NCBI GenBank assembly: GCA_036504215.1
Contig: DASXVO010000039.1
Span: 62,001 to 126,000 of the forward strand
Reading direction: 5' to 3'
DNA length: 64,000 bases
Origin: Vicinamibacterales bacterium
GTDB lineage: Bacteria > Acidobacteriota > Vicinamibacteria > Vicinamibacterales > Fen-181
Shown here: positions 1 to 64,000 of the stretch, piece after piece
How positions within the stretch are numbered: the first letter of the stretch is position 1
Layout of the letters: each line of letters starts with the position of its first letter
Notes under the pieces: model-generated
What the model saw: the letters and a program-made list of their open reading frames with translations, nothing else
What the model was told of the DNA's origin: nothing
Database searches by the model: none
Made by a program: the position numbers and the translations under genes

Positions 1-2
1 AC

Positions 3-353
3 ATTCCAGGCATGACCGGCCACCACTGGTCGAGTGCGATCGCGGAGGCGACGCCCGTCGCCCACAAGGGCGTGACCACCGGTGCGAAGGTGGAGGCGAT
101 GACGGCGATGGATCTGCTGGTCAAGCCGGAGCTGGTCCAGCAGGCGTGGGAGTACTTCAAGAACGTCCAGAGCAAGGATGTGAAGTACCAGCCGTTCCCG
201 GGCGAGAAGGACAAGCCGGCCACGTGGCTGAACGAGAAGCTGATGATGCAGCTTCGGCCCGAGATGCGGAAGTTCTACTACGAGCCGGGAAAGTACAAGA
301 CGTACCTCGAACAGCTGGGCATTGCGTACCCGCCGGCCGAGACGAAGCAGTGA
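3..353 (+). CDS. AbgB-like M20 amidohydrolase, C-terminal end (partial)
   Basis: This is the 3' end of a gene that begins outside the window; 116 residues are visible, opening with IPGMTGHHWSSAIAEATP. The GHHW segment followed by a hydrophilic C-terminal tail matches the end of aminobenzoyl-glutamate utilisation protein B and related M20-family amidohydrolases, which cleave amide bonds of aminoacyl substrates with two metal ions. The metal ligands themselves lie upstream and cannot be checked. No partner gene (AbgA, AbgT) is visible. The family call rests on the tail alone, so the substrate is unknown. Confidence 0.6.
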   Translation: MPGMTGHHWSSAIAEATPVAHKGVTTGAKVEAMTAMDLLVKPELVQQAWEYFKNVQSKDVKYQPFPGEKDKPATWLNEKLMMQLRPEMRKFYYEPGKYKTYLEQLGIAYPPAETKQ

Positions 354-360
354 CGCAGGG

Positions 361-525
361 GTGCCGGGGGTGCCAGCGGTGCTGAGGGTTCTCGAGGTGC
401 AGTGCTGAAGGTGCTGGACCTTCAGCACCGCACCCTCAGCACCGCACCCTCAGCACCCCCCGCACCTTGGGCACCTGCAGCACCGCACCCTCAGCACCCC
501 CAGCACCCTGGGCACCTGCAGCACC
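361..525. repeat. Degenerate 9-base repeat tract (GTGCTGRNG family)
   Basis: The tract is built from variants of GTGCTGRNG and its complement CYNCAGCAC, interrupted by 5-base GCACC/CGCAC fragments. The first ~60 bases run in the plus orientation and the rest in the complementary one, so the tract folds back on itself. The same family recurs at 18698-18790. It fills the gap between the amidohydrolase and the polyamine genes and ends just before a TATAAT box. Confidence 0.8.
402..428 (+). terminator. Perfect 11-bp stem-loop after the amidohydrolase gene
   Basis: gtgctgaaggt at 402-412 and accttcagcac at 418-428 are perfect reverse complements with a 5-base loop. The hairpin lies 49 bases after the stop codon at 353 and forms where the repeat tract inverts. 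No T-run follows, so intrinsic termination is not certain; it may instead be only a consequence of the inverted repeats. Confidence 0.45.
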
Positions 526-537
526 TTCCTCTATAAT
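509..537 (+). promoter_or_regulatory. Sigma70-like promoter of the polyamine gene pair
   Basis: TGGGCA (509-514), a 17-base spacer and a perfect TATAAT (532-537) stand 38 bases upstream of the ATG at 576. The -35-like hexamer is contributed by the 9-base repeat tract itself. Confidence 0.6.
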
Positions 538-575
538 GTGACAACTCACTTTCACGTCCGGAGCGGATTGATCAC

Positions 576-1787
<1,212 letters not shown>

Positions 1788-1811
1788 TCAGGAGCCAGGA
1801 GTCAGGAGTCC
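1788..1811 (+). repeat. TCAGGAG heptamer repeat supplying a ribosome-binding site
   Basis: The whole 24-base gap between the DHS-like gene and the decarboxylase consists of TCAGGAG/CCAGGAG units. The last AGGAG (1804-1808) stands 3 bases and the preceding one (1797-1801) 10 bases before the ATG, so the repeat doubles as the Shine-Dalgarno sequence. Confidence 0.75.
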
Positions 1812-2954
1812 ATGTCAAAGATCTCTCCCAAGCACCTCCAGTCCCTGGCTGCCGAGCACGGCACGCCGCTCGTGGTCGTGGACCACGACGCGATCCGGCA
1901 GAACTACGCCACCTTCAAGCGGCACCTGCCCCGCGTGCAGGCGTACTACGCGGTGAAGGCGAACCCGGCGCCCGAGATCGTGCAGACGCTCTACAAGTCC
2001 GGCGCGAGCTTCGACGTGGCGTCGTTCCCGGAATTCATGCTCGTCTACGAGCTGATCCGGCGGCGCCCGGCCAAGGAGCGACAGGACTTCGTGTGGGACA
2101 AGATCGTCTACGCGAACCCGGTGAAGGCCAAGGAGACGCTCGAGGAACTCAACAAGTACAAGCCGCTGGTGACGTTCGACAACAGGGCGGAGATCGGCAA
2201 ACTGCAGGAACACGCGCCGAACTCCGGCCTGCTGGTCCGCATCCGCGTGCCCAACACCGGGTCGATGGTCGAGCTGTCATCCAAGTTCGGTTGCGAACCA
2301 GGCGAGGCCGTGGCGCTCATCGAGGAAGCGCGCGAGGCAGGTCTGGTCGTCGAGGGACTGAGCTTCCACGTCGGCAGCCAGTGCACGAACTTCGAGAACT
2401 TCGTCCAGGCGCTGAACATGTCGGCCGCCGTGATGGAGGAGGCGAAGTCGCGCGGATTCGACCTGAACATCCTCGACATCGGCGGTGGCTTCCCCGTGCG
2501 CTACAACCGGCACGTCGCGCCGTTCAGCAGCCTCGCGAAGAGGATCAACGCCGAGATCGACCGGTTGTTCCCGAAGACGATGGAGATCATCGCCGAGCCG
2601 GGCCGCTTCTTCGTCGCGACGGCCGTGACGTCGATTGCCACGGTCATCGGCAAAGCCGTGCGTGACGGGAGGGCCTGCTACTACATCGACGACAGCGTGT
2701 ACCACACGTTCTCGGGCATCATCTTCGACCACTGCCCGTACCACTTCAAGTCACTCCGGAAGGGTCCGACGGAGGTGTGCGCGGTGTTCGGTCAGACGTG
2801 CGATGGCCTCGACACGATTTCGCAGTCGGAGGCGCTACCCGAACTGCAGCTCGACGACCTGGTGTATTCGGAGGACATCGGCGCCTACAGCAACGCCTCC
2901 GCGACGTGGTTCAACGGCTTCGCTCCTGCGAAAGTCGTGCACGTCAACCAGTAG
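1812..2954 (+). CDS. Class III PLP decarboxylase (ornithine/lysine decarboxylase type)
   Basis: A 380-residue alanine-racemase-fold decarboxylase. K49 in YYAVKANP is the expected pyridoxal-phosphate lysine, GLSFHVGSQ and ILDIGGGFPV are the cofactor phosphate-binding segments, and FGQTCDGLDT carries the cysteine (about C330) of ornithine decarboxylase. This composition fits ornithine or lysine decarboxylases better than diaminopimelate decarboxylase. Its position directly after the DHS-like gene suggests that it makes putrescine (or cadaverine) for that enzyme. Substrate choice between ornithine and lysine cannot be settled by eye. Confidence 0.88.
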   Translation: MSKISPKHLQSLAAEHGTPLVVVDHDAIRQNYATFKRHLPRVQAYYAVKANPAPEIVQTLYKSGASFDVASFPEFMLVYELIRRRPAKERQDFVWDKIVYANPVKAKETLEELNKYKPLVTFDNRAEIGKLQEHAPNSGLLVRIRVPNTGSMVELSSKFGCEPGEAVALIEEAREAGLVVEGLSFHVGSQCTNFENFVQALNMSAAVMEEAKSRGFDLNILDIGGGFPVRYNRHVAPFSSLAKRINAEIDRLFPKTMEIIAEPGRFFVATAVTSIATVIGKAVRDGRACYYIDDSVYHTFSGIIFDHCPYHFKSLRKGPTEVCAVFGQTCDGLDTISQSEALPELQLDDLVYSEDIGAYSNASATWFNGFAPAKVVHVNQ

Positions 2955-3073
2955 CGGGCCGCGAACCTGCGCGGTCCCAACCCTCGAGACCGGTGGTGAC
3001 GCCCTCGGCGGCGTGATGATGCACCACGCGGCACTTGACAGCTGGTGCGGTCACACCTCAGATTACGTGCTAC

Positions 3074-4936
3074 ATGACCCAGCCTGCTCCAGCCGATCTC
3101 CCGGTCAAACCGGCGGAGTCCGACCCGCGCCGGCGTACGCTGGCCGAGCAGGAACTGATCAACAGCCTCGGCTGGCTGGTGGCGATGCGGTGGCTGGCTG
3201 GGCTGGGCGTGCTCGTGGCGACGGCGGTTGCCGAGTACGTTTTCCAACTCGACATTCCGGGCCTCGCCCTGTTCCGCACCGGGCTGTTCATCCTGGCCTA
3301 CAACGCGGCGCTCCGCTGGTGGCTCGAGTACCTCGGGCGCCGACTGCCGGACTCGACGCGCGCCTACGAGGTGTTCGCGCGAACCCAGATCGTGCTCGAC
3401 TGGCTGGCGATGACCATCCTGACGGCGCTATCCGGCGGCATCGAGAGCCCCGTGATCGTGTTCTTCCTGTTCCACATCACGATCGCTGCGCTGTTGCTGC
3501 CCCATGCCCGCCTCCTCTTCTACCTCACGATGGCGCCCGCCCTGGTGGCGCTCCTCGCACTGCTCGAATACACGGGCGTCGTGTCACACGTGGCGGTGTT
3601 CGTCCCGCCGCGGCATCGCAACCTGGTCTACGTCTTCAGCGCCCTCTTCTTCTTCACCGTGGCCTGCTACGTGCTGGCCTACCTGTCGATGTCGATCGCG
3701 GTCCGGCTGCGGCGGCGCGAGCGGGAAGTGAGCGGGCTCTACGAGAGCGTCCGCGACACGACGGCCACGCTCGACCTGCAGACGGTACTGAGCCGCCTGG
3801 TGGAGTCGGCCACCCGCGTACTGGCGTGCAAGGGTGCCGCCATCCGGTTGATCGACCGCGAACGCGGACAGGTGGCGTTCGTGGCGACGTACGGGTTGAG
3901 CGACGAGTACCTGGAGAAGGTGCCGCAGGACTTCCGCCGCGCGCGGCTCGACCAGGCGACGCTGGCCGGCGAGCCGCTGTTCGTGAACGACGCTGCCGAG
4001 GACCCGCGCATCTGGCAGCCAGATCGGGTGCGCAAGGAAGGGATCGAGTCGATGCTCAGCGTGCCGCTCGCCGGGAAGAGCGGACCACTCGGCGTCCTCC
4101 GCGCGTACGGCGGCGAAGGGCATCGGTTCAGCGAGGACGACGCGGCCTTCCTCGAACTCGTCGCGGGCCACGGTGCAGTGGCCATCGAGAATGCACAGGC
4201 GTACCGGATGCTCGAGGAGCTGGACCGTGAGAAATCGCGGTTCGTCCGGACGGCGACCCACGAGTTACGGTCACCGGTGAACGTGATGGAGAGCCTGCTC
4301 ACCGCGCTGGCCGACGGCTACGCGGGAGCACTGGCGCCCGAGCACGCCGACGTGATCCGACGGGCGCTTCGACGCGTGCAGGCGCTGCAACTCCTGGTGA
4401 ACGATCTGCTCGATCTCGCTGCCGGCAAGGCGCACGTCAAGCACGCGGAGCGGCGGCTGGTCCGCCTGGCGCCGACGATTGCCGAGGTGTGTGAGCGGTT
4501 TCAGGCCCAGGCGGCCGCAAAGGGCGTCGGCCTGGTGGCGGACCTGGCAGCCGAGCCGCTCGAGCTGTGGGCCGACACGGTTGATCTGGACCGCCTCGCG
4601 ACGAACCTGGTGGGCAATGCCGTCAAGTACACGCCGCGCGGCGAAGTGCGGATCACGCTCGCACGCGACGGCGAGTCGGCGAAATTGGTCGTCGCAGACA
4701 CGGGAATCGGCATTCCAACCGACGGCCTGGCGAGGTTGTTCGAGGAGTTCTACCGGGCGAAGAACGCCAAGGCGCTCGAAGAAGCCGGGACGGGCCTCGG
4801 CCTGGCGATTGTGAAGGACCTGGTGGGCCGCTACGCGGGCCGGATCGACGTGGAGAGCACGGAGGGCCACGGCACGACGTTCACCGTCACCCTCCCGCTC
4901 GCCCCCGCGGGGTCCCTGCAGCTGGCCCGCCTGTAG
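3074..4936 (+). CDS. Membrane sensor histidine kinase with GAF domain
   Basis: About 620 residues. The first ~210 contain roughly six hydrophobic helices, followed by a GAF domain (about 235-385), a HisKA dimerisation helix with the phospho-accepting His in HELRSPVNV, and a catalytic ATPase domain with NLVGNAVKYTP (N box), DTGIGIP and GTGLGLAIVKDLVG. The ATG at 3074 is preferred to an in-frame TTG at 3035. No response regulator follows immediately; the REC protein at 5322 on the same strand is the nearest candidate partner. The signal is unknown: the membrane part has no large periplasmic domain, so it probably senses through the membrane helices or the cytosolic GAF domain. Confidence 0.9.
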   Translation: MTQPAPADLPVKPAESDPRRRTLAEQELINSLGWLVAMRWLAGLGVLVATAVAEYVFQLDIPGLALFRTGLFILAYNAALRWWLEYLGRRLPDSTRAYEVFARTQIVLDWLAMTILTALSGGIESPVIVFFLFHITIAALLLPHARLLFYLTMAPALVALLALLEYTGVVSHVAVFVPPRHRNLVYVFSALFFFTVACYVLAYLSMSIAVRLRRREREVSGLYESVRDTTATLDLQTVLSRLVESATRVLACKGAAIRLIDRERGQVAFVATYGLSDEYLEKVPQDFRRARLDQATLAGEPLFVNDAAEDPRIWQPDRVRKEGIESMLSVPLAGKSGPLGVLRAYGGEGHRFSEDDAAFLELVAGHGAVAIENAQAYRMLEELDREKSRFVRTATHELRSPVNVMESLLTALADGYAGALAPEHADVIRRALRRVQALQLLVNDLLDLAAGKAHVKHAERRLVRLAPTIAEVCERFQAQAAAKGVGLVADLAAEPLELWADTVDLDRLATNLVGNAVKYTPRGEVRITLARDGESAKLVVADTGIGIPTDGLARLFEEFYRAKNAKALEEAGTGLGLAIVKDLVGRYAGRIDVESTEGHGTTFTVTLPLAPAGSLQLARL

Positions 4937-4941
4937 CGACC

Positions 4942-5055
4942 TCACGACGCGTGCGGCTTCCAGTCGGTCTTGCCGTCGGGGATGCGCTCGAGGATCCGCC
5001 TCGTCCCGCCCGTCTCGTGGTCGAACTCCGGCATGGGCGCGTCAGTGATGGCCAT
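4942..5055 (-). pseudogene. Truncated DinB-family N-terminus
   Basis: Thirty-seven codons encode MPEFDHETGGTRRILERI and end in DWKPHAS and a stop. This looks like the first helix of a DinB/YfiT-type protein (pattern MPEFDxExxxTRxxLERxP...DWKPH), but the rest of the ~160-residue domain is missing, including the metal-binding histidines. It is therefore read as a relic. Its upstream side overlaps the promoter of the hydrogenase operon on the other strand. Confidence 0.5.
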
Positions 5056-5107
5056 CGGGTTGGTCTCGTTGGTATGAAGGGGTTGTGTGAGCAGGCGAGT
5101 CGAAGGG

Positions 5108-5136
5108 TTGCGTTCCGACGAACCACCGGATAGAAT
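5108..5136 (+). promoter_or_regulatory. Promoter of hydrogenase operon 1
   Basis: TTGCGT (5108-5113), exactly 17 bases, then TAGAAT (5131-5136). The predicted transcription start (about 5143) coincides with the first base of the tandem Rex-like boxes, so a bound repressor would block initiation. Confidence 0.55.
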
Positions 5137-5142
5137 GCCGAA

Positions 5143-5182
5143 CTGTGAAAAGTGGCACAGATGCTTGTGCCATCCTTCACAA
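5143..5182 (+). promoter_or_regulatory. Tandem Rex-like operator of hydrogenase operon 1
   Basis: Two 18-base boxes: CTGTGAA-N4-GGCACAG (5143-5160) and TTGTGCC-N4-TTCACAA (5165-5182). Each has one consensus Rex half-site (TTGTGAA or TTCACAA type) and one with two mismatches. Together they form a near-symmetric 40-base dyad with outer TGTGAA/TTCACA and inner TGGCACA/TGTGCCA arms. A Rex gene with its own tandem boxes is encoded at 33543-34220. Confidence 0.65.
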
Positions 5183-5240
5183 ACCCGCCAGCGGCCTCCA
5201 CGTCGGCGCAGCAATAGCCGACTGTCTGCGGTCTGACTTC

Positions 5241-5288
5241 CTGCGGCCGGGCATGCGTCCCGGCTTGCCGACTCCGGGCCTTCCGCAG
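5241..5288 (+). promoter_or_regulatory. Structured 5' leader of hydrogenase operon 1
   Basis: CTGCGG (5241-5246) can pair with CCGCAG (5283-5288), enclosing a CCGGG/CCCGG hairpin (5247-5263). The leader from the predicted start to the ATG at 5322 is about 180 bases, long for this window. No known riboswitch is recognised. Confidence 0.3.
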
Positions 5289-5321
5289 CGGCCGATAACG
5301 ATCTGAGAGAGGGAGCACGTC

Positions 5322-5702
5322 ATGGCCAAGATCCTCATCGTGGACGATGACCCCGACATTACCTTCGCTACCGGGTTGTTCCTGAAGAGGGAACAGCACG
5401 AAGTGCTGACGGCGTCGAGCCGTGAGGAAGGCATGGCGGCGATCGAGAGCGGCAACCCCGACCTCATCATTCTCGACGTGATGATGGAGCAGCCCGATGA
5501 CGGGATCGCCATGGCGCAGGAACTGCGCCGCCAGGGGTGCGAGACGCCGATTCTGATGTTGACGAGCGTCGGCAAGGTGACGGGATTCACCTACGACGAA
5601 GACCAGGAACTGGTTCCGGTGGACGCGTTCTTCGAGAAACCGATCCAGCCGGAAGCGCTGCTGAAGAAGGTCAACGAGTTGCTCGCGAAGAACAAGGAAT
5701 AG
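5322..5702 (+). CDS. Single-domain response regulator (hydrogenase-linked REC)
   Basis: A 126-residue stand-alone receiver domain: acidic pocket D8-D9-D10, phospho-acceptor D52 in IILDVMME, T81 and the conserved K106 in FFEKP. There is no output domain, so it acts by protein contact or in a phosphorelay. The stretch between T81 and K106 is about ten residues longer than in CheY. The REC protein at 26786-27190, in the second hydrogenase operon, has the same extension and the same LDxMMExxDDG signature. It is the first gene after the Rex-like operator, 10 bases ahead of hydC1. Confidence 0.9.
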   Translation: MAKILIVDDDPDITFATGLFLKREQHEVLTASSREEGMAAIESGNPDLIILDVMMEQPDDGIAMAQELRRQGCETPILMLTSVGKVTGFTYDEDQELVPVDAFFEKPIQPEALLKKVNELLAKNKE

Positions 5703-5712
5703 GGAGACGACC

Positions 5713-6225
5713 ATGCTAGTAGGGCAGCAGCAACGAGTGCAGGATGAAATCCGGGCTCTCGTCGAGCGCCATGGGCGGGCGCGGAACGCTCTGATCCCCG
5801 TCCTTCAGGAGCTCCAGCGCAACCACGCGACGATCTCCGATTTCGCCATGCAGGTGATCGCCGACGAGCTCGGAATCCACCCGGCGGAGGTCTACGGCGT
5901 GACGTCGTTCTACGCGTTCCTCCGCCAGGAGTCCCGGGGGCGGTTCGTGTTCCGGCTGTGCCAGACGGTCTCGTGCGACCTGGCGGGCAAGTCGCGCGTG
6001 GCCTGCCAGTTGGAGAACGACCTCGGGATCGGGTTCGGCGAGACGACGGCTGACGGGCGGTTCAGCCTCGAGTGGGCGAGTTGCCTGGGCATGTGCGACC
6101 AGGGCCCGGCGCTGCTCGTGAACGACCGGATATTCACGCGCGTCACGCCGGAGCGCGTGCACGAAATCATCGACGAGTGCAAGCGGACGTTCGGCGCCCA
6201 CGCGCGCCAGGCCGCTCACGCCTAG
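5713..6225 (+). CDS. hydC: HydC/NuoE-like [2Fe-2S] subunit of hydrogenase 1
   Basis: A 170-residue NuoE-type protein: an N-terminal helical part (LIPVLQELQRNHATIS, YGVTSFYAFL) and a thioredoxin-like [2Fe-2S] domain with cysteines in CQTVSCDLAGK and SCLGMCDQGPA (C-x4-C and C-x3-C). In HydABC and Hnd enzymes this subunit relays electrons near the flavin subunit. It lies 29 bases upstream of the NuoF-like gene and starts at 5713 with an SD-like GGGAGACG. Confidence 0.92.
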   Translation: MLVGQQQRVQDEIRALVERHGRARNALIPVLQELQRNHATISDFAMQVIADELGIHPAEVYGVTSFYAFLRQESRGRFVFRLCQTVSCDLAGKSRVACQLENDLGIGFGETTADGRFSLEWASCLGMCDQGPALLVNDRIFTRVTPERVHEIIDECKRTFGAHARQAAHA

Positions 6226-6254
6226 ATTCACATCCCTTCGAAGGGCAGGTAGCG

Positions 6255-7457
6255 ATGAACCCCGTGAGCAGCAAGAAGACGCCGTTCACCTTCGACAGTA
6301 TCGAGCCGGAATCCGGCCTGAAGTCGGCGCTCGGGAAGAGCCGTGCCGACATCATCGCCGAGATCAGCGCCTCGGGCCTCCGCGGCCGGGGCGGCGCCGG
6401 TTTCCCGACCGGGACCAAGTGGAACCTGGCGGCGGCGGCCAAGGTCAAGGCGGGCGGCAACAAATACGTCGTGTGCAACGCGGACGAGGGCGAGCCGGGT
6501 ACGTTCAAGGATCGGGTGATCCTCCTCGAGCACGCCGACCTCGTGTTCGAGGGCATGACGATCGGCGCGCTGGCCGTCGGCGCGAAGCTCGGCATCCTCT
6601 ACCTCCGCGGCGAGTACGTCTACATGCGGCCGCATCTCGACGCGGTGCTCCAGCGTCGGCGCCATCAGAAGCTCCTCGGCACGGCGATTGCGGGCCGCGA
6701 GGGTTTCGACTTCGATATCCAGATTCACATGGGCGCCGGCGCCTACGTGTGCGGCGAGGAGACGGCGCTCATCGAGTCGCTCGAGGGATGTCGCGGCGAG
6801 CCCCGCAACCGGCCGCCGTTCCCGGTGGACACCGGGTTTGACGGCCAGCCGACGATCGTCAACAACGTCGAGACGCTTGCCTGGGCGGCGTGCATCCTCA
6901 GCCGCAGCGCCCACTGGTTCAAGTCGATCGGCACCGACAAGTCGGCGGGGTACAAGCTGTTCAGCGTGTCGGGCGACTGCCGCGAGCCGGGCGTCTACGA
7001 ATTCCCGCTCGGGATCAGCGTGGCGGAACTCCTCCAGAAGGTGGGAGGCGAGGGCGCCAAGGCGGTCCAGGTCGGCGGTGCGTCGGGCCACTGCATCCCG
7101 GCCTCCGAGTTCTCGCGGCGCATCGCGTTCGAGGACATCTCGACCGGCGGCTCGATCATCGTGTTCGGGCCCGGACGCGACATGCTGGAGGTGGCGAAGA
7201 ACTTCATGGAGTTCTTCGTCGAGGAATCGTGCGGCCAGTGCACACCGTGCCGCGTCGGCAACGCGAAACTCCTCGAGGGCGTCGGGTTGCTGGAGCGCGG
7301 CGAGTGCTCGATGCAGTACGTCCAGGAGCTGCTGGGGCTGAGCGAAACGATGCAGCTGGCGTCGAAATGCGGCCTCGGGCAGTCGAGCCCGAACGCCTTC
7401 GTGTCGATCGTGAAGCATTTCAAGGACGAGATCATGGGCCGCACGCTGGTCCACTGA
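6255..7457 (+). CDS. hydB: HydB/NuoF-like flavoprotein of hydrogenase 1, short form
   Basis: About 400 residues: the FMN/NADH core with SGLRGRGGAGFPTGTKW and NADEGEPGTFKDR, VCGEETALIESLEG, and one [4Fe-4S] site in EESCGQCTPCRVG plus CGLGQSSPN. It oxidises or reduces NAD(H) and passes electrons to the Fe-S chain. Unlike its paralogue at 31064-33076 it lacks both the N-terminal thioredoxin-like [2Fe-2S] domain and the C-terminal two-[4Fe-4S] ferredoxin domain. The start is the ATG at 6255 after an AAGGGCAGGT element; the longer reading frame upstream overlaps hydC and is not used. Confidence 0.92.
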   Translation: MNPVSSKKTPFTFDSIEPESGLKSALGKSRADIIAEISASGLRGRGGAGFPTGTKWNLAAAAKVKAGGNKYVVCNADEGEPGTFKDRVILLEHADLVFEGMTIGALAVGAKLGILYLRGEYVYMRPHLDAVLQRRRHQKLLGTAIAGREGFDFDIQIHMGAGAYVCGEETALIESLEGCRGEPRNRPPFPVDTGFDGQPTIVNNVETLAWAACILSRSAHWFKSIGTDKSAGYKLFSVSGDCREPGVYEFPLGISVAELLQKVGGEGAKAVQVGGASGHCIPASEFSRRIAFEDISTGGSIIVFGPGRDMLEVAKNFMEFFVEESCGQCTPCRVGNAKLLEGVGLLERGECSMQYVQELLGLSETMQLASKCGLGQSSPNAFVSIVKHFKDEIMGRTLVH

Positions 7458-7472
7458 GCCGGAGAACGAACC

Positions 7473-9407
7473 ATGAGCGCTGACAAGAACCAGTGTTTCG
7501 ACACGTCGCGGGCGCCTGTGAGCCAGCGGGGCAAGCAGGTGACGACGAGCGGCGATTCGACCGGCTACATCGGTGGACTGGTCTCGATCACCATCGACGG
7601 CAGGGATCACAAGGTGCCGCTCGGCACCACGGTGCTCGAAGCCGCCAAGCAGCTCGGCATCCGCATTCCGACGCTCTGCCATCATCCCGATCTGTGCGTC
7701 GCCGGCGTCTGCCGCGTCTGTGTCGTCGAAGTGGAGAACCAGCGGACGCTCCAGGCGGCGTGCGCGTACCCGGTGACCGCGCCGCTCAAGGTGAAGACGC
7801 ACACCCCGAAGGTGCGGCAGGCCCGGCGTCACATCATCGACCTGCTGCTGTCCCAGCACTACGGCGAGTGCTACAGCTGCAAGCGAAACAACAACTGCGA
7901 GCTGCAGTCGCTGTCGAAGGAATACGGCGTCGACTTCTACCGATTCGGACACCCGACCGAGTCGCGGTTCCCGATCGACCGATCGAGTTACTCGGTCATC
8001 CGTGACATGGACAAGTGCGTCCTGTGCCGCCGCTGTGTCCGCACCTGCATCGACGTGCAGGAGGTCGGCGTGCTCGAGACGGTCGGCCGCAGCGACCAGA
8101 CAAGGGTCGCCACCTACCTGGACAAGCCGCTCGGCGAGGTGGTGTGCATCAACTGCGGGCAGTGCATCAACCGCTGCCCGACCGGCGCGCTGCACGCCAA
8201 CGACACGTCCGACGAGGTCTGGCGCGCGATCGACGACCCGACCAAGCACGTCGTCATCCAGACGGCGCCGAGCCCGCGGGCCGGCATCGGCGAGTGCTTC
8301 GGCCTCGAGCCGGGTATTCCGATGACCTACCAGTTGAACACCGCGCTGAAGCTGTGCGGCTTCGACAAGGTGTTCGACACGAACTTCACCGCCGACCTGA
8401 CGATCATCGAAGAGGGCACCGAGCTGCTGCTCCGCCTGCACAAGGCCCTCGTGAAGAAGGAAGCGGTCGCGTTCCCGCAGTTCTCGAGCTGCTCACCGGG
8501 CTGGGTGAAGTACCTCGAGCACTTCTATCCGGAGTACATCCCGAACCTCTCGACGGCGAAGAGTCCGCAGCAGATGTTCGGCGCCGTCATCAAGACGTAC
8601 TACGCCAAGCTCAACAACCTCGACCCGAAGGACATCGTGACCGTCGCGTTGATGCCCTGCTCGGCCAAGAAGTTCGAGTGCAATCGGCCGGAGATGGACT
8701 CGAGCGGCTTCAAGGACGTGGACTACGGCCTCACGACGCGCGAGATGGCGCAGATGATCAAGGAAGCCGGGATCCATCTGCCCGACATGTCGAAGGGCGA
8801 GTTCGACGATCCGTTTGGCACGGCGACCGGGTCCGGCGTGATCTTCGGCGCCACGGGGGGCGTCATGGAGGCGGCGCTGCGGACGGTGATCGAGCTGGTG
8901 ACGGGCAAGAAGGTCGAAAGCCTGTTCGACCACGCAGACATCATTCCGCTGCGGGGCTTCGACGGCGTGAAATACGTCGAGTTGCCGATTCCGGAGGTCA
9001 GCCCCGACGTTATCCCGCTCCTCAAGCACCTCATCCCCAACTGGGACTTCCTGAAGGGGGCCACGCTGAAGGTAGCGGTGGCGCACGGCACGGCGAACGC
9101 AAAAAGGGTGATGGAGAACATCAAGGCCGGCGGCCAGTTCTCGCAGTGTCATTTCATCGAGTTCATGGGCTGCCCGGGCGGCTGCATCGGCGGCGGGGGC
9201 CAGCCGATCCCGACTTCGCCCGAGATTCGCAAGGCGCGGGCGCGGGCGATCTACGAAGAAGACACGGCATGCGAGGTCCGCAAGTCGCACGAGAACCCGG
9301 CCGTGCTCAAGATCTACGCGGAGTTCCTGACCGAGGGGCCGTGCGGCCACCTGTCGCACGACCTCCTGCACACGCACTACACGCCGCGGGGGAAATTCAT
9401 CGGGTAG
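7473..9407 (+). CDS. hydA: [FeFe]-hydrogenase catalytic subunit HydA1 (NuoG-like M3 type)
   Basis: A 644-residue M3-type catalytic subunit. Iron-sulfur ligands in order: [2Fe-2S] C69, C80, C83, C97; His-Cys [4Fe-4S] H129, C133, C136, C142; two ferredoxin clusters C182-C192 and C225-C235; then the H-cluster domain with SSCSPGW (338-344), LMPCSAKKFE (C396) and EFMGCPGGCIGGGGQP (C567, C571). It makes or consumes H2 with electrons from the HydB/HydC subunits. The first H-cluster motif reads SCSP where the textbook form is TSCCP. Sixteen bases separate it from hydB1; a GC-rich hairpin follows the gene. Confidence 0.95.
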   Translation: MSADKNQCFDTSRAPVSQRGKQVTTSGDSTGYIGGLVSITIDGRDHKVPLGTTVLEAAKQLGIRIPTLCHHPDLCVAGVCRVCVVEVENQRTLQAACAYPVTAPLKVKTHTPKVRQARRHIIDLLLSQHYGECYSCKRNNNCELQSLSKEYGVDFYRFGHPTESRFPIDRSSYSVIRDMDKCVLCRRCVRTCIDVQEVGVLETVGRSDQTRVATYLDKPLGEVVCINCGQCINRCPTGALHANDTSDEVWRAIDDPTKHVVIQTAPSPRAGIGECFGLEPGIPMTYQLNTALKLCGFDKVFDTNFTADLTIIEEGTELLLRLHKALVKKEAVAFPQFSSCSPGWVKYLEHFYPEYIPNLSTAKSPQQMFGAVIKTYYAKLNNLDPKDIVTVALMPCSAKKFECNRPEMDSSGFKDVDYGLTTREMAQMIKEAGIHLPDMSKGEFDDPFGTATGSGVIFGATGGVMEAALRTVIELVTGKKVESLFDHADIIPLRGFDGVKYVELPIPEVSPDVIPLLKHLIPNWDFLKGATLKVAVAHGTANAKRVMENIKAGGQFSQCHFIEFMGCPGGCIGGGGQPIPTSPEIRKARARAIYEEDTACEVRKSHENPAVLKIYAEFLTEGPCGHLSHDLLHTHYTPRGKFIG

Positions 9408-9431
9408 GCGCCGAGGCAGACAGGCGGCCAG

Positions 9432-9490
9432 GCGGGCTCGCCACGCCGAAGCGGCATCGAGCAAGACAGCCGCGAAGGCGGGCTCGCGGA
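9432..9490 (+). repeat. Dispersed intergenic repeat containing GCCACGCCGAAGCGGC
   Basis: The core gccacgccgaagcggc followed about 15 bases on by agccgcgaaggcggg also occurs in the gap at 25397-25455. Within this copy ggcgggctcgc appears twice as a direct repeat. Both copies lie between convergent genes, next to [FeFe]-hydrogenase genes. Confidence 0.5.
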
Positions 9491-9507
9491 AGACCACGAC
9501 TCGATAC

Positions 9508-9531
9508 GGGGCGGCTCACGAGGGCCGCCCC
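9508..9531. terminator. GC-rich stem-loop between hydA1 and the convergent arabinofuranosidase
   Basis: GGGGCGGC (9508-9515) and GCCGCCCC (9524-9531) form a perfect 8-bp stem with an 8-base loop, 100 bases after the hydA1 stop and between two convergent genes. There is no clear T-run, but the location fits a bidirectional terminator. Confidence 0.55.
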
Positions 9532-9589
9532 GTGTGCTGTACGCCGCTCATCGGCCGCCGCGGCCCCGGCCCGCGTGCCGGCTGTCAAC

Positions 9590-11275
9590 CTACGTCAAAT
9601 CCATCTCCAGCTTCGTCACCGACGCGGCGGGGAACGTGTGCGTCAGACGCCCGCCCGGCGTGGCGGCCAGCGTCTTCTCGACCGGGCGGATCGCATCGGG
9701 TCGATCGAACGTGTTCACCGTCTGGATCGACCCGGCGACGAGCGTCGTCACCCGCACGCCCCCCGGCTTCGCGTCCCGTACCGTGATCGCCGCCTCGCGG
9801 GCCTGCTGCGGATCCGGATTCGTTACCGTCAACACCAGGCGCCGGTCGTGCAGCGATGCCGAGCCGGCGAGGCCAGGCAGGGCCACGGAGCGTCCGTTCT
9901 CGGCGTAGCTGGCCGGGGGCGCCGTGAAGACCGACCGGACGGCGCGGCCGCCCTGGTGCGCCTGATGCATCGCGAACACGTGGTAGGTCGGCGTCACGAG
10001 GAACTGGTCCTCGTGGGCCAGGAAGAGCGCGTGCAGCGTATTCACGAGCTGCGCGACGTTGGCCATCATCACCTTGTCGACGTGCCGGTTGAACGTGTCG
10101 AGCGTCAGTCCCGCCAGTACCGCATCCCGCATCGTGGACTGCTGGCCGAAGAGGTGCGTCGGATCGACCTGGCTGCCCGGCTTGTACCACGCGCCCCACT
10201 CGTCCACGACGAGCTTCACGCGGTGCTGTGGGTCCGCCTCGCCCATCGCCGCCCAGTGGTCGGCGATGAGCGTCTCCATTCGGTTGGCTTCGTTCAGCAG
10301 CTCGAACCACTCGGAGACGGGGTAGCCGACGGCCGCACCCTTGCCCTTGGACCAGTCCTGCGTTCGTCCTCCGCTGACGTTCCACGAGTAGTGGTGCAGG
10401 GCCCAGCCGGCGACTGATCCGAGGCTTCGCCGCTCGCGCATGGCAGCGAAGAACCGCCTGGTCCACTCGAGGTCGCCGCCGTTTGGACCGGACGCGATGA
10501 ACGTCAGGTTCTGACCGAAGCGCGGCACCCACTCGATGAAGCGGCGATACTCGGCAGCGTACTCTTCGGGCCGGAAGTTGCCGCCACAGCCCCAGGACTC
10601 GTTGCCGACGCCCCAGTTGCGAACGCCGAGCGGGTCGCGATCCCCGGTGGCCGCCCGCGACGCGGCCAGCGTCGTCGCGCCGGCCGGCGCATTGCAGTAG
10701 TCGATCCACTCGTAGAAGTCCTTCGGGGACAGGCTGCGCACGTTCGCCGCGAAATACGGCTGGGCGCCAACGAGGCGGCAGAACCGCACGAACTCGTTCG
10801 TCCCGAACTCGTTCGTTTCGTACTTCCACGGACCGTCCGGGCAGCCAGGCGGCCACGCCGAGTCGTCTGCCCAGAAGCTCCCGCGGCGCGGCCGTTGCGA
10901 TCGCGGGCCGATGCCGTCCCGCCAGTTGTAGCTGTCCGCGAAGCAGCCGCCGGGCCACCGAATGACGCCAGGCCTGACGGCGCGGAGCGCCTCGACGAGC
11001 GCCTTCCTCAAGCCGCCGATATTCGGCACCTTCGACTGCTCACCGACCCAGATCCCGTCGTAGACCACGGCGCCCAGGTGCTCGACGAAATGACCGTAGA
11101 TGTCCGGACGGATGACGCCGATCGCCTCGCCAGGCAGGATCTCGATGCCCGCTTCGGACGATCCACCCTGGCTGGCGGCGACACCAGCGGCCGCCGACAG
11201 GCGGTCGGTCGCGGGCCCTGCGCACCAGGCGAGGCTGCCCATCGCCGCGGTCTTCAGGAAACTGCGTCGCTGCAT
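9590..11275 (-). CDS. GH51-type alpha-L-arabinofuranosidase, Tat-exported
   Basis: 561 residues. The N-terminus QRRSFLKTAAMG is a twin-arginine signal followed by a hydrophobic stretch, so export in folded form is expected. The body fits GH51: RWPGGCFADSYNW, the acid/base Glu in WGVGNESWG, and the probable nucleophile Glu in LVVDEWGAWYKPG. It would release L-arabinose from arabinan or arabinoxylan side chains. The start is set at the ATG at 11275 because GGAGG stands five bases upstream and the Tat motif follows immediately; a longer reading frame to 11308 exists. No sugar transporter or other glycosidase adjoins it. Confidence 0.88.
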   Translation of the reverse strand: MQRRSFLKTAAMGSLAWCAGPATDRLSAAAGVAASQGGSSEAGIEILPGEAIGVIRPDIYGHFVEHLGAVVYDGIWVGEQSKVPNIGGLRKALVEALRAVRPGVIRWPGGCFADSYNWRDGIGPRSQRPRRGSFWADDSAWPPGCPDGPWKYETNEFGTNEFVRFCRLVGAQPYFAANVRSLSPKDFYEWIDYCNAPAGATTLAASRAATGDRDPLGVRNWGVGNESWGCGGNFRPEEYAAEYRRFIEWVPRFGQNLTFIASGPNGGDLEWTRRFFAAMRERRSLGSVAGWALHHYSWNVSGGRTQDWSKGKGAAVGYPVSEWFELLNEANRMETLIADHWAAMGEADPQHRVKLVVDEWGAWYKPGSQVDPTHLFGQQSTMRDAVLAGLTLDTFNRHVDKVMMANVAQLVNTLHALFLAHEDQFLVTPTYHVFAMHQAHQGGRAVRSVFTAPPASYAENGRSVALPGLAGSASLHDRRLVLTVTNPDPQQAREAAITVRDAKPGGVRVTTLVAGSIQTVNTFDRPDAIRPVEKTLAATPGGRLTHTFPAASVTKLEMDLT

Positions 11276-11485
11276 CTCGACCTCCAGTACATCACTCATC
11301 CCGGGCAACCCTCATTGGTGCGAGGGCATCTGCTGCCTCCAGGATGGCCGACATCATAGCCCGAACCGAGAGACGTCGAGGGCGAAAGTGGAGGGTCCGC
11401 TTCGTGACGCGAGGTGGAGGACGCACAAAGCGGGAGCTGCGTCCGGCTCGGTCTTTTCTGATATGTTCATCATCGAGGAGGACAG

Positions 11486-11998
11486 ATGGACCCGCGATAT
11501 CCGATTGGCAAGTTCGACCCGCGCGATACGACACCGCTTCCCGACATCGTCGCGATGCTGGCCACGTTTCCGACCGAACTGCGGAAGGCGGTCGCCGGGT
11601 TGACGATGAAGCAGTTGACGACGCCGTATCGCGACGGGGGATGGACGGCACGTCAGGTGGTGCATCATGTCGCGGACAGCCACCTGAACTGCTACGCTCG
11701 GTTCCGCCTCGCGCTCACAGAGGACCGGCCGACGATCAAGCCGTACGACGAGAAGAAGTGGGCCGAGCTGCCCGACGCGAAAGGCGGCCCCATCGACATG
11801 TCGGTGGACCTGGTGACGGGGATCCACGAGCGATGGGCGGCGCTGATGCGGGCGATGTCGCCGGAGGACTTCGCGCGTGTCTTCGTGCACCCCGACCGCG
11901 GTGAGATGTCGCTCGAACGGACCGCCCGCCTCTATGCATGGCACTGCCGTCACCACCTCGCCCACATTGCGCTGTCGGCGGAGTTGGGACGACCGTAG
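11486..11998 (+). CDS. YfiT/DinB-family metal-dependent transferase-like protein
   Basis: A 170-residue four-helix DinB-superfamily protein of the YfiT (BstA-like) type: GGWTARQVVHHVADSH supplies one metal histidine and YAWHCRHHLAHI the other two. Relatives are predicted metal-dependent hydrolases or thiol transferases; in Bacillus BstA transfers bacillithiol. The thiol used here is unknown. A GAGGAGG ribosome-binding site lies just before the ATG. It is transcribed divergently from the arabinofuranosidase. Confidence 0.85.
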   Translation: MDPRYPIGKFDPRDTTPLPDIVAMLATFPTELRKAVAGLTMKQLTTPYRDGGWTARQVVHHVADSHLNCYARFRLALTEDRPTIKPYDEKKWAELPDAKGGPIDMSVDLVTGIHERWAALMRAMSPEDFARVFVHPDRGEMSLERTARLYAWHCRHHLAHIALSAELGRP

Positions 11999-12146
11999 GG
12001 TGCGATCGGTGGACCCGCCCGCGCTCGCGATCCAGGTCGCGGAGGGCCGGGATCGAAGGGATGTGATAAGCTCCGTCTCGTCGCGCCTCGCCGGTACGAC
12101 CCGGACGTCGTGCTCCTCCCGTGCCCCCCACTGGACTCCGAACGAG

Positions 12147-14147
12147 ATGATGCGGTTCTGGCGTTCCTTCGTCCCAGGCGTGCTCGGGTACGTCGCCGCC
12201 AGCCTGGCCTTCACGTGGCCGTTGCCGCTGTATCTGAGATCCCGGTTGCCCGGAGCCACGGATGGGGATATTGGTCTCTACGTGTGGAACCTCTGGGTCT
12301 TTCGGCACGAACTCGCGCGGGGCCATTCGCCGCTCGTGACGTCGGCCGTGTTCTCGCTCGAGTCGCCCACCGACCTCAGCCTCCACAACTACACGATATT
12401 CGCGGATCTGCTCGCCGCTCCGATCCTGCCGATCCTCGGGGTGGTGGCCACCTTCAACGTTCTGTACCTCGCCCTCCTCGTCCTCAACGCGACGATGATG
12501 TTCCTGCTGGCGCGGCGGGTCACCGGTTCGACCGCGTGTGCCTGGCTGGCGGGGCTGTTGTTCGGCTTCTCGCCGACACTCGTCGCAAGGTCGACCGCTC
12601 ACGCCAGTCTCGTGGCGGCCGCGCCGCTGCCCCTGTTCGTCCTGTGTCTGCTGAACATGGAGTCCACCGGGCGCCGCCGGTGGGCCGTGGCCGGAGGAGC
12701 GACGCTGGCCTGGGCCACGATCTGCGATCCGTACTACGGCGTCTACTGCCTGGTGATCGCGGGTTTCCATCTGACCGTGCGGATGCTGGCGGTGCACGTC
12801 GGAGACTGGCAGCGGCCGCGGGGAGGGTTCGGTCGGGCGCTCGAGGTGGTGATGGGCGTGCTGGCCCTGTTGTTGGCGAGCATTCTGCTGACGGGTGGAT
12901 TCGTCGTGACTGTCGGGGCCGTGCGGATCGGCCTCGAGACGACCTACACGCCGGTCCTCGCGCTCACGTGTGCCTGCCTGGCCTGGATGTGGATGGCGGT
13001 GCGCCCACGCTTCGCTTGGCGGGAGTCGTTGCACTGGATGCCGCTCGTTCGACTGGCGCCCTACGGCCTCGTGACGGCGATCGGCCTCCTGGCCCCGCTG
13101 CTCCACGCGCTGCTTCTGCGCGTGCTGGACGGCCGGTACGTCACGCCGACGGTGTTTTGGCGCTCCAGTACCCCTGGGGTGGACGTCCTGTCGTTCTTCG
13201 CGCCCAACCCGAACAACGCCTGGCTCGGCCCGATGACGGCCGATTGGCTGAGCAGGCAGCAGGGCGGAATGGTCGAGAACACCGCGTCGGTCACCATCGT
13301 GGCGCTTCTGACGATGGCGCTGGCCGTGCGCTTCGCGGGGTTTCGTCCGCCCGCCCGTTGGTGCGGCTTGGCGCTACTGGCCATCAGCCTGACGCTCGGC
13401 CCGTTCGTGACGGTCGCGGGCTTCAACACGTCGATTCCCACGCCCTGGGCGCTGTTGCGGTATGTGCCCCTGATTGGCGGCGCGAGGGTGCCGGCGCGAT
13501 TCGCCGTTCTGGTCGTGCTGGCGGTCGCGGTAATCTTCGGCCTGGCGCTCCATGCGTTGCTCGAGCGCTATCCGCGCCGGCGCCTGCAGATCGTCGCCGC
13601 CATCGGCACGTTGCTGGTGATCGAACTCTGTCCCGCGCCGCGGCCCCTGGCGTCGGCCGAGATCCCGTCGATTTACGACACGATTGCCCGCGGCCCGCGC
13701 CCGATGCGTGTCCTCGAACTGCCCTTCGGCGTCCGCGACGGGTTGGGGTCGGTCGGCAGCTTCAGCACGTCCTCGCAGTTCTTTCAGACGCACCACGGCA
13801 AGGCGATCATCGGTGGATACCTGTCGCGCGTCTCGACCAAGCGTGTCGGCGAGATCCGACGGCGACCGGTGCTGAATGCGCTCATCGCTCTGAGCGAAGG
13901 GCGGGTGCTCGAGCCAGATGCCGCCGCACGGCTCGAGCCGATCGGCCGGCGGTTCATCCGGCGCGCACGGATCGGGTACGTGATCGTGAACCGCGAGCGA
14001 GCAAGTCCGGCGCTCATCGACTTCGCGGTTCGCGTGCTGAACCTCCAGAAGGTGGGTCAGGCGGCCAACCGGGATCTCTATCGCACGCCGCTCGACACGC
14101 TCGCGGAGGGTGCGGCGGGGGGGGGGGCGGACCTGCTTCGCGAGTAG
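12147..14147 (+). CDS. Polytopic membrane protein, GT-C glycosyltransferase-like
   Basis: About 666 residues with ten or more hydrophobic segments. The first loop has TDGDIGLYVWNLWVFRHEL, an acidic motif of the type seen in GT-C enzymes that use lipid-phosphate sugars. The C-terminal ~150 residues are soluble and end at a run of nine to eleven G bases (from about 14118), a possible site of sequencing or slippage error. Two adjacent ATGs (12147, 12150) are the likely starts; the open frame extends upstream to 11877 but overlaps yfiT. Function is unassigned beyond the fold guess. It stands alone. Confidence 0.65.
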   Translation: MMRFWRSFVPGVLGYVAASLAFTWPLPLYLRSRLPGATDGDIGLYVWNLWVFRHELARGHSPLVTSAVFSLESPTDLSLHNYTIFADLLAAPILPILGVVATFNVLYLALLVLNATMMFLLARRVTGSTACAWLAGLLFGFSPTLVARSTAHASLVAAAPLPLFVLCLLNMESTGRRRWAVAGGATLAWATICDPYYGVYCLVIAGFHLTVRMLAVHVGDWQRPRGGFGRALEVVMGVLALLLASILLTGGFVVTVGAVRIGLETTYTPVLALTCACLAWMWMAVRPRFAWRESLHWMPLVRLAPYGLVTAIGLLAPLLHALLLRVLDGRYVTPTVFWRSSTPGVDVLSFFAPNPNNAWLGPMTADWLSRQQGGMVENTASVTIVALLTMALAVRFAGFRPPARWCGLALLAISLTLGPFVTVAGFNTSIPTPWALLRYVPLIGGARVPARFAVLVVLAVAVIFGLALHALLERYPRRRLQIVAAIGTLLVIELCPAPRPLASAEIPSIYDTIARGPRPMRVLELPFGVRDGLGSVGSFSTSSQFFQTHHGKAIIGGYLSRVSTKRVGEIRRRPVLNALIALSEGRVLEPDAAARLEPIGRRFIRRARIGYVIVNRERASPALIDFAVRVLNLQKVGQAANRDLYRTPLDTLAEGAAGGGADLLRE

Positions 14148-14283
14148 GACCGCCCCTGTGGTCACGCCTGTTCGGTCTCTTTACCTGCCCGTACCTGGCG
14201 ACGTATGATGCGGTGCCTTTTCCCCGGCGTCGGGCGTTCGAGTTCGGGCCGGATCTGTCTGACTCTTTCTGCAGGGACTCATC

Positions 14284-15807
14284 ATGGCGATCGTATTGGA
14301 CGGTTCGGGCCTGACCGTTGAGAAACTGGTGAAGATTGCGCGGCACGGCGAATTGGTGACGCTCGACCCGGCAGCGCTCGAGCGCATCAAAGTGTGCCGG
14401 GCGATGCTCGAGGAGAAGCTGGCCGCCCGCGAAATCATGTACGGCACCAACACCGGGATTGGCGAGTTCTCCGAGAAGATCCTGACCGACGATCAGGTGA
14501 AGGAGTTCCAGCGCTACCTGGTCTACAACCATGCGGCCGGCATCGGCGATCCGCTCCCGATCGAATCGGTCCGCGCGGCCCTGACGGGTCGGATCAACGT
14601 GCACGCGCACGGCAACTCCGCGTGCCGCCCCGACATCACGCTGACCATGGTGGAGATGTTGAACCGCGGCGTGACCCCGGTGGTGTGCCAGAAGGGGTCC
14701 GTGGGAGCGTGCGGCGACCTGGCGCCGATGGCACAGGCGGCGTTGCTGCTGATGGGGGAGGGCGAGGCGTTCTTCCAGGGTGAGCGGCTGCCCGGCCGTC
14801 TGGCGATGGAACGCGCGGGCATCCCGATTCCCGGCCTGCACGCACGCGACGGCCTGGCGGCGATCAACGGCTCCAACGTGCTCACCGCAATTTCGGCGCT
14901 GCACGTGTACGACATGGAGCGCTGGCTGAAGCAGGCGGACATCGCGGCGGCGATGTCGATCGAAGCGCTGCTCGGCAACCTGAAGCCCTACAACTCGAAG
15001 CTTCACCAACTGCGCGGCTTCCACGGCGCCATCACCTCGGCGCAGAACATCCTGGCGGTGATTGCCGGGTCCGACCTGACGACCGGCAAGGTGAAGACCA
15101 AGGTGCAGGATGCCTACTCGATGCGGTCCACCCCGCAGGTCATCGGCACCGCACGCGACGCGCTCGCCTACGCGCGGTCGCAGGTGGAAATCGAGTTGAA
15201 TGGTGTCGGCGACAACCCGATCTTCGTCCCCGAACTGAAGCTGACGCTGACCGGCGCGAACTTCCAGGGCTCGCCCGTCTCGCTCCCGATGGACATGGCC
15301 GGCGCCGCCATCACGATGGTCTCGGTGATGTCCGAACGCCGGATGAACCGGCTCACCAATCCGGCGCTCTCCGCGGGCCTTCCGGATTTCCTGGCGCATG
15401 AGCCGGGGTTCTATTCCGGCCTGATGCTCAGTCAGTACACCGCCGACTCGCTCATCGTCGAGCAGCGGATCCTGTCGATGCCGGCATCGATCCAGTCGAT
15501 ACCGGCCGCGGCCGACCAGGAGGACTTCGTCTCGATGGGGATGAATACGGCCATCAAGAACGGCCAGATTCTCGACAACGCGTACGGCGTGCTCGGCATC
15601 GAGTTCATGGCCGCCGCGCAGGGGCTCGACTTCCGGAAGTTCACGCCGGGCAAAGGAACGCAGAAGGCGCGTGAGGTCATCCGCCGCCACGTGAAACACC
15701 TCGAGGTGGACCGGCCGCTGTTCGACGACCACAACGCGATGAAGCGGCTCGTCGAGTCGTGCGAGATCCTGGAGGAAGTAGAGGCGCTCGTGGGCCCGCT
15801 GGCGTAG
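14284..15807 (+). CDS. MIO-type aromatic amino acid ammonia-lyase (HutH-like) with Ala-Cys-Gly triad
   Basis: 507 residues of the histidine/phenylalanine ammonia-lyase family. YGTNTGIGEF, GSVGACGDLAPMA, NGSNVLT, YSMRSTPQVIG and GDNPIF are the conserved blocks. The MIO-forming triad is A142-C143-G144 instead of Ala-Ser-Gly. The region YNHAAGIGDPL resembles the His-containing selectivity loop of HutH, but QEDFVSMG has Phe where HutH usually has His. No hutU, hutI or hutG is nearby, so histidine catabolism is not supported by context. Substrate is uncertain. A TTACCT-N17-TATGAT element at 14181-14209 may be the promoter. Confidence 0.88.
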   Translation: MAIVLDGSGLTVEKLVKIARHGELVTLDPAALERIKVCRAMLEEKLAAREIMYGTNTGIGEFSEKILTDDQVKEFQRYLVYNHAAGIGDPLPIESVRAALTGRINVHAHGNSACRPDITLTMVEMLNRGVTPVVCQKGSVGACGDLAPMAQAALLLMGEGEAFFQGERLPGRLAMERAGIPIPGLHARDGLAAINGSNVLTAISALHVYDMERWLKQADIAAAMSIEALLGNLKPYNSKLHQLRGFHGAITSAQNILAVIAGSDLTTGKVKTKVQDAYSMRSTPQVIGTARDALAYARSQVEIELNGVGDNPIFVPELKLTLTGANFQGSPVSLPMDMAGAAITMVSVMSERRMNRLTNPALSAGLPDFLAHEPGFYSGLMLSQYTADSLIVEQRILSMPASIQSIPAAADQEDFVSMGMNTAIKNGQILDNAYGVLGIEFMAAAQGLDFRKFTPGKGTQKAREVIRRHVKHLEVDRPLFDDHNAMKRLVESCEILEEVEALVGPLA

Positions 15808-15970
15808 CGGACCGCGCCACTGCGCGCCCATCAATACATGGGCCAGCTACGGTTCGGCTCCGATGGTGCTGAAGCAGGCCAGGAGGACGACCGGCGTTCG
15901 TGCCCTGACAGGTCGCGGTCATCGCCTTGCCGCTCTTCTTGCTGGGCCCCTTAATCGATCGCCCCACGCC

Positions 15971-17647
15971 ATGAGGTTGCCAATGGTCCGACGCACGTCC
16001 GCTCTGATCCTGTCAGTCGCAGCCAGTCTCCTCCTGCTCTTCGGCGCTGCGCCGTCACGCGCGCAGTCGCTCCAGACCCCAGGCGAGCAGTCCGGCTACA
16101 AGAAGTACTCCCAGTTCGAAGACGTCACCCGGTTCCTCGACGAGGTGGTGAAGCAGTCCAAGCAGGTGCAGGTTCAGACGATCGGCCAGACCGGCCCGGC
16201 CAAGGACTTCCCCGGCGCCAGGCTGTTCCTGGTCGCGATCACCGACGAAGGGGCGGCCACGCCGCAGGCGCTCAACCGTGCGAAGCCGACGTTCATGCTG
16301 ATTGCGTCCCAGCACGGCAATGAACAGTCGGGCAAAGAGGCCTCGCTCGCGCTCGTCCGCGACATCGCCCTCGGCGAGATGAAACCGCTGCTCAAGCAGG
16401 TGAACTTCCTCATCGTGCCGCAAGCGAACCCTTACGGGAACTTCATCAACCGCCGCACCAACGAGCAGGGGCTGGACCTGAACCGCGATCACGTCAAGCT
16501 GGAGGCGCCCGAGACGCGGATCATCCACGCCGCGTTCCGCGCCTGGATGCCCGAAGTGACCCTGGACGTGCACGAGAAGGGCGACGACTACTACCGCGTG
16601 TCCACGGGCTGCGTGTCGAACGCCAACATCCACCCGACGCTCGAGCGCTTCTCGCGCGACATCCTGTTCAAGCAGGTCGAGCAGGCGGTCACCGCAGCCG
16701 GTTACACGTGGTTCGAATACCTCGTGACGGAACGAGTCGGCAGTGCCGGCGCGGCCGGCGCGCCCGAACCGCGTGGGAATCCGTCGGCGCCGCGCGAGAC
16801 GCTGACCCGGCCGAGCACCACCGACCTGAACGACGGCCGCAACAGCCTGGGGATCTACGAGACGCTGTCGTTCATCCAGGAAGGCTCGTCGCGCCACGAC
16901 CTCGACACACTCAAGGATCGCACCGGCTGGCAGTACCGCGGCATTCGCGCGTTGATGGAAGCGACGGCGAGGAACGGTCAGGAGGTCGTGCGCCTGGTCC
17001 GGGGCCGCCGCGAGGCACTGGCTCGGGATGCCAAGACGTACGCGGCGGACAAGGTCGTCTATCTTCGCATGGAATACGTGAAGGACCCGAAGCAGCCCGA
17101 GTTGACGATCAAGCGGTTCGATCGCTCGCTGGATCAGCGCGGCGCGACCGAGCGCGCGGCCACCGAGCCGGCGCCCGCCCCGGTCGAACAGAAGGTCCTC
17201 ACCCAAGTGGTGAAGAACTGGCTGCCAAAGGTGGAGCCGAGCGTCTCAGTACCGCGTCCGCTCGGCTACATCATCCCGGCCGCGAATCGCGACGTCGTGG
17301 ACACCCTGATCGCCCACGGTATCGAGGTGGCCTGCCTCACGAAGAGTGCGCAGGCGGACGTGGAGACGTACGAGATTGGGGACGTCGTCCCCGCAAGCGA
17401 CGACTACGTGGCGCCGGATGCGATCGCGGTGACGAAGAAGGCACTGAGGACAACGGTGGCGGCGGGAGCGTTCTACGTGACCACGGACCAGCCGGCGGCC
17501 AATCTGATTCCCAGTCTGCTGGAGCCGCAAGCCGGATACGGGCTGATTCGCTATCGATCCTTCAAGCTTCCTCAGCAGAAGGGCGGGGTGTGGCCCTTCA
17601 CGCGTGTGATTACGGCTGCGGCATTGCCGCTGGTGCCCGTGAGATAG
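15971..17647 (+). CDS. Secreted M14-family zinc carboxypeptidase
   Basis: 558 residues. The N-terminus is a Sec signal peptide with a long hydrophobic core (LILSVAASLLLLFGAA) and a likely cut after SRA. The M14 zinc site appears as SQHGNEQSG (H-x2-E) and, about 90 residues later, DVHEKGD; GLDLNRDH provides the substrate-binding Asn-Arg pair. It probably removes C-terminal residues or cell-wall amino acids outside the cytoplasm. The second half is less conserved. The ATG at 15971 is chosen because it gives the signal peptide directly; ATG 15983 is an alternative. Confidence 0.85.
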   Translation: MRLPMVRRTSALILSVAASLLLLFGAAPSRAQSLQTPGEQSGYKKYSQFEDVTRFLDEVVKQSKQVQVQTIGQTGPAKDFPGARLFLVAITDEGAATPQALNRAKPTFMLIASQHGNEQSGKEASLALVRDIALGEMKPLLKQVNFLIVPQANPYGNFINRRTNEQGLDLNRDHVKLEAPETRIIHAAFRAWMPEVTLDVHEKGDDYYRVSTGCVSNANIHPTLERFSRDILFKQVEQAVTAAGYTWFEYLVTERVGSAGAAGAPEPRGNPSAPRETLTRPSTTDLNDGRNSLGIYETLSFIQEGSSRHDLDTLKDRTGWQYRGIRALMEATARNGQEVVRLVRGRREALARDAKTYAADKVVYLRMEYVKDPKQPELTIKRFDRSLDQRGATERAATEPAPAPVEQKVLTQVVKNWLPKVEPSVSVPRPLGYIIPAANRDVVDTLIAHGIEVACLTKSAQADVETYEIGDVVPASDDYVAPDAIAVTKKALRTTVAAGAFYVTTDQPAANLIPSLLEPQAGYGLIRYRSFKLPQQKGGVWPFTRVITAAALPLVPVR

Positions 17648-17656
17648 GGAACCGAT

Positions 17657-18676
17657 TCAGTCTCGCGGCGGCTCCTGGTCGCGAGGCGCGTCCCTGGCCA
17701 GGCGGGCCGCCAGGGCTTCGATCGTGAGCGGGGCCGACCCTTCCGCCTTGTTGTTCACCAGCACGTAGGCCGGGATGGCGCGCGCGACGGCGCGCGCCAC
17801 CAGGTCCACCACCTGCCCGCGTATCCCCTCATCGGGTGCCTGAATCCGGTCGAACGGCGCGAACGCCTCGCGCTGCTGCTCGTACGTCGCTCCCGGCCCG
17901 AGCAGCCATCGCACCATCACGAAGGGCATCGACTCGGGCGGCAGCTGTTCCGCCTGCTCGCCGGGCAGCGGCACCGCGGTCCAGACGTTGTACACGTGTC
18001 CCGCCCGGTGGCGCGCCAGGACGCGGCCATAACCGTCGGACAGCAACCCTCGGTCACGCAGCTCGACGCCGTACTGAAACTCGTGCGGCAGCGACTCGAG
18101 CAGGCGGTCGAGTCCCTCGAGGAAGACGTCGGGCGCGAGGCCAGAGCGTCGCAGGATCGGCGGGAACTGCAGGATGAACGGGCCGGCATGGTCGTGAAAC
18201 AGCCGCGCAACCGGCTCGAGCAGGCTGTCGATGAGGTCGTCCGCGGACAGGAAGCCCGGGTTCGCCGCTCTCGACCCTCGCTCGGGCAGGACGGGGGAGG
18301 TCACCCGCGCGGGCGCCTTGCAGCAACACGGGAACCCGGGAGGGAGTTGTCCGGCGTATCGCTGGAAGTCATCATCGGGGATGCGTGCGTAGTAGCTGCG
18401 GTCCACGCCGACCGTGCTGAACAGCGGGTGCTGGACGTATTCGCGCAGACCATCGCGGGCCAGGCCGGCCGCGGTGTTCCGGCTTCGATAGACGAGCCCG
18501 TGCCACCCCGGGAAGCTCCAGGAACTCGTGCCGAGTCGGACGCCGGGCGGCAAGGCGGCGGCCACGGCGCGAAGACGCGCGCGCCGCTCCTCGAGGGGCG
18601 CGTCGTCGCTCGACGCCGCGCGACGAGTCGGTGCATCTCCCTCATCCGGTGGAAACAGCGAGGGCTGATGAGGCAT
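17657..18676 (-). CDS. DUF72 (YecE-like) protein
   Basis: 339 residues with the DUF72 hallmarks LGTSSWSFPGWHG, FSTVGVDRSYY, FILQFPPI and the late VLVNNKAEGSAP. This TIM-barrel family is widespread and of unknown biochemical function, often found near DNA-repair or Fe-S genes. It has a ~45-residue N-terminal extension rich in Asp, Glu and Arg. A minus-strand TACAAT (18693-18688) lies 11 bases before the ATG, implying a very short leader. Confidence 0.85.
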   Translation of the reverse strand: MPHQPSLFPPDEGDAPTRRAASSDDAPLEERRARLRAVAAALPPGVRLGTSSWSFPGWHGLVYRSRNTAAGLARDGLREYVQHPLFSTVGVDRSYYARIPDDDFQRYAGQLPPGFPCCCKAPARVTSPVLPERGSRAANPGFLSADDLIDSLLEPVARLFHDHAGPFILQFPPILRRSGLAPDVFLEGLDRLLESLPHEFQYGVELRDRGLLSDGYGRVLARHRAGHVYNVWTAVPLPGEQAEQLPPESMPFVMVRWLLGPGATYEQQREAFAPFDRIQAPDEGIRGQVVDLVARAVARAIPAYVLVNNKAEGSAPLTIEALAARLARDAPRDQEPPRD

Positions 18677-18697
18677 GGGGTACGACGATTGTACCAG

Positions 18698-18790
18698 GTG
18701 CTGAGGGTGCTGGAGGTGCTGGCGGTGCTGGGGGTGCGGTGCTGAGGGTGCTGGGGGTGCGGAAAGTGCTGGAGGTGCTGGAGGTGCGCT
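18698..18790 (+). repeat. Degenerate 9-base repeat tract, second copy
   Basis: Successive units GTGCTGAGG, GTGCTGGAG, GTGCTGGCG and GTGCTGGGG with occasional GTGCG fragments. It fills the gap between DUF72 and the lysine aminotransferase, beginning five bases upstream of the TACAAT box of the DUF72 promoter. The family is the same as at 361-525. Confidence 0.8.
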
Positions 18791-18841
18791 GGCTCTGGGT
18801 TTCCGTGGCCGGAAGCCCAGAGCCAGCCGGGAGCTGGGAGC

Positions 18842-20179
18842 CTACTTGCCCGCGTTCTTCGCGGCGCGGCGGATGATGTCCAGCGCCTCGTCGATCTCGT
18901 CGGTCGTCACGTCGAGTGGTGGACGGAATCGCAGGCTCAATCGGCCGCAGCTGAGAATCACGAGCCCGAGTTCGTACGCCTCGTCGCCCACCTTGTCCCG
19001 CGTGGCGGTGTCGGGGAAGTCGATGGCGCACATCAGGCCGCGGCCGCGCGCGTTCGAGAACACGTCGGGCCGCCCGGCCTGCATCGCCTCGAGGCCGGCC
19101 TGTAGGTGCGCGCCAGCCTTTGCCGCATGCTCCACCAGGCCGTCTTCCTCGATGATCTCCAGGTACCGCGTCGAGCGGACCATGTCCACGAGGTTTCCGC
19201 CCCAGGTCGAGTTCAGCCGGCTCGACACCTTGAACACGTTCTCGGGTTCCTCGTCGATGCGCGGGCCGGCCAGCATGCCGCACACCTGCATCTTCTTGCC
19301 GAAGGCGAGCAGGTCCGGCTGCACGCCGAAGTGCTGGTGCGCCCAGAACCGGCCGGTCAGGGCCACGCCCGCCTGCACCTCGTCGAAGATCAGCAGCGCC
19401 TCGTGCTCGTCGGCCAGCCGGCGGAGCGCCTGCAGGAACTCCGGGCGATAGTGGTTGTCGCCGCCCTCCGCCTGGATCGGTTCGATGATGATCGCCGCAA
19501 TGTCATCGCGACGCGACGCGAACGCCTGCTCGATTTCGCCAATCGCCTGCCGTTCGATCGCCGCCACGCGGTCGATCTCGACGGCGTTCAGCGGGAAGTG
19601 CAGCGCCGGGTTCGTGATCCGCGGCCAGTCGAACTTCGCGAAATACTGGTACTTCCGCGGATCGGCCGTGTTCGTGAGCGACATCGTGTAGCCGGTGCGC
19701 CCGTGGAACGCATCGCGGAAGTGGATGACCTGGTGTCCCTTCTCCTCGCGCAGGCCCTTCCGGAAGTTGCGGCGGACCTTCCAGTCCATGGCCGCCTTGA
19801 GCGCGTTCTCGACGCCCAGCGCGCCGCCCGCCACGAAGAAGGCATAGGGCAGGTACGGGGGAATTCCCACGCGCGCGAACGTGGACACGAACTCGGCGAA
19901 CTCGACCGTGTAGATGTCGGAGTTGGTCGGGTTCGCAAGCGCCGCCCGCAGGAGTTTCTCCCGGAACACCGGGTCCGCCATCTTCGGATGGTTGAGGCCG
20001 AGCGGTGCCGTGGCGAAGAACGAGAACATGTCGAGTACGGCGCGACCGCGGCGCGCGTCCCACAGACGCCGTCCCTTGCTGCGGTCGACGTCGAGCACCA
20101 TGTCGTACCCGTCCGCCAGTATGTGCTGGCCCAGCGTCTCGTGCACGAGCGCCGGGCTGATGGTGGTCACACTCTTCAT
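18842..20179 (-). CDS. lat: L-lysine 6-aminotransferase
   Basis: A 445-residue class-III aminotransferase of the lysine-epsilon type: HETLGQHILADGYDMVLD at the N-terminus, FFVAGGALGVENALKAAMDW, FHGRTGYTMSLTNT, LIFDEVQAGV, and the PLP lysine in LLAFGKKMQVCG. It transfers the epsilon-amino group of lysine to 2-oxoglutarate, giving aminoadipate semialdehyde. AAGGAGAGA precedes the ATG at 20179. The start overlaps the stop of the Lrp-type regulator by four bases (ATGA), so the two are co-translated and the regulator probably responds to lysine or a product. Confidence 0.92.
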   Translation of the reverse strand: MKSVTTISPALVHETLGQHILADGYDMVLDVDRSKGRRLWDARRGRAVLDMFSFFATAPLGLNHPKMADPVFREKLLRAALANPTNSDIYTVEFAEFVSTFARVGIPPYLPYAFFVAGGALGVENALKAAMDWKVRRNFRKGLREEKGHQVIHFRDAFHGRTGYTMSLTNTADPRKYQYFAKFDWPRITNPALHFPLNAVEIDRVAAIERQAIGEIEQAFASRRDDIAAIIIEPIQAEGGDNHYRPEFLQALRRLADEHEALLIFDEVQAGVALTGRFWAHQHFGVQPDLLAFGKKMQVCGMLAGPRIDEEPENVFKVSSRLNSTWGGNLVDMVRSTRYLEIIEEDGLVEHAAKAGAHLQAGLEAMQAGRPDVFSNARGRGLMCAIDFPDTATRDKVGDEAYELGLVILSCGRLSLRFRPPLDVTTDEIDEALDIIRRAAKNAGK

Positions 20180-20670
20180 ACGGTCTCTCCTTCGGCGACT
20201 GGGGCAACGTACGTTTCTTCCTTCACGGTCGCGAGCACGACCACGGTCCGGGTCCGGCTGACACCCTCGAGAGAGCCCAACTGGTGGAGCAACAGCTGCC
20301 TCAGCGCTTCCATGTTGCTCACCCGCACCTTCAGCAACAGGGAGAACTCGCCGGTGACGTGGTGACACTCGAGCACCTCGTCCAGCCCGATGACGCGCTC
20401 GAGCAGCGTGGACTCGTGACGCGGTTGGTCGAGGAAGACCTCCACGAACGCCGTGATCGACGCGCCGACCGCCTGGGGGTCGACGAGCGCCGTCCAGCGG
20501 CGAATGACCCCCGCGGCCTCGAGCTTCTTCAGCCGCTCGTGAACCGCTGCCGTCGACAACCCGACCTGTCGCGCGATCTCGGACTGCGCGAGCGACGCAT
20601 CCCTCTGAACCAGCGTCAGAATCAGCCGGTCACGGTTGTCCAGATCTGGGAAAACATTCGCTGCTTTCAT
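20176..20670 (-). CDS. Lrp/AsnC-family regulator of lysine aminotransferase
   Basis: 164 residues: an N-terminal winged helix-turn-helix (LAQSEIARQVGLSTAAVHERLKKLE) and a C-terminal RAM domain (ITAFVEVFL, CHHVTGEFSLLLKV). It is a feast/famine regulator that normally binds an amino acid and forms octamers. Operon position ahead of lat suggests control of lysine catabolism. Immediately upstream (20672-20696) is a strikingly AT-rich stretch with partial dyad symmetry, a plausible operator and promoter. Confidence 0.9.
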   Translation of the reverse strand: MKAANVFPDLDNRDRLILTLVQRDASLAQSEIARQVGLSTAAVHERLKKLEAAGVIRRWTALVDPQAVGASITAFVEVFLDQPRHESTLLERVIGLDEVLECHHVTGEFSLLLKVRVSNMEALRQLLLHQLGSLEGVSRTRTVVVLATVKEETYVAPVAEGETV

Positions 20671-20841
20671 CTCATATCAATAATAAATTCTGAATCATCG
20701 CCGCGCAACAGAAAAAGAGACGGAATCAGACAGAAATGCGAGGGAAGCAGCGTTCCGGCAGCCCTGAACGGCGAACGGCTGCAAAGGAGACGTCCAGACG
20801 CGAGTGGGGGCGCTGCTGACCTTCGGCCACGACGCGCAAAT

Positions 20842-20884
20842 TTACCCGGATGATATTGACAATGCCAATTCACCCGGGTAATAT
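20842..20884 (+). promoter_or_regulatory. Consensus promoter and palindromic operator of the DUF2239 gene
   Basis: TTGACA (20856-20861), 17 bases, TAATAT (20879-20884), then six bases to the ATG at 20891: the mRNA is probably leaderless. An 8-bp perfect inverted repeat, TTACCCGG (20842-20849) and CCGGGTAA (20874-20881), brackets the -35 and overlaps the -10 box, so it looks like a repressor site. Confidence 0.75.
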
Positions 20885-20890
20885 CGCTTC

Positions 20891-21508
20891 ATGGAACTCG
20901 AACGGACCTACACCGCCTTTGCCGGCGACACGCTCGTCGCCTCGGCTGACGTCAAGTCCATGCTCGTGCGCACGAAGAAATACCTGGACCGCACAGGCGA
21001 CGACCGCATCCTCATCTTCGACGACCACACCGGCGCCCAGGTCGACTTCGATTTCCGCGGCACTGCGGATGACGTGCTGGAACGGCTGTCCAGTCATCCG
21101 CTCTTCAGGGCCCGAGAGAGGCCTCCAGCCGAGCGCAGTGGTCCCGGTCGTCCGAAACTCGGCGTGCTGTCCCGCGAGGTCTCGCTGCTGCCGCGCCACT
21201 GGGACTGGCTCGAACAGCAGCCGAACGGGATATCGGCAGCGCTTCGTCGGCTCGTCGATGAAGCGAGGAAACGGGAGCCGGCCTCCGACCGCGCGCGCGG
21301 CGTACGTCATGCGGCGAGCCGGTTCATGACGGCGATGGCGGGCAATCTCGCCGGTTTCGAGGAGGCATCCCGCGCGCTCTTCGCCAACGACGTCGGTCGC
21401 ATGAAGGCGCTCACGCACGGATGGCCGAGGGATGTTCGGAAGCACCTCTGGCGCCTGGTCGACGAATCGGTGCGCCTCGAGGCGTCGGAGAACCCGGCAG
21501 ACGAGTGA
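20891..21508 (+). CDS. DUF2239 family protein
   Basis: 205 residues with the family pattern: YTAFAGDTLVAS at the N-terminus, IFDDHTGAQVDFDFRG, then GPGRPKLGVLSREVSLLPRH and RFMTAMAGNLAGFEEASRALF. The GRPKLGV..REV..LP block resembles DNA- or RNA-associated basic patches, but function is not established. It has no Shine-Dalgarno and a near-perfect promoter with a palindrome, suggesting tight regulation. Confidence 0.85.
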   Translation: MELERTYTAFAGDTLVASADVKSMLVRTKKYLDRTGDDRILIFDDHTGAQVDFDFRGTADDVLERLSSHPLFRARERPPAERSGPGRPKLGVLSREVSLLPRHWDWLEQQPNGISAALRRLVDEARKREPASDRARGVRHAASRFMTAMAGNLAGFEEASRALFANDVGRMKALTHGWPRDVRKHLWRLVDESVRLEASENPADE

Positions 21509-21570
21509 GCGGGTGGGAGCGCGACCGTCCGAGGCGTGGCGGGTGCGTCCGGGTCGCGGAGTTGGCGGGC

Positions 21571-21601
21571 GTGACACCGCACGGGTGCGGCGCGGTACAA
21601 T
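21571..21601 (+). promoter_or_regulatory. Promoter of the aspA-hydF-hydE operon
   Basis: GTGACA (21571-21576), 19 bases, TACAAT (21596-21601), then six bases to the GTG at 21608. The geometry again predicts a leaderless transcript; the GGAG in between is too close to the start to act as a Shine-Dalgarno. No Rex-like box is visible here. Confidence 0.5.
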
Positions 21602-21607
21602 GGAGAC

Positions 21608-23029
21608 GTGAAGGCCAGACGCGAGCAGGACGCCCTCGGCACCGTGGAACTCGACGACGACCTTCGGTACGGGGTGCATACGGTTCGGGCGCTCGACAAC
21701 TTCCCCCTGTTAGGGCGGCCGGTACATCCGGCGCTCGCCCGCGCGTTCGGTGCGGTCAAGCTGGCCGCCGCGCGGACCAACCGGGCGCTCGGTTACCTGG
21801 ATCCGGCCCGGGCGGATGCGATCGAACGTGCCTGCCAGGAACTGATCGACGGCGGCCTCGTCGCGGCGATCGTCGTCGACGCGCTGCAGGGCGGCGCGGG
21901 CACCAGCACCAACATGAACGTGAACGAAGTGCTGGCCAACCGGGCGCTCGAGGTCCTGCACCTTCCTCACGGAACGTACGGTACCGTCTCGCCGCTCGAC
22001 GATCTCAACCGACACCAGAGCACGAACGACACGTACCCGACGGCCTTGCGCATCGCGGCGATCTGGCGAAACCGGGCGCTGGAGCCCGCCGTCGTCGCGC
22101 TGCAGGAGGCCTTCCAGGCCAAGGAACGCGCGTTCGCGCACGTCGTGAAGGTCGGCCGCACCGAGATGCAGGACGCGGTGCTCACGACGCTCGGTCGCGA
22201 AATGGGTGCCTATGCCGAGGCGCTCAACCGTGACCGCTGGCGGCTCAACAAGTGCGAGGAGCGACTGCGCGTCGTCAACCTCGGAGGGACGGCGATCGGC
22301 ACCGGTCTGGCCGCGCCGCGAGAGTTCATCTTCAGGGTCGTCGACGAACTTCGCGACATCACCGGCCTCGGACTCGCGCGCGCGGAGAATCTCGTCGAGG
22401 CGACGCAGAACGCCGACGTGTTCGTCGAGGTGTCCGGCCTGCTCAAGGCGCTGGCGTCCACCCTCGTGAAGATCTCGGGCGACCTGCGTCTCATGTCGTC
22501 GGGGCCGCGCGCGGGGTTGGGTGAGATCCGCCTGCCAGCGCGTCAGGCTGGCTCGAGCATCATGCCGGGCAAGGTGAATCCGGTCGTGCCCGAAGCCGTG
22601 ACACAGGCGGCGCTGATGGCCATCGGCCATGACCACGTGATCACGTCTGCCGTGATGATGGGCAGCCTCGAACTGAATCCCTTCCTGCCGCTCGTCGCGC
22701 ACAGCCTGCTCGAGAGCTTCGACCTGCTGACCGCGGCGTGTGACGTGCTGCGACGCCACTGCGTCGACGGCATCGAGGCGGACGAGGCACGTTGTCGCCG
22801 CGATGTGGAGAGTGCCACCGCCAGTGCCACGGCGCTCGTGCCTCTGATCGGGTACGAGTCGGCGAACGACCTCGTGCTCGAGGCGGCGCGGGACGGCCGC
22901 GGCCTCAGGGAAGTCGCGGTCGCCAGCGGGCTGGTGACGGCCCGACAATTCGATGAGCTGACGAGTCCCGAGGCGGTGTGTCGGCTGGGATTTGCCGCGA
23001 GAGCCCAGGCTCTCGACCCCGACCATTGA
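21608..23029 (+). CDS. aspA: Aspartate ammonia-lyase of the hydrogenase maturation operon
   Basis: 473 residues of the fumarase/aspartase superfamily: GGAGTSTNMNVNEV, HQSTNDTYPTALR, KVGRTEMQDAV, LGGTAIGTGL and the signature SSIMPGKVNPVVPE. Aspartases release ammonia from aspartate. It is the first gene of an operon with hydF and hydE, an association also known from other [FeFe]-hydrogenase maturation loci. The inferred role is to supply ammonia for the bridging amine of the H-cluster. Fumarase or adenylosuccinate-type activity is less likely given the context. Confidence 0.85.
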   Translation: MKARREQDALGTVELDDDLRYGVHTVRALDNFPLLGRPVHPALARAFGAVKLAAARTNRALGYLDPARADAIERACQELIDGGLVAAIVVDALQGGAGTSTNMNVNEVLANRALEVLHLPHGTYGTVSPLDDLNRHQSTNDTYPTALRIAAIWRNRALEPAVVALQEAFQAKERAFAHVVKVGRTEMQDAVLTTLGREMGAYAEALNRDRWRLNKCEERLRVVNLGGTAIGTGLAAPREFIFRVVDELRDITGLGLARAENLVEATQNADVFVEVSGLLKALASTLVKISGDLRLMSSGPRAGLGEIRLPARQAGSSIMPGKVNPVVPEAVTQAALMAIGHDHVITSAVMMGSLELNPFLPLVAHSLLESFDLLTAACDVLRRHCVDGIEADEARCRRDVESATASATALVPLIGYESANDLVLEAARDGRGLREVAVASGLVTARQFDELTSPEAVCRLGFAARAQALDPDH

Positions 23030-23066
23030 CCCTCGACCTGGACTCCGGGCTCTCGATTCTGGACTC
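23000..23066 (+). repeat. Degenerate heptamer repeat between aspA and hydF
   Basis: Variants of CTCTCGA, CCTCGAC, GGACTCC and GGACTCT follow one another with a rough seven-base period across the end of aspA and the gap to hydF. It is similar in style to the tracts at 1788, 29260, 45152 and 57606. Confidence 0.55.
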
Positions 23067-23088
23067 TGGACGACAAGGCCACTGACCC

Positions 23089-24318
23089 ATGCAGCCAACT
23101 CCCCGTTCGCTTCGGCTCCACATCGGGATCTTCGGTCGGCGCAACGTCGGCAAGTCGTCGCTGTTGAACGCGATCACGCGTCAGGAGGTGTCCATCGTAT
23201 CCGAGGTCGCGGGCACGACCACCGATCCTGTCGAGAAACCGATGGAACTGCTGCCGCTCGGTCCGGTGCAGTTCGTGGATACCGCCGGCGTGGACGACGA
23301 GGGGGCCCTCGGAGCGCTCCGCATCGAACGGACGAAGGCCGTGCTGGACCGTGTGGACCTGGGGGTCATCGTCACGGAGGGAGGGGCCTGGGGCCCGTTC
23401 GAGGAGACGCTGCTCGGCGAACTCGAGGCGCGCCGCGTGCCGGTCCAGGTGGTGTTCAACAAGTCGGACCTGAAGCGTCCCGACGCGCCAGAACGTGAGC
23501 GGCTCGAGTCCGTTCACGTGCCGTTCGTCGTCATCTCCGCGCTGGACGGATCCGGTGCGATGACCCTGCGCGAAGCGCTCCTCGCGCTCGCGCCGGGCGA
23601 TTTCTTCGACAACCGTCGTTTGGTGGCCGATCTCGTGCCGCCCGGCGAAGTTGCCGTGCTCGTTGTCCCGATCGACAAGGAAGCGCCGAAGGGGCGATTG
23701 ATCCTGCCGCAGGTCATGACGATTCGCGATCTGCTCGACAGCGAGTCGATGGCGCTCGTGACGCAGGAGCGGGAGCTGCGGCGCGCGCTCGGCCGCCTGA
23801 CGCGGCCGCCGGCGCTCGTCGTGACCGACTCGCAGGTCTTCCTGAAGGTCGCCGCCGACGTGCCGCCGGACGTCCCGATGACGTCGTTTTCGATCCTGAT
23901 GGCACGCTTCCAGGGCGACCTCACCGAGCAGGTGCGCGGGACGCGCGGCATCGAGCGGTTGCAAGGTGGCGACCGCGTGCTCGTTGCCGAGTCGTGCAGC
24001 CATCATCCGGTGGGCGAGGACATCGGCCGTGTGAAGATTCCGCGCTGGCTGACGCAGTACGTCGGTGCGCGCCTGGAGTTCGAACACGTCCAGGGTCGCG
24101 ACTTCCCCCGAGACCTGTCGCCGTACCGGCTTGTCGTGCACTGCGGCAACTGCGTGGGCAACCGGCGCGAGATGTTGTCGCGCATCCACCGGTGTCGAGA
24201 GGCCGGCGTCCCCATCACCAACTACGGCCTGACGATTGCCTACTCGCTTGGGATTCTCGACCGCGCGCTGCAGCCCTTTCCTGCAGCGCTGGAGGCCTCG
24301 CGTGCCGCTCGCGCTTGA
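23089..24318 (+). CDS. hydF: [FeFe]-hydrogenase H-cluster maturation GTPase HydF
   Basis: 409 residues. GTPase motifs GRRNVGKSSL (P loop), GTTTDPV, DTAGVDDEG and NKSD lie in the first ~170 residues. A dimerisation domain and a C-terminal cluster domain with SCSHHP (C-x-H) and, about 45 residues on, HCGNCVGNR (C-x2-C) hold the [4Fe-4S] cluster on which the di-iron subcluster is assembled and delivered to HydA. The last 17 bases overlap the GTG start of hydE. Confidence 0.95.
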   Translation: MQPTPRSLRLHIGIFGRRNVGKSSLLNAITRQEVSIVSEVAGTTTDPVEKPMELLPLGPVQFVDTAGVDDEGALGALRIERTKAVLDRVDLGVIVTEGGAWGPFEETLLGELEARRVPVQVVFNKSDLKRPDAPERERLESVHVPFVVISALDGSGAMTLREALLALAPGDFFDNRRLVADLVPPGEVAVLVVPIDKEAPKGRLILPQVMTIRDLLDSESMALVTQERELRRALGRLTRPPALVVTDSQVFLKVAADVPPDVPMTSFSILMARFQGDLTEQVRGTRGIERLQGGDRVLVAESCSHHPVGEDIGRVKIPRWLTQYVGARLEFEHVQGRDFPRDLSPYRLVVHCGNCVGNRREMLSRIHRCREAGVPITNYGLTIAYSLGILDRALQPFPAALEASRAARA

Positions 24319-25381
24319 TCCTCTCGATCACGACACCCTCGTCGGCTGGCTCCGCGAACCGGATCCGGTCGCTCTCGAACGGCTGTGGCAACGTGCGGAC
24401 GTCGTCCGTGCTGAACACGTGGGCGACGCCGTTCACTTGCGCGGCCTGATCGAAGTGAGCAATCACTGCGTCCGCTACTGCCTGTACTGCGGGATCCGCG
24501 CATGTTCTCCCGGGATCACCCGGTACCGGATGACCGCGGACGAGATCCTGGCGTGTGCCCGCGAGGCCAGGAGGCTCGGCTACGGAACCGTGGTGTTGCA
24601 GTCGGGCGAGGACCCCGAGCTGACACGCGAGTTCGTGGAGGACGTCGTGCGGGCGATCAAGGTGGAGACCGGGCTCGCCGTGACGCTGAGCGTTGGGGAG
24701 CGGAGTGACGGGGACCTGATGGCCTGGAAACAGGCCGGCGCCGATCGATTCCTGCTCCGCTTCGAGACCTCGGACCCGGACTTGTACCGGCGCATCCATC
24801 CCTCGCTGCCGGGCACGCTGTCGGACCGCGTCGCCCAGTTGCTGCGGATGCGCGAGATGGGCTACGAGATCGGCAGCGGGGTGATGGTGGGTGTCCCCGG
24901 TCAGACCTACGATATCCTCGCCCGCGACATCGAGTTGTTCCGCGATCTCGACATCGACATGATTGGCATCGGACCCTTCCTTCCCAGCCCGAGGACGCCG
25001 CTCGGTGGCGAGGCGGCAGCGCGGCTGTGCGCGCCGGACGGCGACCAGGTGGCCAACAGCGAGTCGATGACGCTCAAGGCAGTCGCGTTGACGCGATTGG
25101 TCTGCCCGGAGGCCAACCTGCCCAGCACGACGGCGCTGGCGACGATCGACCCGGCCACGGGCCGCGAGCTGGGGCTGGTGCGCGGTGCGAACATCGTGAT
25201 GCCCAACGTCACGCCGCCGGCGTATCGCGTGCTGTACGAAATCTACCCGGGGAAGGCCTGCATCCACGAGACCGCGCAGGCGTGCCGCGGCTGTCTCGAA
25301 GGCCGCATCCGATCGATCGGCCGTGTCGTCGGCTCGGGCCCCGGCGGACGTCGCCGGAGCGCGGCCGTTCTCCCGAGCTGA
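24302..25381 (+). CDS. hydE: Radical SAM H-cluster maturase HydE
   Basis: 359 residues starting with GTG at 24302 inside the end of hydF. The radical-SAM motif is NHCVRYCLYCGI (C-x3-C-x2-C); RYRMTADEIL, VVLQSGEDPEL and GVPGQTYDILARDI match HydE barrels, and the family's C-terminal region is complete. It processes the HydG product on the way to the di-iron subcluster. Translational coupling to hydF is evident. Confidence 0.95.
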   Translation: MPLALDPLDHDTLVGWLREPDPVALERLWQRADVVRAEHVGDAVHLRGLIEVSNHCVRYCLYCGIRACSPGITRYRMTADEILACAREARRLGYGTVVLQSGEDPELTREFVEDVVRAIKVETGLAVTLSVGERSDGDLMAWKQAGADRFLLRFETSDPDLYRRIHPSLPGTLSDRVAQLLRMREMGYEIGSGVMVGVPGQTYDILARDIELFRDLDIDMIGIGPFLPSPRTPLGGEAAARLCAPDGDQVANSESMTLKAVALTRLVCPEANLPSTTALATIDPATGRELGLVRGANIVMPNVTPPAYRVLYEIYPGKACIHETAQACRGCLEGRIRSIGRVVGSGPGGRRRSAAVLPS

Positions 25382-25396
25382 CGCCGGGCGGCGGAC

Positions 25397-25455
25397 GTGC
25401 CACGCCGAAGCGGCGATCGTGGAGAAGACCGCGAAGTCGGGTCACGAGGTTACAC
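25397..25455 (+). repeat. Second copy of the GCCACGCCGAAGCGGC intergenic repeat
   Basis: gccacgccgaagcggc and, after about 15 bases, agaccgcgaagtcggg recur as at 9432-9490. It occupies the gap between the convergent hydE and the REC-kinase gene. No protein-coding frame is supported in this 155-base gap. Confidence 0.5.
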
Positions 25456-25536
25456 GGAGCACACCGATGACTCGAGCCCTGGTGCCCTCCGTGTCTCAGT
25501 CGCTTCGTTCTCGGCTCTCCGAATCTGGACACCAGG

Positions 25537-26703
25537 TCAGGACACGCTGAGCGGCGCCGGTGGGTTCGCCGCCTGGGCGCTCTGGGCGTGGAGCACGACG
25601 AGGAAGGTGCTGCCGACGTTCGGGGCGCTCTCCACCGTGACGTCGCCGCCGTACAACTGAGCCAGCTTCTTCACGATCGACAGCCCGAGTCCCGTGCCGG
25701 GAATGGCCCGCGTCCGATCGTTCTTGATCCGGACGAACTCCTGGAACAGCCGTCCCGCTTCGTCAGGTGAGAGCCCGATGCCGGTGTCGGCGACCTGGAA
25801 CCGAACTCCCGTGTCCGTCGGTTCGATACACACCTCGACACGGCCGCCGTCGCGGTTGTACTTCACCGCGTTGCTCACGAGGTTGTTGAAGAGGATCTCG
25901 AGCTCGCCGCGGTCCGCGACGATCCACACGTGCTCGGGAGCATGAAGTGCCAGGGACACCCGCCGCTCGGCAGCTGCCGTGGCCGCCGTGTCGAGCGCCG
26001 CCTGGGCCACCTCGCGGACGTCCACCTGGCTGAACTCCCGCCGCTTCTGTCCCGACTCGATGCGCGTCAAGTCGAGGAGTTCGCTGATGAGCCGCCGCAT
26101 CCCGCCCGCGCGCGCCAGGGCGCGGTCCACCACCTGCGCCTGGACCACCGGATCGGTTCCCGCGGTGCCGTCCTTCAGAATCTGGAGGAAGCCCTCGATC
26201 GCCGCGAGCGGCGCCTTCAATTCGTGGCCGAGCACCGAAATGAACTGGAAGCGCACCTGGCGCTTCTCCAGGGCCAACTGCCGCGCCTGCCGCTGCACCA
26301 TCAGGTGCTTGACGACGCGCCGGACCGCGACGCGCAGCTCGTCGGGAGTGAAGGGCTTCGGAAGGAAGTCGTGGGCGCCGCGCTTGGTCGCATCGATGGC
26401 CGTCTCGAGCGTGGCGTAGGCGGTGATCATCACCGTGAGCGTCTGGATGTTCCGCTCGCTGATTTGCCTGAGGACGTCGAGGCCGGAGATGCCCGGCAGC
26501 TTGAGGTCGAGCAGCACGATGTCGGGCACCGCCGCGGCCATCCGTTCGAGGGCCTCCTCGCCGGTCTCCGCGGTCTGCACGTCGAAGTTGACCGCGGCCT
26601 CGGTCTGGTCGCCGACCCTCACCGTGAAGGTGCTGAGCACCCGCGCGATCGCCATCCGCATCCCGGTCTCGTCATCGACCACCAGCACTCGGAGGGTTTC
26701 CAT
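25537..26703 (-). CDS. REC-histidine kinase hybrid (response regulator fused to HisKA-HATPase)
   Basis: 388 residues. An N-terminal receiver domain (VLVVDDETG, phospho-Asp in IVLLDLKLPGISG, K in FLPKPF) is followed by HisKA with the His in VLGHELKAPLAAIEG and an ATPase domain (NLVSNAVKYNR, DTGIGLSPDE, GTGLGLSIVKKLAQLYGG). There is no membrane segment, so it is cytosolic. Its receiver probably accepts phosphate from another kinase. It is the last gene of the rex-hyd2 operon. The ATG at 26703 with GAGGTGTGAG before it is preferred over an in-frame TTG at 26715. Confidence 0.9.
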   Translation of the reverse strand: METLRVLVVDDETGMRMAIARVLSTFTVRVGDQTEAAVNFDVQTAETGEEALERMAAAVPDIVLLDLKLPGISGLDVLRQISERNIQTLTVMITAYATLETAIDATKRGAHDFLPKPFTPDELRVAVRRVVKHLMVQRQARQLALEKRQVRFQFISVLGHELKAPLAAIEGFLQILKDGTAGTDPVVQAQVVDRALARAGGMRRLISELLDLTRIESGQKRREFSQVDVREVAQAALDTAATAAAERRVSLALHAPEHVWIVADRGELEILFNNLVSNAVKYNRDGGRVEVCIEPTDTGVRFQVADTGIGLSPDEAGRLFQEFVRIKNDRTRAIPGTGLGLSIVKKLAQLYGGDVTVESAPNVGSTFLVVLHAQSAQAANPPAPLSVS

Positions 26704-26785
26704 CTCACACCTCAAGACACGCCAACCACCAGCGTTTCTGGTTCCAACGAGGCTTGCCGTCGGTCCGAGGCACGCCTCGCTGGAA

Positions 26786-27190
26786 TTACCTGACCGTCAG
26801 CAGCCGGTCCATCTCGCGCCGCAGTTGCTCGAAGCGGATGGGCTTGGCCAGCACGGCGTCCGCCCCCACCCACGCTCGTTCCGCGGCGGACGCGGGGTTG
26901 AAGCTCAATCCGGTCTCGCTGGTCACGGCCGTGACCATGATGATCGGCAGGCCGGGGAACGCACGCTTCAGATGATGCGACAGGACGAAGCCGTCATCGT
27001 GTCGTTCCATCATGAGATCGAGGATGGCGAGGTCCGGCGTGAAGTGGCGAATCGCCTCCTCGGCCTGCGAACGCGTGGCGGCGGTCGTCACTTCGAAGCC
27101 GGCGTTCTCCAGCTGAATCCGATGCTGGAACAAGAAGTCCTCGTCGTCGTCCACGAGGAGGATGTTGATGGTGGCGCGTGTGCTTGACAT
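26786..27190 (-). CDS. Single-domain response regulator of the hydrogenase 2 operon
   Basis: 134-residue stand-alone receiver: acidic pocket in LLVDDDED, phospho-acceptor D58 in LAILDLMMERHDDG, Thr in IIMVTAV, Lys in AVLAKPIRF. As in the REC protein at 5322, the segment between Thr and Lys is about ten residues longer than usual. The shared LDxMMExxDDG motif suggests the two are paralogues specialised for hydrogenase operons. It sits between the H-cluster kinase and the REC-kinase, an arrangement fitting a phosphorelay. Confidence 0.9.
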   Translation of the reverse strand: MSSTRATINILLVDDDEDFLFQHRIQLENAGFEVTTAATRSQAEEAIRHFTPDLAILDLMMERHDDGFVLSHHLKRAFPGLPIIMVTAVTSETGLSFNPASAAERAWVGADAVLAKPIRFEQLRREMDRLLTVR

Positions 27191-27247
27191 GATCTTCCCA
27201 GGTTGAATACCGGCTGCGAGCGGCCGTGGGGCCAGCCCCTGTGCCGC

Positions 27248-29257
27248 TCAGGCCGCCGTGGCGCCGCTCTCCCGCCGTCGCGGCAGCACGACCGTGAACG
27301 TCGTTCCCGTCGGACCTCTGGCGGCGTCGGCGTTCGAGTGGACTTTGATGTCGCCGCGATGCATCTTCACGATGCCGTAGCTGACCGCGAGGCCGAGACC
27401 GGTGCCCTTGCCGACCTTCTTCGTCGTGAAGAACGGCTCGAAGAGTTTCGGGAAGTGTTCGGGCGGGATCCCGACGCCGGTGTCCGATACGATGATGCGG
27501 ACGTGGTCCGCATCATCCTCGGTCCGAATCCGCAACACGCCGCCGTCCGGCATCGCCGCGAACGCGTTGCTGACGAGATTCACGAGGACCTGCGTGATTT
27601 GGTCCGGATCCACTTCGATGGACGGGTCGCTCACCTGGTGCTCGACCTCCACCTCGACGCCGAGCGGGTGCGCGACGCCGCGGAGGCCGCGTTGCACGAG
27701 TTCAGCCAGGTCGATCCGGTCGTGCTCCACCTTGTTCTGCCGCGCGAAGTCGAGGAGGCCGGCCACGATCTTCTTGCAGCGATCGGCCTGCTCGACCACC
27801 ATCGCGAGGTCTTCGCGGTACTCGGGCTTGTCGCCGATCTGCTCCATTAGGAAATGGGCATACATGATGACGACGCCGAGCGGGTTGTTGACCTCGTGCG
27901 CGATCCCGGCCGCGAGCTGGCCCATGCTCGCGAGCTTTTCGGAGCGCACCAACGCGACCTGGGCGTTGGCGAGTTCCTCGTTGGATCGACCCAGTTCGTA
28001 CACGGTTTCGCGCAGGTGCTCGATGCTGTGAGGCAGACACATCTCGGGCTCGGCCAGACCGCGGTAGATGGCGCTCGCCAGCTCACGGCAGCTCGAGTAC
28101 CCGCACGCCCCGCAGTTCAGCTCGTTGGTCGGATCCGGCTTGCCCAGGTCGGTCAGCAGCCGCTGCAACTCTTCCGGCGACGGTACCGGCAGGCGCAGAT
28201 CCTTGGCGGCATAGGCGCGGGAGAGATCGACGTGCGCGTAGCTGGCGATGCGTCTCTCCCAGGCGGCCTGATCGCTTTCCGCGATCCGCCGGCGGACATA
28301 CTGGCTGACGCGGGCCCGGCGGCCGAAGTGCGGCAGATCGGAACTCATCCCGGGGCCCATCGTGCAGCCGCGGCAGAAGAGGACTTCGAGCAACCGTGTG
28401 TCGAGCAGGCCCGATTCGGCTTCCTTGATGGCCTGCGCGAACTCGGCGGGGCCTTCGGCGACCATCACGTGACCCGTGACGAGATCCTCCTGGATGCCGG
28501 CCACCTGCAGCATGCCGCCGCTGAGCGGGAACAGGCCGCCGCCACGGCTCTGGGGCGGATCGAAGTCGAAGGCGGGAACGACCTTCGGGTCGAGATCGCG
28601 CGACGCGACCATCTGACGCAGTTCGGCGAAGGTGAGCGCCTCGTCCACCTCGCCCTGCAGCTCGGTTGACTCGCGCTTCTTGGCGATGCACGGGCCGACG
28701 AAGACGATCCGGAGGTCACCGCCGTGAGCCTGCCGGAGCAGCCGGGCCGTCGCAATCATCGGCGAGACGATCGGGGCGAGGGCGGCCGTGAGGTCGGGAT
28801 AGTAGCGCTCGACGTACCCGACGACCGATGGGCAGGTCGTGGCAATCCAGAGCTTGTCGGTGTCGCGGGAGACCAGCCGCCGGTATTCGAGCGCCACGAG
28901 TTCGGCGCCGAACGCGACTTCATGTACCGACGCGAACCCCAGGGCCCGCAGCGTGCCGACGACCGCCGGGTAGTCGAGGTCGATGAACTCGGCCGGGAAG
29001 CTGGGCGCGATGATTGCTGCGACGGGCTCGGGGCCGGCCAGCAGCGCTTCGACGGCCTCCACCGCGGACACGACGCTCTTGGCGGACTGCGTGCACACCT
29101 TCACGCACACGCCGCAGCCGATGCAGCGTTCCGGCAGCACCTGCGCCTTCAGGTCGGCGATGCGGATGGCCTTCGCCGGGCACTCACGCACGCACTGGTA
29201 GCAGACGCGGCACCGTTCGCCGATCGTGGACACCAGCGGGACCAGGGTTGCGTTCAC
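27248..29257 (-). CDS. HydS-like sensor: H-cluster domain fused to a histidine kinase
   Basis: 669 residues from the GTG at 29257. Order: two [4Fe-4S] sites (C16, C19, C22, C26; C45, C48, C51, C55); an [FeFe]-hydrogenase large-domain fold with modified motifs ATTCPSV (C142), [10 protein letters not shown] (C190) and [11 protein letters not shown] (C295, C298); a small Fe-S domain [10 protein letters not shown] (C382, C385, C390, with C407); HisKA with H454 in [12 protein letters not shown]; and an ATPase domain ([33 protein letters not shown]). The proton-shuttle cysteine is replaced by Thr and the last motif is C-x2-C rather than C-x3-C. This resembles sensory, not catalytic, [FeFe] proteins. 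A GTG at 29296, three bases after hydA2, is an alternative start. Confidence 0.88.
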
Positions 29258-29299
29258 GTCAGGGCTCGCTCTCAGGGCTCTCGGCTCGTGGCCCACCGT

Positions 29300-31024
29300 C
29301 TACATGACTACGTTCCGCGCCTCGTATTCCGTGTGCAACAGTTCGTGGCTGCGGTGCGACAACGGCTTCTCCAGGAATTCCGCGTAGAGCCGGTGGATGG
29401 CCGGGTTCTGATGCGACGCGCGCAGCGGGGCGTCGCGGTCGATCGCGTAGAGGGCCTGCATCCGCGCGCGCACCGCATCGGGCGAGGCCGCGCGCGGCTG
29501 GCCGCCGCCGTTGATGCACCCGCCGGGGCACGCCATCACCTCGATGAGGTGGAGGTCCTTGCGCCCGGCGCGAATCTGCTCGACCAGCGCCCGGGCCTGC
29601 CCGAGCCCGGACACCGCCGCCACACCGATCTCGCGACCGGCGATCGTCGCCCGGTACTCCTTGATGCCGTCGAGACCGCGAAGTGGCTGGATCCTGGCGG
29701 GCGCGGCAGGCTCGCCGGTGAGGAGGAAGTGCGCGGTCCGCAGCGATGCCTCGGCCACACCGCCGCTGGCGCCGAAGATCTTCCCGGCCGCGGTGCGCTC
29801 GCCGAACGGCGTGTCCGGTGCCTCGGGCGGGAGCGCGTTCAGGTCGAGGCCGTGCATCCGGATGAGCTCCGCGAGTTCCCGCGTCGTCAGCACCGCATCG
29901 ATGTCAGGGCGGCCGTTGCGCCCCATTTCCGGCCGTCCCGCCTCGAACTTCTTCGCGGTGCACGGCATGACGGCCACGCTGAAGATGCGGGAGGGGTCGA
30001 TCTTCTCACGATCGGCGAAGAAGCTCTTGATGACCGCACCGAGCATCTGCTGCGGGCTCTTGCAGGTCGAGAGGTGCGGGATCATGTCGGGGTAGAACTG
30101 CTCGACGAACTTAATCCAGCCGGGCGAGCAGCTCGTCATCATCGGGATCGGCGCGTCCGCCGTGGTCAGCCGCTGCACGAGCTCGGACGCCTCTTCCATG
30201 ACCGTGAGATCGGCGGAGAACGCCGTGTCGAACACCCGGCGGAAGCCGAGTCGGCGGAGCGCGGCGGCCAGCACACCGTCCACATCGGAGCCCGGCTTCG
30301 CACCGAACTCCTCAGCCAGGCTGACCGACACCGCCGGCGCGTGCTGGACGACGACGAATCGGTCGGGGTCGCTGAGCGCGGCCATCACTTCTTCGAGCGC
30401 GCTGTGCTCGTTGAGCGCGCCGGTCGGGCACACGGCCACGCACTGGCCGCAGTTGACGCAACTGCTGATGTTCGGCCCCTCGTCGAACGCCGTTCCCACG
30501 CGGGCCCGGCTGCCACGGCCGATGAAGTCGAGCGCGCCCACCGTTTGGATCTCCTCGCACACGCGCACGCACTTGCCGCAGAGGATGCACTTGGCCGGCT
30601 CGCGGACGATCGCCGGGCTCGCCACGTCGAGGCGGGCCGGGGTGCGGCCGCCGAAGTATCGGCGACGCCGGACACCCAGTTGCTCGGCCAGCGCCTGCAG
30701 CTCGCAGTCGCCGCTGCGCGAACAGTAGAGGCAATCGTCCGGGTGGTTGGCGAGCAGGAGTTCGACCAGCGTCTTGCGGGCATCGACGGCGCGCGACGAG
30801 TGCGTGCGGACCTTCATGCCGGACGCGACTGGGTACGCGCAGCTCGGCACGAGGCCGCGCTGCCCTTCGACGTCCACGACGCACATGCGGCAGGCGCCGC
30901 TCGGCGGCAGGCCGTCGTAGTGGCAGAGCGTTGGGATGGTGATCCCGGCGCGCCGCACGGCCGTGAGCAGCGTCTCGCCGTCCTGCGCATCCACGGTCCG
31001 TCCGTTGACCTCGATCTTGATCAC
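29300..31024 (-). CDS. hydA: [FeFe]-hydrogenase catalytic subunit HydA2
   Basis: 574 residues, M3-type: [2Fe-2S] (C34, C45, C48, C62), His-Cys cluster in HPDDCLYCSRSGDC, ferredoxin sites C146-C156 and C189-C199, and H-cluster motifs MTSCSPGW (C299), VMPCTAKKFE (C354) and EVMACPGGCINGGGQP. It is shorter than HydA1 because it lacks that protein's ~40-residue N-terminal extension. As in HydA1, the first motif has SCSP. The GTG at 31024 is chosen because AGGAGAGG precedes it; the frame is open to 31051. It is third in the rex-hydC-hydB-hydA order. Confidence 0.95.
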   Translation of the reverse strand: MIKIEVNGRTVDAQDGETLLTAVRRAGITIPTLCHYDGLPPSGACRMCVVDVEGQRGLVPSCAYPVASGMKVRTHSSRAVDARKTLVELLLANHPDDCLYCSRSGDCELQALAEQLGVRRRRYFGGRTPARLDVASPAIVREPAKCILCGKCVRVCEEIQTVGALDFIGRGSRARVGTAFDEGPNISSCVNCGQCVAVCPTGALNEHSALEEVMAALSDPDRFVVVQHAPAVSVSLAEEFGAKPGSDVDGVLAAALRRLGFRRVFDTAFSADLTVMEEASELVQRLTTADAPIPMMTSCSPGWIKFVEQFYPDMIPHLSTCKSPQQMLGAVIKSFFADREKIDPSRIFSVAVMPCTAKKFEAGRPEMGRNGRPDIDAVLTTRELAELIRMHGLDLNALPPEAPDTPFGERTAAGKIFGASGGVAEASLRTAHFLLTGEPAAPARIQPLRGLDGIKEYRATIAGREIGVAAVSGLGQARALVEQIRAGRKDLHLIEVMACPGGCINGGGQPRAASPDAVRARMQALYAIDRDAPLRASHQNPAIHRLYAEFLEKPLSHRSHELLHTEYEARNVVM

Positions 31025-31063
31025 AACCTCTCCTCGCGAAACCACAGCCACCGAGTCATGTCG

Positions 31064-33076
31064 TCACGCCGCCGTCACCGCGTCGAAGTGGCACACATCC
31101 ACGCAGGTACCGCAGGCGATGCAGCGTTCCGGGATCACGTGGTGCGGGCTCTTCAGCGTGCCGACGATGGCCTCGGACGGGCAGTTCTTGACGCACACCG
31201 AGCAGCCCGTGCACTTGTCCTCGTCGATCGTGTACTCCAGCAACTCGCCGCACGCCTTGGCGGGGCAGCGCCGGTCGTAGACGTGCGCCTCGTACTCATC
31301 GCGGAACCACCGGAGCGTGCTCAAGACCGGGTTCGGCGCCGACTGTCCCAGCCCGCAGAGACTGGTGTCCTGAATCACCTGCGCGAGGTGCTCGAGGTTC
31401 ATCACGCTCCGGAACCGCTCGAGCGCCTCGAACTCCTTTTCGTTGCGGCGGCTGCGCGACAGACTCTCCAGGATTTCCAGCATCCGCCGCGTGCCCTCGC
31501 GGCACGGGATGCACTTCCCGCAGCTCTCACGCTGGATGAAGTCCATGAAGAACTTCGCGATGTCGACCATGCACGTCGATTCGTCCATCACGACGAGTCC
31601 GCCCGAGCCCATCATCGCGCCGACACGCTTGAGCGACTCGTAGTCGATGTCGATGTCGAGGTGCTGCGACGGGATACAGCCGCCAGAGGGGCCGCCAATC
31701 TGCACAGCTTTGTACGCCTTCCCGTTCGGAATGCCGCCGCCGATGTCGAAGACGATCTGCCGGAGCGGCGTGCCCATCGCCACCTCGACCAGCCCGGTGC
31801 GCGCCACCCTGCCGGAGAGGGCGAAGACCTTGGTGCCCTTGCTCGTCTCCGTCCCGATGCTCGTGAACCACTCTTCGCCGTTGAGGACGATCGCCGGCAC
31901 GTTCGCGAGCGTTTCGACGTTGTTGATCACCGTCGGTTTGCCGAACAGGCCGCGGACCGCGGGGAACGGCGGCCGCGGTCGCGGCATGCCGCGACGGCCC
32001 TCGATGCTGTGGAGGAGCGCCGTTTCCTCGCCGCAGACGAATGCGCCGGCACCCTGCTTCAGGGCGATCTCCAGGCTGAAGCCGGAGTCGAGGATGTTGC
32101 GGCCCAGGAGACCGAAGGTCTTCGCCTGTGCCATGGCGTGCTGCAGCCGCCTGATGGCGAGCGGGTATTCGGCGCGGATGTAGATGTAGGCCTTGCTCGC
32201 GCCTATCCCGTAGGCGGCGAGCGCGAGGCCTTCGAGCACGCGATGCGGATCGCCCTCGATGACCGCGCGATCCATGAACGCGCCCGGGTCGCCCTCGTCC
32301 GCGTTGCAGACCATGTATTTCTGATCCGCGGAGTGCTTGAGCGCGATCTTCCACTTGGTGCCCGTCTTGAAGCCGCCGCCTCCGCGTCCGCGCAGGCCGG
32401 CGCGCTCGATGAAGTCGCACAACTCGGCCGGCGTCCGCTCGCGCAGGGCCCTGGCCAGGCCCGCATAGCCGCCGCGTGCGACGTATTCCTCGAGGCTCGT
32501 CGGGTCGAGGATGCCGCAGTTGGCGAGCACCCAGCGCGTCTGGCGCGCGAAGAACGGATGCTCGTCGAGATACGCGACGTCGGGCCACCCTTCGACGTTC
32601 GCGCCCCGGAACTGCCCCAGCGGCGTGACGGGGAACGGCGTGCCCCCGAAGACGCTGTCCAGCAGGGAGTCCACGTGTTTCTCGGTGACGCGCGGGAAGC
32701 TGAGGCGTGTGCGACCGACGAGCTGCACGTCGAGGAGCGGTTCCTCGACACAGAGCCCGATGCAGCCGACCTCGACGATCTCCGCCCGCACGTGGGCGTG
32801 AACCTCGAGGTAGCGGCGGACCGCCGCGACGGTCTTCGCCGCGCCGGCGCCGAGGCCGCACGTGCCCGTGCCGATATAGATGACCGGTCGCGTGATCGTC
32901 TCGCGCCGCAGCCTCGCGTTGCGTGCCTGCCGAGTGTCGCGGCAGGCACGCGCCTCGTGGCAGAAGGGACCGGAAGTGAGGCATTCGACCAGCTGAGGGC
33001 AAGGGCGACCCGGGCCGTGCCAGCACTCCCCGCAGCAGCGAACGAAATCGACGTCCATGCGATCCTCGGCGGTCAT
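31064..33076 (-). CDS. hydB: HydB/NuoF-like flavoprotein of hydrogenase 2, long form with Cys-rich N-terminus
   Basis: 670 residues. An unusual N-terminal segment has seven cysteines in the first 45 residues (C14, C15, C18, C26, C32, C39, C45). Then comes a thioredoxin-like [2Fe-2S] domain (GTGTCGLGAG, VGCIGLCVEE; three of the usual four cysteines seen), the FMN/NADH core (GLRGRGGGGFKTGTKW, NADEGDPGAFMDR), the [4Fe-4S] site ESCGKCIPCREG, and a C-terminal two-cluster ferredoxin domain (CTGCSVCVKNCP, CIACGTCVDVCH). This is the domain order of HydB from bifurcating HydABC enzymes. It overlaps hydC2 by four bases. Confidence 0.93.
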   Translation of the reverse strand: MTAEDRMDVDFVRCCGECWHGPGRPCPQLVECLTSGPFCHEARACRDTRQARNARLRRETITRPVIYIGTGTCGLGAGAAKTVAAVRRYLEVHAHVRAEIVEVGCIGLCVEEPLLDVQLVGRTRLSFPRVTEKHVDSLLDSVFGGTPFPVTPLGQFRGANVEGWPDVAYLDEHPFFARQTRWVLANCGILDPTSLEEYVARGGYAGLARALRERTPAELCDFIERAGLRGRGGGGFKTGTKWKIALKHSADQKYMVCNADEGDPGAFMDRAVIEGDPHRVLEGLALAAYGIGASKAYIYIRAEYPLAIRRLQHAMAQAKTFGLLGRNILDSGFSLEIALKQGAGAFVCGEETALLHSIEGRRGMPRPRPPFPAVRGLFGKPTVINNVETLANVPAIVLNGEEWFTSIGTETSKGTKVFALSGRVARTGLVEVAMGTPLRQIVFDIGGGIPNGKAYKAVQIGGPSGGCIPSQHLDIDIDYESLKRVGAMMGSGGLVVMDESTCMVDIAKFFMDFIQRESCGKCIPCREGTRRMLEILESLSRSRRNEKEFEALERFRSVMNLEHLAQVIQDTSLCGLGQSAPNPVLSTLRWFRDEYEAHVYDRRCPAKACGELLEYTIDEDKCTGCSVCVKNCPSEAIVGTLKSPHHVIPERCIACGTCVDVCHFDAVTAA

Positions 33077-33546
33077 TTCTTGGTTGCCTCTCGGCGCAGG
33101 GTCTTGATCACCTTGATGGCCCGCTCAGACGTGGCGTCCGCGTGGAACTCGCCGTTGACCGCCATGAGCGGCGCGAGGCCGCAGGCACCCAGGCACGCCA
33201 CGACTTCCAGGCTGAAGAGGCCGTCGCGGGTCGTCTGACCCGGCTTGACCTGCAGCGTGCGCTCAACCGCCGACAGCGTCTGGCTCGAGCCCTTCACGTG
33301 GCAGGCGGTGCCACGGCAGAGCTGCACGTGGTAGCGGCCGAGCGGCTGGAACCGGAACTGGTTGTAGAAGGTGGCGACGCCGTAGACCTTGCTCGCCGGC
33401 AGCTTCAGGTACTGGCCGACGCGGACCACCGCCTCTCGCGAGAGGTAACCGTGCGCCGCCTGGACGTCCTGCAGCAGCGGGATCAACGCCTCACGACGTC
33501 CCGCCGGGTACTTGCTGACAATCGGATCGAGGTCTGGTGCGATCAT
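33073..33546 (-). CDS. hydC: HydC/NuoE-like [2Fe-2S] subunit of hydrogenase 2
   Basis: 157 residues: LIPLLQDVQAAHGYLSREA and KVYGVATFYNQFRF form the helical part; CRGTACHVKGS and ACLGACGLAP hold the [2Fe-2S] cluster. It shares operon position and fold with the copy at 5713. Its start overlaps the stop of rex by ATGA and its stop overlaps the start of hydB2 by ATGA, so rex, hydC2 and hydB2 are translationally coupled. Confidence 0.93.
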   Translation of the reverse strand: MIAPDLDPIVSKYPAGRREALIPLLQDVQAAHGYLSREAVVRVGQYLKLPASKVYGVATFYNQFRFQPLGRYHVQLCRGTACHVKGSSQTLSAVERTLQVKPGQTTRDGLFSLEVVACLGACGLAPLMAVNGEFHADATSERAIKVIKTLRREATKK

Positions 33547-34220
33547 CGGACTGAATCCTGTTCACCGAGCCGCAGGTGCGCGTAGTAGGCCACCTTGTCG
33601 AGGGCCATCATCAAGTCCACGTCCTCGACATACATGCCGGTCGGCAGATGAAGACGAATCGGCGCGAAGTTGAGAATCCCCTTCACCCCGGCGAGGATCA
33701 GGAGATCGGCCACCCCCTGGGCTTCTCCGGCGGGCACGGCGATGACGCCGACGTGGATTCCCTCGCGAGCGATGACTTCCGCCATCTGTTCGACCGGGTG
33801 GCAGCGGCATCCGTGCAGGATTCGCCCGGTCTTCTCGGGCGCCCGGTCGAAGGCAGCGGCGAATCGCACCGGTTGACGGTTGGCGTAGTAGGCGAGGATG
33901 GCGCGCCCGAGATTGCCGACGCCGACGAGCGCGACCGCAGTCTCGACCGATCGGGCGAGGACGGTGTTGATGGCCTCGACCAGTTCCTGGATGGCGTAGC
34001 CCTTCCGCGGGCTTCCGCTGAAGCCGATGGTCATCAGGTCGCGGCGAACCTGGGCGGGCGTGCTGACGGCCAGTCGGGCGAGCTGATGGGAGTAGACCTG
34101 GCGTGTGCCGGAGGCCAACTGCTCGTTCAGGAGGCGACGATACAGGCTCAGCCGGCCGATCGTATTGACCGGAATCGCGGGGCTGGTTTGTGGGGCTGTC
34201 GAGCGTGGCTGACGAGTCAT
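33543..34220 (-). CDS. rex: Redox-sensing transcriptional repressor Rex
   Basis: 225 residues. A winged-helix domain (TIGRLSLYRRLLNEQL, RLAVSTPAQVRRDLMTIG, SGSPRKGYAI) is followed by a Rossmann domain with VALVGVGNLGRAIL and a C-terminal domain-swap helix. Rex binds its operators when NADH is low and leaves DNA when NADH rises. It is the first gene of the hydrogenase 2 operon and should autoregulate it: two boxes lie directly upstream. The presence of similar boxes at 5143-5182 extends its probable regulon to hydrogenase 1. Confidence 0.95.
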   Translation of the reverse strand: MTRQPRSTAPQTSPAIPVNTIGRLSLYRRLLNEQLASGTRQVYSHQLARLAVSTPAQVRRDLMTIGFSGSPRKGYAIQELVEAINTVLARSVETAVALVGVGNLGRAILAYYANRQPVRFAAAFDRAPEKTGRILHGCRCHPVEQMAEVIAREGIHVGVIAVPAGEAQGVADLLILAGVKGILNFAPIRLHLPTGMYVEDVDLMMALDKVAYYAHLRLGEQDSVR

Positions 34221-34221
34221 A

Positions 34222-34256
34222 CTGTGAAGTAATTCACGCTGTGAATCACTTCACAG
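34222..34256 (-). promoter_or_regulatory. Tandem Rex boxes at the rex-hyd2 promoter
   Basis: Two abutting 18-base boxes on the plus strand, CTGTGAA-N4-TTCACGC (34222-34239) and CTGTGAA-N4-TTCACAG (34239-34256), form a nearly perfect 35-base palindrome. The second box has perfect 7-bp arms. They lie one base upstream of the rex ATG and across the predicted transcription start, the classical position for a repressor. Confidence 0.82.
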
Positions 34257-34258
34257 AT

Positions 34259-34287
34259 AGTCTACGGGCACCCGAGCGTCCTGTCAA
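34259..34287 (-). promoter_or_regulatory. Promoter of the rex-hyd2 operon
   Basis: On the minus strand a perfect TTGACA (34287-34282), 17 bases and TAGACT (34264-34259). The layout is the same as at 5108-5136: -35, 17-base spacer, TAGANT, tandem Rex boxes. Confidence 0.75.
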
Positions 34288-34343
34288 GTGGCCCGACGGT
34301 CCACGTCCTGAGGCCGCCGATCCCGACCATTCACACGCGGAAT

Positions 34344-34811
34344 TCAGTCGCGGGACCGATCCGGCGTGCCCGAATCGTCACTCGCCAAGACCGGGCCTTG
34401 ACCCACCTTGAACGCGCCCTCGTAGTAGCGTCGCCGCACGATCGTCGCTTCTTCATCAGCCCAGCGCTGGAGGCCGATTGCCTGGATTCGGCACAGGTTG
34501 TAGAGCTTGATGTTGTGCGGGTAGACGTCCGCCCCCGCCCGAGCGGGCTGCAGCCGGGTGCACGGGAAGTCGTCGCACTGCGAGCAGAAGCTCAGCCCGC
34601 GCTCGAGGACGCACGCGCGTGTCGCGCAATCGGTGGCGACCGTACAGGCCTGCTCGCGGCAGCCGCGACAGGCGATCGCTGCCGGAGCGAGGTGATACCG
34701 CGCCGCCAGGCGGTCGCGCCGCTCGTCGGTGAGGTTCCCTTCGAGGATCTCGCAGTTGAAGCAGTCGATCCCGCAGGGGGCCGTCAAGTGGAAGACATCA
34801 GTGCGGTCCAT
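34344..34811 (-). CDS. DUF3795 Cys-rich protein
   Basis: 155 residues with the cysteine pattern of DUF3795: CGIDCFNCE, ACRGCREQAC, ACVLERGLSFCSQCDDFPC. The paired cysteines suggest zinc or Fe-S binding; function is unknown. The ATG at 34811 has AGGGAG six bases upstream; a longer open frame overlaps the TM1266-type gene and is rejected. It is the third gene after hydG and the TM1266-type gene, so it may be a hydrogenase accessory protein by context only. Confidence 0.8.
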   Translation of the reverse strand: MDRTDVFHLTAPCGIDCFNCEILEGNLTDERRDRLAARYHLAPAAIACRGCREQACTVATDCATRACVLERGLSFCSQCDDFPCTRLQPARAGADVYPHNIKLYNLCRIQAIGLQRWADEEATIVRRRYYEGAFKVGQGPVLASDDSGTPDRSRD

Positions 34812-34864
34812 ACATTCTCCCTGGGGCGAACGGGGGCCGGGTCGCCGACTTTCGTGACCGGCGA

Positions 34865-35122
34865 TCAGTGGGTGAACACCATCTGCTGAACGTCCACGCC
34901 TTCGATGGCCCCGAGCGCGGCGGCGAGAGACTCGCAGGTGCTCGTCTCGCCGACCACCTCCAGGATGACCAGCCCCTGCGGTGACGGCGAGTCCGGCTGG
35001 ATCTCGTGGAGGCCCAGTCGCGTCTTGATGTGCGACCCGTACTTGGTGAGCAACTGCTGCACCGCGACCGCATCCTTCAGCCGGTCGGTGATGTGAACGC
35101 CCAGGATGAAATGATGATTCAT
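34865..35122 (-). CDS. TM1266-type iron-only hydrogenase system regulator
   Basis: 85 residues with an ACT-like fold: HHFILGVHITDRLKDAVAVQ at the start and a hydrophobic GLVILEVVGE strand. This matches the small protein family named for Thermotoga TM1266, which is encoded beside H-cluster maturation genes and is presumed to regulate or sense. Here it follows hydG by 100 bases. Ligand and target are unknown. Confidence 0.8.
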   Translation of the reverse strand: MNHHFILGVHITDRLKDAVAVQQLLTKYGSHIKTRLGLHEIQPDSPSPQGLVILEVVGETSTCESLAAALGAIEGVDVQQMVFTH

Positions 35123-35141
35123 GGCATTCCCTCGAAGTTCG

Positions 35142-35168
35142 GGCGGGGCCCGTGTTTCCGGGCCCGCC
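35142..35168 (-). terminator. Strong stem-loop between hydG and the TM1266-type gene
   Basis: GGCGGGGCCCG (35142-35152) pairs with CGGGCCCGCC (35159-35168) with one bulged G and a 6-base loop. There is no T-run on the minus strand. It may be an attenuator or an mRNA-processing or stability element that makes hydG and the downstream genes differ in expression. Confidence 0.45.
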
Positions 35169-35221
35169 AGCCGAGTCCTGCAAACGTCCGGCGTCGATCG
35201 AAAATGGTCCCGATCCCGATT

Positions 35222-36619
35222 TCAGCAGTACACGTCACGCTCACCGGCCTTCACGCGCTCCATGAGCTGGATGGAACGCTGCCGCGGCCAGTCGTCCATG
35301 GTGCCGAGCGCGTCCGCGACGCAGCGCTCGCCGACGGCCCGCGTCTCGGGCGACGCATAGTCGATCAAGTACTCCATGAATGTCGAGAGCCCGTTCGGGT
35401 CGCAGTGCTGCTTGATGTCGCCGGGCTTTGCCAGATCCATGAAGTCGGCGCCGGTGCGCCCGAGCCGGTAGCACCCCGTACAGAACGACGGGATGTAGCC
35501 GAGCGATGCCACGTCGCGCACCACCTCGTCGAGGTCGCGGTGGTCGCCCAGGCAGAACTGGCTGGCATCGGCTTCCTGTGCGTTGTCGGCGTAGCCGCCG
35601 GGGTTCGTGCGGCTGCCCGCCGAGATTTGCGACACGCCGAGCGCGAACGTCTCCCGGCGGATGTGCGCCGATTCGCGCGTCGACATGATGATGCCCGTGT
35701 ACGGCACGGCCAGGCGGAAGATGGCGACGATCTTGCGGAAGTCCACGTCGGACACGGCGTGCGGAGGGTGCGCGGCGACGTCCGAGCCGGTCGCCGGCTC
35801 GAGGCGCGGCACGCTGATCGTGTGTGGGCCGACGCCGAACTTCGCCTCGAGGTGACGGATGTGCTGCATCAGCGCCAGCAGCTCGAATCGCCAGTCGAAC
35901 AGGCCGAACAGCACGCCAATCCCCACGTCGTTGATCCCGGCCTCCATCGCGCGGTCCATGGCCGTCACGCGCCAGTCGTAGTCACGCTTCTTCCCGCCCA
36001 GGTGGACGGCCGCGTACGTGTCGTGATGGTACGTCTCCTGGAACAGTTGGTAGGTGCCGAGCTTCCGCTCCTTGAGGGCCTTGAACTCATCGAGCGACAG
36101 GGGGGCCACGTTGGCGTTGACGCGGCGGATTTCGCCCTTGTCGTGCTTGACGCTGTAGATCGTGTCGATGCACTTCAGGACGTACGAAAAGCCCTCGTGA
36201 GGATACGATTCGCCGGCGACGAGCAGGACGCGCTTGTGCCCCTGGTCGATCAGGATCCGCACTTCCTGCGCGATCTCCTCCTGCGACAGGGCGCGCCGGA
36301 CCACCGCGCGGTTGCGGGCGCGGAAGGCGCAATAGGTGCACTCGTTCGCACACATGTTGGACACATACAGCGGCGCGAACAGCACAAGCCGCCGGCCGTA
36401 GATCGTGTCCTTCACGAAGGCGGCCGCCGCGAACAGTTCACCGAGGAGTTCGGGGTCGCTGATGCCCATCAGCGTCGCCATCTCGCCGGCGTCCAGGCCG
36501 TTCAGCTCGCGGCCCTTCGCCAACACGTCGCGGACAGCGTAGGCGTCGCGGAGGTCCGCACGTCTCAACGTCTCGAAGATTGCGGTTTCGTCTATATGAA
36601 GAGTGTCCTGTGCTTCCAT
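35222..36619 (-). CDS. hydG: Radical SAM H-cluster maturase HydG (tyrosine lyase)
   Basis: 465 residues. The radical-SAM motif is NMCANECTYCAF (C-x3-C-x2-C); GESYPHEGFSYVL and QETYHHDTYAAVH are typical of the barrel; the C-terminal auxiliary cluster site is CTGCYRLGRTG with a third cysteine in KQHCDPNG (C-x2-C-x22-C). It cleaves tyrosine to make the CO and CN- ligands of the di-iron site. The ATG at 36619 is used; a longer frame upstream runs back into the kinase gene. It is encoded apart from hydE and hydF but within 10 kb. Confidence 0.96.
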   Translation of the reverse strand: MEAQDTLHIDETAIFETLRRADLRDAYAVRDVLAKGRELNGLDAGEMATLMGISDPELLGELFAAAAFVKDTIYGRRLVLFAPLYVSNMCANECTYCAFRARNRAVVRRALSQEEIAQEVRILIDQGHKRVLLVAGESYPHEGFSYVLKCIDTIYSVKHDKGEIRRVNANVAPLSLDEFKALKERKLGTYQLFQETYHHDTYAAVHLGGKKRDYDWRVTAMDRAMEAGINDVGIGVLFGLFDWRFELLALMQHIRHLEAKFGVGPHTISVPRLEPATGSDVAAHPPHAVSDVDFRKIVAIFRLAVPYTGIIMSTRESAHIRRETFALGVSQISAGSRTNPGGYADNAQEADASQFCLGDHRDLDEVVRDVASLGYIPSFCTGCYRLGRTGADFMDLAKPGDIKQHCDPNGLSTFMEYLIDYASPETRAVGERCVADALGTMDDWPRQRSIQLMERVKAGERDVYC

Positions 36620-36668
36620 GGTGTGGCCGACCTGTGATCTGGCGGGGGCTTCGCGGAACCTGCCGTCA

Positions 36669-38024
36669 TTATACGCCCGCTGCTCCGGGCGACGCCGTCG
36701 TCCGGGCGACGCCCGCCGCCGTCGCAGTTGGGATCGGCTGAGGGATCTCGAACCTGAATTCGGCCCATTCGCCCTCACGCGAATCGGCGGTGAGCCGCCC
36801 GCCGTGTGTCACGACGATGCGCCACGAGGTGTAGAGTCCGACGCCCGTTCCCTTTCTCTTCCGCAGTTCCGGTGTGTCGAGTCGCGAGAACCGCCGGAAC
36901 AGGCGCGGCCGCTGGCTGGCCGGGAATCCCGGGCCCTCGTTCCACACCCGCAAACCGAATCCGGATGGACCGCGCTCGACGGTCAGGCGCACCGTGCCCT
37001 GCTCGCGCCCGTATTTCACGGCATTGCTGATCAGGTTCACGACGACGATCTTGATCAGGTCGGGATCGCAGCTGACGACCACCGGTGCCGTCGGAAACAC
37101 GCGCTCGATCGACATGCGCTTCTCGGCGACCTGCGGCGCGACGATGTCGCACGCGGCCTCGACGACGTCTGCGATGAAATCGACGCCGTCCCGCGGGTGG
37201 GCTTTCAGCTCGCCTCCCTCGATGCGGGCCAGATCGAGATACTCGCGGATCAGGTTGAGGAGGTACTCGGCCTTCCGCGTCATCTTCCCGACGACCTCGC
37301 GCTGCGCCTCGGTCATCTCGCCCGCGTAGCCATCCCTCAGGACCGCCGCATCCATTACGATCGACGCCAGGGGGCTCTTCAGTTCGTGGCTGACGAATCC
37401 CAGCATCTCGGCGTACGCCTGCGTCGCCTGGGCGAGTTGCTCGATCCGCCTCGCCTTGTCCACCGCCTGGCTCAGCCTCTCCGCGATGGCCAGGTGGAAG
37501 CGGACGTCCCGCTCGGTGTAGGCACCCGGCCGTCGGGCGCTGAAGAACAGCAGGCCGACGATGCGTGCGTCCACGAGCAGCGGGCACGTCATGCTGGACC
37601 GCACGCCCTCCTTCAGCAGGAGTTTCGTCGACTGGCTGCCCGGCCGCTCGCGCAGGTACGCCTCGAGATCGTCGATGATCCGGGGCGCGCCACTCTTCAG
37701 CACCCGCTCGAGCGAGCTGCCTGCCAGATCCTCGGCGTAGCCCTCCTTCAGAATCACCGGCTCGTAGCTCGCGCGGGTGTGGTGCGCGACGAGCCGCACG
37801 CCGTCTTCCTCGACGAACGACACGCCGATGCGGTCGCACGTCAGCACGGGCTGGACCGACGTGAACAGGAAGTCGAGGAGCGCTTCGAGCGAGTCGGCCG
37901 CCGCGATGCGGCGGTTGATCGTGTCGAGCACCTGCTGCTCGGCGGCGGAGAACGACGCGTTCCCTGCGAGGCCGGCGGACGCGTCGGCGACGAGGCGGAG
38001 TGCGGAAGACGTACCCATGGTCAT
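36669..38024 (-). CDS. Cytosolic GAF-domain histidine kinase
   Basis: 451 residues with no membrane segment. A GAF domain (about 30-200: DRIGVSFVEEDGVRLV, LLVDARIVGLLFFSARRPG), HisKA with the His in GFVSHELKSPLASIV, and an ATPase domain (VVNLISNAVKYGRE, KGTGVGLYTSWRIV). The G1 box reads WNEGPGFP in place of DxGxG, a variant seen in some kinases. It lies 49 bases upstream of hydG on the same strand, so it may be co-transcribed with the maturation genes. The signal is unknown. Confidence 0.88.
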   Translation of the reverse strand: MTMGTSSALRLVADASAGLAGNASFSAAEQQVLDTINRRIAAADSLEALLDFLFTSVQPVLTCDRIGVSFVEEDGVRLVAHHTRASYEPVILKEGYAEDLAGSSLERVLKSGAPRIIDDLEAYLRERPGSQSTKLLLKEGVRSSMTCPLLVDARIVGLLFFSARRPGAYTERDVRFHLAIAERLSQAVDKARRIEQLAQATQAYAEMLGFVSHELKSPLASIVMDAAVLRDGYAGEMTEAQREVVGKMTRKAEYLLNLIREYLDLARIEGGELKAHPRDGVDFIADVVEAACDIVAPQVAEKRMSIERVFPTAPVVVSCDPDLIKIVVVNLISNAVKYGREQGTVRLTVERGPSGFGLRVWNEGPGFPASQRPRLFRRFSRLDTPELRKRKGTGVGLYTSWRIVVTHGGRLTADSREGEWAEFRFEIPQPIPTATAAGVARTTASPGAAGV

Positions 38025-38089
38025 GAGTGGAGCATATGCGCCCCGGCGCGGCCTGCCAAGCCGCGTTCTGCTCGAGGTCGTGGAAGTGA

Positions 38090-38507
38090 TTACGGAGTCC
38101 CTGGGATTGCCGACGGCCGCGGGTGCCGAGCGCTGCCGCTGGCGCTCGGGTGCACATTGCCGTTCTCAGCAAACGCGGGGGAGCTCGAGCGACCGGTCAA
38201 CGCACTGAGTTCGATACCTTCGACTACCATGCCCTGCGTCGTCAGTCGTTCTTTCGCGAGCAGTGATCCACCGGTCGGGTCGAACACCCTCAGATACGTG
38301 CCGTCGGTCCCCCGGGACACGAAGCCGACTCGCCGGCTGGCGCGCGTCCAGACGATGCCGACCAAACAGCCCGTGCAGCAGGGCACGCCAGTTGCCGCCG
38401 AGTGGATCGCCCGCTGGTTGGGCATCCACCACCGCTGGCGCAGCCCACACCGGGCCGGCGACGAAGAAGAGAAGCCCAGAGACCGCCCGACGACGCGTCA
38501 CGATCAT
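38090..38507 (-). pseudogene. Possible secreted small protein broken by a frameshift
   Basis: From the ATG at 38507 (GAGGGGG upstream) one frame encodes a convincing signal peptide, TRRRAVSGLLFFVAGPVWAA, but then turns into an Arg-rich sequence typical of out-of-frame reading. A second frame from about 38425 encodes a protein-like stretch (VGFVSRGTDGTYLRVFDPTG) ending at 38090. Joining them needs one frameshift near 38430-38450. It could be a decayed gene or a sequencing error; no family is recognised. Confidence 0.4.
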
Positions 38508-38731
38508 GAGCACCCCCTCGCCGTGTTCCGAGCGAGATGCCCAGCGCTGGCTCTGCATGCAGTCGGCGATCGATCGGGGTTCACGGGTGGCTGGGTGGAC
38601 CCACCGTCGTGCCGAGTCGGCTCGCCCAGCACGCCGCCAATCGAGGGCGCGGCCCGTGATAACATGGCCGCGATCCAGCCGCGACTACTTCCTGCGAGTC
38701 GAACGGGGGCGTTTTTCGGACGAGCATCGCC

Positions 38732-41497
38732 ATGCAGACCGAGACGACGAAGGTGCCGGCCTCAGGCCCGCGGTTCCGGTTCGGCCGGCAGCCGCTCGAC
38801 GCACTCTTCGCGCCGCGTACGGTGGCCGTGATCGGCGCCGCGGAGGATCCGGGTTCCCTCGGACGCCTGGTGCTCTGGAACCTCATCAGCAATCCATTCG
38901 GCGGCACGGTCTATCCGGTGTCGTCATCGCGAACGAGCGTCCTGGGCATTCGTGCCTACAGGAGCGTGCGCGACCTGCCCGAGCCGGTCGACCTGGCGGT
39001 GCTGTGCACGCCGGCCGGTCTGACGCCGCCCGTGGTGGGCGAGTGTGCGGAGTCGGGCGTGCGAGCCGCCGTGATCGTCACGACCGGGTTCCGTGAAACC
39101 GGGCCCGACGGCCTCGCACTGGAGGAGCGCGTGCTCGCCGAGGCCCGGCGCGGGTCGATGCGCGTGGTCGGTCCGAACTCGCTCGGCGTGATGAGCCCGG
39201 TCAATGGCCTCAACGCGACCTCGGCCAGCGGCATGGCACGCTGCGGAACGGTCGCCTTCATCAGCCAGAGCGGCGCGCTGTCGGCGGCGGTTCTGGACTG
39301 GAGCCACAAGATGAACGTGGGGTTCTCCCACTTCGTCTCGGTGGGCTCGATGCTGGACGTCGGCTGGGGCGACCTGATCGACTACATGGGCGACGACGCG
39401 CGCACCAGGAGCATCGTCATCTACATGGAGTCGATCGGTGATGCGCGCTCGTTCCTGTCGGCCGCACGCGAGGTTGCCTTCACCAAGCCCATCATCGTCC
39501 TCAAGGCCGGCCGATCGTCCGCGGCTGCACGGGCGGTAGCCTCCCATACCGGGGCCCTGACGGGCAGTGACGAGGTGCTCGACGCGGCGTTCCGGCGGAG
39601 CGGCGTGCTTCGCGTCGGCACGATCTCCGAGTTGTTCGACATCGCCGAAGTGCTGGGCAAGCAGCCGAGACCGAGAGGTCCGAGGCTGGCGATCGTGACC
39701 AACGCGGGTGGCCCCGGCGTGCTGGCCACGGACTCCCTGCTGGCGAACGGCGGGGAACTGGCCTCGCTCTCGGTGCAGACGGTGGCCGCGCTCGACGCGG
39801 CGCTGCCGTCTCACTGGAGCCGTGGCAACCCGATCGACCTCCAGGACGACGCGACGCCGGAGCAGTATGCCACGGCGTTCGAAGCGGCCACGGCGGATGC
39901 GCACAGCGACGGCGTGCTCGTGATCCTCACGCCGCAGTCCGCCGCCGATCCCACGCGGACGGCCGAGGTCCTGCGTGCGCGGCTGCCGAATGCCGGCAAG
40001 CCGGTGCTGGCGAGCTGGATGGGCGGCGTCGATGTGTCAGCCGGCGACGCCGTGCTGAAGAACGCGGGTATCCCGTCGTTTCCGTATCCCGACACCGCAG
40101 CCCGCGTGTTCACGCTGATGTGGCGCCACAGCTACGTGCTTCGCGGGCTCCACGAAACGCCGTCGCTCGCGCCGGACGTGGAGGGTGTTGCAGCGAGCCG
40201 GCAACAGGCCGGGGTCGTGATCGGTGCGGCTCGCGCGGCGGCCCGCCGACTCCTGACCGAGGTCGAATCCAAACAGGTGCTTGGCGCCTATGGCATTCCG
40301 GTGGTCGAGACGCGCGTCGCCGCCAGTTCGGACGAGGCCGTGCAGGCCGCCCGTCAGATCGGCTTCCCGGTGGTCGTCAAGCTGCTATCCGGGACGATCA
40401 CGCACAAGACCGAGGTCGGCGGCGTTCAGCTCAATCTGCAGGACGAGTCGGACGTGCGCGGCGCATGGGCGCTGATCAAGGCGTCGGTCGCGGAAATGGC
40501 CGGCGAGGGACACTTCAGCGGCGTCACGGTGCAGCCGATGGTGCCGCTCGACGGGTTCGAACTGATCGTCGGCAGCACCTTCGACCCCGAGTTCGGTCCG
40601 GTTGTCCTGTTCGGCTCCGGCGGGCATCTGGTCGAGGTCCACGCCGATCGTGCGCTGGCGCTGCCGCCCTTGAACACGACGCTGGCCCGTCGGATGATGG
40701 AACAGACGCGGATCTTCAAGGCGTTCGCCGGCGTGCCGGGACGCCGGGCGGTGGCGTTGCCCGCGCTCGAGCAGTTGCTCGTGCGCTTCAGCCAGCTGGT
40801 CGTCGAGCAGCCGTGGATCCGTGAGATCGACATCAACCCACTTCTCGCTTCCGGCGACCGGCTGGTGGCACTCGACGCTCGCGTGGTGCTGCAGCCGCAC
40901 GACGCTGACGAGGCGTCGCTGCCGCGGCCGGCGATCCGGCCCTATCCGACGCAGTACGTGAACGACTCGGTGTTGCGGAACGGCGCACGCGTTGTGATCC
41001 GGCCCATCCGCCCGGAGGACGAGCCGCTGATGGTGAAGTTCCACGAACGGTTGTCGGATCGCAGCGTGTACTTTCGCTATTTCCACATGCTGAAGCTCAA
41101 TCAGCGCGTGGCGCACGAACGCCTCACCCGGATCTGCTTCATCGACTACGACCGTGAGATGGCGCTCGTTGCCGAACACCGCGACCCCGCCACGGCGGAG
41201 CGGGCGATCCTCGGCGTCGGGCGGATGACGAAGGTGCACGGCGTCAACGAGGCGGAGTTTGCGATCGTCGTGGCGGACGACTGCCAGCGGCAGGGGCTCG
41301 GGAGCGAGCTGCTCCGGCGGTTGAAAGATGTGGCGAGGGCCGAGCATGTCGACCGGGTGGTCGGTGACGTGCTCTCCGAGAATGTCGAGATGGTTCGGCT
41401 CTGCGAACGTGAAGGGTTCGAGTCCAGCACCAGAGCCGACGACCCGCAGGTGACGCGGATGACGTTCGGCGTCTCGTCCCAGGCGACGCCGTCGTGA
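38732..41497 (+). CDS. Acyl-CoA synthetase (NDP-forming)-GNAT fusion, Pat-like
   Basis: 921 residues: a CoA-binding Rossmann domain ([15 protein letters not shown]), the CoA-ligase domain with [12 protein letters not shown] (candidate phospho-His), an ATP-grasp domain (about 500-730: [21 protein letters not shown]), and a C-terminal GNAT domain (about 755-900) with [14 protein letters not shown] as acetyl-CoA loop. This is the architecture of Pat/PatZ protein acetyltransferases, which acetylate lysines of metabolic enzymes such as acetyl-CoA synthetase. Whether the synthetase part is still active is not decided by sequence; the His loop looks intact. The gene overlaps hypF by four bases. Confidence 0.85.
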
Positions 41498-43791
41498 CCG
41501 GGCACGCCGCCGGCTGGCAGCGCCTCCGGGTGCGCATTCGAGGCGCGGTCCAGGGCGTGGGGTTCCGGCCGTTCGTCTATCGGCTCGCGTCCGATCTTGG
41601 TCTGGCCGGCTGGGTGATCAACTCGTCGAGCGGCGTCGAAGTCGAGGTCGAGGGGCTACCGGACCTGCTGGCCCGGTTCCTGGTGCGCCTGGAACGGGAC
41701 CAGCCACCACGTGCGGTGATCCAGGGGCTCGAGGCGTCCTACCTCGATCCGCTCGGGTTCGACGGTTTCGAGATTCGCGAGAGCGTTGGCGGCGAGAAGA
41801 CCGCGCTGGTCCTGCCCGACATCGCGACCTGCCCTGATTGTCTCCACGAGGTGTTCGACCCCGCCAACCGGCGATACCGCTATCCGTTCACCAACTGCAC
41901 GAACTGCGGCCCGCGGTTCAGTATCATCCGCGCGCTGCCGTACGACCGTCCCATGACGACCATGGCCGGGTTCGCGATGTGCGCCGCCTGTCGGCGGGAG
42001 TACGAGGATCCTCGGGACCGGCGTTTCCACGCGCAGCCCAATGCCTGTCCGGCTTGCGGCCCGCACCTGGAGATGTGGGACGAGTCCGGGTCTTGCGTGG
42101 CCACCCACGACGTGGCGCTCCGTGCGGCGGCCGCCCACGTCCGCGACGGAGCGGTCGTGGCGCTGAAGGGCCTGGGTGGGTTCCAGCTGATCGTGGACGC
42201 CCGCAACGAGCGGGCGGTGCAGCGGCTGAGGCGCGCGAAGGCCCGCGAAGAAAAGCCGTTCGCCGTGATGGCGCCGTCGATGGAGGCCGTCCGGGCCGTG
42301 TGCGCCGTGAGCGACCTGGAAGCGCGACTGCTTGCATCTCCAGAGGCCCCCATCGTGCTTCTTCGTCGACGTGAGAAGATTGAGCTGGCCGAGGGCGTGG
42401 CGCCGGGCAATCCGACGCTCGGTGTCATGCTGCCGTACACGCCGCTGCATCACGTGCTGCTGGCGGATCTGAGCACGGCGATCGTGGCGACGAGCGGGAA
42501 CCGGGCCGACGAACCGATTTGCACCGACCAACGGGACGCGCTCGAGCGATTGCGGGGCCTGGCGGACGTGTTCCTCGTGCACGACCGGCCGATCGCGCGA
42601 CACGTGGACGATTCGGTCGCCCGCGTGATGATGGGGCGCGAGTTGATCACGCGGCGTGCGCGCGGCTACGCGCCGATGCCGGTCCGGCTCGGACGCGATG
42701 TGCCGCCGACGCTGGGTGTCGGCGCGCACCTGAAGAACGCCGTGGCGCTGTCGGTGGGTCGAAACGTGTTCGTGAGCCAGCACATCGGCGACCTCGAGAC
42801 GCCCGAGGCCTATCGCGCCTTCGAGCAGGCGATTGTCGCGCTCGAAGATCTGTACGAGGCGCCGCCCGTGACGGTGGTCTGCGATGCGCACCCCGACTAC
42901 CTGTCCACGCGCTACGCGCAGCGGCGGGGCCTGCCGGTGCGGCACGTGCAGCACCACGTGGCGCACGTGCTTGCCTGCATGGCGGAGAATGACCTGGAGC
43001 CGCCGGCGCTTGGCGTCGGCTGGGACGGAACGGGCTATGGCCTCGACGGCACGGTCTGGGGTGGCGAGTTCTTCCACGTGACGACCAGTGGCGCGGAGCG
43101 AGTGGCTACCTTTCGGACGTTCGGCCTGCCTGGCGGCGACCAGGCCGTTCGAGAACCGAGGCGCACGGCGCTCGGCCTGCTGCACGAGGTCATGGGAGAA
43201 CAGGTGTGGCAGTGCGCCGACCTTGCGCCGGTGGCCGCGTTCGAAACGGCCGAGCGGGCGATCATCCGCACGATGTTGGAGCGACGTGTCAACACGCCGC
43301 GGACGTCGAGTGTCGGCCGGCTGTTCGACGCGGTCGCGGCCATTGTCGGCCTTCGGCAGCATGTGCGGTACGAGGGCCAGGCGGCGATGGAACTGGAGTT
43401 CGCGCTCGACGAGGTTGCCACCGATGAGCACTATCCGTTCGACCTGCGCGACGGAGGCTCCGAGTGCTGGGCCGTGGACTGGGCGCCGCTCGTCGACGCC
43501 CTGGTCGCGGATGTGCGCGCCGGCCGGCCGGTCCCGCTCGTCTCGGCTCGGTTCCACAACGCCCTCGTCGACGCGCTGGTTGCGGTCGCGTCGAGGACCG
43601 GCGTCGAACGGGTAGTGCTGTCGGGCGGATGTTTTCAGAACCGTTACCTGACCGAACAGAGTGTGCGCCGCCTGCGCGAGGCTGGCTTCCGGCCGTACTG
43701 GCACCAACGCGTGCCGCCGAACGACGGCGGCATCGCGCTGGGCCAGGTCGCGGCCGTCGCGCTGGGCTTCGCACGTGCGGCCGAACGATAG
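41494..43791 (+). CDS. hypF: Carbamoyltransferase HypF ([NiFe]-hydrogenase maturation)
   Basis: 765 residues: N-terminal acylphosphatase domain ([17 protein letters not shown]), two zinc fingers ([11 protein letters not shown]...CTNCGPRF and CAACRREY...CPACGP), a YrdC-like domain and a C-terminal Kae1-like domain with [12 protein letters not shown] and the GGCFQN motif. HypF makes thiocarbamoylated HypE for cyanide-ligand synthesis. It starts with GTG in a GTGA overlap with the preceding Pat-like gene. HypC, HypD and HypE follow directly. Confidence 0.95.
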
Positions 43792-43802
43792 AGAGGTGTG
43801 CC

Positions 43803-44078
43803 ATGTGTCTCGCCGTGCCCGGCAGGATCGTCAGCTTGACCGGAGATGACCCAGTCACGCGGATGGCCAAGGTGAGTTTCGGCGGCGTTCTCAAGGAGGT
43901 CAGTCTCGCATTCCTGCCCGAAGCCCAGGTGGACGAGTACGTCATCGTCCATGCCGGGTTTGCGCTGAGCCGCATCGACGAGCACGAAGCGCGACAGCTG
44001 TTCGAGGACCTGAAGCAGCTGGCCGGCGACGACCTGGCCGATGCCGAACTCGGCGGCGACCAGGAGCCGATGCCATGA
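43803..44078 (+). CDS. hypC: Hydrogenase assembly chaperone HypC
   Basis: 91 residues beginning [10 protein letters not shown], in which the N-terminal Cys is the essential Fe ligand of HypC/HupF proteins. It carries the Fe(CN)2CO unit with HypD to the large subunit precursor. GAGAGGTG precedes the ATG. Its last bases overlap the hypD start (ATGA). Confidence 0.95.
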
Positions 44079-45172
44079 AGTACATGGACGAGTATCGGGA
44101 CCCGGCGGCCGCGGAGGCTTGGCTGAAGGCCATTCGCGGCCTCGTGACGCGGCCGTGGACGATCATGGAGGTGTGCGGCGGACAGACCCACGCCATCGTC
44201 AAGTACGGCCTCGACGAGTTGCTGCCGTCGCAGGTCCAGTTGCTGCACGGCCCCGGGTGCCCCGTGTGCGTCACGCCGCTCGAGAAGATCGACCGGGCAA
44301 TCGCCCTCGCCTCGCGCCCGGACGTCATCTTCTGTTCCTTCGGCGACATGCTCCGCGTTCCCGGCACCGATCGGGATCTCCTCTCCGTGAAGGCGTCCGG
44401 GGGCGACGTCCGAATCGTGTATTCGCCCCTCGACGCGGTGGAGGTGGCGCGCCGCAATCCCGACAGGCAGGTGGTCTTCTTCGCCGTCGGGTTCGAGACG
44501 ACGGCGCCGGGTAACGCCATGGCCGTCCACCAGGCGAAGATGACGGGCGTGCGGAACTTCAGCATCCTGGTGTCCCACGTGCTCGTCCCGCCCGCCCTCG
44601 AGGCGATTCTCGGATCTCCGACGTGCCGCGTTCAGGGATTCCTCGCTGCCGGCCACGTCTGCGCGGTCATGGGCTACCGGGAGTACGAGCCGATTGCCGA
44701 GCGCTACAAGGTGCCGATCGTCGTCACCGGTTTCGAGCCGCTCGACATTCTCCAGGGTGTCTATCTCTGCGTGAAGCAACTCGAGGAGGGCCGGGCAGAG
44801 GTCGAGAACCAGTACGCCCGCGTGGTCAGCGCAGACGGGAATCGTCCCGCGCAATCCGTCGTGTCGGAGGTCTTCGAGGTCGTGAACCGTTCGTGGCGCG
44901 GCATCGGCGAGATTGGCGCAAGCGGACTGGGTCTGCGAGAGGCGTTCGCCGATCTCGACGCGGAACGGCGCTTCGACCTCAGCGCGGTCGGCCCGCGGCC
45001 CGAGCCGGCAGAGTGCATCAGCGGTCTCGTGCTGCAGGGACGGAAGAAGCCGAACGAGTGCCCGGCGTTCGGGATCCGCTGCACGCCCGAGCGTCCGCTG
45101 GGTGCGACGATGGTGTCGTCGGAAGGTGCGTGCGCGGCCTACTACCGGCACAGGCGGAAGGCGGAAGGATAA
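44075..45172 (+). CDS. hypD: Hydrogenase formation protein HypD
   Basis: 365 residues with the family's redox and cluster motifs: [23 protein letters not shown], and C-terminal [4Fe-4S] cysteines in [24 protein letters not shown] and [10 protein letters not shown]. HypD is the scaffold on which Fe(CN)2CO is built with HypC and HypE. It ends inside a heptamer repeat tract that separates it from hypE. Confidence 0.95.
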
Positions 45173-45250
45173 TAGATGAAGGATGAAGGATGAAGGATGA
45201 AGGATGAAGGATGAAGGATGAAGGCGGAAGGCGGAAGGATGAAGGATGAA
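45152..45250 (+). repeat. GGATGAA / GGCGGAA heptamer tract between hypD and hypE
   Basis: About eleven nearly perfect 7-base units (GGCGGAA at both ends, GGATGAA in the middle). Because the period is seven, successive ATGs fall in all three frames. The tract contains the hypD stop codon, AAGG elements that can act as Shine-Dalgarno sites, and the candidate starts of hypE at 45218 and 45239. Confidence 0.9.
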
Positions 45251-46288
45251 CTCGCGCTCTCCTGTCCGGTTCCGGCGGGTCGCTACGAGCAGGTGCTGAT
45301 GGCTCACGGCGGCGGCGGCCGGCTGATGCACCAGTTGCTCGAGCGGGTTTTCCTCTCGGCGTTCAGCAACCCGGCCCTCGACACCGGGCACGATGCGGCC
45401 GTGCTCGACGTCGGCTCGTCCCGCATCGCGTTCACCACCGACTCCTACGTCGTCCGGCCCTTGTTCTTCCCAGGCGGGACGATTGGGACGCTCGCCGTGA
45501 ATGGCACGGTCAACGATCTGGCAATGGCGGGCGCCCGACCGCTCGGACTGAGCGCCGGGTTCATCATCGAGGAGGGTCTGCCGATCGAGACGCTCGAGAG
45601 GGTCGTGGCCTCGATGCAGGGCGCGGCGAAGGAGGCCGGCGTCGCCATCGTGACCGGCGATACCAAGGTCGTCGATCGCGGCAAGGGCGACGGCATCTTC
45701 ATCAACACGGCCGGTGTGGGCCTGGTCGAACACGGTCTGCGGATCGCACCGGCTGCTGTTCAGGCGGGCGATGCCGTCATTCTCAGCGGCGACGTCGGAC
45801 GACACGGCATGGCGATCATGGCCGTCCGCGAAGGTCTGCAGTTCGAGAGCGCCATCGAGAGCGACTGTGCGCCCCTGTCGGGCCCTGTCCTCGACCTGAT
45901 TGGTGCCGGGGTGGAGGTGCACTGTCTGCGCGACCTCACGCGCGGAGGGCTGGCGAGCGCGCTCAACGAGATTGCGGCGGGTGCGGGCGTCGGCATCGCC
46001 ATCGACGAGCGTCAGGTGCCGGTACGAGAGGATGTCCGTGGCGCATGCGAGATCCTCGGCTTCGATCCGCTCTACGTGGCGAACGAAGGCCGATTCGTAG
46101 TCTTCGTGGCGGGTCGCGACCGGGGGCGCGCCGTCGAGGTGCTGCGCCGCCATGCTTCGTGCGAGGCCGCTGTGACCATCGGGCACGTCGCCGCCGGCGA
46201 TCCGGGACTGGTGACCTTGCGCAGCCTGATCGGCTCGACGCGAATCCTGGACATGCTCAGCGGCGAGCAGTTGCCCCGAATCTGCTAA
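45239..46288 (+). CDS. hypE: Hydrogenase maturation protein HypE
   Basis: 349 residues of the AIR-synthase/PurM fold: [63 protein letters not shown], ending in PRIC whose terminal Cys is thiocarbamoylated by HypF and dehydrated to thiocyanate. The start could equally be 45218; both ATGs are products of the heptamer repeat. There is no hypA or hypB in the window. Confidence 0.93.
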
Positions 46289-46297
46289 GATGCGTGC

Positions 46298-46507
46298 ATG
46301 ATCTGGTCTTTCGAACGGGGAGGTCAGTCGCAACGTTGCGAGATCCGGCGTGACGCCGACGGACAGATCTACGAGTTCGTCATCACCAAACCGGACGGCG
46401 TCGAGCAGTCGGAACGCTTCGACGAGCCATCGGCTCTCATCGCGCGCTCGGTGGAATACCTGCGCGCGCTCATCGAAGACGGCTGGCGGTCGCCGAATCA
46501 GCGCTGA
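46298..46507 (+). CDS. Small hypothetical protein after hypE
   Basis: 69 residues, acidic-basic alternating, with IWSFERGGQSQRCEIRRDAD and FVITKPDGVEQSERF; predicted beta-strands then a helix. No family is recognised. The ATG lies only 9 bases after the hypE stop and has no Shine-Dalgarno, but a TAAGAT hexamer ends six bases before it, as at other apparently leaderless genes here. Third-position GC bias supports a real gene. Confidence 0.55.
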   Translation: MIWSFERGGQSQRCEIRRDADGQIYEFVITKPDGVEQSERFDEPSALIARSVEYLRALIEDGWRSPNQR

Positions 46508-46967
46508 ATGTTCCGGTGAGGCTCAGCCGTGATGGTCGCGTGACTGGCAACGCTACACTCTGACTTACTCGCGTGTCTGTGCCCTGACGCCGAGTCGAGA
46601 ACCCGCACTCCAAAACCCTCGACGACTGCTCCTCTCGCGGCTGGTACTGTCATTGCTCTTGCCTGGCGTGCCGGGGCAGTGGGGCGTCGTGCCGATCGAC
46701 CGCCGACTTCTGCCATGCCGGCTCCGGACGCCGCTCCTTCAGTCCTTCGCTGCATGAATACCACGATGCGTTCGTGCCTTCAGGACTGAGTGCCGAGGGA
46801 GCAGAGTGGGCCGCACCCCGACCGAGACATGCGGCCGTCGTCGCGAATCGACACACTCAGGCGTCAGTCACTCATAACAGTCTTGCGCACGGCCGTGGTG
46901 GACCCTGTGGTCCGCCGGTCCAGGCGTGGCGCACCCGATGACCCGTATTCCCGTGTAAGGAGTCGTG
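46508..46967. other. Gene-free stretch
   Basis: About 460 bases with no frame that looks coding and no RNA gene recognised. A short GGACC-CTGT-GGTCC hairpin near 46902-46916 and the AAGGAG site for the next gene are the only local features. It lacks the heptamer or nonamer repeats seen in other gaps. Confidence 0.5.
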
Positions 46968-47189
46968 ATGCCCTCGTTCAGTTCACCCTCTGAGGAGACG
47001 CTTCGTCGGGTGCGAGCCGAGTTCCTCGAGATGCCCGGTCTCAAACTGACGGTGTCCCAGGCACAGCGCCTCTGGGGGCTGGATCGATCGACATGCGAGG
47101 CGTTGATTGAGGCGTTGACCGGTTCCCGGTTCCTGACGCGAACCAGGGACGGGGCGGTCATCCAGCGCGCGGCGAGCAGCGCGTACTAG
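46968..47189 (+). CDS. Small hypothetical protein with HTH-like segment
   Basis: 73 residues. LTVSQAQRLWGLDRSTCEALIEAL resembles a helix-turn-helix, and the C-terminus FLTRTRDGAVIQRA a wing, so a small DNA-binding protein is possible. AAGGAG lies six bases before the ATG. No family name can be assigned. Confidence 0.6.
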   Translation: MPSFSSPSEETLRRVRAEFLEMPGLKLTVSQAQRLWGLDRSTCEALIEALTGSRFLTRTRDGAVIQRAASSAY

Positions 47190-47207
47190 GGTGGCCACCC
47201 CGCGTGG

Positions 47208-47780
47208 TCATCGTGCGAAATCCACCTTCGGAACCTGCTTGGCTTCGGGTGGCGCCTGGAAGAAGGGGTGCTCCTTGAACCCGAACAGCGTGGCGGTCAG
47301 GTTCGAGGGGAACTGGCGACGCAGCGTGTTGTAGGCCTGCACCTTCTCGTTGTATCGCATCCGTTCGACGGCGATGCGGTTCTCGGTGCCGGACAGTTCA
47401 TCCATGAGCCGGTTGAACTGCTCGTTGGCCTTGAGTTGCGGGTAGTTCTCCACGATTGCGAGCAGGCGCGCCAGTGCGGAACTCTGCTGGTTGGCGGCCG
47501 CGATCGTATCCTCTGGCGTCTTGGCGCCGGCGAGCTTGGCTCGCGAGTCGGCGACCGCCTGGAACACACCCTGCTCGTGCGCGGCGTAGCCCTTCACCGT
47601 GCTGACCAGGTTCGGGATCAGATCGTTGCGGCGCTGCAACTGGTTCTCGACCTGCGCCCACTGCCCCTTGATCGCCTCCTCCTGACTGACGAACCGGTTG
47701 TACGAGCACCCTGACAGCGGCAGGGCGATCAGGGCCAGCAACGCCAGCCGCATCCACGTCGAGTGTTTCATCCGTTGCAT
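47208..47780 (-). CDS. LemA-family lipoprotein
   Basis: 190 residues: a short signal peptide ending in the lipobox LPLSGC, then the LemA helical body (RNDLIPNLVSTVKGYAAHEQ, YPQLKANEQF, YNEKVQAYNTLRRQFPSNL). GGGAG precedes the ATG at 47780. LemA proteins are membrane-associated helical bundles of unclear role, nearly always beside TPM-domain proteins as here. Confidence 0.92.
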   Translation of the reverse strand: MQRMKHSTWMRLALLALIALPLSGCSYNRFVSQEEAIKGQWAQVENQLQRRNDLIPNLVSTVKGYAAHEQGVFQAVADSRAKLAGAKTPEDTIAAANQQSSALARLLAIVENYPQLKANEQFNRLMDELSGTENRIAVERMRYNEKVQAYNTLRRQFPSNLTATLFGFKEHPFFQAPPEAKQVPKVDFAR

Positions 47781-47833
47781 CGTCGTCTCCCGCTCATCAG
47801 GCATTCCCAGTTCAGCGCAGCAGGCAGGGCCCG

Positions 47834-48709
47834 TCACCAACTGCCCCCGCCGCCGCCACCTCCGCTTCCGCCGCCGCCAAATCCGCCGAAGCCTCCGCCG
47901 AAGCCCCCGCCTCCGCCGCCACCGAAGGAGCCAATCCCGCTGCTCCAACCGCTCCACCCGCCGCCGCCCCACCCGCCGCGATAGCGTGAAGAGGGGCCGG
48001 ACCCGCCGCGGCGAATCAGCATCAACAGCAGGATGATGGCGATGAAGACGATCGAACCGACCGACACGCCTCGCTTGCGCGGCCGTGTCGGTTCCGGCGC
48101 GGGCACGCCCTCGAGCGTGACTCGGCGCGCCTGCGCGATTCGTCCGACGAGCCGGGCCACGCCGGCGACGAGCCCCGGTCCGTACCCTCCCGTCCGGAAT
48201 GCCGGGATCATCACCTCGCGGCTCGTCTCACCCGCATAGCCGTCTGTGATGAACTCCTCGAGTCCGTAACCCACCTCGACCCAGACCTTGTGATCCTTCA
48301 CGGCCAGCAGGATGAGCAGGCCGTTGTGCTTGCCTTTCTCTCCAATGCCCTTGCCGTGGTTCTCGAACAACTTGACCGCGTACTCGCGGATGTCGGCGAA
48401 TGGTGCGTACGTGTCGATCGTCGCCACGACGACGGCATCGCCCGATGCCTGGAGGAGGGCGCGGCTCATCTGGTCGATGTCGCCCGCGCTCTTCGCGTCA
48501 ATCACCGAGGCGAAGTCGTTGACCGGGCCGGTGAGCTCGGGAACCTCGGCCTGGGCGTGCACGAGCGGTGCGGCGAGCCAGCCGACCAGGACGAGCAGTG
48601 GAACGAGCACCCAGCCAGTGGGCACGAGTCGGCGACCCGATCCGTGGAGTCCGCCGTACCCTGCCTGCCGCCGGCTGCCGGCGCCGAGCGCTGTCATGTC
48701 CGCGACCAT
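47834..48709 (-). CDS. TPM-domain (YgcG-like) membrane protein with Gly-rich tail
   Basis: 291 residues: an N-terminal signal or anchor (VLVPLLVLVGWLAAPLV), a TPM domain (VNDFASVIDAKSAGDIDQMS, GKHNGLLILLAVKDHKVWVE, GYGLEEFITDG), a membrane helix (VGSIVFIAIILLLMLI), and a cytosol- or surface-exposed tail of almost pure Gly/Ser/Trp/Phe. The TPM domain faces the periplasm in relatives. It overlaps the upstream gene by 16 bases and precedes lemA. Confidence 0.9.
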   Translation of the reverse strand: MVADMTALGAGSRRQAGYGGLHGSGRRLVPTGWVLVPLLVLVGWLAAPLVHAQAEVPELTGPVNDFASVIDAKSAGDIDQMSRALLQASGDAVVVATIDTYAPFADIREYAVKLFENHGKGIGEKGKHNGLLILLAVKDHKVWVEVGYGLEEFITDGYAGETSREVMIPAFRTGGYGPGLVAGVARLVGRIAQARRVTLEGVPAPEPTRPRKRGVSVGSIVFIAIILLLMLIRRGGSGPSSRYRGGWGGGGWSGWSSGIGSFGGGGGGGFGGGFGGFGGGGSGGGGGGGSW

Positions 48710-49452
48710 TCATCGACAAGCGCGGCCAGCCGCTCGACCGCGTCGAGATAGGCGGGCAGGAACGCTCCGACGTCCTCCCCCTCGAAGAGCTTGGCCTGTT
48801 TGGCCGAGAGCAGCGGCCGGAGGCCGCCCATCGGGAGCCGCAGACGTTGCTCGACGAACTCAGCGAGGATCTTCGGAGTGCGGGCCTCCACGCCGTGGAG
48901 CCGGGCGATGTTGACGAGCAGCGCGCGGAGCGGGACGACCGATGCTGCCACGAGGGCAGCGACCCGCTTCGGTTCGGCCGCGGTCTGGAGGTAGCCCTCG
49001 CGCAGGTGCAGCAGGTGGCTCCTGACCTGTGCTTCGCAGGCTCGCCGCATATCCTCGCTCGCCACCGCCAGGCCGCGGAACGGATCGTCACCGACGATGA
49101 CGACATGGCGCGCGAGGATCTGGCCGAACTCCAACGGGAAAGCATCGAGCGACCGCTGCAGTTCGGTTGGGCTCAGGAACAGGGGTACGGCGAGGCTGCG
49201 GCCCGCCCAGCCGGCCGCGAGCGGTGCAAGCCGAAGGAGATCCGCATGGCCGAGCCCGTCGACGATCGCGACCGAGTGCACGAGCTGTTCGTGCCGGAGG
49301 CCGGCCTCGTCGCCGGGCGAGGCGACTGGCATGTCGCCGAGCAGGCCGTGCGCCTCGTAGACGACCAGGGCCCGCAGCCGCGTGTCCAGGATGGTTCGCA
49401 GATCGCGCAGGAGGTCGTCGGCCGCCTCGCGCCACGAACGGATGGTTGCCAT
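48694..49452 (-). CDS. Hypothetical protein, nucleotidyltransferase-like, with TPM/LemA genes
   Basis: 252 residues, first gene of the TPM-LemA set. The N-terminal half (LRTILDTRLRALVVYEAHG, VHSVAIVDGL) has the strand-helix pattern of a minimal nucleotidyltransferase-like domain and the C-terminal half is helical. The catalytic GS..D signature is not clear, so activity is doubtful. The family was not identified. Confidence 0.65.
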   Translation of the reverse strand: MATIRSWREAADDLLRDLRTILDTRLRALVVYEAHGLLGDMPVASPGDEAGLRHEQLVHSVAIVDGLGHADLLRLAPLAAGWAGRSLAVPLFLSPTELQRSLDAFPLEFGQILARHVVIVGDDPFRGLAVASEDMRRACEAQVRSHLLHLREGYLQTAAEPKRVAALVAASVVPLRALLVNIARLHGVEARTPKILAEFVEQRLRLPMGGLRPLLSAKQAKLFEGEDVGAFLPAYLDAVERLAALVDEWSRT

Positions 49453-49498
49453 GACGCTATTCTAGTGTATCCATGGCCGAGGTGCTGATCCGAGGATG

Positions 49499-49504
49499 TA
49501 GAAT
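49499..49504 (+). promoter_or_regulatory. -10 box of the yvcK-like gene
   Basis: TAGAAT six bases before the ATG at 49511; no good -35 and no Shine-Dalgarno. The spacing predicts a leaderless transcript. Confidence 0.4.
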
Positions 49505-49510
49505 ACCGGG

Positions 49511-50476
49511 ATGCTTCTGCGCCAGATCGAAGTCGGCTGCTTCGGAGGAGGGACGGGACTGCCAAGCCTGCTCGGCGGATTGAAGTCCAATCCGTGGCTC
49601 CGGGCCAACGCCGTCGTGACGATGTTCGACAGCGGCGGCAGTTCCGGGATGCTGCGCGACCAGCTCGGGGTGCTCCCCCCCGGGGACATCCTCAAGTGCG
49701 CGCTCGCGCTGGCGCGGAACGAAGCCGAAGCGCGCCGCGTGTTGCTCTCGCGGCTCCCGACGCTCGAGCACGCACGGCTGGCCGGGCATACCGGCGGCAA
49801 CCTGCTGCTGTCGATGATGGAGCGCTACAGCGGTGATTTCCTCGCCGCGATCGACGGCCTTCGCGCGCTGCTCGGCTGCAACGGCCGGGTCTGGCCCGCG
49901 AGTGTCGAACACTCGTCGGTGTGCGCGGAGTACCAGGACGGATCCACGACGCGCGGGGAAGTCGAGGTGGACGCGCTTCAGCGAGACGGCCACGCCGTCC
50001 GACGGCTGTGGCTGGATCCGGTTCCGTCGATTCACCCTGTCGTGGCGGGTGCGATCGGCGACTTCGAGGCGGCCATCATCGGCCCGGGCAGCTTCTACAC
50101 GAGCCTGATGCCGCCGTTGCTCGTGGCCGGGATGCGGGAAGCGATCGCGCGGGTGAAGGGGCCGGTGATCCTCGTCGCCAATCTGCTGACCGAAGGCCGC
50201 GGCATGTCGGGATTCACGGCGGGCGACGAGGTGAAGTGGATTGGTGAGGCGATCGGGCGTTCCGTGGACGTCGTCCTGGTCAATACGTCACGGCCGTCGG
50301 CGGACACACTGGAGCGCTACGCCGCCGAGCACAAGCATCCGCTCGCAACCGGCACCGTGCCGCCCGACTGCGAACTGGTGGAGGGGGCGTTCTGGGAGGG
50401 CCAGATCGCGCGTCACGCGCGGCGCCGGCTCTCCTACGCCATCTGGAGCGTCATCGCCCGACGCCTGTTGGCGTAG
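49511..50476 (+). CDS. YvcK/CofD-family protein
   Basis: 321 residues. VGCFGGGTGLPSLLGGLK, FDSGGSSGMLR, PGDILKCALAL and GHTGGNLLLSMM are the nucleotide- and sugar-binding loops of YvcK (gluconeogenesis factor, UDP-sugar binding) and CofD; IIGPGSFYTSLMPPLLV is typical of YvcK. YvcK proteins tune cell-wall and carbon metabolism. The usual rapZ or whiA neighbours are absent. A CofD-like transferase role is the alternative. Confidence 0.82.
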   Translation: MLLRQIEVGCFGGGTGLPSLLGGLKSNPWLRANAVVTMFDSGGSSGMLRDQLGVLPPGDILKCALALARNEAEARRVLLSRLPTLEHARLAGHTGGNLLLSMMERYSGDFLAAIDGLRALLGCNGRVWPASVEHSSVCAEYQDGSTTRGEVEVDALQRDGHAVRRLWLDPVPSIHPVVAGAIGDFEAAIIGPGSFYTSLMPPLLVAGMREAIARVKGPVILVANLLTEGRGMSGFTAGDEVKWIGEAIGRSVDVVLVNTSRPSADTLERYAAEHKHPLATGTVPPDCELVEGAFWEGQIARHARRRLSYAIWSVIARRLLA

Positions 50477-50509
50477 TACAGCAGTCGACCCTCGAGCGAG
50501 GCCCGCACC

Positions 50510-52357
50510 CTACTCGAGCGTGGCCAGGACGTCGCCCCGGTTCACGTTGGCGCCGTCGGTGAACGCGAGCCGGCTGATGCGACCTGCCCTCGGCGCCGGC
50601 AGCGTGTTCTGCATCTTCATCGCCTCGAGCAGCACCACCGGATCGCCGGCCTTGACGGCGTCGCCGACCTTCACGAGATACCGCAGTACGAGGCCAGGCA
50701 TCGGCGCGACGATCGCCGAATCGGGCGCGACCGGCACGGTGGCCGCGGGCGCCGCGCCCTTGGTGCCGGCCGCACACGCGTCGGTGGCGTCTGGATCCAC
50801 CTCGACCTTGAAGACTTCGCCTCCGATGCGCACGGTGAACGCGCGGGGCGCGGGGCCTGCCGCGCTGGCGGCCTTCGAGCCCGCCTCGACGAGCTGCCCC
50901 TTTCGAGCCTTCGCGACGAGCTCGTTCTCGCGTCGCACGTCCTCGAGCGTCCGCGCGCGCGTCTCCGCAGGCGGCGCTTCGATGCCGTATTTCCATTTCA
51001 GGAACCGCAAGCCCGTGGTGGGGTAGAGCGCGTAGACGAGCACGTCGCCGATGTCCCGCGCGAGGCCGCGGGTCTCCTCGCGCGCCTTCTCGAGCTCGGG
51101 CGTCAGCAGGTCGGCCGCGCGCCCGGTGAACGGCTGCGTGCCCCGCTGGTAGTCTGCGAGCGCGAGATGCTGGACCTCGGTGTCGATGGCTGCCGGCGGC
51201 TTTCCATACAGACCGTAGACGTAGTCTTTCACCTCTTGCGAGATCATCTTGTAGCGGCCGAACAGCACGTTCAGCACCGCCTGCGTGCCGACGATCTGGC
51301 TGGTCGGCGTGACGAGCGGGGGCGATCCCAGCTCCTTCCGCGTGCGCGGCAGTTCTTCGTAGACCTCGCCCAGCCGATTCAGCGCGTCCGCCTGGCGCAG
51401 TTGCGCCACCATGTTGCTGAACATCCCGCCTGGAATCTGGTGCGACAGGACGCCCGTATCGATCATGGAGAGCTTCGTGTCGTCGAGGAACTCGCGGTAC
51501 TTCGGTGCGATCGCCTCGAAGTGCTCGTCGAGCTTCAACAGGCGGGCGAGGTCGAGCCCCGTATCGCGGGGCCGGCCGGCGAGCGCCGCGACGATCGGTT
51601 CGAGCGCCGCGTGGGAAGTCCGCAGGGCGAAGGGCGCCAGGCACGTATCGATGACATCCACGCCCGCATCGATGGCTCGGAGCAGCGTCATGTAGGCCAT
51701 GCCGCTCGTGAAGTGCGTGTGCACGACGATCGGGATCTTCAGCTCCCGCTTCAGCGCGCCGACGAGTGCCGCAGCGTCGTCCGGCGCGAGAAGCCCCGCC
51801 ATGTCCTTGATGCAGAGGCTGTCGGCGCCCATCCCGGCAATCGTCCGCGCCTTCTCCATGTAGTAGTCGAGCGTGAACACCGGGCCGCCAAGCGAGCGTT
51901 CGGTGAGCGAGTAGCTCAGCGCGCCCTGGATGTGCTTGCGCTTCTCGCGAATCGCCTCGAAAGCCGTGATGAAGTTTCGCTCGTCGTTCAGCGCGTCGAA
52001 GACGCGGAACACGTCGATGCCGCAGTCAGCCGCATGGTGCACGAACGCGCGCACCACATCGTCCGCGTAGTTGCGGTAGCCGACGAGGTTCTGGCCGCGG
52101 AGGAGCATCTGCAGCGGGACGTCGGGCATGCGCTGCTTCAGGATGCGGATCCGGTCCCACGGGTCCTCGTTGAGGAAGCGCGTCATCACGTCGAACGTCG
52201 CGCCGCCCCAGACCTCCATCGACCAGAAGCCGGTCGCGTTCATCTCGGGCGCGATGGCCGCGAGATCGTCGGTGCGGACGCGCGTCGCGAACAGCGATTG
52301 ATGCCCGTCACGGAAGGTGAGGTCTGTGATCCTGAGAGGACTGGACGCCGGGCTCAT
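50510..52357 (-). CDS. Carboxyltransferase-biotin protein (pyruvate carboxylase B / oxaloacetate decarboxylase alpha)
   Basis: 615 residues: a DRE-TIM-like carboxyltransferase domain (ITDLTFRDGHQSL; carboxylated Lys region SLCIKDMAGLL; metal histidines in VHTHFTSG), a PycA-type conserved region, an Ala-rich linker and a C-terminal biotinyl domain with EAMKMQN. It transfers CO2 between carboxybiotin and pyruvate or oxaloacetate. The partner is not in the window: a biotin carboxylase would make it PycB, a membrane pump would make it OadA. GGAGG five bases before the ATG at 52357 fixes the start. Confidence 0.9.
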   Translation of the reverse strand: MSPASSPLRITDLTFRDGHQSLFATRVRTDDLAAIAPEMNATGFWSMEVWGGATFDVMTRFLNEDPWDRIRILKQRMPDVPLQMLLRGQNLVGYRNYADDVVRAFVHHAADCGIDVFRVFDALNDERNFITAFEAIREKRKHIQGALSYSLTERSLGGPVFTLDYYMEKARTIAGMGADSLCIKDMAGLLAPDDAAALVGALKRELKIPIVVHTHFTSGMAYMTLLRAIDAGVDVIDTCLAPFALRTSHAALEPIVAALAGRPRDTGLDLARLLKLDEHFEAIAPKYREFLDDTKLSMIDTGVLSHQIPGGMFSNMVAQLRQADALNRLGEVYEELPRTRKELGSPPLVTPTSQIVGTQAVLNVLFGRYKMISQEVKDYVYGLYGKPPAAIDTEVQHLALADYQRGTQPFTGRAADLLTPELEKAREETRGLARDIGDVLVYALYPTTGLRFLKWKYGIEAPPAETRARTLEDVRRENELVAKARKGQLVEAGSKAASAAGPAPRAFTVRIGGEVFKVEVDPDATDACAAGTKGAAPAATVPVAPDSAIVAPMPGLVLRYLVKVGDAVKAGDPVVLLEAMKMQNTLPAPRAGRISRLAFTDGANVNRGDVLATLE

Positions 52358-52406
52358 GATGCCTCCGGGCAGCGGGGTGATTTTGCGTGAGCATAGCACA
52401 GCCACT

Positions 52407-52434
52407 TTGATCGCCGGGTCGCTCGGATTATGAT
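52407..52434 (+). promoter_or_regulatory. Promoter of the MFS transporter gene
   Basis: TTGATC (52407-52412), 16 bases, TATGAT (52429-52434), ATG nine bases later. The predicted start leaves a leader of only a few bases. Confidence 0.45.
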
Positions 52435-52443
52435 GCGGGCGCG

Positions 52444-53745
52444 ATGACTACCACCACCGTGTCCGCCGGCCCGTTCGCCTGGTATCGGAATGCACCTCCG
52501 GCATCACGACGGGCGCTGGGCGCCGCCTGCCTCGGGTGGATGCTCGACTCGTTCGACGTCAACCTCTACGCGCTGGTGCTCGCCTCGGTGATGGCGGACT
52601 TGTCGTTCGACAAGCAGGTCGCCGGCCTCATCGGGTCCTTCACGCTCATCACCGCGGCGGCGGGCGGCATCCTCTTCGGTCTGGCCGCCGACCGCTGGGG
52701 CCGGACGCGCGCGCTCATCGGCAGCATCCTCATCTACTCCGTGTTCACCGGGGCCTGCGGCCTCGCCCAGACGGCCTGGCATCTCATGCTGTTCCGTGCG
52801 CTGCTCGGGATCGGCATGGGGGGCGAATGGGCGAGCGGTGCGGCGCTCGTGTCCGAGACCTGGCCGGCCGAGCACCGCGGCAAAGCGCTCGGCATCGTCC
52901 AGAGCTCGTGGGCGGTCGGCTACGCCGCCGCCGCGCTCGTCACGCAGATCTTCCTGCCGATCGGCGGGTGGCGCGTCGTGTTCTTCGTCGGGGTGCTGCC
53001 CGCACTCGTCACCGCGTGGGTGTTGAAGCGCGTGGAGGAGCCCGAGGTGTGGCGGGAGGCCAGAAGGAGGGGTCGGGAGTCAGCAATCAGGAGCCAGGAG
53101 CCGGCCGGCATGAGGCAGGAAGGCGGGGAGGCGGCGGGGCGGTTCTCTGACATCTTCCGCGGGCCGATGCTGCGCCTCACGGTCTTCATCACGCTGATGA
53201 ATGCTTGCACGCTCTATGCGTACTGGGCGTTCACACAGTGGGTCCCCGCCTACCTCGAGCTGTCGCCGGCAAAGGGCGGCCTCGGCCTCGGGTCGTACAA
53301 GACACTGCTCATCGTCGCCATGAACGTCGGCATGTGGTTCGGGTATGTGACATTCGGGCTGGTGAGCGACAGAATCGGCCGCAAGCGCACCTATGTGACC
53401 TACGTGCTGGCGGCGGCCATCTTCGTCATGGCCTACGCCTCGATGCGGACGCCGGTTGCGCTGCTGCTCGTCGGTCCGTTCGTCGGCTTCTTCGGCGCGG
53501 GGTATTTCAGTGGCTTTGGCGCGGTCACGGCGGAGATCTACCCGACCAAGATCCGCGCGACGGCGCAGGGTTTCACCTACAATCTCGGCCGCGTCGCCAG
53601 CGCCGCTGCCCCGTGGACCGTCGGTACGCTCGCCCAGTCGCACGGCTTCGCGGCGGCCTTCTCGACCGCCGCCATCGCGTTCGTGCTCGCGGGCGTGGCC
53701 TGGATCTGGATTCCGGAAACGAAGGGTCGAGAACTCCGACAGTGA
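52444..53745 (+). CDS. MFS transporter (organic-acid/aromatic-acid type)
   Basis: 433 residues with twelve predicted membrane helices in two halves. The loop 2-3 motif GLAADRWGRTRALIG and the loop 8-9 motif GLVSDRIGRKRTYV are typical of MFS; LGWMLDSFDVNLYAL and GIGMGGEWASG point to the sialate/benzoate-type (AAHS/SHS) acid:proton symporters. The central cytoplasmic loop (about 205-235) is unusually Arg/Glu-rich because it reads through a heptamer repeat at DNA level. Substrate is unknown; a carboxylate would fit the neighbouring carboxyltransferase. Confidence 0.9.
   Translation: MTTTTVSAGPFAWYRNAPPASRRALGAACLGWMLDSFDVNLYALVLASVMADLSFDKQVAGLIGSFTLITAAAGGILFGLAADRWGRTRALIGSILIYSVFTGACGLAQTAWHLMLFRALLGIGMGGEWASGAALVSETWPAEHRGKALGIVQSSWAVGYAAAALVTQIFLPIGGWRVVFFVGVLPALVTAWVLKRVEEPEVWREARRRGRESAIRSQEPAGMRQEGGEAAGRFSDIFRGPMLRLTVFITLMNACTLYAYWAFTQWVPAYLELSPAKGGLGLGSYKTLLIVAMNVGMWFGYVTFGLVSDRIGRKRTYVTYVLAAAIFVMAYASMRTPVALLLVGPFVGFFGAGYFSGFGAVTAEIYPTKIRATAQGFTYNLGRVASAAAPWTVGTLAQSHGFAAAFSTAAIAFVLAGVAWIWIPETKGRELRQ
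53073..53104 (+). repeat. Heptamer repeat (GGGAGTC/AGGAGCC) inside the MFS gene
   Basis: Units gggagtc, agcaatc, aggagcc, aggagcc lie in the part encoding the central cytoplasmic loop; they encode the RESAIRSQEPAG segment. The same units fill the non-coding gap at 1788-1811. Confidence 0.7.
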
Positions 53746-53764
53746 CAGGAGGGCGAGCCCGCGG

Positions 53765-54784
53765 CTACCGAGAGTCCAACACGCCCGCCACCGTGGCCAC
53801 CGCGGCCGCGACCTTCCGCAGCCGGTCGGCCGGACGTGCCGCCGTTGGTACACCGATTCGGCGCAGCACTTCCTCCTGCGCTCTCAGCGCGTCGTGCGCG
53901 TCGGCGACCGTCACCGCTTCGAAGCGGACCGTGTCGTCGGGCGCTGCCTGCGCCAGCCGCGAGATGTCCACGCTGATGACGGTGGCGATCTTCGTATACC
54001 CACCCGCCGTGCCGCGATCTGCCAGCAGCACGATCGGCGCGCCGTCGCCGGCCACCTGGACGGCGCCGAATGGCGTGCCGTCCGACACGATGTCCGGCCC
54101 CCGGCTGTGCTCGATCGCGGGGCCCGCCAGTCGATAGCCCATCCGGTCCGATTGAGCCGTCACCGTGTAGGCGGACGAGAGAAACGTGCGAAGGCCGTGT
54201 GCCGTGAAGCGATCGTCCTGCGGACCGAGAACGACGCGCAGGAGATGCTCCTGCGGATAGGTCGGCTGGCTGCCCGCGGGCAACATCAACCGCCCACCGA
54301 GCAGGACCGGCCTGGTGCCGACGATCTCGAGCACATCGCCTCGCTCGAGCGCGCGCCCCTCGATGCCGCCGAGCCGCGAGCGCGTGTAGGTGGATCGGCT
54401 CCCGAGGACCACCGGGACGTCGATGCCACCGGCCAGGGCGAGGTAGCCGCGGACACCCGACTGGGCGCCGACCAATGCGAGCAAGGCGCCGGGGGTGACG
54501 GTCACGGTCTCCCATCGCGGCAGAGATCGACCGTCGAGGCGCGCGCCGAGGTCGGCGCCAGTGAGAGCGATCGTGGCCGGCGCCAGGAACTCGATCCGCG
54601 GCCCGACGAGCGTCATCTCGAGCGCCGCGGTGTCGTCGCTGTTGCCGACGAGTCGGTTGGCCGCGCGCAGGGCAAAGCGGTCGACTGCCCCCGACGTGGG
54701 CACTCCGTACCGCTGATAGCCGTAGCGCCCGAGGTCCTGGACCGTCGTCAGCATCCCGCCGTCGAGGACCGACATCACTCGCAC
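53765..54784 (-). CDS. pxpC: 5-oxoprolinase subunit PxpC
   Basis: 339 residues of the KipA/biotin-dependent carboxyltransferase-like family: TVQDLGRYGYQRYGVPTSGA and GYLALAGGIDVPVVLGSRST are its signatures. With PxpB and PxpA it forms the ATP-dependent 5-oxoprolinase that turns cyclised glutamine/glutamate (pyroglutamate) into glutamate. It overlaps pxpB by ten bases; gene order is pxpA-pxpB-pxpC. Confidence 0.93.
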   Translation of the reverse strand: MRVMSVLDGGMLTTVQDLGRYGYQRYGVPTSGAVDRFALRAANRLVGNSDDTAALEMTLVGPRIEFLAPATIALTGADLGARLDGRSLPRWETVTVTPGALLALVGAQSGVRGYLALAGGIDVPVVLGSRSTYTRSRLGGIEGRALERGDVLEIVGTRPVLLGGRLMLPAGSQPTYPQEHLLRVVLGPQDDRFTAHGLRTFLSSAYTVTAQSDRMGYRLAGPAIEHSRGPDIVSDGTPFGAVQVAGDGAPIVLLADRGTAGGYTKIATVISVDISRLAQAAPDDTVRFEAVTVADAHDALRAQEEVLRRIGVPTAARPADRLRKVAAAVATVAGVLDSR

Positions 54785-55503
54785 GGGTGCGCCTCCAGCG
54801 TCCAGTTGCCCGCCCGGATCGCGGCCCGGATCGTCGCGTACTCGTCGACGGACACCGGCGCGAACCGGATGTAGTCGCCTGCCTCGACCAGCACAGGCGG
54901 CTGCCGATGAGGATCGAACAGCGACACCGGCGTGCGGCCAATCAACTGCCAGCCTCCGGGGCTTTCGGTCGGGTAGATGCCGGTTTGCTGCTGCGCGATA
55001 CCAACGGATCCTGCCGGAATGGCCGTGCGGGGTGTCTTCAGACGGGGCGTCGCGATCTTTCCGGACATGCCGCCCAGGTAGCAGAAGCCGGGGCTGAATC
55101 CCATCATGTAGACGAGATAGTCGGTGCCGGCATGCAGCGCGACGACTTCGTTCGGCGACAAGCCGGCATGTTCGGCGACGAACCCAAGGTCCGGACCGAA
55201 TTCCCCCCCGTACGCCGTGGGAATCTCGACGAGCCGAGGTGGGGGCATCGGGCTGTCCCCGGGGGCGGCTTCGAGGAGGGCGATGCGCTCCTGCAGTTCG
55301 TCGATGCCGATCACCAGGGGGTCGTAGCTGACGAGCAGCGAGCGGTACGTCGGCACGAGATCGACGACGCCGCTGATCGTGGCCCGCTCGATTGCGAGCA
55401 GCAGGTCCCGGACGCGGCGGTTGATCGCGGGGTCGATCGTGTCGCCGAACTCGACGACGAGGGCCGTATCGCCGGCGGGCAGGAACCGGGGCGGGGCGTT
55501 CAC
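54775..55503 (-). CDS. pxpB: 5-oxoprolinase subunit PxpB
   Basis: 242 residues of the KipI family: FLPAGDTALVVEFGD at the N-terminus, YMMGFSPGFCYLGGM and SVGIAQQQTGIYPTESPGGW. The GTG start sits in a GTGA overlap with the pxpA stop. It is partner of PxpC in the phosphorylation and ring-opening steps. Confidence 0.93.
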   Translation of the reverse strand: MNAPPRFLPAGDTALVVEFGDTIDPAINRRVRDLLLAIERATISGVVDLVPTYRSLLVSYDPLVIGIDELQERIALLEAAPGDSPMPPPRLVEIPTAYGGEFGPDLGFVAEHAGLSPNEVVALHAGTDYLVYMMGFSPGFCYLGGMSGKIATPRLKTPRTAIPAGSVGIAQQQTGIYPTESPGGWQLIGRTPVSLFDPHRQPPVLVEAGDYIRFAPVSVDEYATIRAAIRAGNWTLEAHPCE

Positions 55504-56264
55504 GATTGGGCGCCCATCGGGGCGAGGGTGACGCCGGCGCGCTTCAGCGCGTCGGCGAGAGCCGAGGCCAGCGCCACCGCGTCGGGCGTGTCACCGTGAA
55601 GGCACAGCGTATCCGCCTTGACGTGCACGATCTCGCCGGTGATCGCGACAACCGTTCCCTCGGTGGCCAGCCGGACGCTTCGTTCGACGACCTGCCCGGT
55701 GTCGTGGATGACGGCACCAGGTTTCGAGCGTGGCACGAGCGTGCCGTCGGGCATGAGCGCGCGGTCGGCAAACGCCTCCCGTGCGACCCTCAGCCCCATC
55801 CGCTCGGCTTGGTCCGCCCAGCGCGACCCGGCCAGCGCCACCAGGATGAGCGACGGGTCCGTGTCGAGCACCGCCTCGCTGATGGCCCGGGCCAGGTCGC
55901 CGCCAGGTACGGCCATGTTGTAGAGTGCGCCGTGCGGCTTGACGTGCTGCAGTTTCTTGGACGCGGTGAACGCCGTCAGGGCACCAATCTGGTAGACGAG
56001 GTCGTTGCGCACCTCGTCGGGCGTGGCCGCCAGGTTCCGCCGGCCGAAGCCCTGCAGATCGGGGAAGCCAGGGTGAGCGCCCACACCGACGCCGTGAGCC
56101 TCCGCGAGTCGAACCGTGCGCCGCATCGTGTTCGAATCGCCCGCGTGGAAGCCGCACGCGATGTTCGCCGACGTGACGAACCGGATGACCTCGGCGTCGA
56201 GCCCCATCGTCCACGCGCCGAAACTCTCGCCCATGTCGCAGTTGAAATCGAACCGCGCGGCCAT
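55500..56264 (-). CDS. pxpA: 5-oxoprolinase subunit PxpA (LamB/YcsF family)
   Basis: 254 residues: FDFNCDMGESFGAW, SANIACGFHAGD, GAHPGFPDLQGFGRR and HVKPHGALYN are the conserved blocks of the LamB/YcsF family. The ATG at 56264 is used because the family starts at this point; the open frame extends to 56345 without homology. First gene of the three-gene operon. Confidence 0.93.
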   Translation of the reverse strand: MAARFDFNCDMGESFGAWTMGLDAEVIRFVTSANIACGFHAGDSNTMRRTVRLAEAHGVGVGAHPGFPDLQGFGRRNLAATPDEVRNDLVYQIGALTAFTASKKLQHVKPHGALYNMAVPGGDLARAISEAVLDTDPSLILVALAGSRWADQAERMGLRVAREAFADRALMPDGTLVPRSKPGAVIHDTGQVVERSVRLATEGTVVAITGEIVHVKADTLCLHGDTPDAVALASALADALKRAGVTLAPMGAQS

Positions 56265-56423
56265 TGCTGCACGCTCCCGCGAAATCGGGGTCGGGTTCCA
56301 ACCCCCAAGCCCGAAGACTATTCGCCGGAGGCGTCCCCCTGTCAAGCCCCTGGCTGTGCTATCCTGCCGCGGCGACGGGTGAAACCGGGCGCGGACTGAG
56401 TCTGTTGTTCAGAGGGGGCTTCG

Positions 56424-57605
56424 ATGCCGAACATCGCACGCATCCAGAGTGAGTTGAAGGCAGCAGGCGTGGACGGGTGGCTGCTCTACGATTTCCACAA
56501 CCGGGACGCGATCGCCTACCACGTGCTCGGGATGGACTATGGCAAGTTCACGAGCCGCCGGTGGTTCTACTGGATTCCAACCAGCGGGCAGCCGGTGCGC
56601 CTGGCGCACAAGGTCGAGTCCACCAAGCTCGACTCGCTGCCGGGCGAGAAGCGGTTGTACCTCTCCTGGCGCGAACTGCACGCGAGCCTCGAGGAGATCC
56701 TCGGACCGGCGAAGAAGGTCGCGATGCAGTACTCGCCGACCGCGAACATTCCCTACGTGTCGCTCGTGGACGGCGGGACGATCGACCTGATTCGGTCGCT
56801 TGGCTTCGAGGTCATCTCCTCGGCCGGCCTGGTGCAGACGTTCCAGGCCGTGCTCGACGAGGCCGGCTACCAGTCGCACCTCGAGGCGGGCCGTCGCGTA
56901 CAGCGGATCAAGGACGAATCCTTCGCGCTCATCGGCGATTCACTCCGTGCCGGCACGGTCCTCACGCAGTACGACGTCCAGCAGTTCATCGTCCGCCGCT
57001 TTGGCGAGGAGGGGCTCACCTGCAAGGGCGAGTACCCGATCGTCGGCACGAACGAGCAGCCGGCAGACCCGCACTTCGAGCCGACGCCGGCGAACGCGCG
57101 GCCGATCAGGCCTGGCGACACCGTCCTCATCGACCTCTGGGCGAAGCTCGACCAGCCCGGCGCCGTCTTCTACGACATCACGTGGTGCGGTTTCGTCGGC
57201 CAGACGCCCCCGGCAAAGTACGTCGAGATCTTCACGGTCGTACGTGAGGCTCGCGACGCGGCCTTGACGTTCATTCGCAACCGCTTCGCCGAAGGGAAGA
57301 AACTCCACGGCTGGGAAGTGGACGATGCGTGCCGAAACGTGGTGGAGAAAGCGGGCTACGGGAAGTACTTCATCCACCGGACAGGCCACTCGATTGGCGA
57401 AGAGGTCCACGGCAACGGCGTGAACATCGACAACCTCGAGACGAAGGACGAGCGCGAGCTCGTGCCCGGCATCTGCTTCTCGATCGAGCCGGGCATCTAC
57501 CTCGCCGGCGAGATGGCGGTGCGTTCGGAGATCAACGTGTTCATCACGCCAGCAGGCAAGGTGGACGTCGCGGGTGAGATGCAGAAGGACCTGATACTCA
57601 TCTAG
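56424..57605 (+). CDS. M24-family aminopeptidase (Xaa-Pro type)
   Basis: 393 residues with a creatinase-like N-terminal domain and a pita-bread catalytic domain. The five metal ligands are visible: Asp in LIDLWAK, Asp in FYDITWCG, His in RTGHSIGEE, Glu in FSIEPGIY and Glu in VRSEINVF. It cleaves N-terminal X-Pro bonds or acts on a related dipeptide. GAGGGGG lies just upstream of the start. It is divergent from pxpABC, which would recycle pyroglutamate from peptides. Confidence 0.9.
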   Translation: MPNIARIQSELKAAGVDGWLLYDFHNRDAIAYHVLGMDYGKFTSRRWFYWIPTSGQPVRLAHKVESTKLDSLPGEKRLYLSWRELHASLEEILGPAKKVAMQYSPTANIPYVSLVDGGTIDLIRSLGFEVISSAGLVQTFQAVLDEAGYQSHLEAGRRVQRIKDESFALIGDSLRAGTVLTQYDVQQFIVRRFGEEGLTCKGEYPIVGTNEQPADPHFEPTPANARPIRPGDTVLIDLWAKLDQPGAVFYDITWCGFVGQTPPAKYVEIFTVVREARDAALTFIRNRFAEGKKLHGWEVDDACRNVVEKAGYGKYFIHRTGHSIGEEVHGNGVNIDNLETKDERELVPGICFSIEPGIYLAGEMAVRSEINVFITPAGKVDVAGEMQKDLILI

Positions 57606-57669
57606 AGGCCAGGGGGCAGGGGTCGCCGATCCCTGATCCCCGGCCCCCGATCCCTGACCCCTGATCCGT
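57606..57669 (+). repeat. Heptamer repeat (CCTGATC/CCCGATC family)
   Basis: The gap is made of units such as cctgatc, cccggcc, cccgatc, cctgacc in seven-base register, preceded by ggccaggggg/caggggtc. It separates the M24 peptidase from the symporter. An AGGAGG site follows at the end of the gap. Confidence 0.75.
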
Positions 57670-57692
57670 GTGTGCTGTCTAGGAGGAAGACC

Positions 57693-59216
57693 GTGGGCTT
57701 CTACTATCTGTACGTCATCCTCGCCTACCTGCTGGTCATGACCGGGTACAACATCTACCGGTCACGTCAGATCAAGAACCAGGACGACTTCATGGTGGCG
57801 GGGCGCAGCCTCTCGCTCACCAAGATGGTCTTCACGCTGGTGTGCACGTGGATCGGATCCGGCACGTTCATCGCCGGCGCCGAGTACGCGTCCTACGCCG
57901 GCTGGAGCGCGGTGTGGCAGCCAGCCGGCGCGTTCCTCGGCATCGGGATCATCTACTTCGTGGCGGCGAAGATCCGGACGTTTGGCCAGTACACGGTCGG
58001 GGACATCCTCGAGGCGCGCTACGGGCGGTTCGCGCGGCTGTTCGGTGCGATCGCGCTCATCATCGCCTTCACGACGATTGTCGCCTACCAGTTCCGTGCG
58101 GGTGGCTACATCCTGAACGTCGTGACCGACGGCTACATCTCTCTCGAGGTGGGGCAGACGATCACGGCCGCGTTCGTCATCCTCTTCGTCACCATCGGCG
58201 GGATGATCGCGGTGGCCCACACAGATTTGCCGAACGGCATCATCATCGTCTCGGCCTGCCTGCTCGCCGTCCCCTTCGTCATCAGCGCGGCCGGTGGATG
58301 GGCGCACGCCCACGACGTGCTGGGACCGACGAGGTTCCAGGTCTTCGCGCAGGACTTCGGCAAGTACCCCGCGCTCAAGGGCTTTGCGTATTTCCTCTCC
58401 ACGTTGCTGCTCCTGATGGGCGTGCAGTCGATGTACCAGAAGTTCTACGCGGCCCGCTCGCCCAAGGAAGCGAAACAGGCCGTGGCCATCTGGATCGTCG
58501 GCACGATCGTCGTCGAGACGATCGTCATCGCGATCGCCGTCTACGCGTCGGTCTACAGCACCGAGCGCCAGCTGGGGTGGGACGGCCGGGCGCTCGTGCT
58601 GAACGCGGCTCGGTACATGGTGCCGGGGCCGGTTGGTGTGCTGCTGCTCGGCGCCGCGTGTGCGGTCGTGCTCTCGACGGGCATGAACTACCTGTTGTCG
58701 TCGAGCTCGAATGTGATGCGCGACATCTATCAGGGGATGATCAACCCGAACGCCGATCCGACGAAGATGGTGGCGCTTCAGAAGGTCTTCATCGTCGTGA
58801 TGGGCTTCCTCGCGTTCCTGATGATCTTCATCCCCACGTACCTCAAGTCCCAGATCTCGATCCTGCAATACGCCTACTTCGCCTACACGATGTACGGCGT
58901 GGCCGTGACGCCGGCCCTGTTCGCGGCCCTGACGTGGAAGCGGGCGACCTGGCAGGGTGGCGTGGCGTCGATTGTCGGCGGCGCGTTCGCGACCGTGTTC
59001 TTCGAGTTCGTGTTGCCGTGGATGGCGCCCGGCGTGCTCGAGGGAGCGCCCGGCGCCGGCAGCGCCTTCTTCGGGAAGGACCCGTGGGGGATCCCGAGCA
59101 TCTACCCGGCGGCCATCATCTCGATCGGGCTGCTGGTATTCGTCAGCTTGTTGACACCTGCGCCGAAGCCCGAAGAACTCGAGCGGCTGTTCCCCAAGGA
59201 GCAGGCCGCGGCATGA
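57693..59216 (+). CDS. Sodium:solute symporter (SSS family)
   Basis: 507 residues with about thirteen membrane helices. SRQIKNQDDFMVAGRSLS near the N-terminus, WIGSGTFIAGAEYASYAGWS and LLLGAACAVVLSTGMNYLLS are SSS signatures. Substrates in this family include proline, pantothenate, sugars and acetate; none can be chosen here. The GTG at 57693 with AGGAGG six bases upstream is the preferred start. Peptide breakdown by the preceding aminopeptidase makes an amino-acid substrate possible. Confidence 0.88.
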   Translation: MGFYYLYVILAYLLVMTGYNIYRSRQIKNQDDFMVAGRSLSLTKMVFTLVCTWIGSGTFIAGAEYASYAGWSAVWQPAGAFLGIGIIYFVAAKIRTFGQYTVGDILEARYGRFARLFGAIALIIAFTTIVAYQFRAGGYILNVVTDGYISLEVGQTITAAFVILFVTIGGMIAVAHTDLPNGIIIVSACLLAVPFVISAAGGWAHAHDVLGPTRFQVFAQDFGKYPALKGFAYFLSTLLLLMGVQSMYQKFYAARSPKEAKQAVAIWIVGTIVVETIVIAIAVYASVYSTERQLGWDGRALVLNAARYMVPGPVGVLLLGAACAVVLSTGMNYLLSSSSNVMRDIYQGMINPNADPTKMVALQKVFIVVMGFLAFLMIFIPTYLKSQISILQYAYFAYTMYGVAVTPALFAALTWKRATWQGGVASIVGGAFATVFFEFVLPWMAPGVLEGAPGAGSAFFGKDPWGIPSIYPAAIISIGLLVFVSLLTPAPKPEELERLFPKEQAAA

Positions 59217-59344
59217 GTCGTTGTCGAGAGGCGCACCTGGGATGAGAAACCCGGATCGGAGGAGGCTCGAGGTGCTCGGTCGCCTTCAGCCTTCTCCGGC
59301 CGGCATCTCCCCGTGCTCACCCGGAGTTCATCAGCGGGCACTGA

Positions 59345-59641
59345 TCATCCGGCAGGCGTGTACCCCGGCGGCAGCGCCGCGCTTTCGCCGAAGAAGAACT
59401 CCTCCATCGCCCTCGCCATCAGGTCCTGCGCCTCCTTCTGCCAGGGCATCAGGCGGTACTCGTTGAGAATCATCCGCATTCGCGCTTCCCAGAGTTTCCA
59501 CGCGTCGGCCGACACGCGCTCGTAGATCCGTTGCCCCAGTTCACCGGGCCACGGCGCTTCTGTCAGTCCGGGGAGTTCGCGTCCCAGTTTCACGCACTGC
59601 ACCATCCGGGCGCCCTCGGGCGCCTTCTCGAGCGAAGCCAT
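59345..59641 (-). CDS. YggX-like Fe(II)-trafficking/oxidative damage protection protein
   Basis: 98 residues: VQCVKLGRELPGL and PGELGQRIYERVSADAWKLW, ILNEYRL and EEFFFGE match YggX, a small protein that protects Fe-S clusters from oxidants. GGAGG precedes the ATG at 59641. It has an eight-residue N-terminal extension compared with the enterobacterial form. This fits a genome rich in Fe-S hydrogenase proteins. Confidence 0.9.
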   Translation of the reverse strand: MASLEKAPEGARMVQCVKLGRELPGLTEAPWPGELGQRIYERVSADAWKLWEARMRMILNEYRLMPWQKEAQDLMARAMEEFFFGESAALPPGYTPAG

Positions 59642-59682
59642 GCTGCTGCCTCCGATATTCGCTGATGTTATCATGGCGCATC

Positions 59683-59928
59683 ATGGTGCTCGAAGACGAC
59701 GAGCCCGAGATTCGGCACCGCGCCTGCTGGTACGGCCGTCGCACGTCCGACCTTCCCGACACGCTGACCGTGCACACGATTGAGGACGGCCAGTTGCTGT
59801 ACTGCGCCCATCCGATGATGTACCCAATCGTCGGCTACGACTTCGACGTCCGCAACTGCGCGACGTGTGATTCCTTCCGTCCGCATCGCACGCTTCGGCC
59901 CGACGAGGTGAGAGGCTTCGGCGCGTAG
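59683..59928 (+). CDS. Small Cys-containing hypothetical protein
   Basis: 81 residues with IRHRACWYGRRTSDLPDTL, LYCAHPMMYPIVGYDFDVRN and CATCDSFRPH; the cysteines (C-x2-C at the end, plus two single ones) could bind zinc. No known family is recognised. It is divergent from yggX with only 41 bases between starts. A TATCAT hexamer ends eight bases before the ATG. Confidence 0.55.
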   Translation: MVLEDDEPEIRHRACWYGRRTSDLPDTLTVHTIEDGQLLYCAHPMMYPIVGYDFDVRNCATCDSFRPHRTLRPDEVRGFGA

Positions 59929-60213
59929 CGACATTCGTTGAAAGACCGTCCGTCACCGCTACCCCTGCTGTCGTAATCCGCTGCACAGATTCGTCGACAC
60001 CTGGAGGGTAGGCCCGCTCACAACCGAGCAGTTCCGGCCTGTTTCCGTCTCGAGCGCGGCAGTCGGGCGGCGGCCCCGATCTGGCACGTAGTTTGATGTC
60101 AATCGGCGTGAACGGCGCCCGCCTGTCATGGGTCGGTGGGCGTCAACGGGAAATCGGGTAAGGGATGCGCCGGCCGGCGCTCGCGGAGCGCCGTACGGCA
60201 GGGGAGGTTCGCC
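59929..60213. other. Gene-free stretch upstream of the KGG protein
   Basis: No coding frame or RNA gene is recognised. It contains TGGCAC-N5-TTGA (60082-60096), reminiscent of a sigma54 promoter but lacking the -12 GC, and the GGGGAGG ribosome-binding site of the next gene. Confidence 0.45.
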
Positions 60214-60468
60214 GTGAACGAATCAGGACGCAAGGAACGACGCGGGTTCGCGTCGATGTCGCCGGAAAAGCAGCGCGAGATTGCGAGCAAGGGTGGACGG
60301 GCGGCGCACGAAAAGGGCACGGCCCACGAGTGGACCTCCGAAGAGGCCCGCACTGCCGGCCGCAAGGGGGGCCAGGTGAGCCGGGGAGGGCGCGGTCGGA
60401 TGTCCGACTCGATGGACTCCGCCGCGGACGATGTGGGGGTTGCATCACCAACCCACGAGAACAACTGA
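60214..60468 (+). CDS. KGG-domain stress-induced protein
   Basis: 84 residues starting with GTG (GGGGAGG six bases upstream). Repeats of GFASMSPEKQREIASKGGRA and SEEARTAGRKGGQ define the KGG/YciG-GsiB family of small, hydrophilic, intrinsically disordered stress proteins. Probably induced by desiccation or general stress. The longer frame upstream has no homology. Confidence 0.88.
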   Translation: MNESGRKERRGFASMSPEKQREIASKGGRAAHEKGTAHEWTSEEARTAGRKGGQVSRGGRGRMSDSMDSAADDVGVASPTHENN

Positions 60469-60542
60469 CTCGACGTTCTCCTTCCTTTCGCCGTAGGCAC
60501 GGCTCATGGCACGGGGCATCCGGCGCCAGCCGGACGATGACC

Positions 60543-62564
60543 TCAGTTGACGATCCGCTCCACCTGGACACGGGCGTCGTTGAAACACGCACCCGCGCCG
60601 ATGTCGGTCAGCGTGTCCGGGGCGAGCGCGGTTGCGGTCGAGCGATTCGCCGTGCTCGACCGCCAGAGTCCTTTGGCCAGGACGACCGTGCCCGGGCGAA
60701 TGGTCGGTTCGATGGAGAGCTTGCAGTGCACCTCGCCCAAGTCGTTGAAGGCGCGGACGCTCGCGCCTTCCTCCAGCCCCCGGGCATGCGAGTCGATCGG
60801 GTGCATGACGATTGCCACGTCCGGCCGCGGCAACTCGCCCAGCGTTGAGCTGATGGTTCGGTCGCTGGCAGGAGAGATCAAGGCCAACGGGAATCGCTCG
60901 GTCGCCGGGTCGGGCAGATACCGGTACAACCCGACAGACGATTCCCGTTCCAGTTCCTCCGGGAACAGGTGTGCTTTGGCATCCGTCGTGCGCGGGTAGA
61001 CGTCCACGAACTGCACGGGAGTGGGTCCGAACGCAGGTTCGGGTCGCCTGTCGTTCCTGAGGTCGTCGCCCACCTGGTCTGGCAGACCGTTCATCACCTG
61101 CAGCAACGTCTCGAGTTCCCCGCCCTCCGTGGCTCCGCTACTGTCCACGGCCGACAGCAGTTGGCCGAACACCTCCGGGTTGGCTCGCGCCTCGCCAACG
61201 GTGTCGATGACGGGCTGCACCATCTGCAGACTGATCGGTCCGTAGGCGATGTGCAGGTCGTAGTGCTCGAGGAACGTCGTTGCGGGCAGCACCACATCCG
61301 CATAGGCTGCCGTGTCGGTCGTTACCTGGTCGAAGACCACCGTGAACAGATCCTCGCGCGCCAGACCCGCCAACACGCGATTCTGATCCGGCATCGTGAC
61401 CGCCGGGTTGCAGTTGTAGACGAACAGGAGCTTGACCGGTGGTGACGTCTCCTCGGCCAATGCCCGGCCGAGGTGGTTCATGTTGATGACCCGCGTGTCG
61501 GGCTCCTCGACACCCACCCAGTCGTGAGTGAACAGCCAGGCGGAGGAATTGCTCATCGCGAATCCACCGCCGCGAACGCCGAACTTTCCCGCCACCGAGG
61601 GGAGCGCCAGCACAGCAGCGGCCGCGCTGCCGCCGTTGCGATTGCGCTCGAGCCCCCAGCCGCACCGCACGAGCGCCGGGCTCGTTGCGGCATACAGCGT
61701 GGCGAACTCCTCGATTGTGGACGCCTGGATGCCCGCGACTTCCGCCGCGCGCGCGAACGTCCACTCGCTGGCCCGTTCACGCAGCGCTCGAGCGCCAGTC
61801 GCATGCGCGTCGAGGAAGGTCTGATCGGCGGCGCCGCTCTCGAAGAGATGCCGATGGACGGCCAGTGCCACCGCGAGGTCACTGCCCGGTTTGACGGGCA
61901 GGTGCAGGTCAGCCTGACGTGCGAGGGTTGTGACCCGTGGGTCGATCACGACGAGCTTCGCTCCCTGCTTTCGGGCCTCCTGGATGTAGGGCACGAGGTG
62001 GATGCCGCTGATCGAAGGGTTCGCGCCCCACAGCACGATCAGCTTCGCGTGCCGATAGTCCTGGTAGCTCACCGACGGCATCTTGCCGTAGAGGGCCTGC
62101 GATGCGGCTCCGGTCGGCGCGGCGCAGACCTTTCTCGCGAGACGTGAGGCTCCGAGCCGGCGGAACAACCGCGCGTCGGTCGTGTCTTGTGTGAGCAGGC
62201 CGTTGGACCCTCCGTACGAGAACGGCAGGATGGCCTCGCCTCCCCAGCGGTCGCGCACCTCGCGCAGTCGCGTCGCGACGAGGTCGATCGCCTCGTCCCA
62301 CGTGATTCGCGAGAAGGCCGCGTTGCCCTTCGGTCCGATGCGCACCGCCGGGTGGCGCAGGCGCACCGGGCTCTGGACGCGGTCGCCGAAGCGGCGGACC
62401 TTGGCGCAGATGTAGCCATCGGTCACAGGGTTGCGACGTGATCCATCGATCGTCACCACGCGGCCCTCGCTCGTGGCGACTGACAGGCTGCACCCGTCCG
62501 GGCAGTCCAACGGACAGGCCGTTTCAATCGTGCGGTCGCGCTTGAGATTTGTCGGAGACGGCAT
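60543..62564 (-). CDS. Molybdopterin-dependent oxidoreductase, single-subunit type
   Basis: 673 residues of the DMSO-reductase superfamily. The N-terminus carries a [4Fe-4S] site, ACPLDCPDGCSL and GYICAK; then AFSRITWDEAIDLVA, a KVCAAPTG segment with the probable Mo/W-ligating Cys, VLWGANPSISG and DVVLPATTFLEHYD; the C-terminal molybdopterin-dinucleotide domain includes DSHARGLEEGASV. It resembles formate-dehydrogenase-like or polysulfide-type catalytic subunits, but electron-transfer partners are absent. The ATG at 62564 is used. Substrate is unknown. Confidence 0.87.
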   Translation of the reverse strand: MPSPTNLKRDRTIETACPLDCPDGCSLSVATSEGRVVTIDGSRRNPVTDGYICAKVRRFGDRVQSPVRLRHPAVRIGPKGNAAFSRITWDEAIDLVATRLREVRDRWGGEAILPFSYGGSNGLLTQDTTDARLFRRLGASRLARKVCAAPTGAASQALYGKMPSVSYQDYRHAKLIVLWGANPSISGIHLVPYIQEARKQGAKLVVIDPRVTTLARQADLHLPVKPGSDLAVALAVHRHLFESGAADQTFLDAHATGARALRERASEWTFARAAEVAGIQASTIEEFATLYAATSPALVRCGWGLERNRNGGSAAAAVLALPSVAGKFGVRGGGFAMSNSSAWLFTHDWVGVEEPDTRVINMNHLGRALAEETSPPVKLLFVYNCNPAVTMPDQNRVLAGLAREDLFTVVFDQVTTDTAAYADVVLPATTFLEHYDLHIAYGPISLQMVQPVIDTVGEARANPEVFGQLLSAVDSSGATEGGELETLLQVMNGLPDQVGDDLRNDRRPEPAFGPTPVQFVDVYPRTTDAKAHLFPEELERESSVGLYRYLPDPATERFPLALISPASDRTISSTLGELPRPDVAIVMHPIDSHARGLEEGASVRAFNDLGEVHCKLSIEPTIRPGTVVLAKGLWRSSTANRSTATALAPDTLTDIGAGACFNDARVQVERIVN

Positions 62565-62670
62565 TCGCCCAGTGTACGACACCCCGGGGGGCTGGCGCTC
62601 GTGCCGGCGATGGGTTCCACCATTCCGCCTCGCCCCGGCCCTCGCGGTTTGCCAAACAGGTTGACTCTTC

Positions 62671-63393
62671 GTGTACGATACCGCCACCGTGATCGTGCCT
62701 CCGGACTGGCAGTCGGCGCTCGACGTGGATCGCATCCTGCACGGCCAGGGGATCAATCCCGCCGGCGGTGCGCCGGGTCTCGAACCGCTCCGCGTGGCGG
62801 CGGCGTCCGCCCTCGCGGTGGGCGTGCGGTTGATCGAGCCGCGTGTCGCGGCGCGTGAGGTCGCCTGCACGTTCGAGCCGGGCGCCGTCGTGTTTGCCGG
62901 CGGCTCCCGAGGGGTGTCGGGCGCCCTCGTCGAGGAACTGGCGGGCGCCGAGGCGGTGCTCGTCGCCGTGTGCACGGTTGGCGACCGTATCGACCGCGCC
63001 GCGGCGGCGTCGTTTGACGGCGATCCCGTTCTCTCGCTCGCGCTCGATGGTCTCGCGTGTGCTGCGGTCGATCTGCTGGCGCGTGCCGTTTGCGGCCAGG
63101 CGTGTCTCGACGCGGAAGCGCGGGGTTGGCACGTCGGGAATCCATTGATGCCGGGCATGGAAGGCTGGGCACTCGGTGAGGGTCAGCAGTTGATCTTCCA
63201 GTTGGTGGACACGGCCGCGATTGGCGTCGCGCTCCGCGAGTCCGGTCAGATGCAGCCGTGCAAGTCGTTGTCGTTCATGGCGGGGTTGGGCCCGCGTGTC
63301 CGCCGAGGATCCGCGGACGCATGCGTGCGGTGCGGCGCACGCCGTACGTGCCGCTGGAGCGGCGGGTGCGGCGGTGCGTCAGGAGGGCTATGA
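62671..63393 (+). CDS. MetH activation-domain-like protein of a corrinoid methyltransferase locus
   Basis: 240 residues. AREVACTFEPGAVVFAGGSRG and GWHVGNPLMPGMEGWALGEG with a late PCKSLSFMAGLG resemble the S-adenosylmethionine/cobalamin activation domain of methionine synthase in free-standing form. A C-terminal CVRCGARRTC cluster could bind Fe-S. Such proteins are often encoded beside MttB-type methyltransferases, where they may reactivate corrinoid. The start is uncertain: GTG 62671 or GTG 62689. Confidence 0.7.
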   Translation: MYDTATVIVPPDWQSALDVDRILHGQGINPAGGAPGLEPLRVAAASALAVGVRLIEPRVAAREVACTFEPGAVVFAGGSRGVSGALVEELAGAEAVLVAVCTVGDRIDRAAAASFDGDPVLSLALDGLACAAVDLLARAVCGQACLDAEARGWHVGNPLMPGMEGWALGEGQQLIFQLVDTAAIGVALRESGQMQPCKSLSFMAGLGPRVRRGSADACVRCGARRTCRWSGGCGGASGGL

Positions 63394-63394
63394 G

Positions 63395-64000
63395 ATGCGA
63401 CCGACAGTGAAAATGCTGGACGAGGCGCTGGTCGACCGTGTCATCGCGGAAGGTATGGCGCTCTTGCGCGATCCCGGCGTGCGCGTTCACAACGAGGAAG
63501 CGCGGCGGCTCCTGGCCGAGGCCGGGGCGGACGTGGACCCGCAGAAGCTCGTCGCCCACATTCCCGAGTCGCTCGCCCGGAAGGCACTCGAGACCGTGGC
63601 GCACGAATTCGACCTCTACACGCTCGACGGCCGGCCGGTCGTGCACTACGGCGGCGATTCGGTGCAGTTCGATCCTGGTTCGGCAGCGCTCGCCATCCTC
63701 GACCCCGAGACGAACCAGCAGCGCGTGCCACTGACCGGCGATTTCGTACGGCTCATCAAGCTCGTGGAGCAGTTGCCCCAGATCGACGCGCAGAGCACGG
63801 CGATGGTGTGCGGTGACGTGGCGCCCGAGATTGGCGACCTCTACCGTCTCTACCTGGCGCTGAACTTCATGCGCAAGCCGATCGTCACCGGGGCCTTCCG
63901 CACCGACACGTGGTGGACGATGAAGGAGATGCTGGTCGCCGTGGCTGGCGGCGAGGCTGCGCTGGCCGCACGGCCGATCGCCGTTTTCGATGTCTGCCCA
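63395..64000 (+). CDS. MttB-family (trimethylamine/glycine-betaine) methyltransferase, N-terminal part
   Basis: 202 codons are visible before the window ends, reading LVDRVIAEGMALLRDPGVRV, LLAEAGADVDP, YTLDGRPVVHYGGDSVQFDP and KPIVTGAFRTDTWWTMKEML. This is the N-terminal half of the MttB superfamily TIM barrel, which demethylates quaternary or tertiary amines onto a corrinoid protein. Whether a pyrrolysine is encoded cannot be judged. AGGAGG lies eight bases before the ATG; the preceding stop is one base away. Confidence 0.85.
   Translation, partial: MRPTVKMLDEALVDRVIAEGMALLRDPGVRVHNEEARRLLAEAGADVDPQKLVAHIPESLARKALETVAHEFDLYTLDGRPVVHYGGDSVQFDPGSAALAILDPETNQQRVPLTGDFVRLIKLVEQLPQIDAQSTAMVCGDVAPEIGDLYRLYLALNFMRKPIVTGAFRTDTWWTMKEMLVAVAGGEAALAARPIAVFDVCP

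Follow-up and report, generated by a model that had tools for sequence, protein, structure and literature searches.

The question raised by this locus is which regulator acts at the promoter of hyd1, the first of two hydrogenase operons found in the window (the whole stretch of 64,000 nucleotides analysed here), and whether it is the Rex protein encoded with the second operon, hyd2, as the first-pass annotation had proposed. Upstream of hyd1, a promoter was predicted on the forward strand (5108-5136) from its sequence and conservation, with a –35 hexamer TTGCGT (5108-5113), a spacer of 17 nucleotides and a –10 hexamer TAGAAT (5131-5136). Directly 3′ of this conserved promoter, two boxes of 18 bp were read in the sequence on the same strand: CTGTGAA-AAGT-GGCACAG at 5143-5160 (box 1) and TTGTGCC-ATCC-TTCACAA at 5165-5182 (box 2). 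The position of the promoter predicts a transcript start at about 5142-5143, placing box 1 at +1 to +18 and box 2 at +23 to +40, with centres at about +9 and +31. The four half-sites recur once per 11 bp, and the centres of the boxes lie 22 bp from each other, which corresponds to roughly two turns of the helix. The promoter and both boxes had been recognized in the first-pass annotation, and all of them were confirmed at these positions.

When compared with the Rex operator (ROP) consensus TTGTGAA-N4-TTCACAA, box 2 was found to be an ROP palindrome with two mismatches, whereas box 1, with four, is weak when taken alone, and is not significant by itself given that about 4.6 sites with four or fewer mismatches are expected per window. 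This weakness is what speaks for a chance resemblance. However, sites with up to three mismatches number four in the 64 kb against 0.33 expected, and close pairs of boxes occur exactly twice in the window, at hyd1 and at rex (whose boxes have two and three mismatches), compared with none in 300 first-order Markov-random windows. Additionally, box 2 and the promoter are kept in six genomes, a conservation that already contradicts chance, and a fortuitous origin is thus scarcely credible. The hyd1 boxes are real and beyond chance.

The conservation of the site was followed in six genomes of the family, G000 (the genome of the window) to G005, with completeness values of 100% for G001, 83% for G002 and 91% for G003. 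The promoter and box 2 were kept in all six family genomes with hyd1 upstream DNA, the –35 and –10 elements reading GTTGCG and TARAAT with a spacer of 17-18, and within box 2 the TTGTGCC half-site is invariant while TTCACAA shows one change. It had been suggested that each hyd1 box carries one perfect and one weakened half-site, arranged as mirror images; the mirror-image arrangement stands, but weakening does not describe the second kind of half-site well, since TTGTGCC does not vary among the six genomes and appears to have been kept by selection instead of decaying. The inner half-site of box 1 reads GCACA in G000, G004 and G005 and is altered in G001, G002 and G003. Among more distant relatives, no box was found in the hyd1 upstream DNA of G032 and G041, both of which carry the window-type Rex, and a single box overlapping the predicted –35 element was found in G050. 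When the same operon was examined in many phyla, a box with up to three mismatches within 400 bp was present in 19 of the 71 usable upstream regions (the 19 include G001 and G002 again), against 1.6 in base shuffles. The conservation of the site, the boxes found at this operon in other phyla and the further sites beside redox operons described below together give good support, at the level of sequence, to control of hyd1 by a Rex-type regulator.

A different family of proteins could in principle recognize the same DNA, since CRP and Rex sites have an identical core, TGTGA-N6-TCACA, and CRP-like HTH proteins were found in most of the genomes. A regulator of the CRP/FNR family reading TGTG-N8-CACA is nevertheless quite unlikely, given that the boxes lie at predicted positions +1 to +40 rather than at –41.5 or further upstream, where an activator site would be placed, that G002 (83% complete) has the box and yielded no convincing CRP-like gene, and that in other phyla the same operon bears full 18-bp Rex boxes.

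The operon placed under this putative control opens with a stand-alone response-regulator receiver protein (5322-5702, forward strand, as are the following genes) and continues with hydC1 (NuoE-like, 5713-6225), hydB1 (NuoF-like, 6228-7457, with an approximate start in a frame that is open from 6072) and hydA1 (7473-9407), which encodes an NADH-dependent [FeFe] hydrogenase of group A6 (NF040763, 791 bits, above the cut-off). The receiver protein was rejected as reader of the boxes because it consists of PF00072 only and carries no DNA-binding domain. An Lrp/AsnC-type gene at 20179-20670, which gave a weak HTH match only and adjoins a lysine 6-transaminase gene, was also set aside. Directly 3′ of box 2, a leader block, CCCGCCAG-N2-GCCTCCACGTCGGCG (5183-5208, forward strand), is nearly identical in the six genomes, and its exact match is confined to the hyd1 leader; a possible GTCGGC/GCCGAC hairpin lies 3′ of it. 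A leader peptide running across box 2 (MLVPSFTNPPAASTSAQQ in G000, by eye) was rejected, since the next block is invariant at every codon position, and an RNA attenuator in the leader was rejected because the hairpins have no T-run behind them and no Rfam match was obtained.

The two boxes together constitute a 40-bp nested dyad (5143-5182, forward strand), in which half-sites 1 and 4 are reverse complements of each other, as are 2 and 3. Transcribed from the predicted start, this dyad would form a hairpin at the 5′ end of the hyd1 mRNA, with predicted energies of –15.8 to –20.9 kcal/mol across the six genomes. It could therefore be proposed that the element works mainly as RNA, the mirror-image half-sites being the arms of a 5′-terminal stem-loop that governs stability or translation of the hyd1 mRNA. 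In line with this, the energy is better kept than under random change of the left arm in G003 (fraction 0.0085) and G004 (0.047), although not clearly elsewhere, one change in G004 affects both sides of the dyad, and the conserved leader block follows immediately. However, this retention of energy, coming from a post hoc test in six genomes, is suggestive at most, tandem palindromes yield such hairpins by construction, and no Rfam match was found. In addition, variation is seen in the left arm and hardly at all in the right arm, which is box 2, a pattern that fits a DNA site better. A possible role of the dyad as a 5′ mRNA hairpin may accompany the operator; that RNA is its main function is highly unlikely.

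The Rex encoded in the window, here called Rex-H, belongs to the second HydCBA set. The rex gene (33543-34220, reverse strand, with its ATG at 34220) heads the hyd2 operon (29300-33546, reverse strand), which comprises hydC2 (33073-33546), hydB2 (31064-33076) and hydA2 (29300-31051), the hydrogenase being likewise of group A6. Its promoter, TTGACA (34287-34282)-N17-TAGACT (34264-34259), occupies 34259-34287 on the reverse strand, and a pair of boxes at 34256-34239 and 34239-34222 (34222-34256 on the same strand) lies between the –10 element and the start codon. These boxes are 17 bp apart centre to centre and overlap by one base. The same 17-bp overlapping pair was found at rex-H in G004, G005, G032, G041 and G050, and Rex-H-like genes elsewhere in the phylum also show the overlapping layout, sometimes with three or four boxes. 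The autoregulatory pair of the Rex-H clade thus resembles hyd1 in having two Rex-type boxes after the –10 element, but it is overlapping, with symmetric CTGTGA/TCACAG halves at 17 bp, whereas the hyd1 pair has mirror-image halves at 22 bp. Of the "same plan" once ascribed to both promoters, the succession of promoter and boxes was borne out and the shared geometry was not: the two promoters have a common layout and different operators.

Other genes around hyd2 are also related to hydrogenases. Directly after hydA2, a protein encoded at 27251-29296 (reverse strand) shows similarity to ferredoxin and FeFe hydrogenase domains and has a C-terminal histidine kinase, and beyond it lie genes for a receiver protein (26789-27190) and for another histidine kinase (25540-26715); these genes likely form an H2-sensing signalling set. 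The FeFe hydrogenase maturases HydF and HydE are encoded at 23089-25378 of the window. In G004, hydrogenase 2 does not follow the rex-H gene (L087, contig C480), which is surrounded by HydG-, HydE- and HydF-like genes, as judged by eye from translations.

The genome of the window was found to encode not one but two Rex proteins, Rex-H and a canonical Rex-2 on contig C89. Rex-H has the N-terminal winged HTH domain (PF06971) and the NAD-binding domain (PF02629) of the family, with QVRRDL as recognition helix and GFSGSPRKGY as wing. In Thermotoga maritima Rex, DNA is contacted by Arg48, Lys49, Arg60 and Gly61 (PMC8836258). All four residues are retained in Rex-2, whereas Rex-H keeps Arg48 and has Arg, Pro and Arg in place of Lys49, Arg60 and Gly61, respectively. 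Judged by domains and score, Rex-H is still a Rex, yet a divergent one, and its site preference cannot be assumed, given the divergence of its contact residues.

The distribution of the two paralogues separates their possible roles. Rex-2 is present in all six family genomes with the hyd1 site, whereas Rex-H was not found in G001, G002 and G003, where box 2 and the promoter are retained. Moreover, in 24 genomes of the order where either no Rex or only a Rex-2-type protein was detected, canonical boxes with at most one mismatch numbered 52, compared with one in the reversed control, and among their neighbours are nqrA, an atp operon and a gene for a multihaem cytochrome of QrcA type, which is typical Rex territory. 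Taken together, the presence of Rex-2 in all six genomes and the boxes of Rex-2-only genomes make Rex-2 the simplest, and on comparative grounds most likely, reader of box 2. On the other hand, the inner half-site of box 1 is intact only in relatives holding Rex-H, and it is altered in both lineages that have no Rex-H; a tree of three operon proteins pairs G003 with the Rex-H-bearing G004, so that Rex-H was likely lost twice. A link between Rex-H and box 1 is suggested by two loss events, in a set of genomes among which G002 and G003 are incomplete, and Rex-H probably adds occupancy at box 1.

These findings bear on the claim that Rex-H alone reads both pairs of boxes and couples the two hydrogenases to NADH at different thresholds. 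In its favour, Rex-H lies within the hyd2 operon with a box pair in its own promoter, no genome without Rex-H has an intact box 1, and in G004 Rex-H adjoins FeFe-maturase-like genes. However, box 2 is retained in three genomes without Rex-H, the pairs differ in spacing (22 versus 17 bp), Lys49 is changed to Arg and Arg60-Gly61 to Pro-Arg, and G032 and G041 carry Rex-H together with a hyd1 that has no box. Rex-type control of hyd1, as claimed in the first-pass annotation, holds well, but control by Rex-H through a matching pair is the weaker part of that claim, owing to the different spacing, the absence of Rex-H from G001-G003 and the second Rex on C89. Rex-H as sole regulator of both operons is accordingly unlikely, and the window Rex-H is probably not the sole reader of hyd1.

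Rex is known to repress in its NAD+-bound form and to be released by NADH (PMC2883068, PMC8836258). From the sequence, its conservation, the spacing and the paralogues, we infer binding, repression, an NADH response and a choice of paralogue at hyd1, where the two boxes would act as a tandem Rex-type operator spanning roughly +1 to +40. At low NADH, the first part of the transcribed region would be occupied by NAD+-bound Rex dimers, which would block the operon of the response regulator and HydCBA; upon a rise in NADH, Rex would leave, and the NADH-dependent [FeFe] hydrogenase would be made and would dispose of electrons as H2. Box 2 would be held by Rex-2, from C89, while Rex-H, encoded with hydrogenase 2, would add occupancy at box 1. 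This whole reading, an NADH-relieved tandem operator with Rex-2 at box 2 and Rex-H at box 1, is considered likely. What speaks against it are the four mismatches of box 1, the deviations of both boxes described below and the hyd1 operons of G032 and G041, which have Rex-H in the genome and no box. A more elaborate version, in which the two proteins bind one face of the helix with 22 bp between them and hyd1 integrates two NADH set points, with the dyad perhaps also acting as a 5′ stem-loop, is put forward tentatively, as an outside possibility. Regarding affinity, Staphylococcus aureus Rex bound less well to sites altered at positions 6 and 7 of the half-site or with G/C in the spacer (PMC2883068). 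Each of the hyd1 boxes shows all of these deviations, and by analogy hyd1 may be a lower-affinity operator, as suggested in the first-pass annotation, which also raised cooperative binding.

The hyd1 operator resembles the TTGTGAA-N4-TTCACAA ROP described for S. aureus, Streptomyces, Thermotoga and Caldicellulosiruptor (PMC2883068, PMC8836258, PMC6391272) in its 18-bp palindrome, N4 spacer, TGTG..CACA core and predicted position at or just after the promoter of a redox operon, but differs from it in the tandem arrangement at 22 bp, in one half per box reading (T/C)TGTGCC and in spacers that are partly G/C. In Caldicellulosiruptor bescii, Rex controls the FeFe hydrogenase and hydG genes and was shown by gel shift to bind upstream of FeFe hydrogenase genes (PMC6391272), and a Rex site was predicted for hnd of Solidesulfovibrio fructosivorans, Hnd being an electron-bifurcating NADH-linked hydrogenase (PMC10084766). 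As in these systems, the FeFe hydrogenase operon hyd1 is preceded by a Rex-type site, and unlike them it belongs to Acidobacteriota and has two Rex paralogues, a response-regulator gene in first position and a paired operator. It is an Acidobacteriota instance of known Rex-hydrogenase biology; for this lineage, the literature searched yielded no paper that dealt with Rex and hydrogenase. If the proposed regulation is correct, Rex control of NADH-linked FeFe hydrogenases extends to an Acidobacteriota lineage known here from genome assemblies alone, it is the NADH pool that governs how these organisms release H2 in fermentation, and the loss of Rex-H in two lineages offers a natural system for operator sharing by two Rex paralogues.

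Further Rex-type sites were sought across the genomes by pattern searches. The pattern TTGTG-N8-CACAA is rare and was found in 17 places in the six genomes, hyd1 among them, compared with one for the reversed control. A perfect box precedes an MbhD/NuoL/NuoB-like operon in G000 and G005, with a one-mismatch box in G003, and in G006 (L227) an MbhD/complex I-like operon is preceded by two perfect Rex boxes with a spacing of exactly 22 bp. A site was also found before a thiosulfate-reductase-like gene in G001-G003, and a two-mismatch box before nuoA in G000. No support was drawn from a box close to the atp genes of G000, G001 and G002, since it overlaps a predicted coding frame. Autoregulation of Rex-2 was likewise rejected: the operator-like CTTGTGA...CAAG before Rex-2 turned out to be the beginning of its coding sequence, with the GTG start codon and the codons next to it, and its promoter has no box. 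In G000, three TTGTG-N8-CACAA boxes lie within about 100 bp (L092:4975-5078, contig C35) before genes for a decahaem cytochrome and an MtrB/PioB porin, a cluster that may be of Rex or CRP type. Another Rex-like match (L008, contig C40 of G000) sits inside a gene, and its QueC-like and TatD-like neighbours resemble, by eye, a Qat-type defence locus.

Follow-up and report, generated by a model that had tools for sequence, protein, structure and literature searches.

We identified, in a window of 64,000 nucleotides from a Vicinamibacterales bacterium (contig DASXVO010000039.1), a gene whose product joins a sensory [FeFe] hydrogenase-type H-domain directly to a histidine kinase and has C-x2-C spacing in its last H-cluster motif, L3. 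This spacing was present in 59 of 60 direct-kinase sensors and in none of 75 other sensors (with PAS, chemotaxis, hybrid-kinase or no tails), figures that hold for the sampled phyla because the sampling started from a C-x2-C query and reached few Bacillota. The domains, ligands, operon, lineage and shortened L3 loop can be read from the sequence itself. The protein is probably a cytoplasmic H2- or redox-sensing kinase that adjusts the electron-bifurcating hydrogenase encoded next to it. Sensory [FeFe] proteins fused to kinases are known in kind; as far as our searches reach, the new elements are a consistent loop shortening that marks a lineage, a conserved cassette of sensor, receiver and receiver-kinase genes, and a branch that lacks the maturases.

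Domain organization and H-domain motifs

Pfam matched the sensor to Fer4 domains, Fe_hyd_lg_C (7.9e-41), FeS (PF04060), HisKA and HATPase_c (Table 1), in agreement with the translation and with the initial annotation, which had placed a hydrogenase-like domain, Fe-S sites and a complete histidine kinase on one chain. The reading frame was taken from the furthest GTG at 29296, and the in-frame GTG at 29257 (codon 14) is an equally plausible start. Two N-terminal [4Fe-4S] sites and an exact Cx2Cx4Cx16C match after the H-domain place the protein with sensory groups C and D; Pfam detected no PAS domain, a feature of group C (M2f), in its 682 residues. The HisKA His, lying in an H-box that reads HEVNNP, the N-, G1-, F- and G2-boxes of HATPase_c, recognized by eye, and a receiver partner are those of a two-component histidine kinase, and the kinase domain was closest to AtoS/ZraS. 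In an AlphaFold model (mean pLDDT 74.4, 11 rows; a second AlphaFold model had a mean pLDDT of 58.9), the sensor half matched the [FeFe] hydrogenases CbA5H, HydA of HydABC and DdH, and the kinase half matched ZraS. Residues 421-452 were predicted to form one helix linking the FeS site and the kinase, with low confidence over residues 438-475.

Table 1. Features of the sensor and its neighbouring genes in the window
Feature	Position	Strand	Basis and remarks
HydF H-cluster maturase	23089..24318	+	
HydE H-cluster maturase	24236..25381	+	
Receiver-HisKA-HATPase hybrid, probable second relay step	25537..26715	-	Pfam, locus comparison
Receiver-only response regulator, probable partner	26786..27190	-	134 aa; Pfam, locus comparison
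Sensor gene, sensory [FeFe] H-domain joined directly to histidine kinase	27248..29296	-	682 aa
HATPase_c catalytic domain	27275..27610	-	Pfam; Foldseek match to ZraS 9jfj
HisKA dimerisation/phosphoacceptor domain (His467)	27737..27925	-	Pfam
Signalling-helix linker, FeS site to kinase, without PAS	27926..28036	-	Pfam and predicted helix, low confidence 438-475
C-terminal Cx2Cx4Cx16C FeS site (PF04060), Cys 395/398/403/420	28037..28114	-	Pfam and pattern
L3 motif, Cys308 and Cys311, C-x3-C shortened by one residue	28349..28378	-	Translation, alignment
L2 motif GPCIAKKRE; Gly201 (M353 site), Cys203 ligand, Lys206 (K358 site)	28670..28696	-	Translation, alignment
L1 motif ATTCPSV; Thr154 at proton-shuttle site, Cys155 ligand	28823..28843	-	Translation, alignment
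Ferredoxin site B, N-terminal, Cys 58/61/64/68	29093..29125	-	C in 57/57 kinase rows
Ferredoxin site A, N-terminal, Cys 29/32/35/39	29180..29212	-	C in 56/57 kinase rows, 1 gap
hydA, NADH-dependent [FeFe] hydrogenase large subunit	29300..31051	-	Canonical C-x3-C; NF040763 over cut-off
hydB, NuoF-like subunit	31064..33076	-	
hydC, NuoE-like subunit	33073..33546	-	
Rex-type redox repressor, operon head	33543..34220	-	
HydG H-cluster maturase	35222..36778	-	~1 kb past Rex

Motifs are named L1 to L3, and residues compared across proteins carry CpI numbers, of which 299, 353, 417 and 497 are those of PMC10055695. In its own numbering, the window protein has the L3 motif FC(308)RGC(311)TMGPG and the H-domain ligands C155, C203, C308 and C311, and its Thr154, Gly201 and Leu306 correspond to the shuttle Cys299, Met353 and Met497. 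The translation thus contained what had been described earlier, namely Thr at the shuttle site, GPC, C-x2-C, GPG and all four cluster cysteines, and alignment found neither a C-x3-C nor a shuttle Cys in this protein. It lacks the group A catalytic motifs (TSCxP, MPC, and C-x3-C with GGGQP). Its replaced shuttle Cys and its Gly at M353 (G, S or T in the sensory groups) are those of groups C and D, in which L3 is C-x3-C; because its L3 is C-x2-C, it is a variant of the sensory kind and not a canonical member. The initial annotation had listed the replaced shuttle Cys, GPC and GPG among its altered motifs; by alignment, all three are ordinary in sensory relatives. A subtype defined by GPG and GPC was rejected on the same grounds. 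Judged from the sequences, the lineage differs distinctively from other sensory relatives in its C-x2-C spacing alone.

Among the 57 kinase rows of the first alignment, the shuttle Cys was missing in all, and P231, Gly at 353, C300, C355, C499 and C503 were invariant. The remaining pocket residues were kept in 54 (K358), 53 (S232), 53 (A230) and 52 rows (F417, as F or Y), and all 16 cluster cysteines were conserved, apart from a gap in a single row at the first site. As a separate observation, six of the eight group A HydA rows, including L001, have Cys in the shuttle column and Ser where CpI has its ligand Cys300 (TSCSP). Ser at the Cys300-equivalent site is also described for Hydrogenedentota BfuA in an excerpt of PMC11406978.

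Distribution and phylogeny of the C-x2-C spacing

The sample comprised 100 near relatives, 396 Acidobacteriota genomes, 294 genomes from the phylum of a Planctomycetota locus, 64 from that of a Latescibacterota locus and 39 from that of a Riflebacteria/Ozemobacter locus, together with named MAG and plasmid matches. We aligned 105 distinct sensor proteins bearing the C-terminal FeS site, counted rows identical over residues 60-300 once, and scored the spacing from alignment columns. Rows without the Cx2Cx4Cx16C pattern were kept out of the sensor counts, including the truncated L059 (VLFCQGC, also C-x2-C); two weak tails were retained, one of 55 aa at a contig end (L046) and one from an apparently frameshifted kinase (L009). 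Tail classes were assigned by small HMMs from 11 seed tails, nine of them Pfam-checked (ten were checked in all) and the rest taken from an orthologue of the window protein.

In this first set, C-x2-C was found in 56 of 57 direct-kinase sensors and in none of the 48 others (38 PAS, nine chemotaxis and one without a tail). Alignment columns showed it in none of eight group A and none of four group B rows. A hold-out of 30 places, which had scored in the searches but stayed outside the first set, gave C-x2-C in all three direct-kinase sensors and in none of 14 PAS, nine chemotaxis, one tail-less and three receiver-bearing hybrid-kinase proteins. Since orthologues at 66-81% identity have the same spacing, it is not a sequencing error. 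The lone direct-kinase row with C-x3-C, L050 (VLSCKGGC), sits deep within the clade, and its motif is read as a re-insertion; most simply read, the lineage acquired the short spacing a single time and L050 later lost it.

We then examined the phylogeny. With the L3 columns removed, sensory rows stood apart from groups A and B, and PAS rows apart from the kinase and chemotaxis rows; the window sensor grouped with the sensory rows, among which RaHydS (L028) was the only named reference. In the first tree, the nine chemotaxis rows formed a long branch placed inside the kinase rows, and an AU test did not reject a single kinase clade (p 0.513). A larger FastTree that included the hold-out recovered the 60 direct-kinase rows as one clade (98) spanning four phyla, and on this basis the spacing marks a lineage. 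Three hold-out proteins (L205, L206 and L209) join a sensory [FeFe] part to a hybrid kinase that includes a receiver, and L209 also has Hpt. They have C-x3-C and grouped among the chemotaxis-type rows, and the rule that a kinase tail means C-x2-C was rejected by them. The proposal in the initial annotation that C-x2-C may define a distinct subtype is well supported by its distribution, with the correction that the spacing marks the lineage and not kinase output as such, because these receiver-bearing kinases keep C-x3-C.

The near-invariance of C-x2-C raises the question of whether the shorter loop can support H-cluster assembly, since it might not keep the bridging Cys in the geometry that an H-cluster needs. 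L3 is LCCNGC in 24 of the 57 kinase rows (e.g., L023), with an extra Cys right before the first ligand. By its position, this Cys could restore a C-x3-C pair through a one-residue shift.

Operon context and proposed signalling

On the minus strand, the genes run in the order Rex, hydC, hydB, hydA, sensor, receiver-only regulator and receiver-HisKA-HATPase hybrid. We compared 41 kinase-clade loci with wider flanks, consisting of 38 of 40 fetched loci (two PAS-type loci were excluded) plus L022, L023 and L026. In 32 of the 41, HydA lay upstream in the same orientation as the sensor, and in two more it was divergent; a receiver-only gene was nearby in 36, and a match of the receiver-hybrid type lay downstream in 39. 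Some loci without the expected neighbours are contig ends. Three of these 39 downstream matches (L162, L163 and L175) are NtrC-type: Pfam assigned receiver, sigma-54 activation and Fis-type HTH domains in L163, and the other two were judged NtrC-like by sequence. In the window, no DNA-binding output gene other than Rex was found beside the sensor, and a sigma-54 promoter scan gave 22 matches (chance expectation 20.4), with no convincing site at the operon. Unlike the kinase clade, two PAS-type sensors (L186 and L187) lie beside hydCBA on a strand that carries neither the receiver nor the receiver-kinase gene. Some 20 kb away from the main operon, the window also encodes another large subunit of an NADH-dependent [FeFe] hydrogenase (7473-9407, plus strand; NF040763 over cut-off), with its own NuoF-like partner (6072-7457, plus strand).

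In the proposed mechanism, HydE, HydF and HydG would build the H-cluster in the sensor, where the H-domain and the C-terminal [4Fe-4S] site would be wired to the histidine kinase by one signalling helix. H2, or a ferredoxin/NADH redox state equilibrating with H2, would shift the redox state of the H-cluster, and the FeS domain would relay this shift to the helix, which would set kinase versus phosphatase activity. Phosphate would then pass to the receiver-only regulator, the receiver-kinase hybrid or both, whose output may adjust the hydCBA operon or associated metabolism. By their sequences, the members of the lineage in four phyla are probable hydrogen or redox sensors. A single polypeptide would suffice to assay H2-dependent phosphorylation, since it includes the partner kinase and its gene lies next to those of the probable receivers. 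The [NiFe] regulatory hydrogenase system HoxBC-HoxJ-HoxA works alike, from a gas-reading centre through a kinase to a response regulator; its metal centre and fold are unrelated to those of the window sensor, in which sensor and kinase are one chain.

Altered-pocket branch, alternative functions and known systems

Among 58 genomes, HydG was over the cut-off in 45 and HydF in 46; the HydE search covered 18 genomes. Four kinase rows (L051, L052, L056 and L057) form a supported branch (99) with four or five pocket departures each, compared with at most one in any of the other 53 kinase rows. They have D for A230, T for S232, I or F at C299, L at F417 and N, K, R and R at K358, and they retain every cluster cysteine and the kinase. 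Their sensor genes lie away from hydABC; in their genomes (completeness 80, 93, 91 and 86%), neither HydF nor HydG passed the threshold and HydE had no match. The departures affected four of 11 pocket columns versus five of 40 others (Fisher p 0.087), so the enrichment in the pocket is only suggestive, and the four rows share ancestry. HydF and HydG were both absent from nine of the 58 genomes. Assembly gaps or divergence may account for such missing maturases, as five of these nine encode hydABC and sensors with intact pockets. The five are G352 and G491, which lack HydE as well, and the Latescibacterota genomes G457, G759 and G760 (L023, L177 and L178), in which hydABC, the kinase sensor and only a divergent HydE (174-191 bits) were found.

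This branch, with its altered pocket, sensor genes away from hydABC and genomes in which no maturase was found, fits an Fe-S kinase that senses redox state and has no [2Fe] subsite, whose H-domain cysteines would hold an ordinary [4Fe-4S] cluster and whose kinase would read ferredoxin/NADH and not H2; C-x2-C is itself an ordinary [4Fe-4S] spacing. For the window protein we regard this reading as rather unlikely, as most of the other kinase rows, with their near-intact pockets, lie beside hydABC in maturase-bearing genomes, and the pocket signal comes from related rows. A bolder account, less likely than not, is that members of the lineage bind an H-cluster with a loop shorter by one residue than that of any other sampled [FeFe] protein, wired directly to a kinase, and that this one branch gave up the [2Fe] subsite and the maturases while keeping the Fe-S ligands and kinase, turning an H2 sensor into a pure redox sensor. 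If so, the branch would be a natural experiment in which redox signalling is uncoupled from H2 sensing, and a ready [2Fe]-free comparison for testing H2 against redox sensing. Many Acidobacteriota genomes also encode a short protein (about 430-530 aa) matching the sensor model, two of which (L190 and L191) resemble group D, with T at the M353 site and no PAS or kinase. HydF over threshold was absent from 23 of 24 tested Acidobacteriota genomes with such a protein, which may therefore work without an H-cluster.

TmHydS and TamHydS resemble the window sensor in their two N-terminal [4Fe-4S] sites, H-domain, Cx2Cx4Cx16C site, missing shuttle Cys and small residue at M353; TmHydS ends in PAS, TamHydS has no PAS, and ligating cysteines are reported as conserved in both. 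Our aligned PAS-type relatives are C-x3-C, unlike the window sensor. Both proteins can hold an H-cluster without the shuttle Cys and have low activity (PMC10055695, PMC8163306). TmHydS, with A/G/S/Y at C299/M353/M497/F417, takes up the [2Fe] site and is active (PMC10055695), which favours the proposed mechanism; H2 did not reduce the C-terminal cluster of TamHydS (PMC13104023), which speaks against it. Such low activity, and the position of the sensor next to hydA, would suit a protein that acts as a slow hydrogenase catalyst, or as an electron-transfer subunit of HydABC, and whose kinase is vestigial. This reading is made improbable by the absence of the shuttle Cys in all kinase rows and by the conservation, across phyla, of both the kinase boxes and the genes for partner receivers. 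A degenerate hydA paralogue without a cluster would explain a Fe_hyd_lg_C domain score far below that of hydA (140.7 versus 306.9 bits) and is very improbable given the conserved cluster cysteines and the single conserved clade. Architecture, operon and the published sensory hydrogenases support the earlier suggestion that the protein is probably a sensor rather than a catalyst.

HydDB lists kinase-linked C1, chemotactic C2 and phosphatase-linked C3 groups, all putative (PMC5037454). Group C1 shares with the window sensor the proposed, putative sensing of H2 through a histidine kinase, which in two genome papers is a separate gene beside C1 (PMC8542988, PMC6163223) and here is fused. A kinase-fused [FeFe] architecture is already published: a 2024 paper on Hydrogenedentota describes C1 proteins with HATPase_C and one C3 type with a kinase domain, on the H-domain chain and often beside group A3 hydrogenases (PMC11406978). 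Its excerpts state that canonical motifs were hardly found in C1 and that it is unclear whether these C1 proteins can sense H2, and they do not mention the L3 spacing, receiver partners or clade seen in the window lineage. No C-x2-C subtype was described in the titles and abstract openings of the open papers searched. RaHydS of Ruminococcus albus 7 has a homologous sensor half (32% identity) and differs in its C-x3-C (SACNGSC), PAS tail, separate SpoIIE phosphatase gene and clade. The genome of the window also encodes a 912-aa sensory [FeFe] protein with a chemotaxis MCP domain and C-x3-C (L004; contig C24 of G000, 850-3585).
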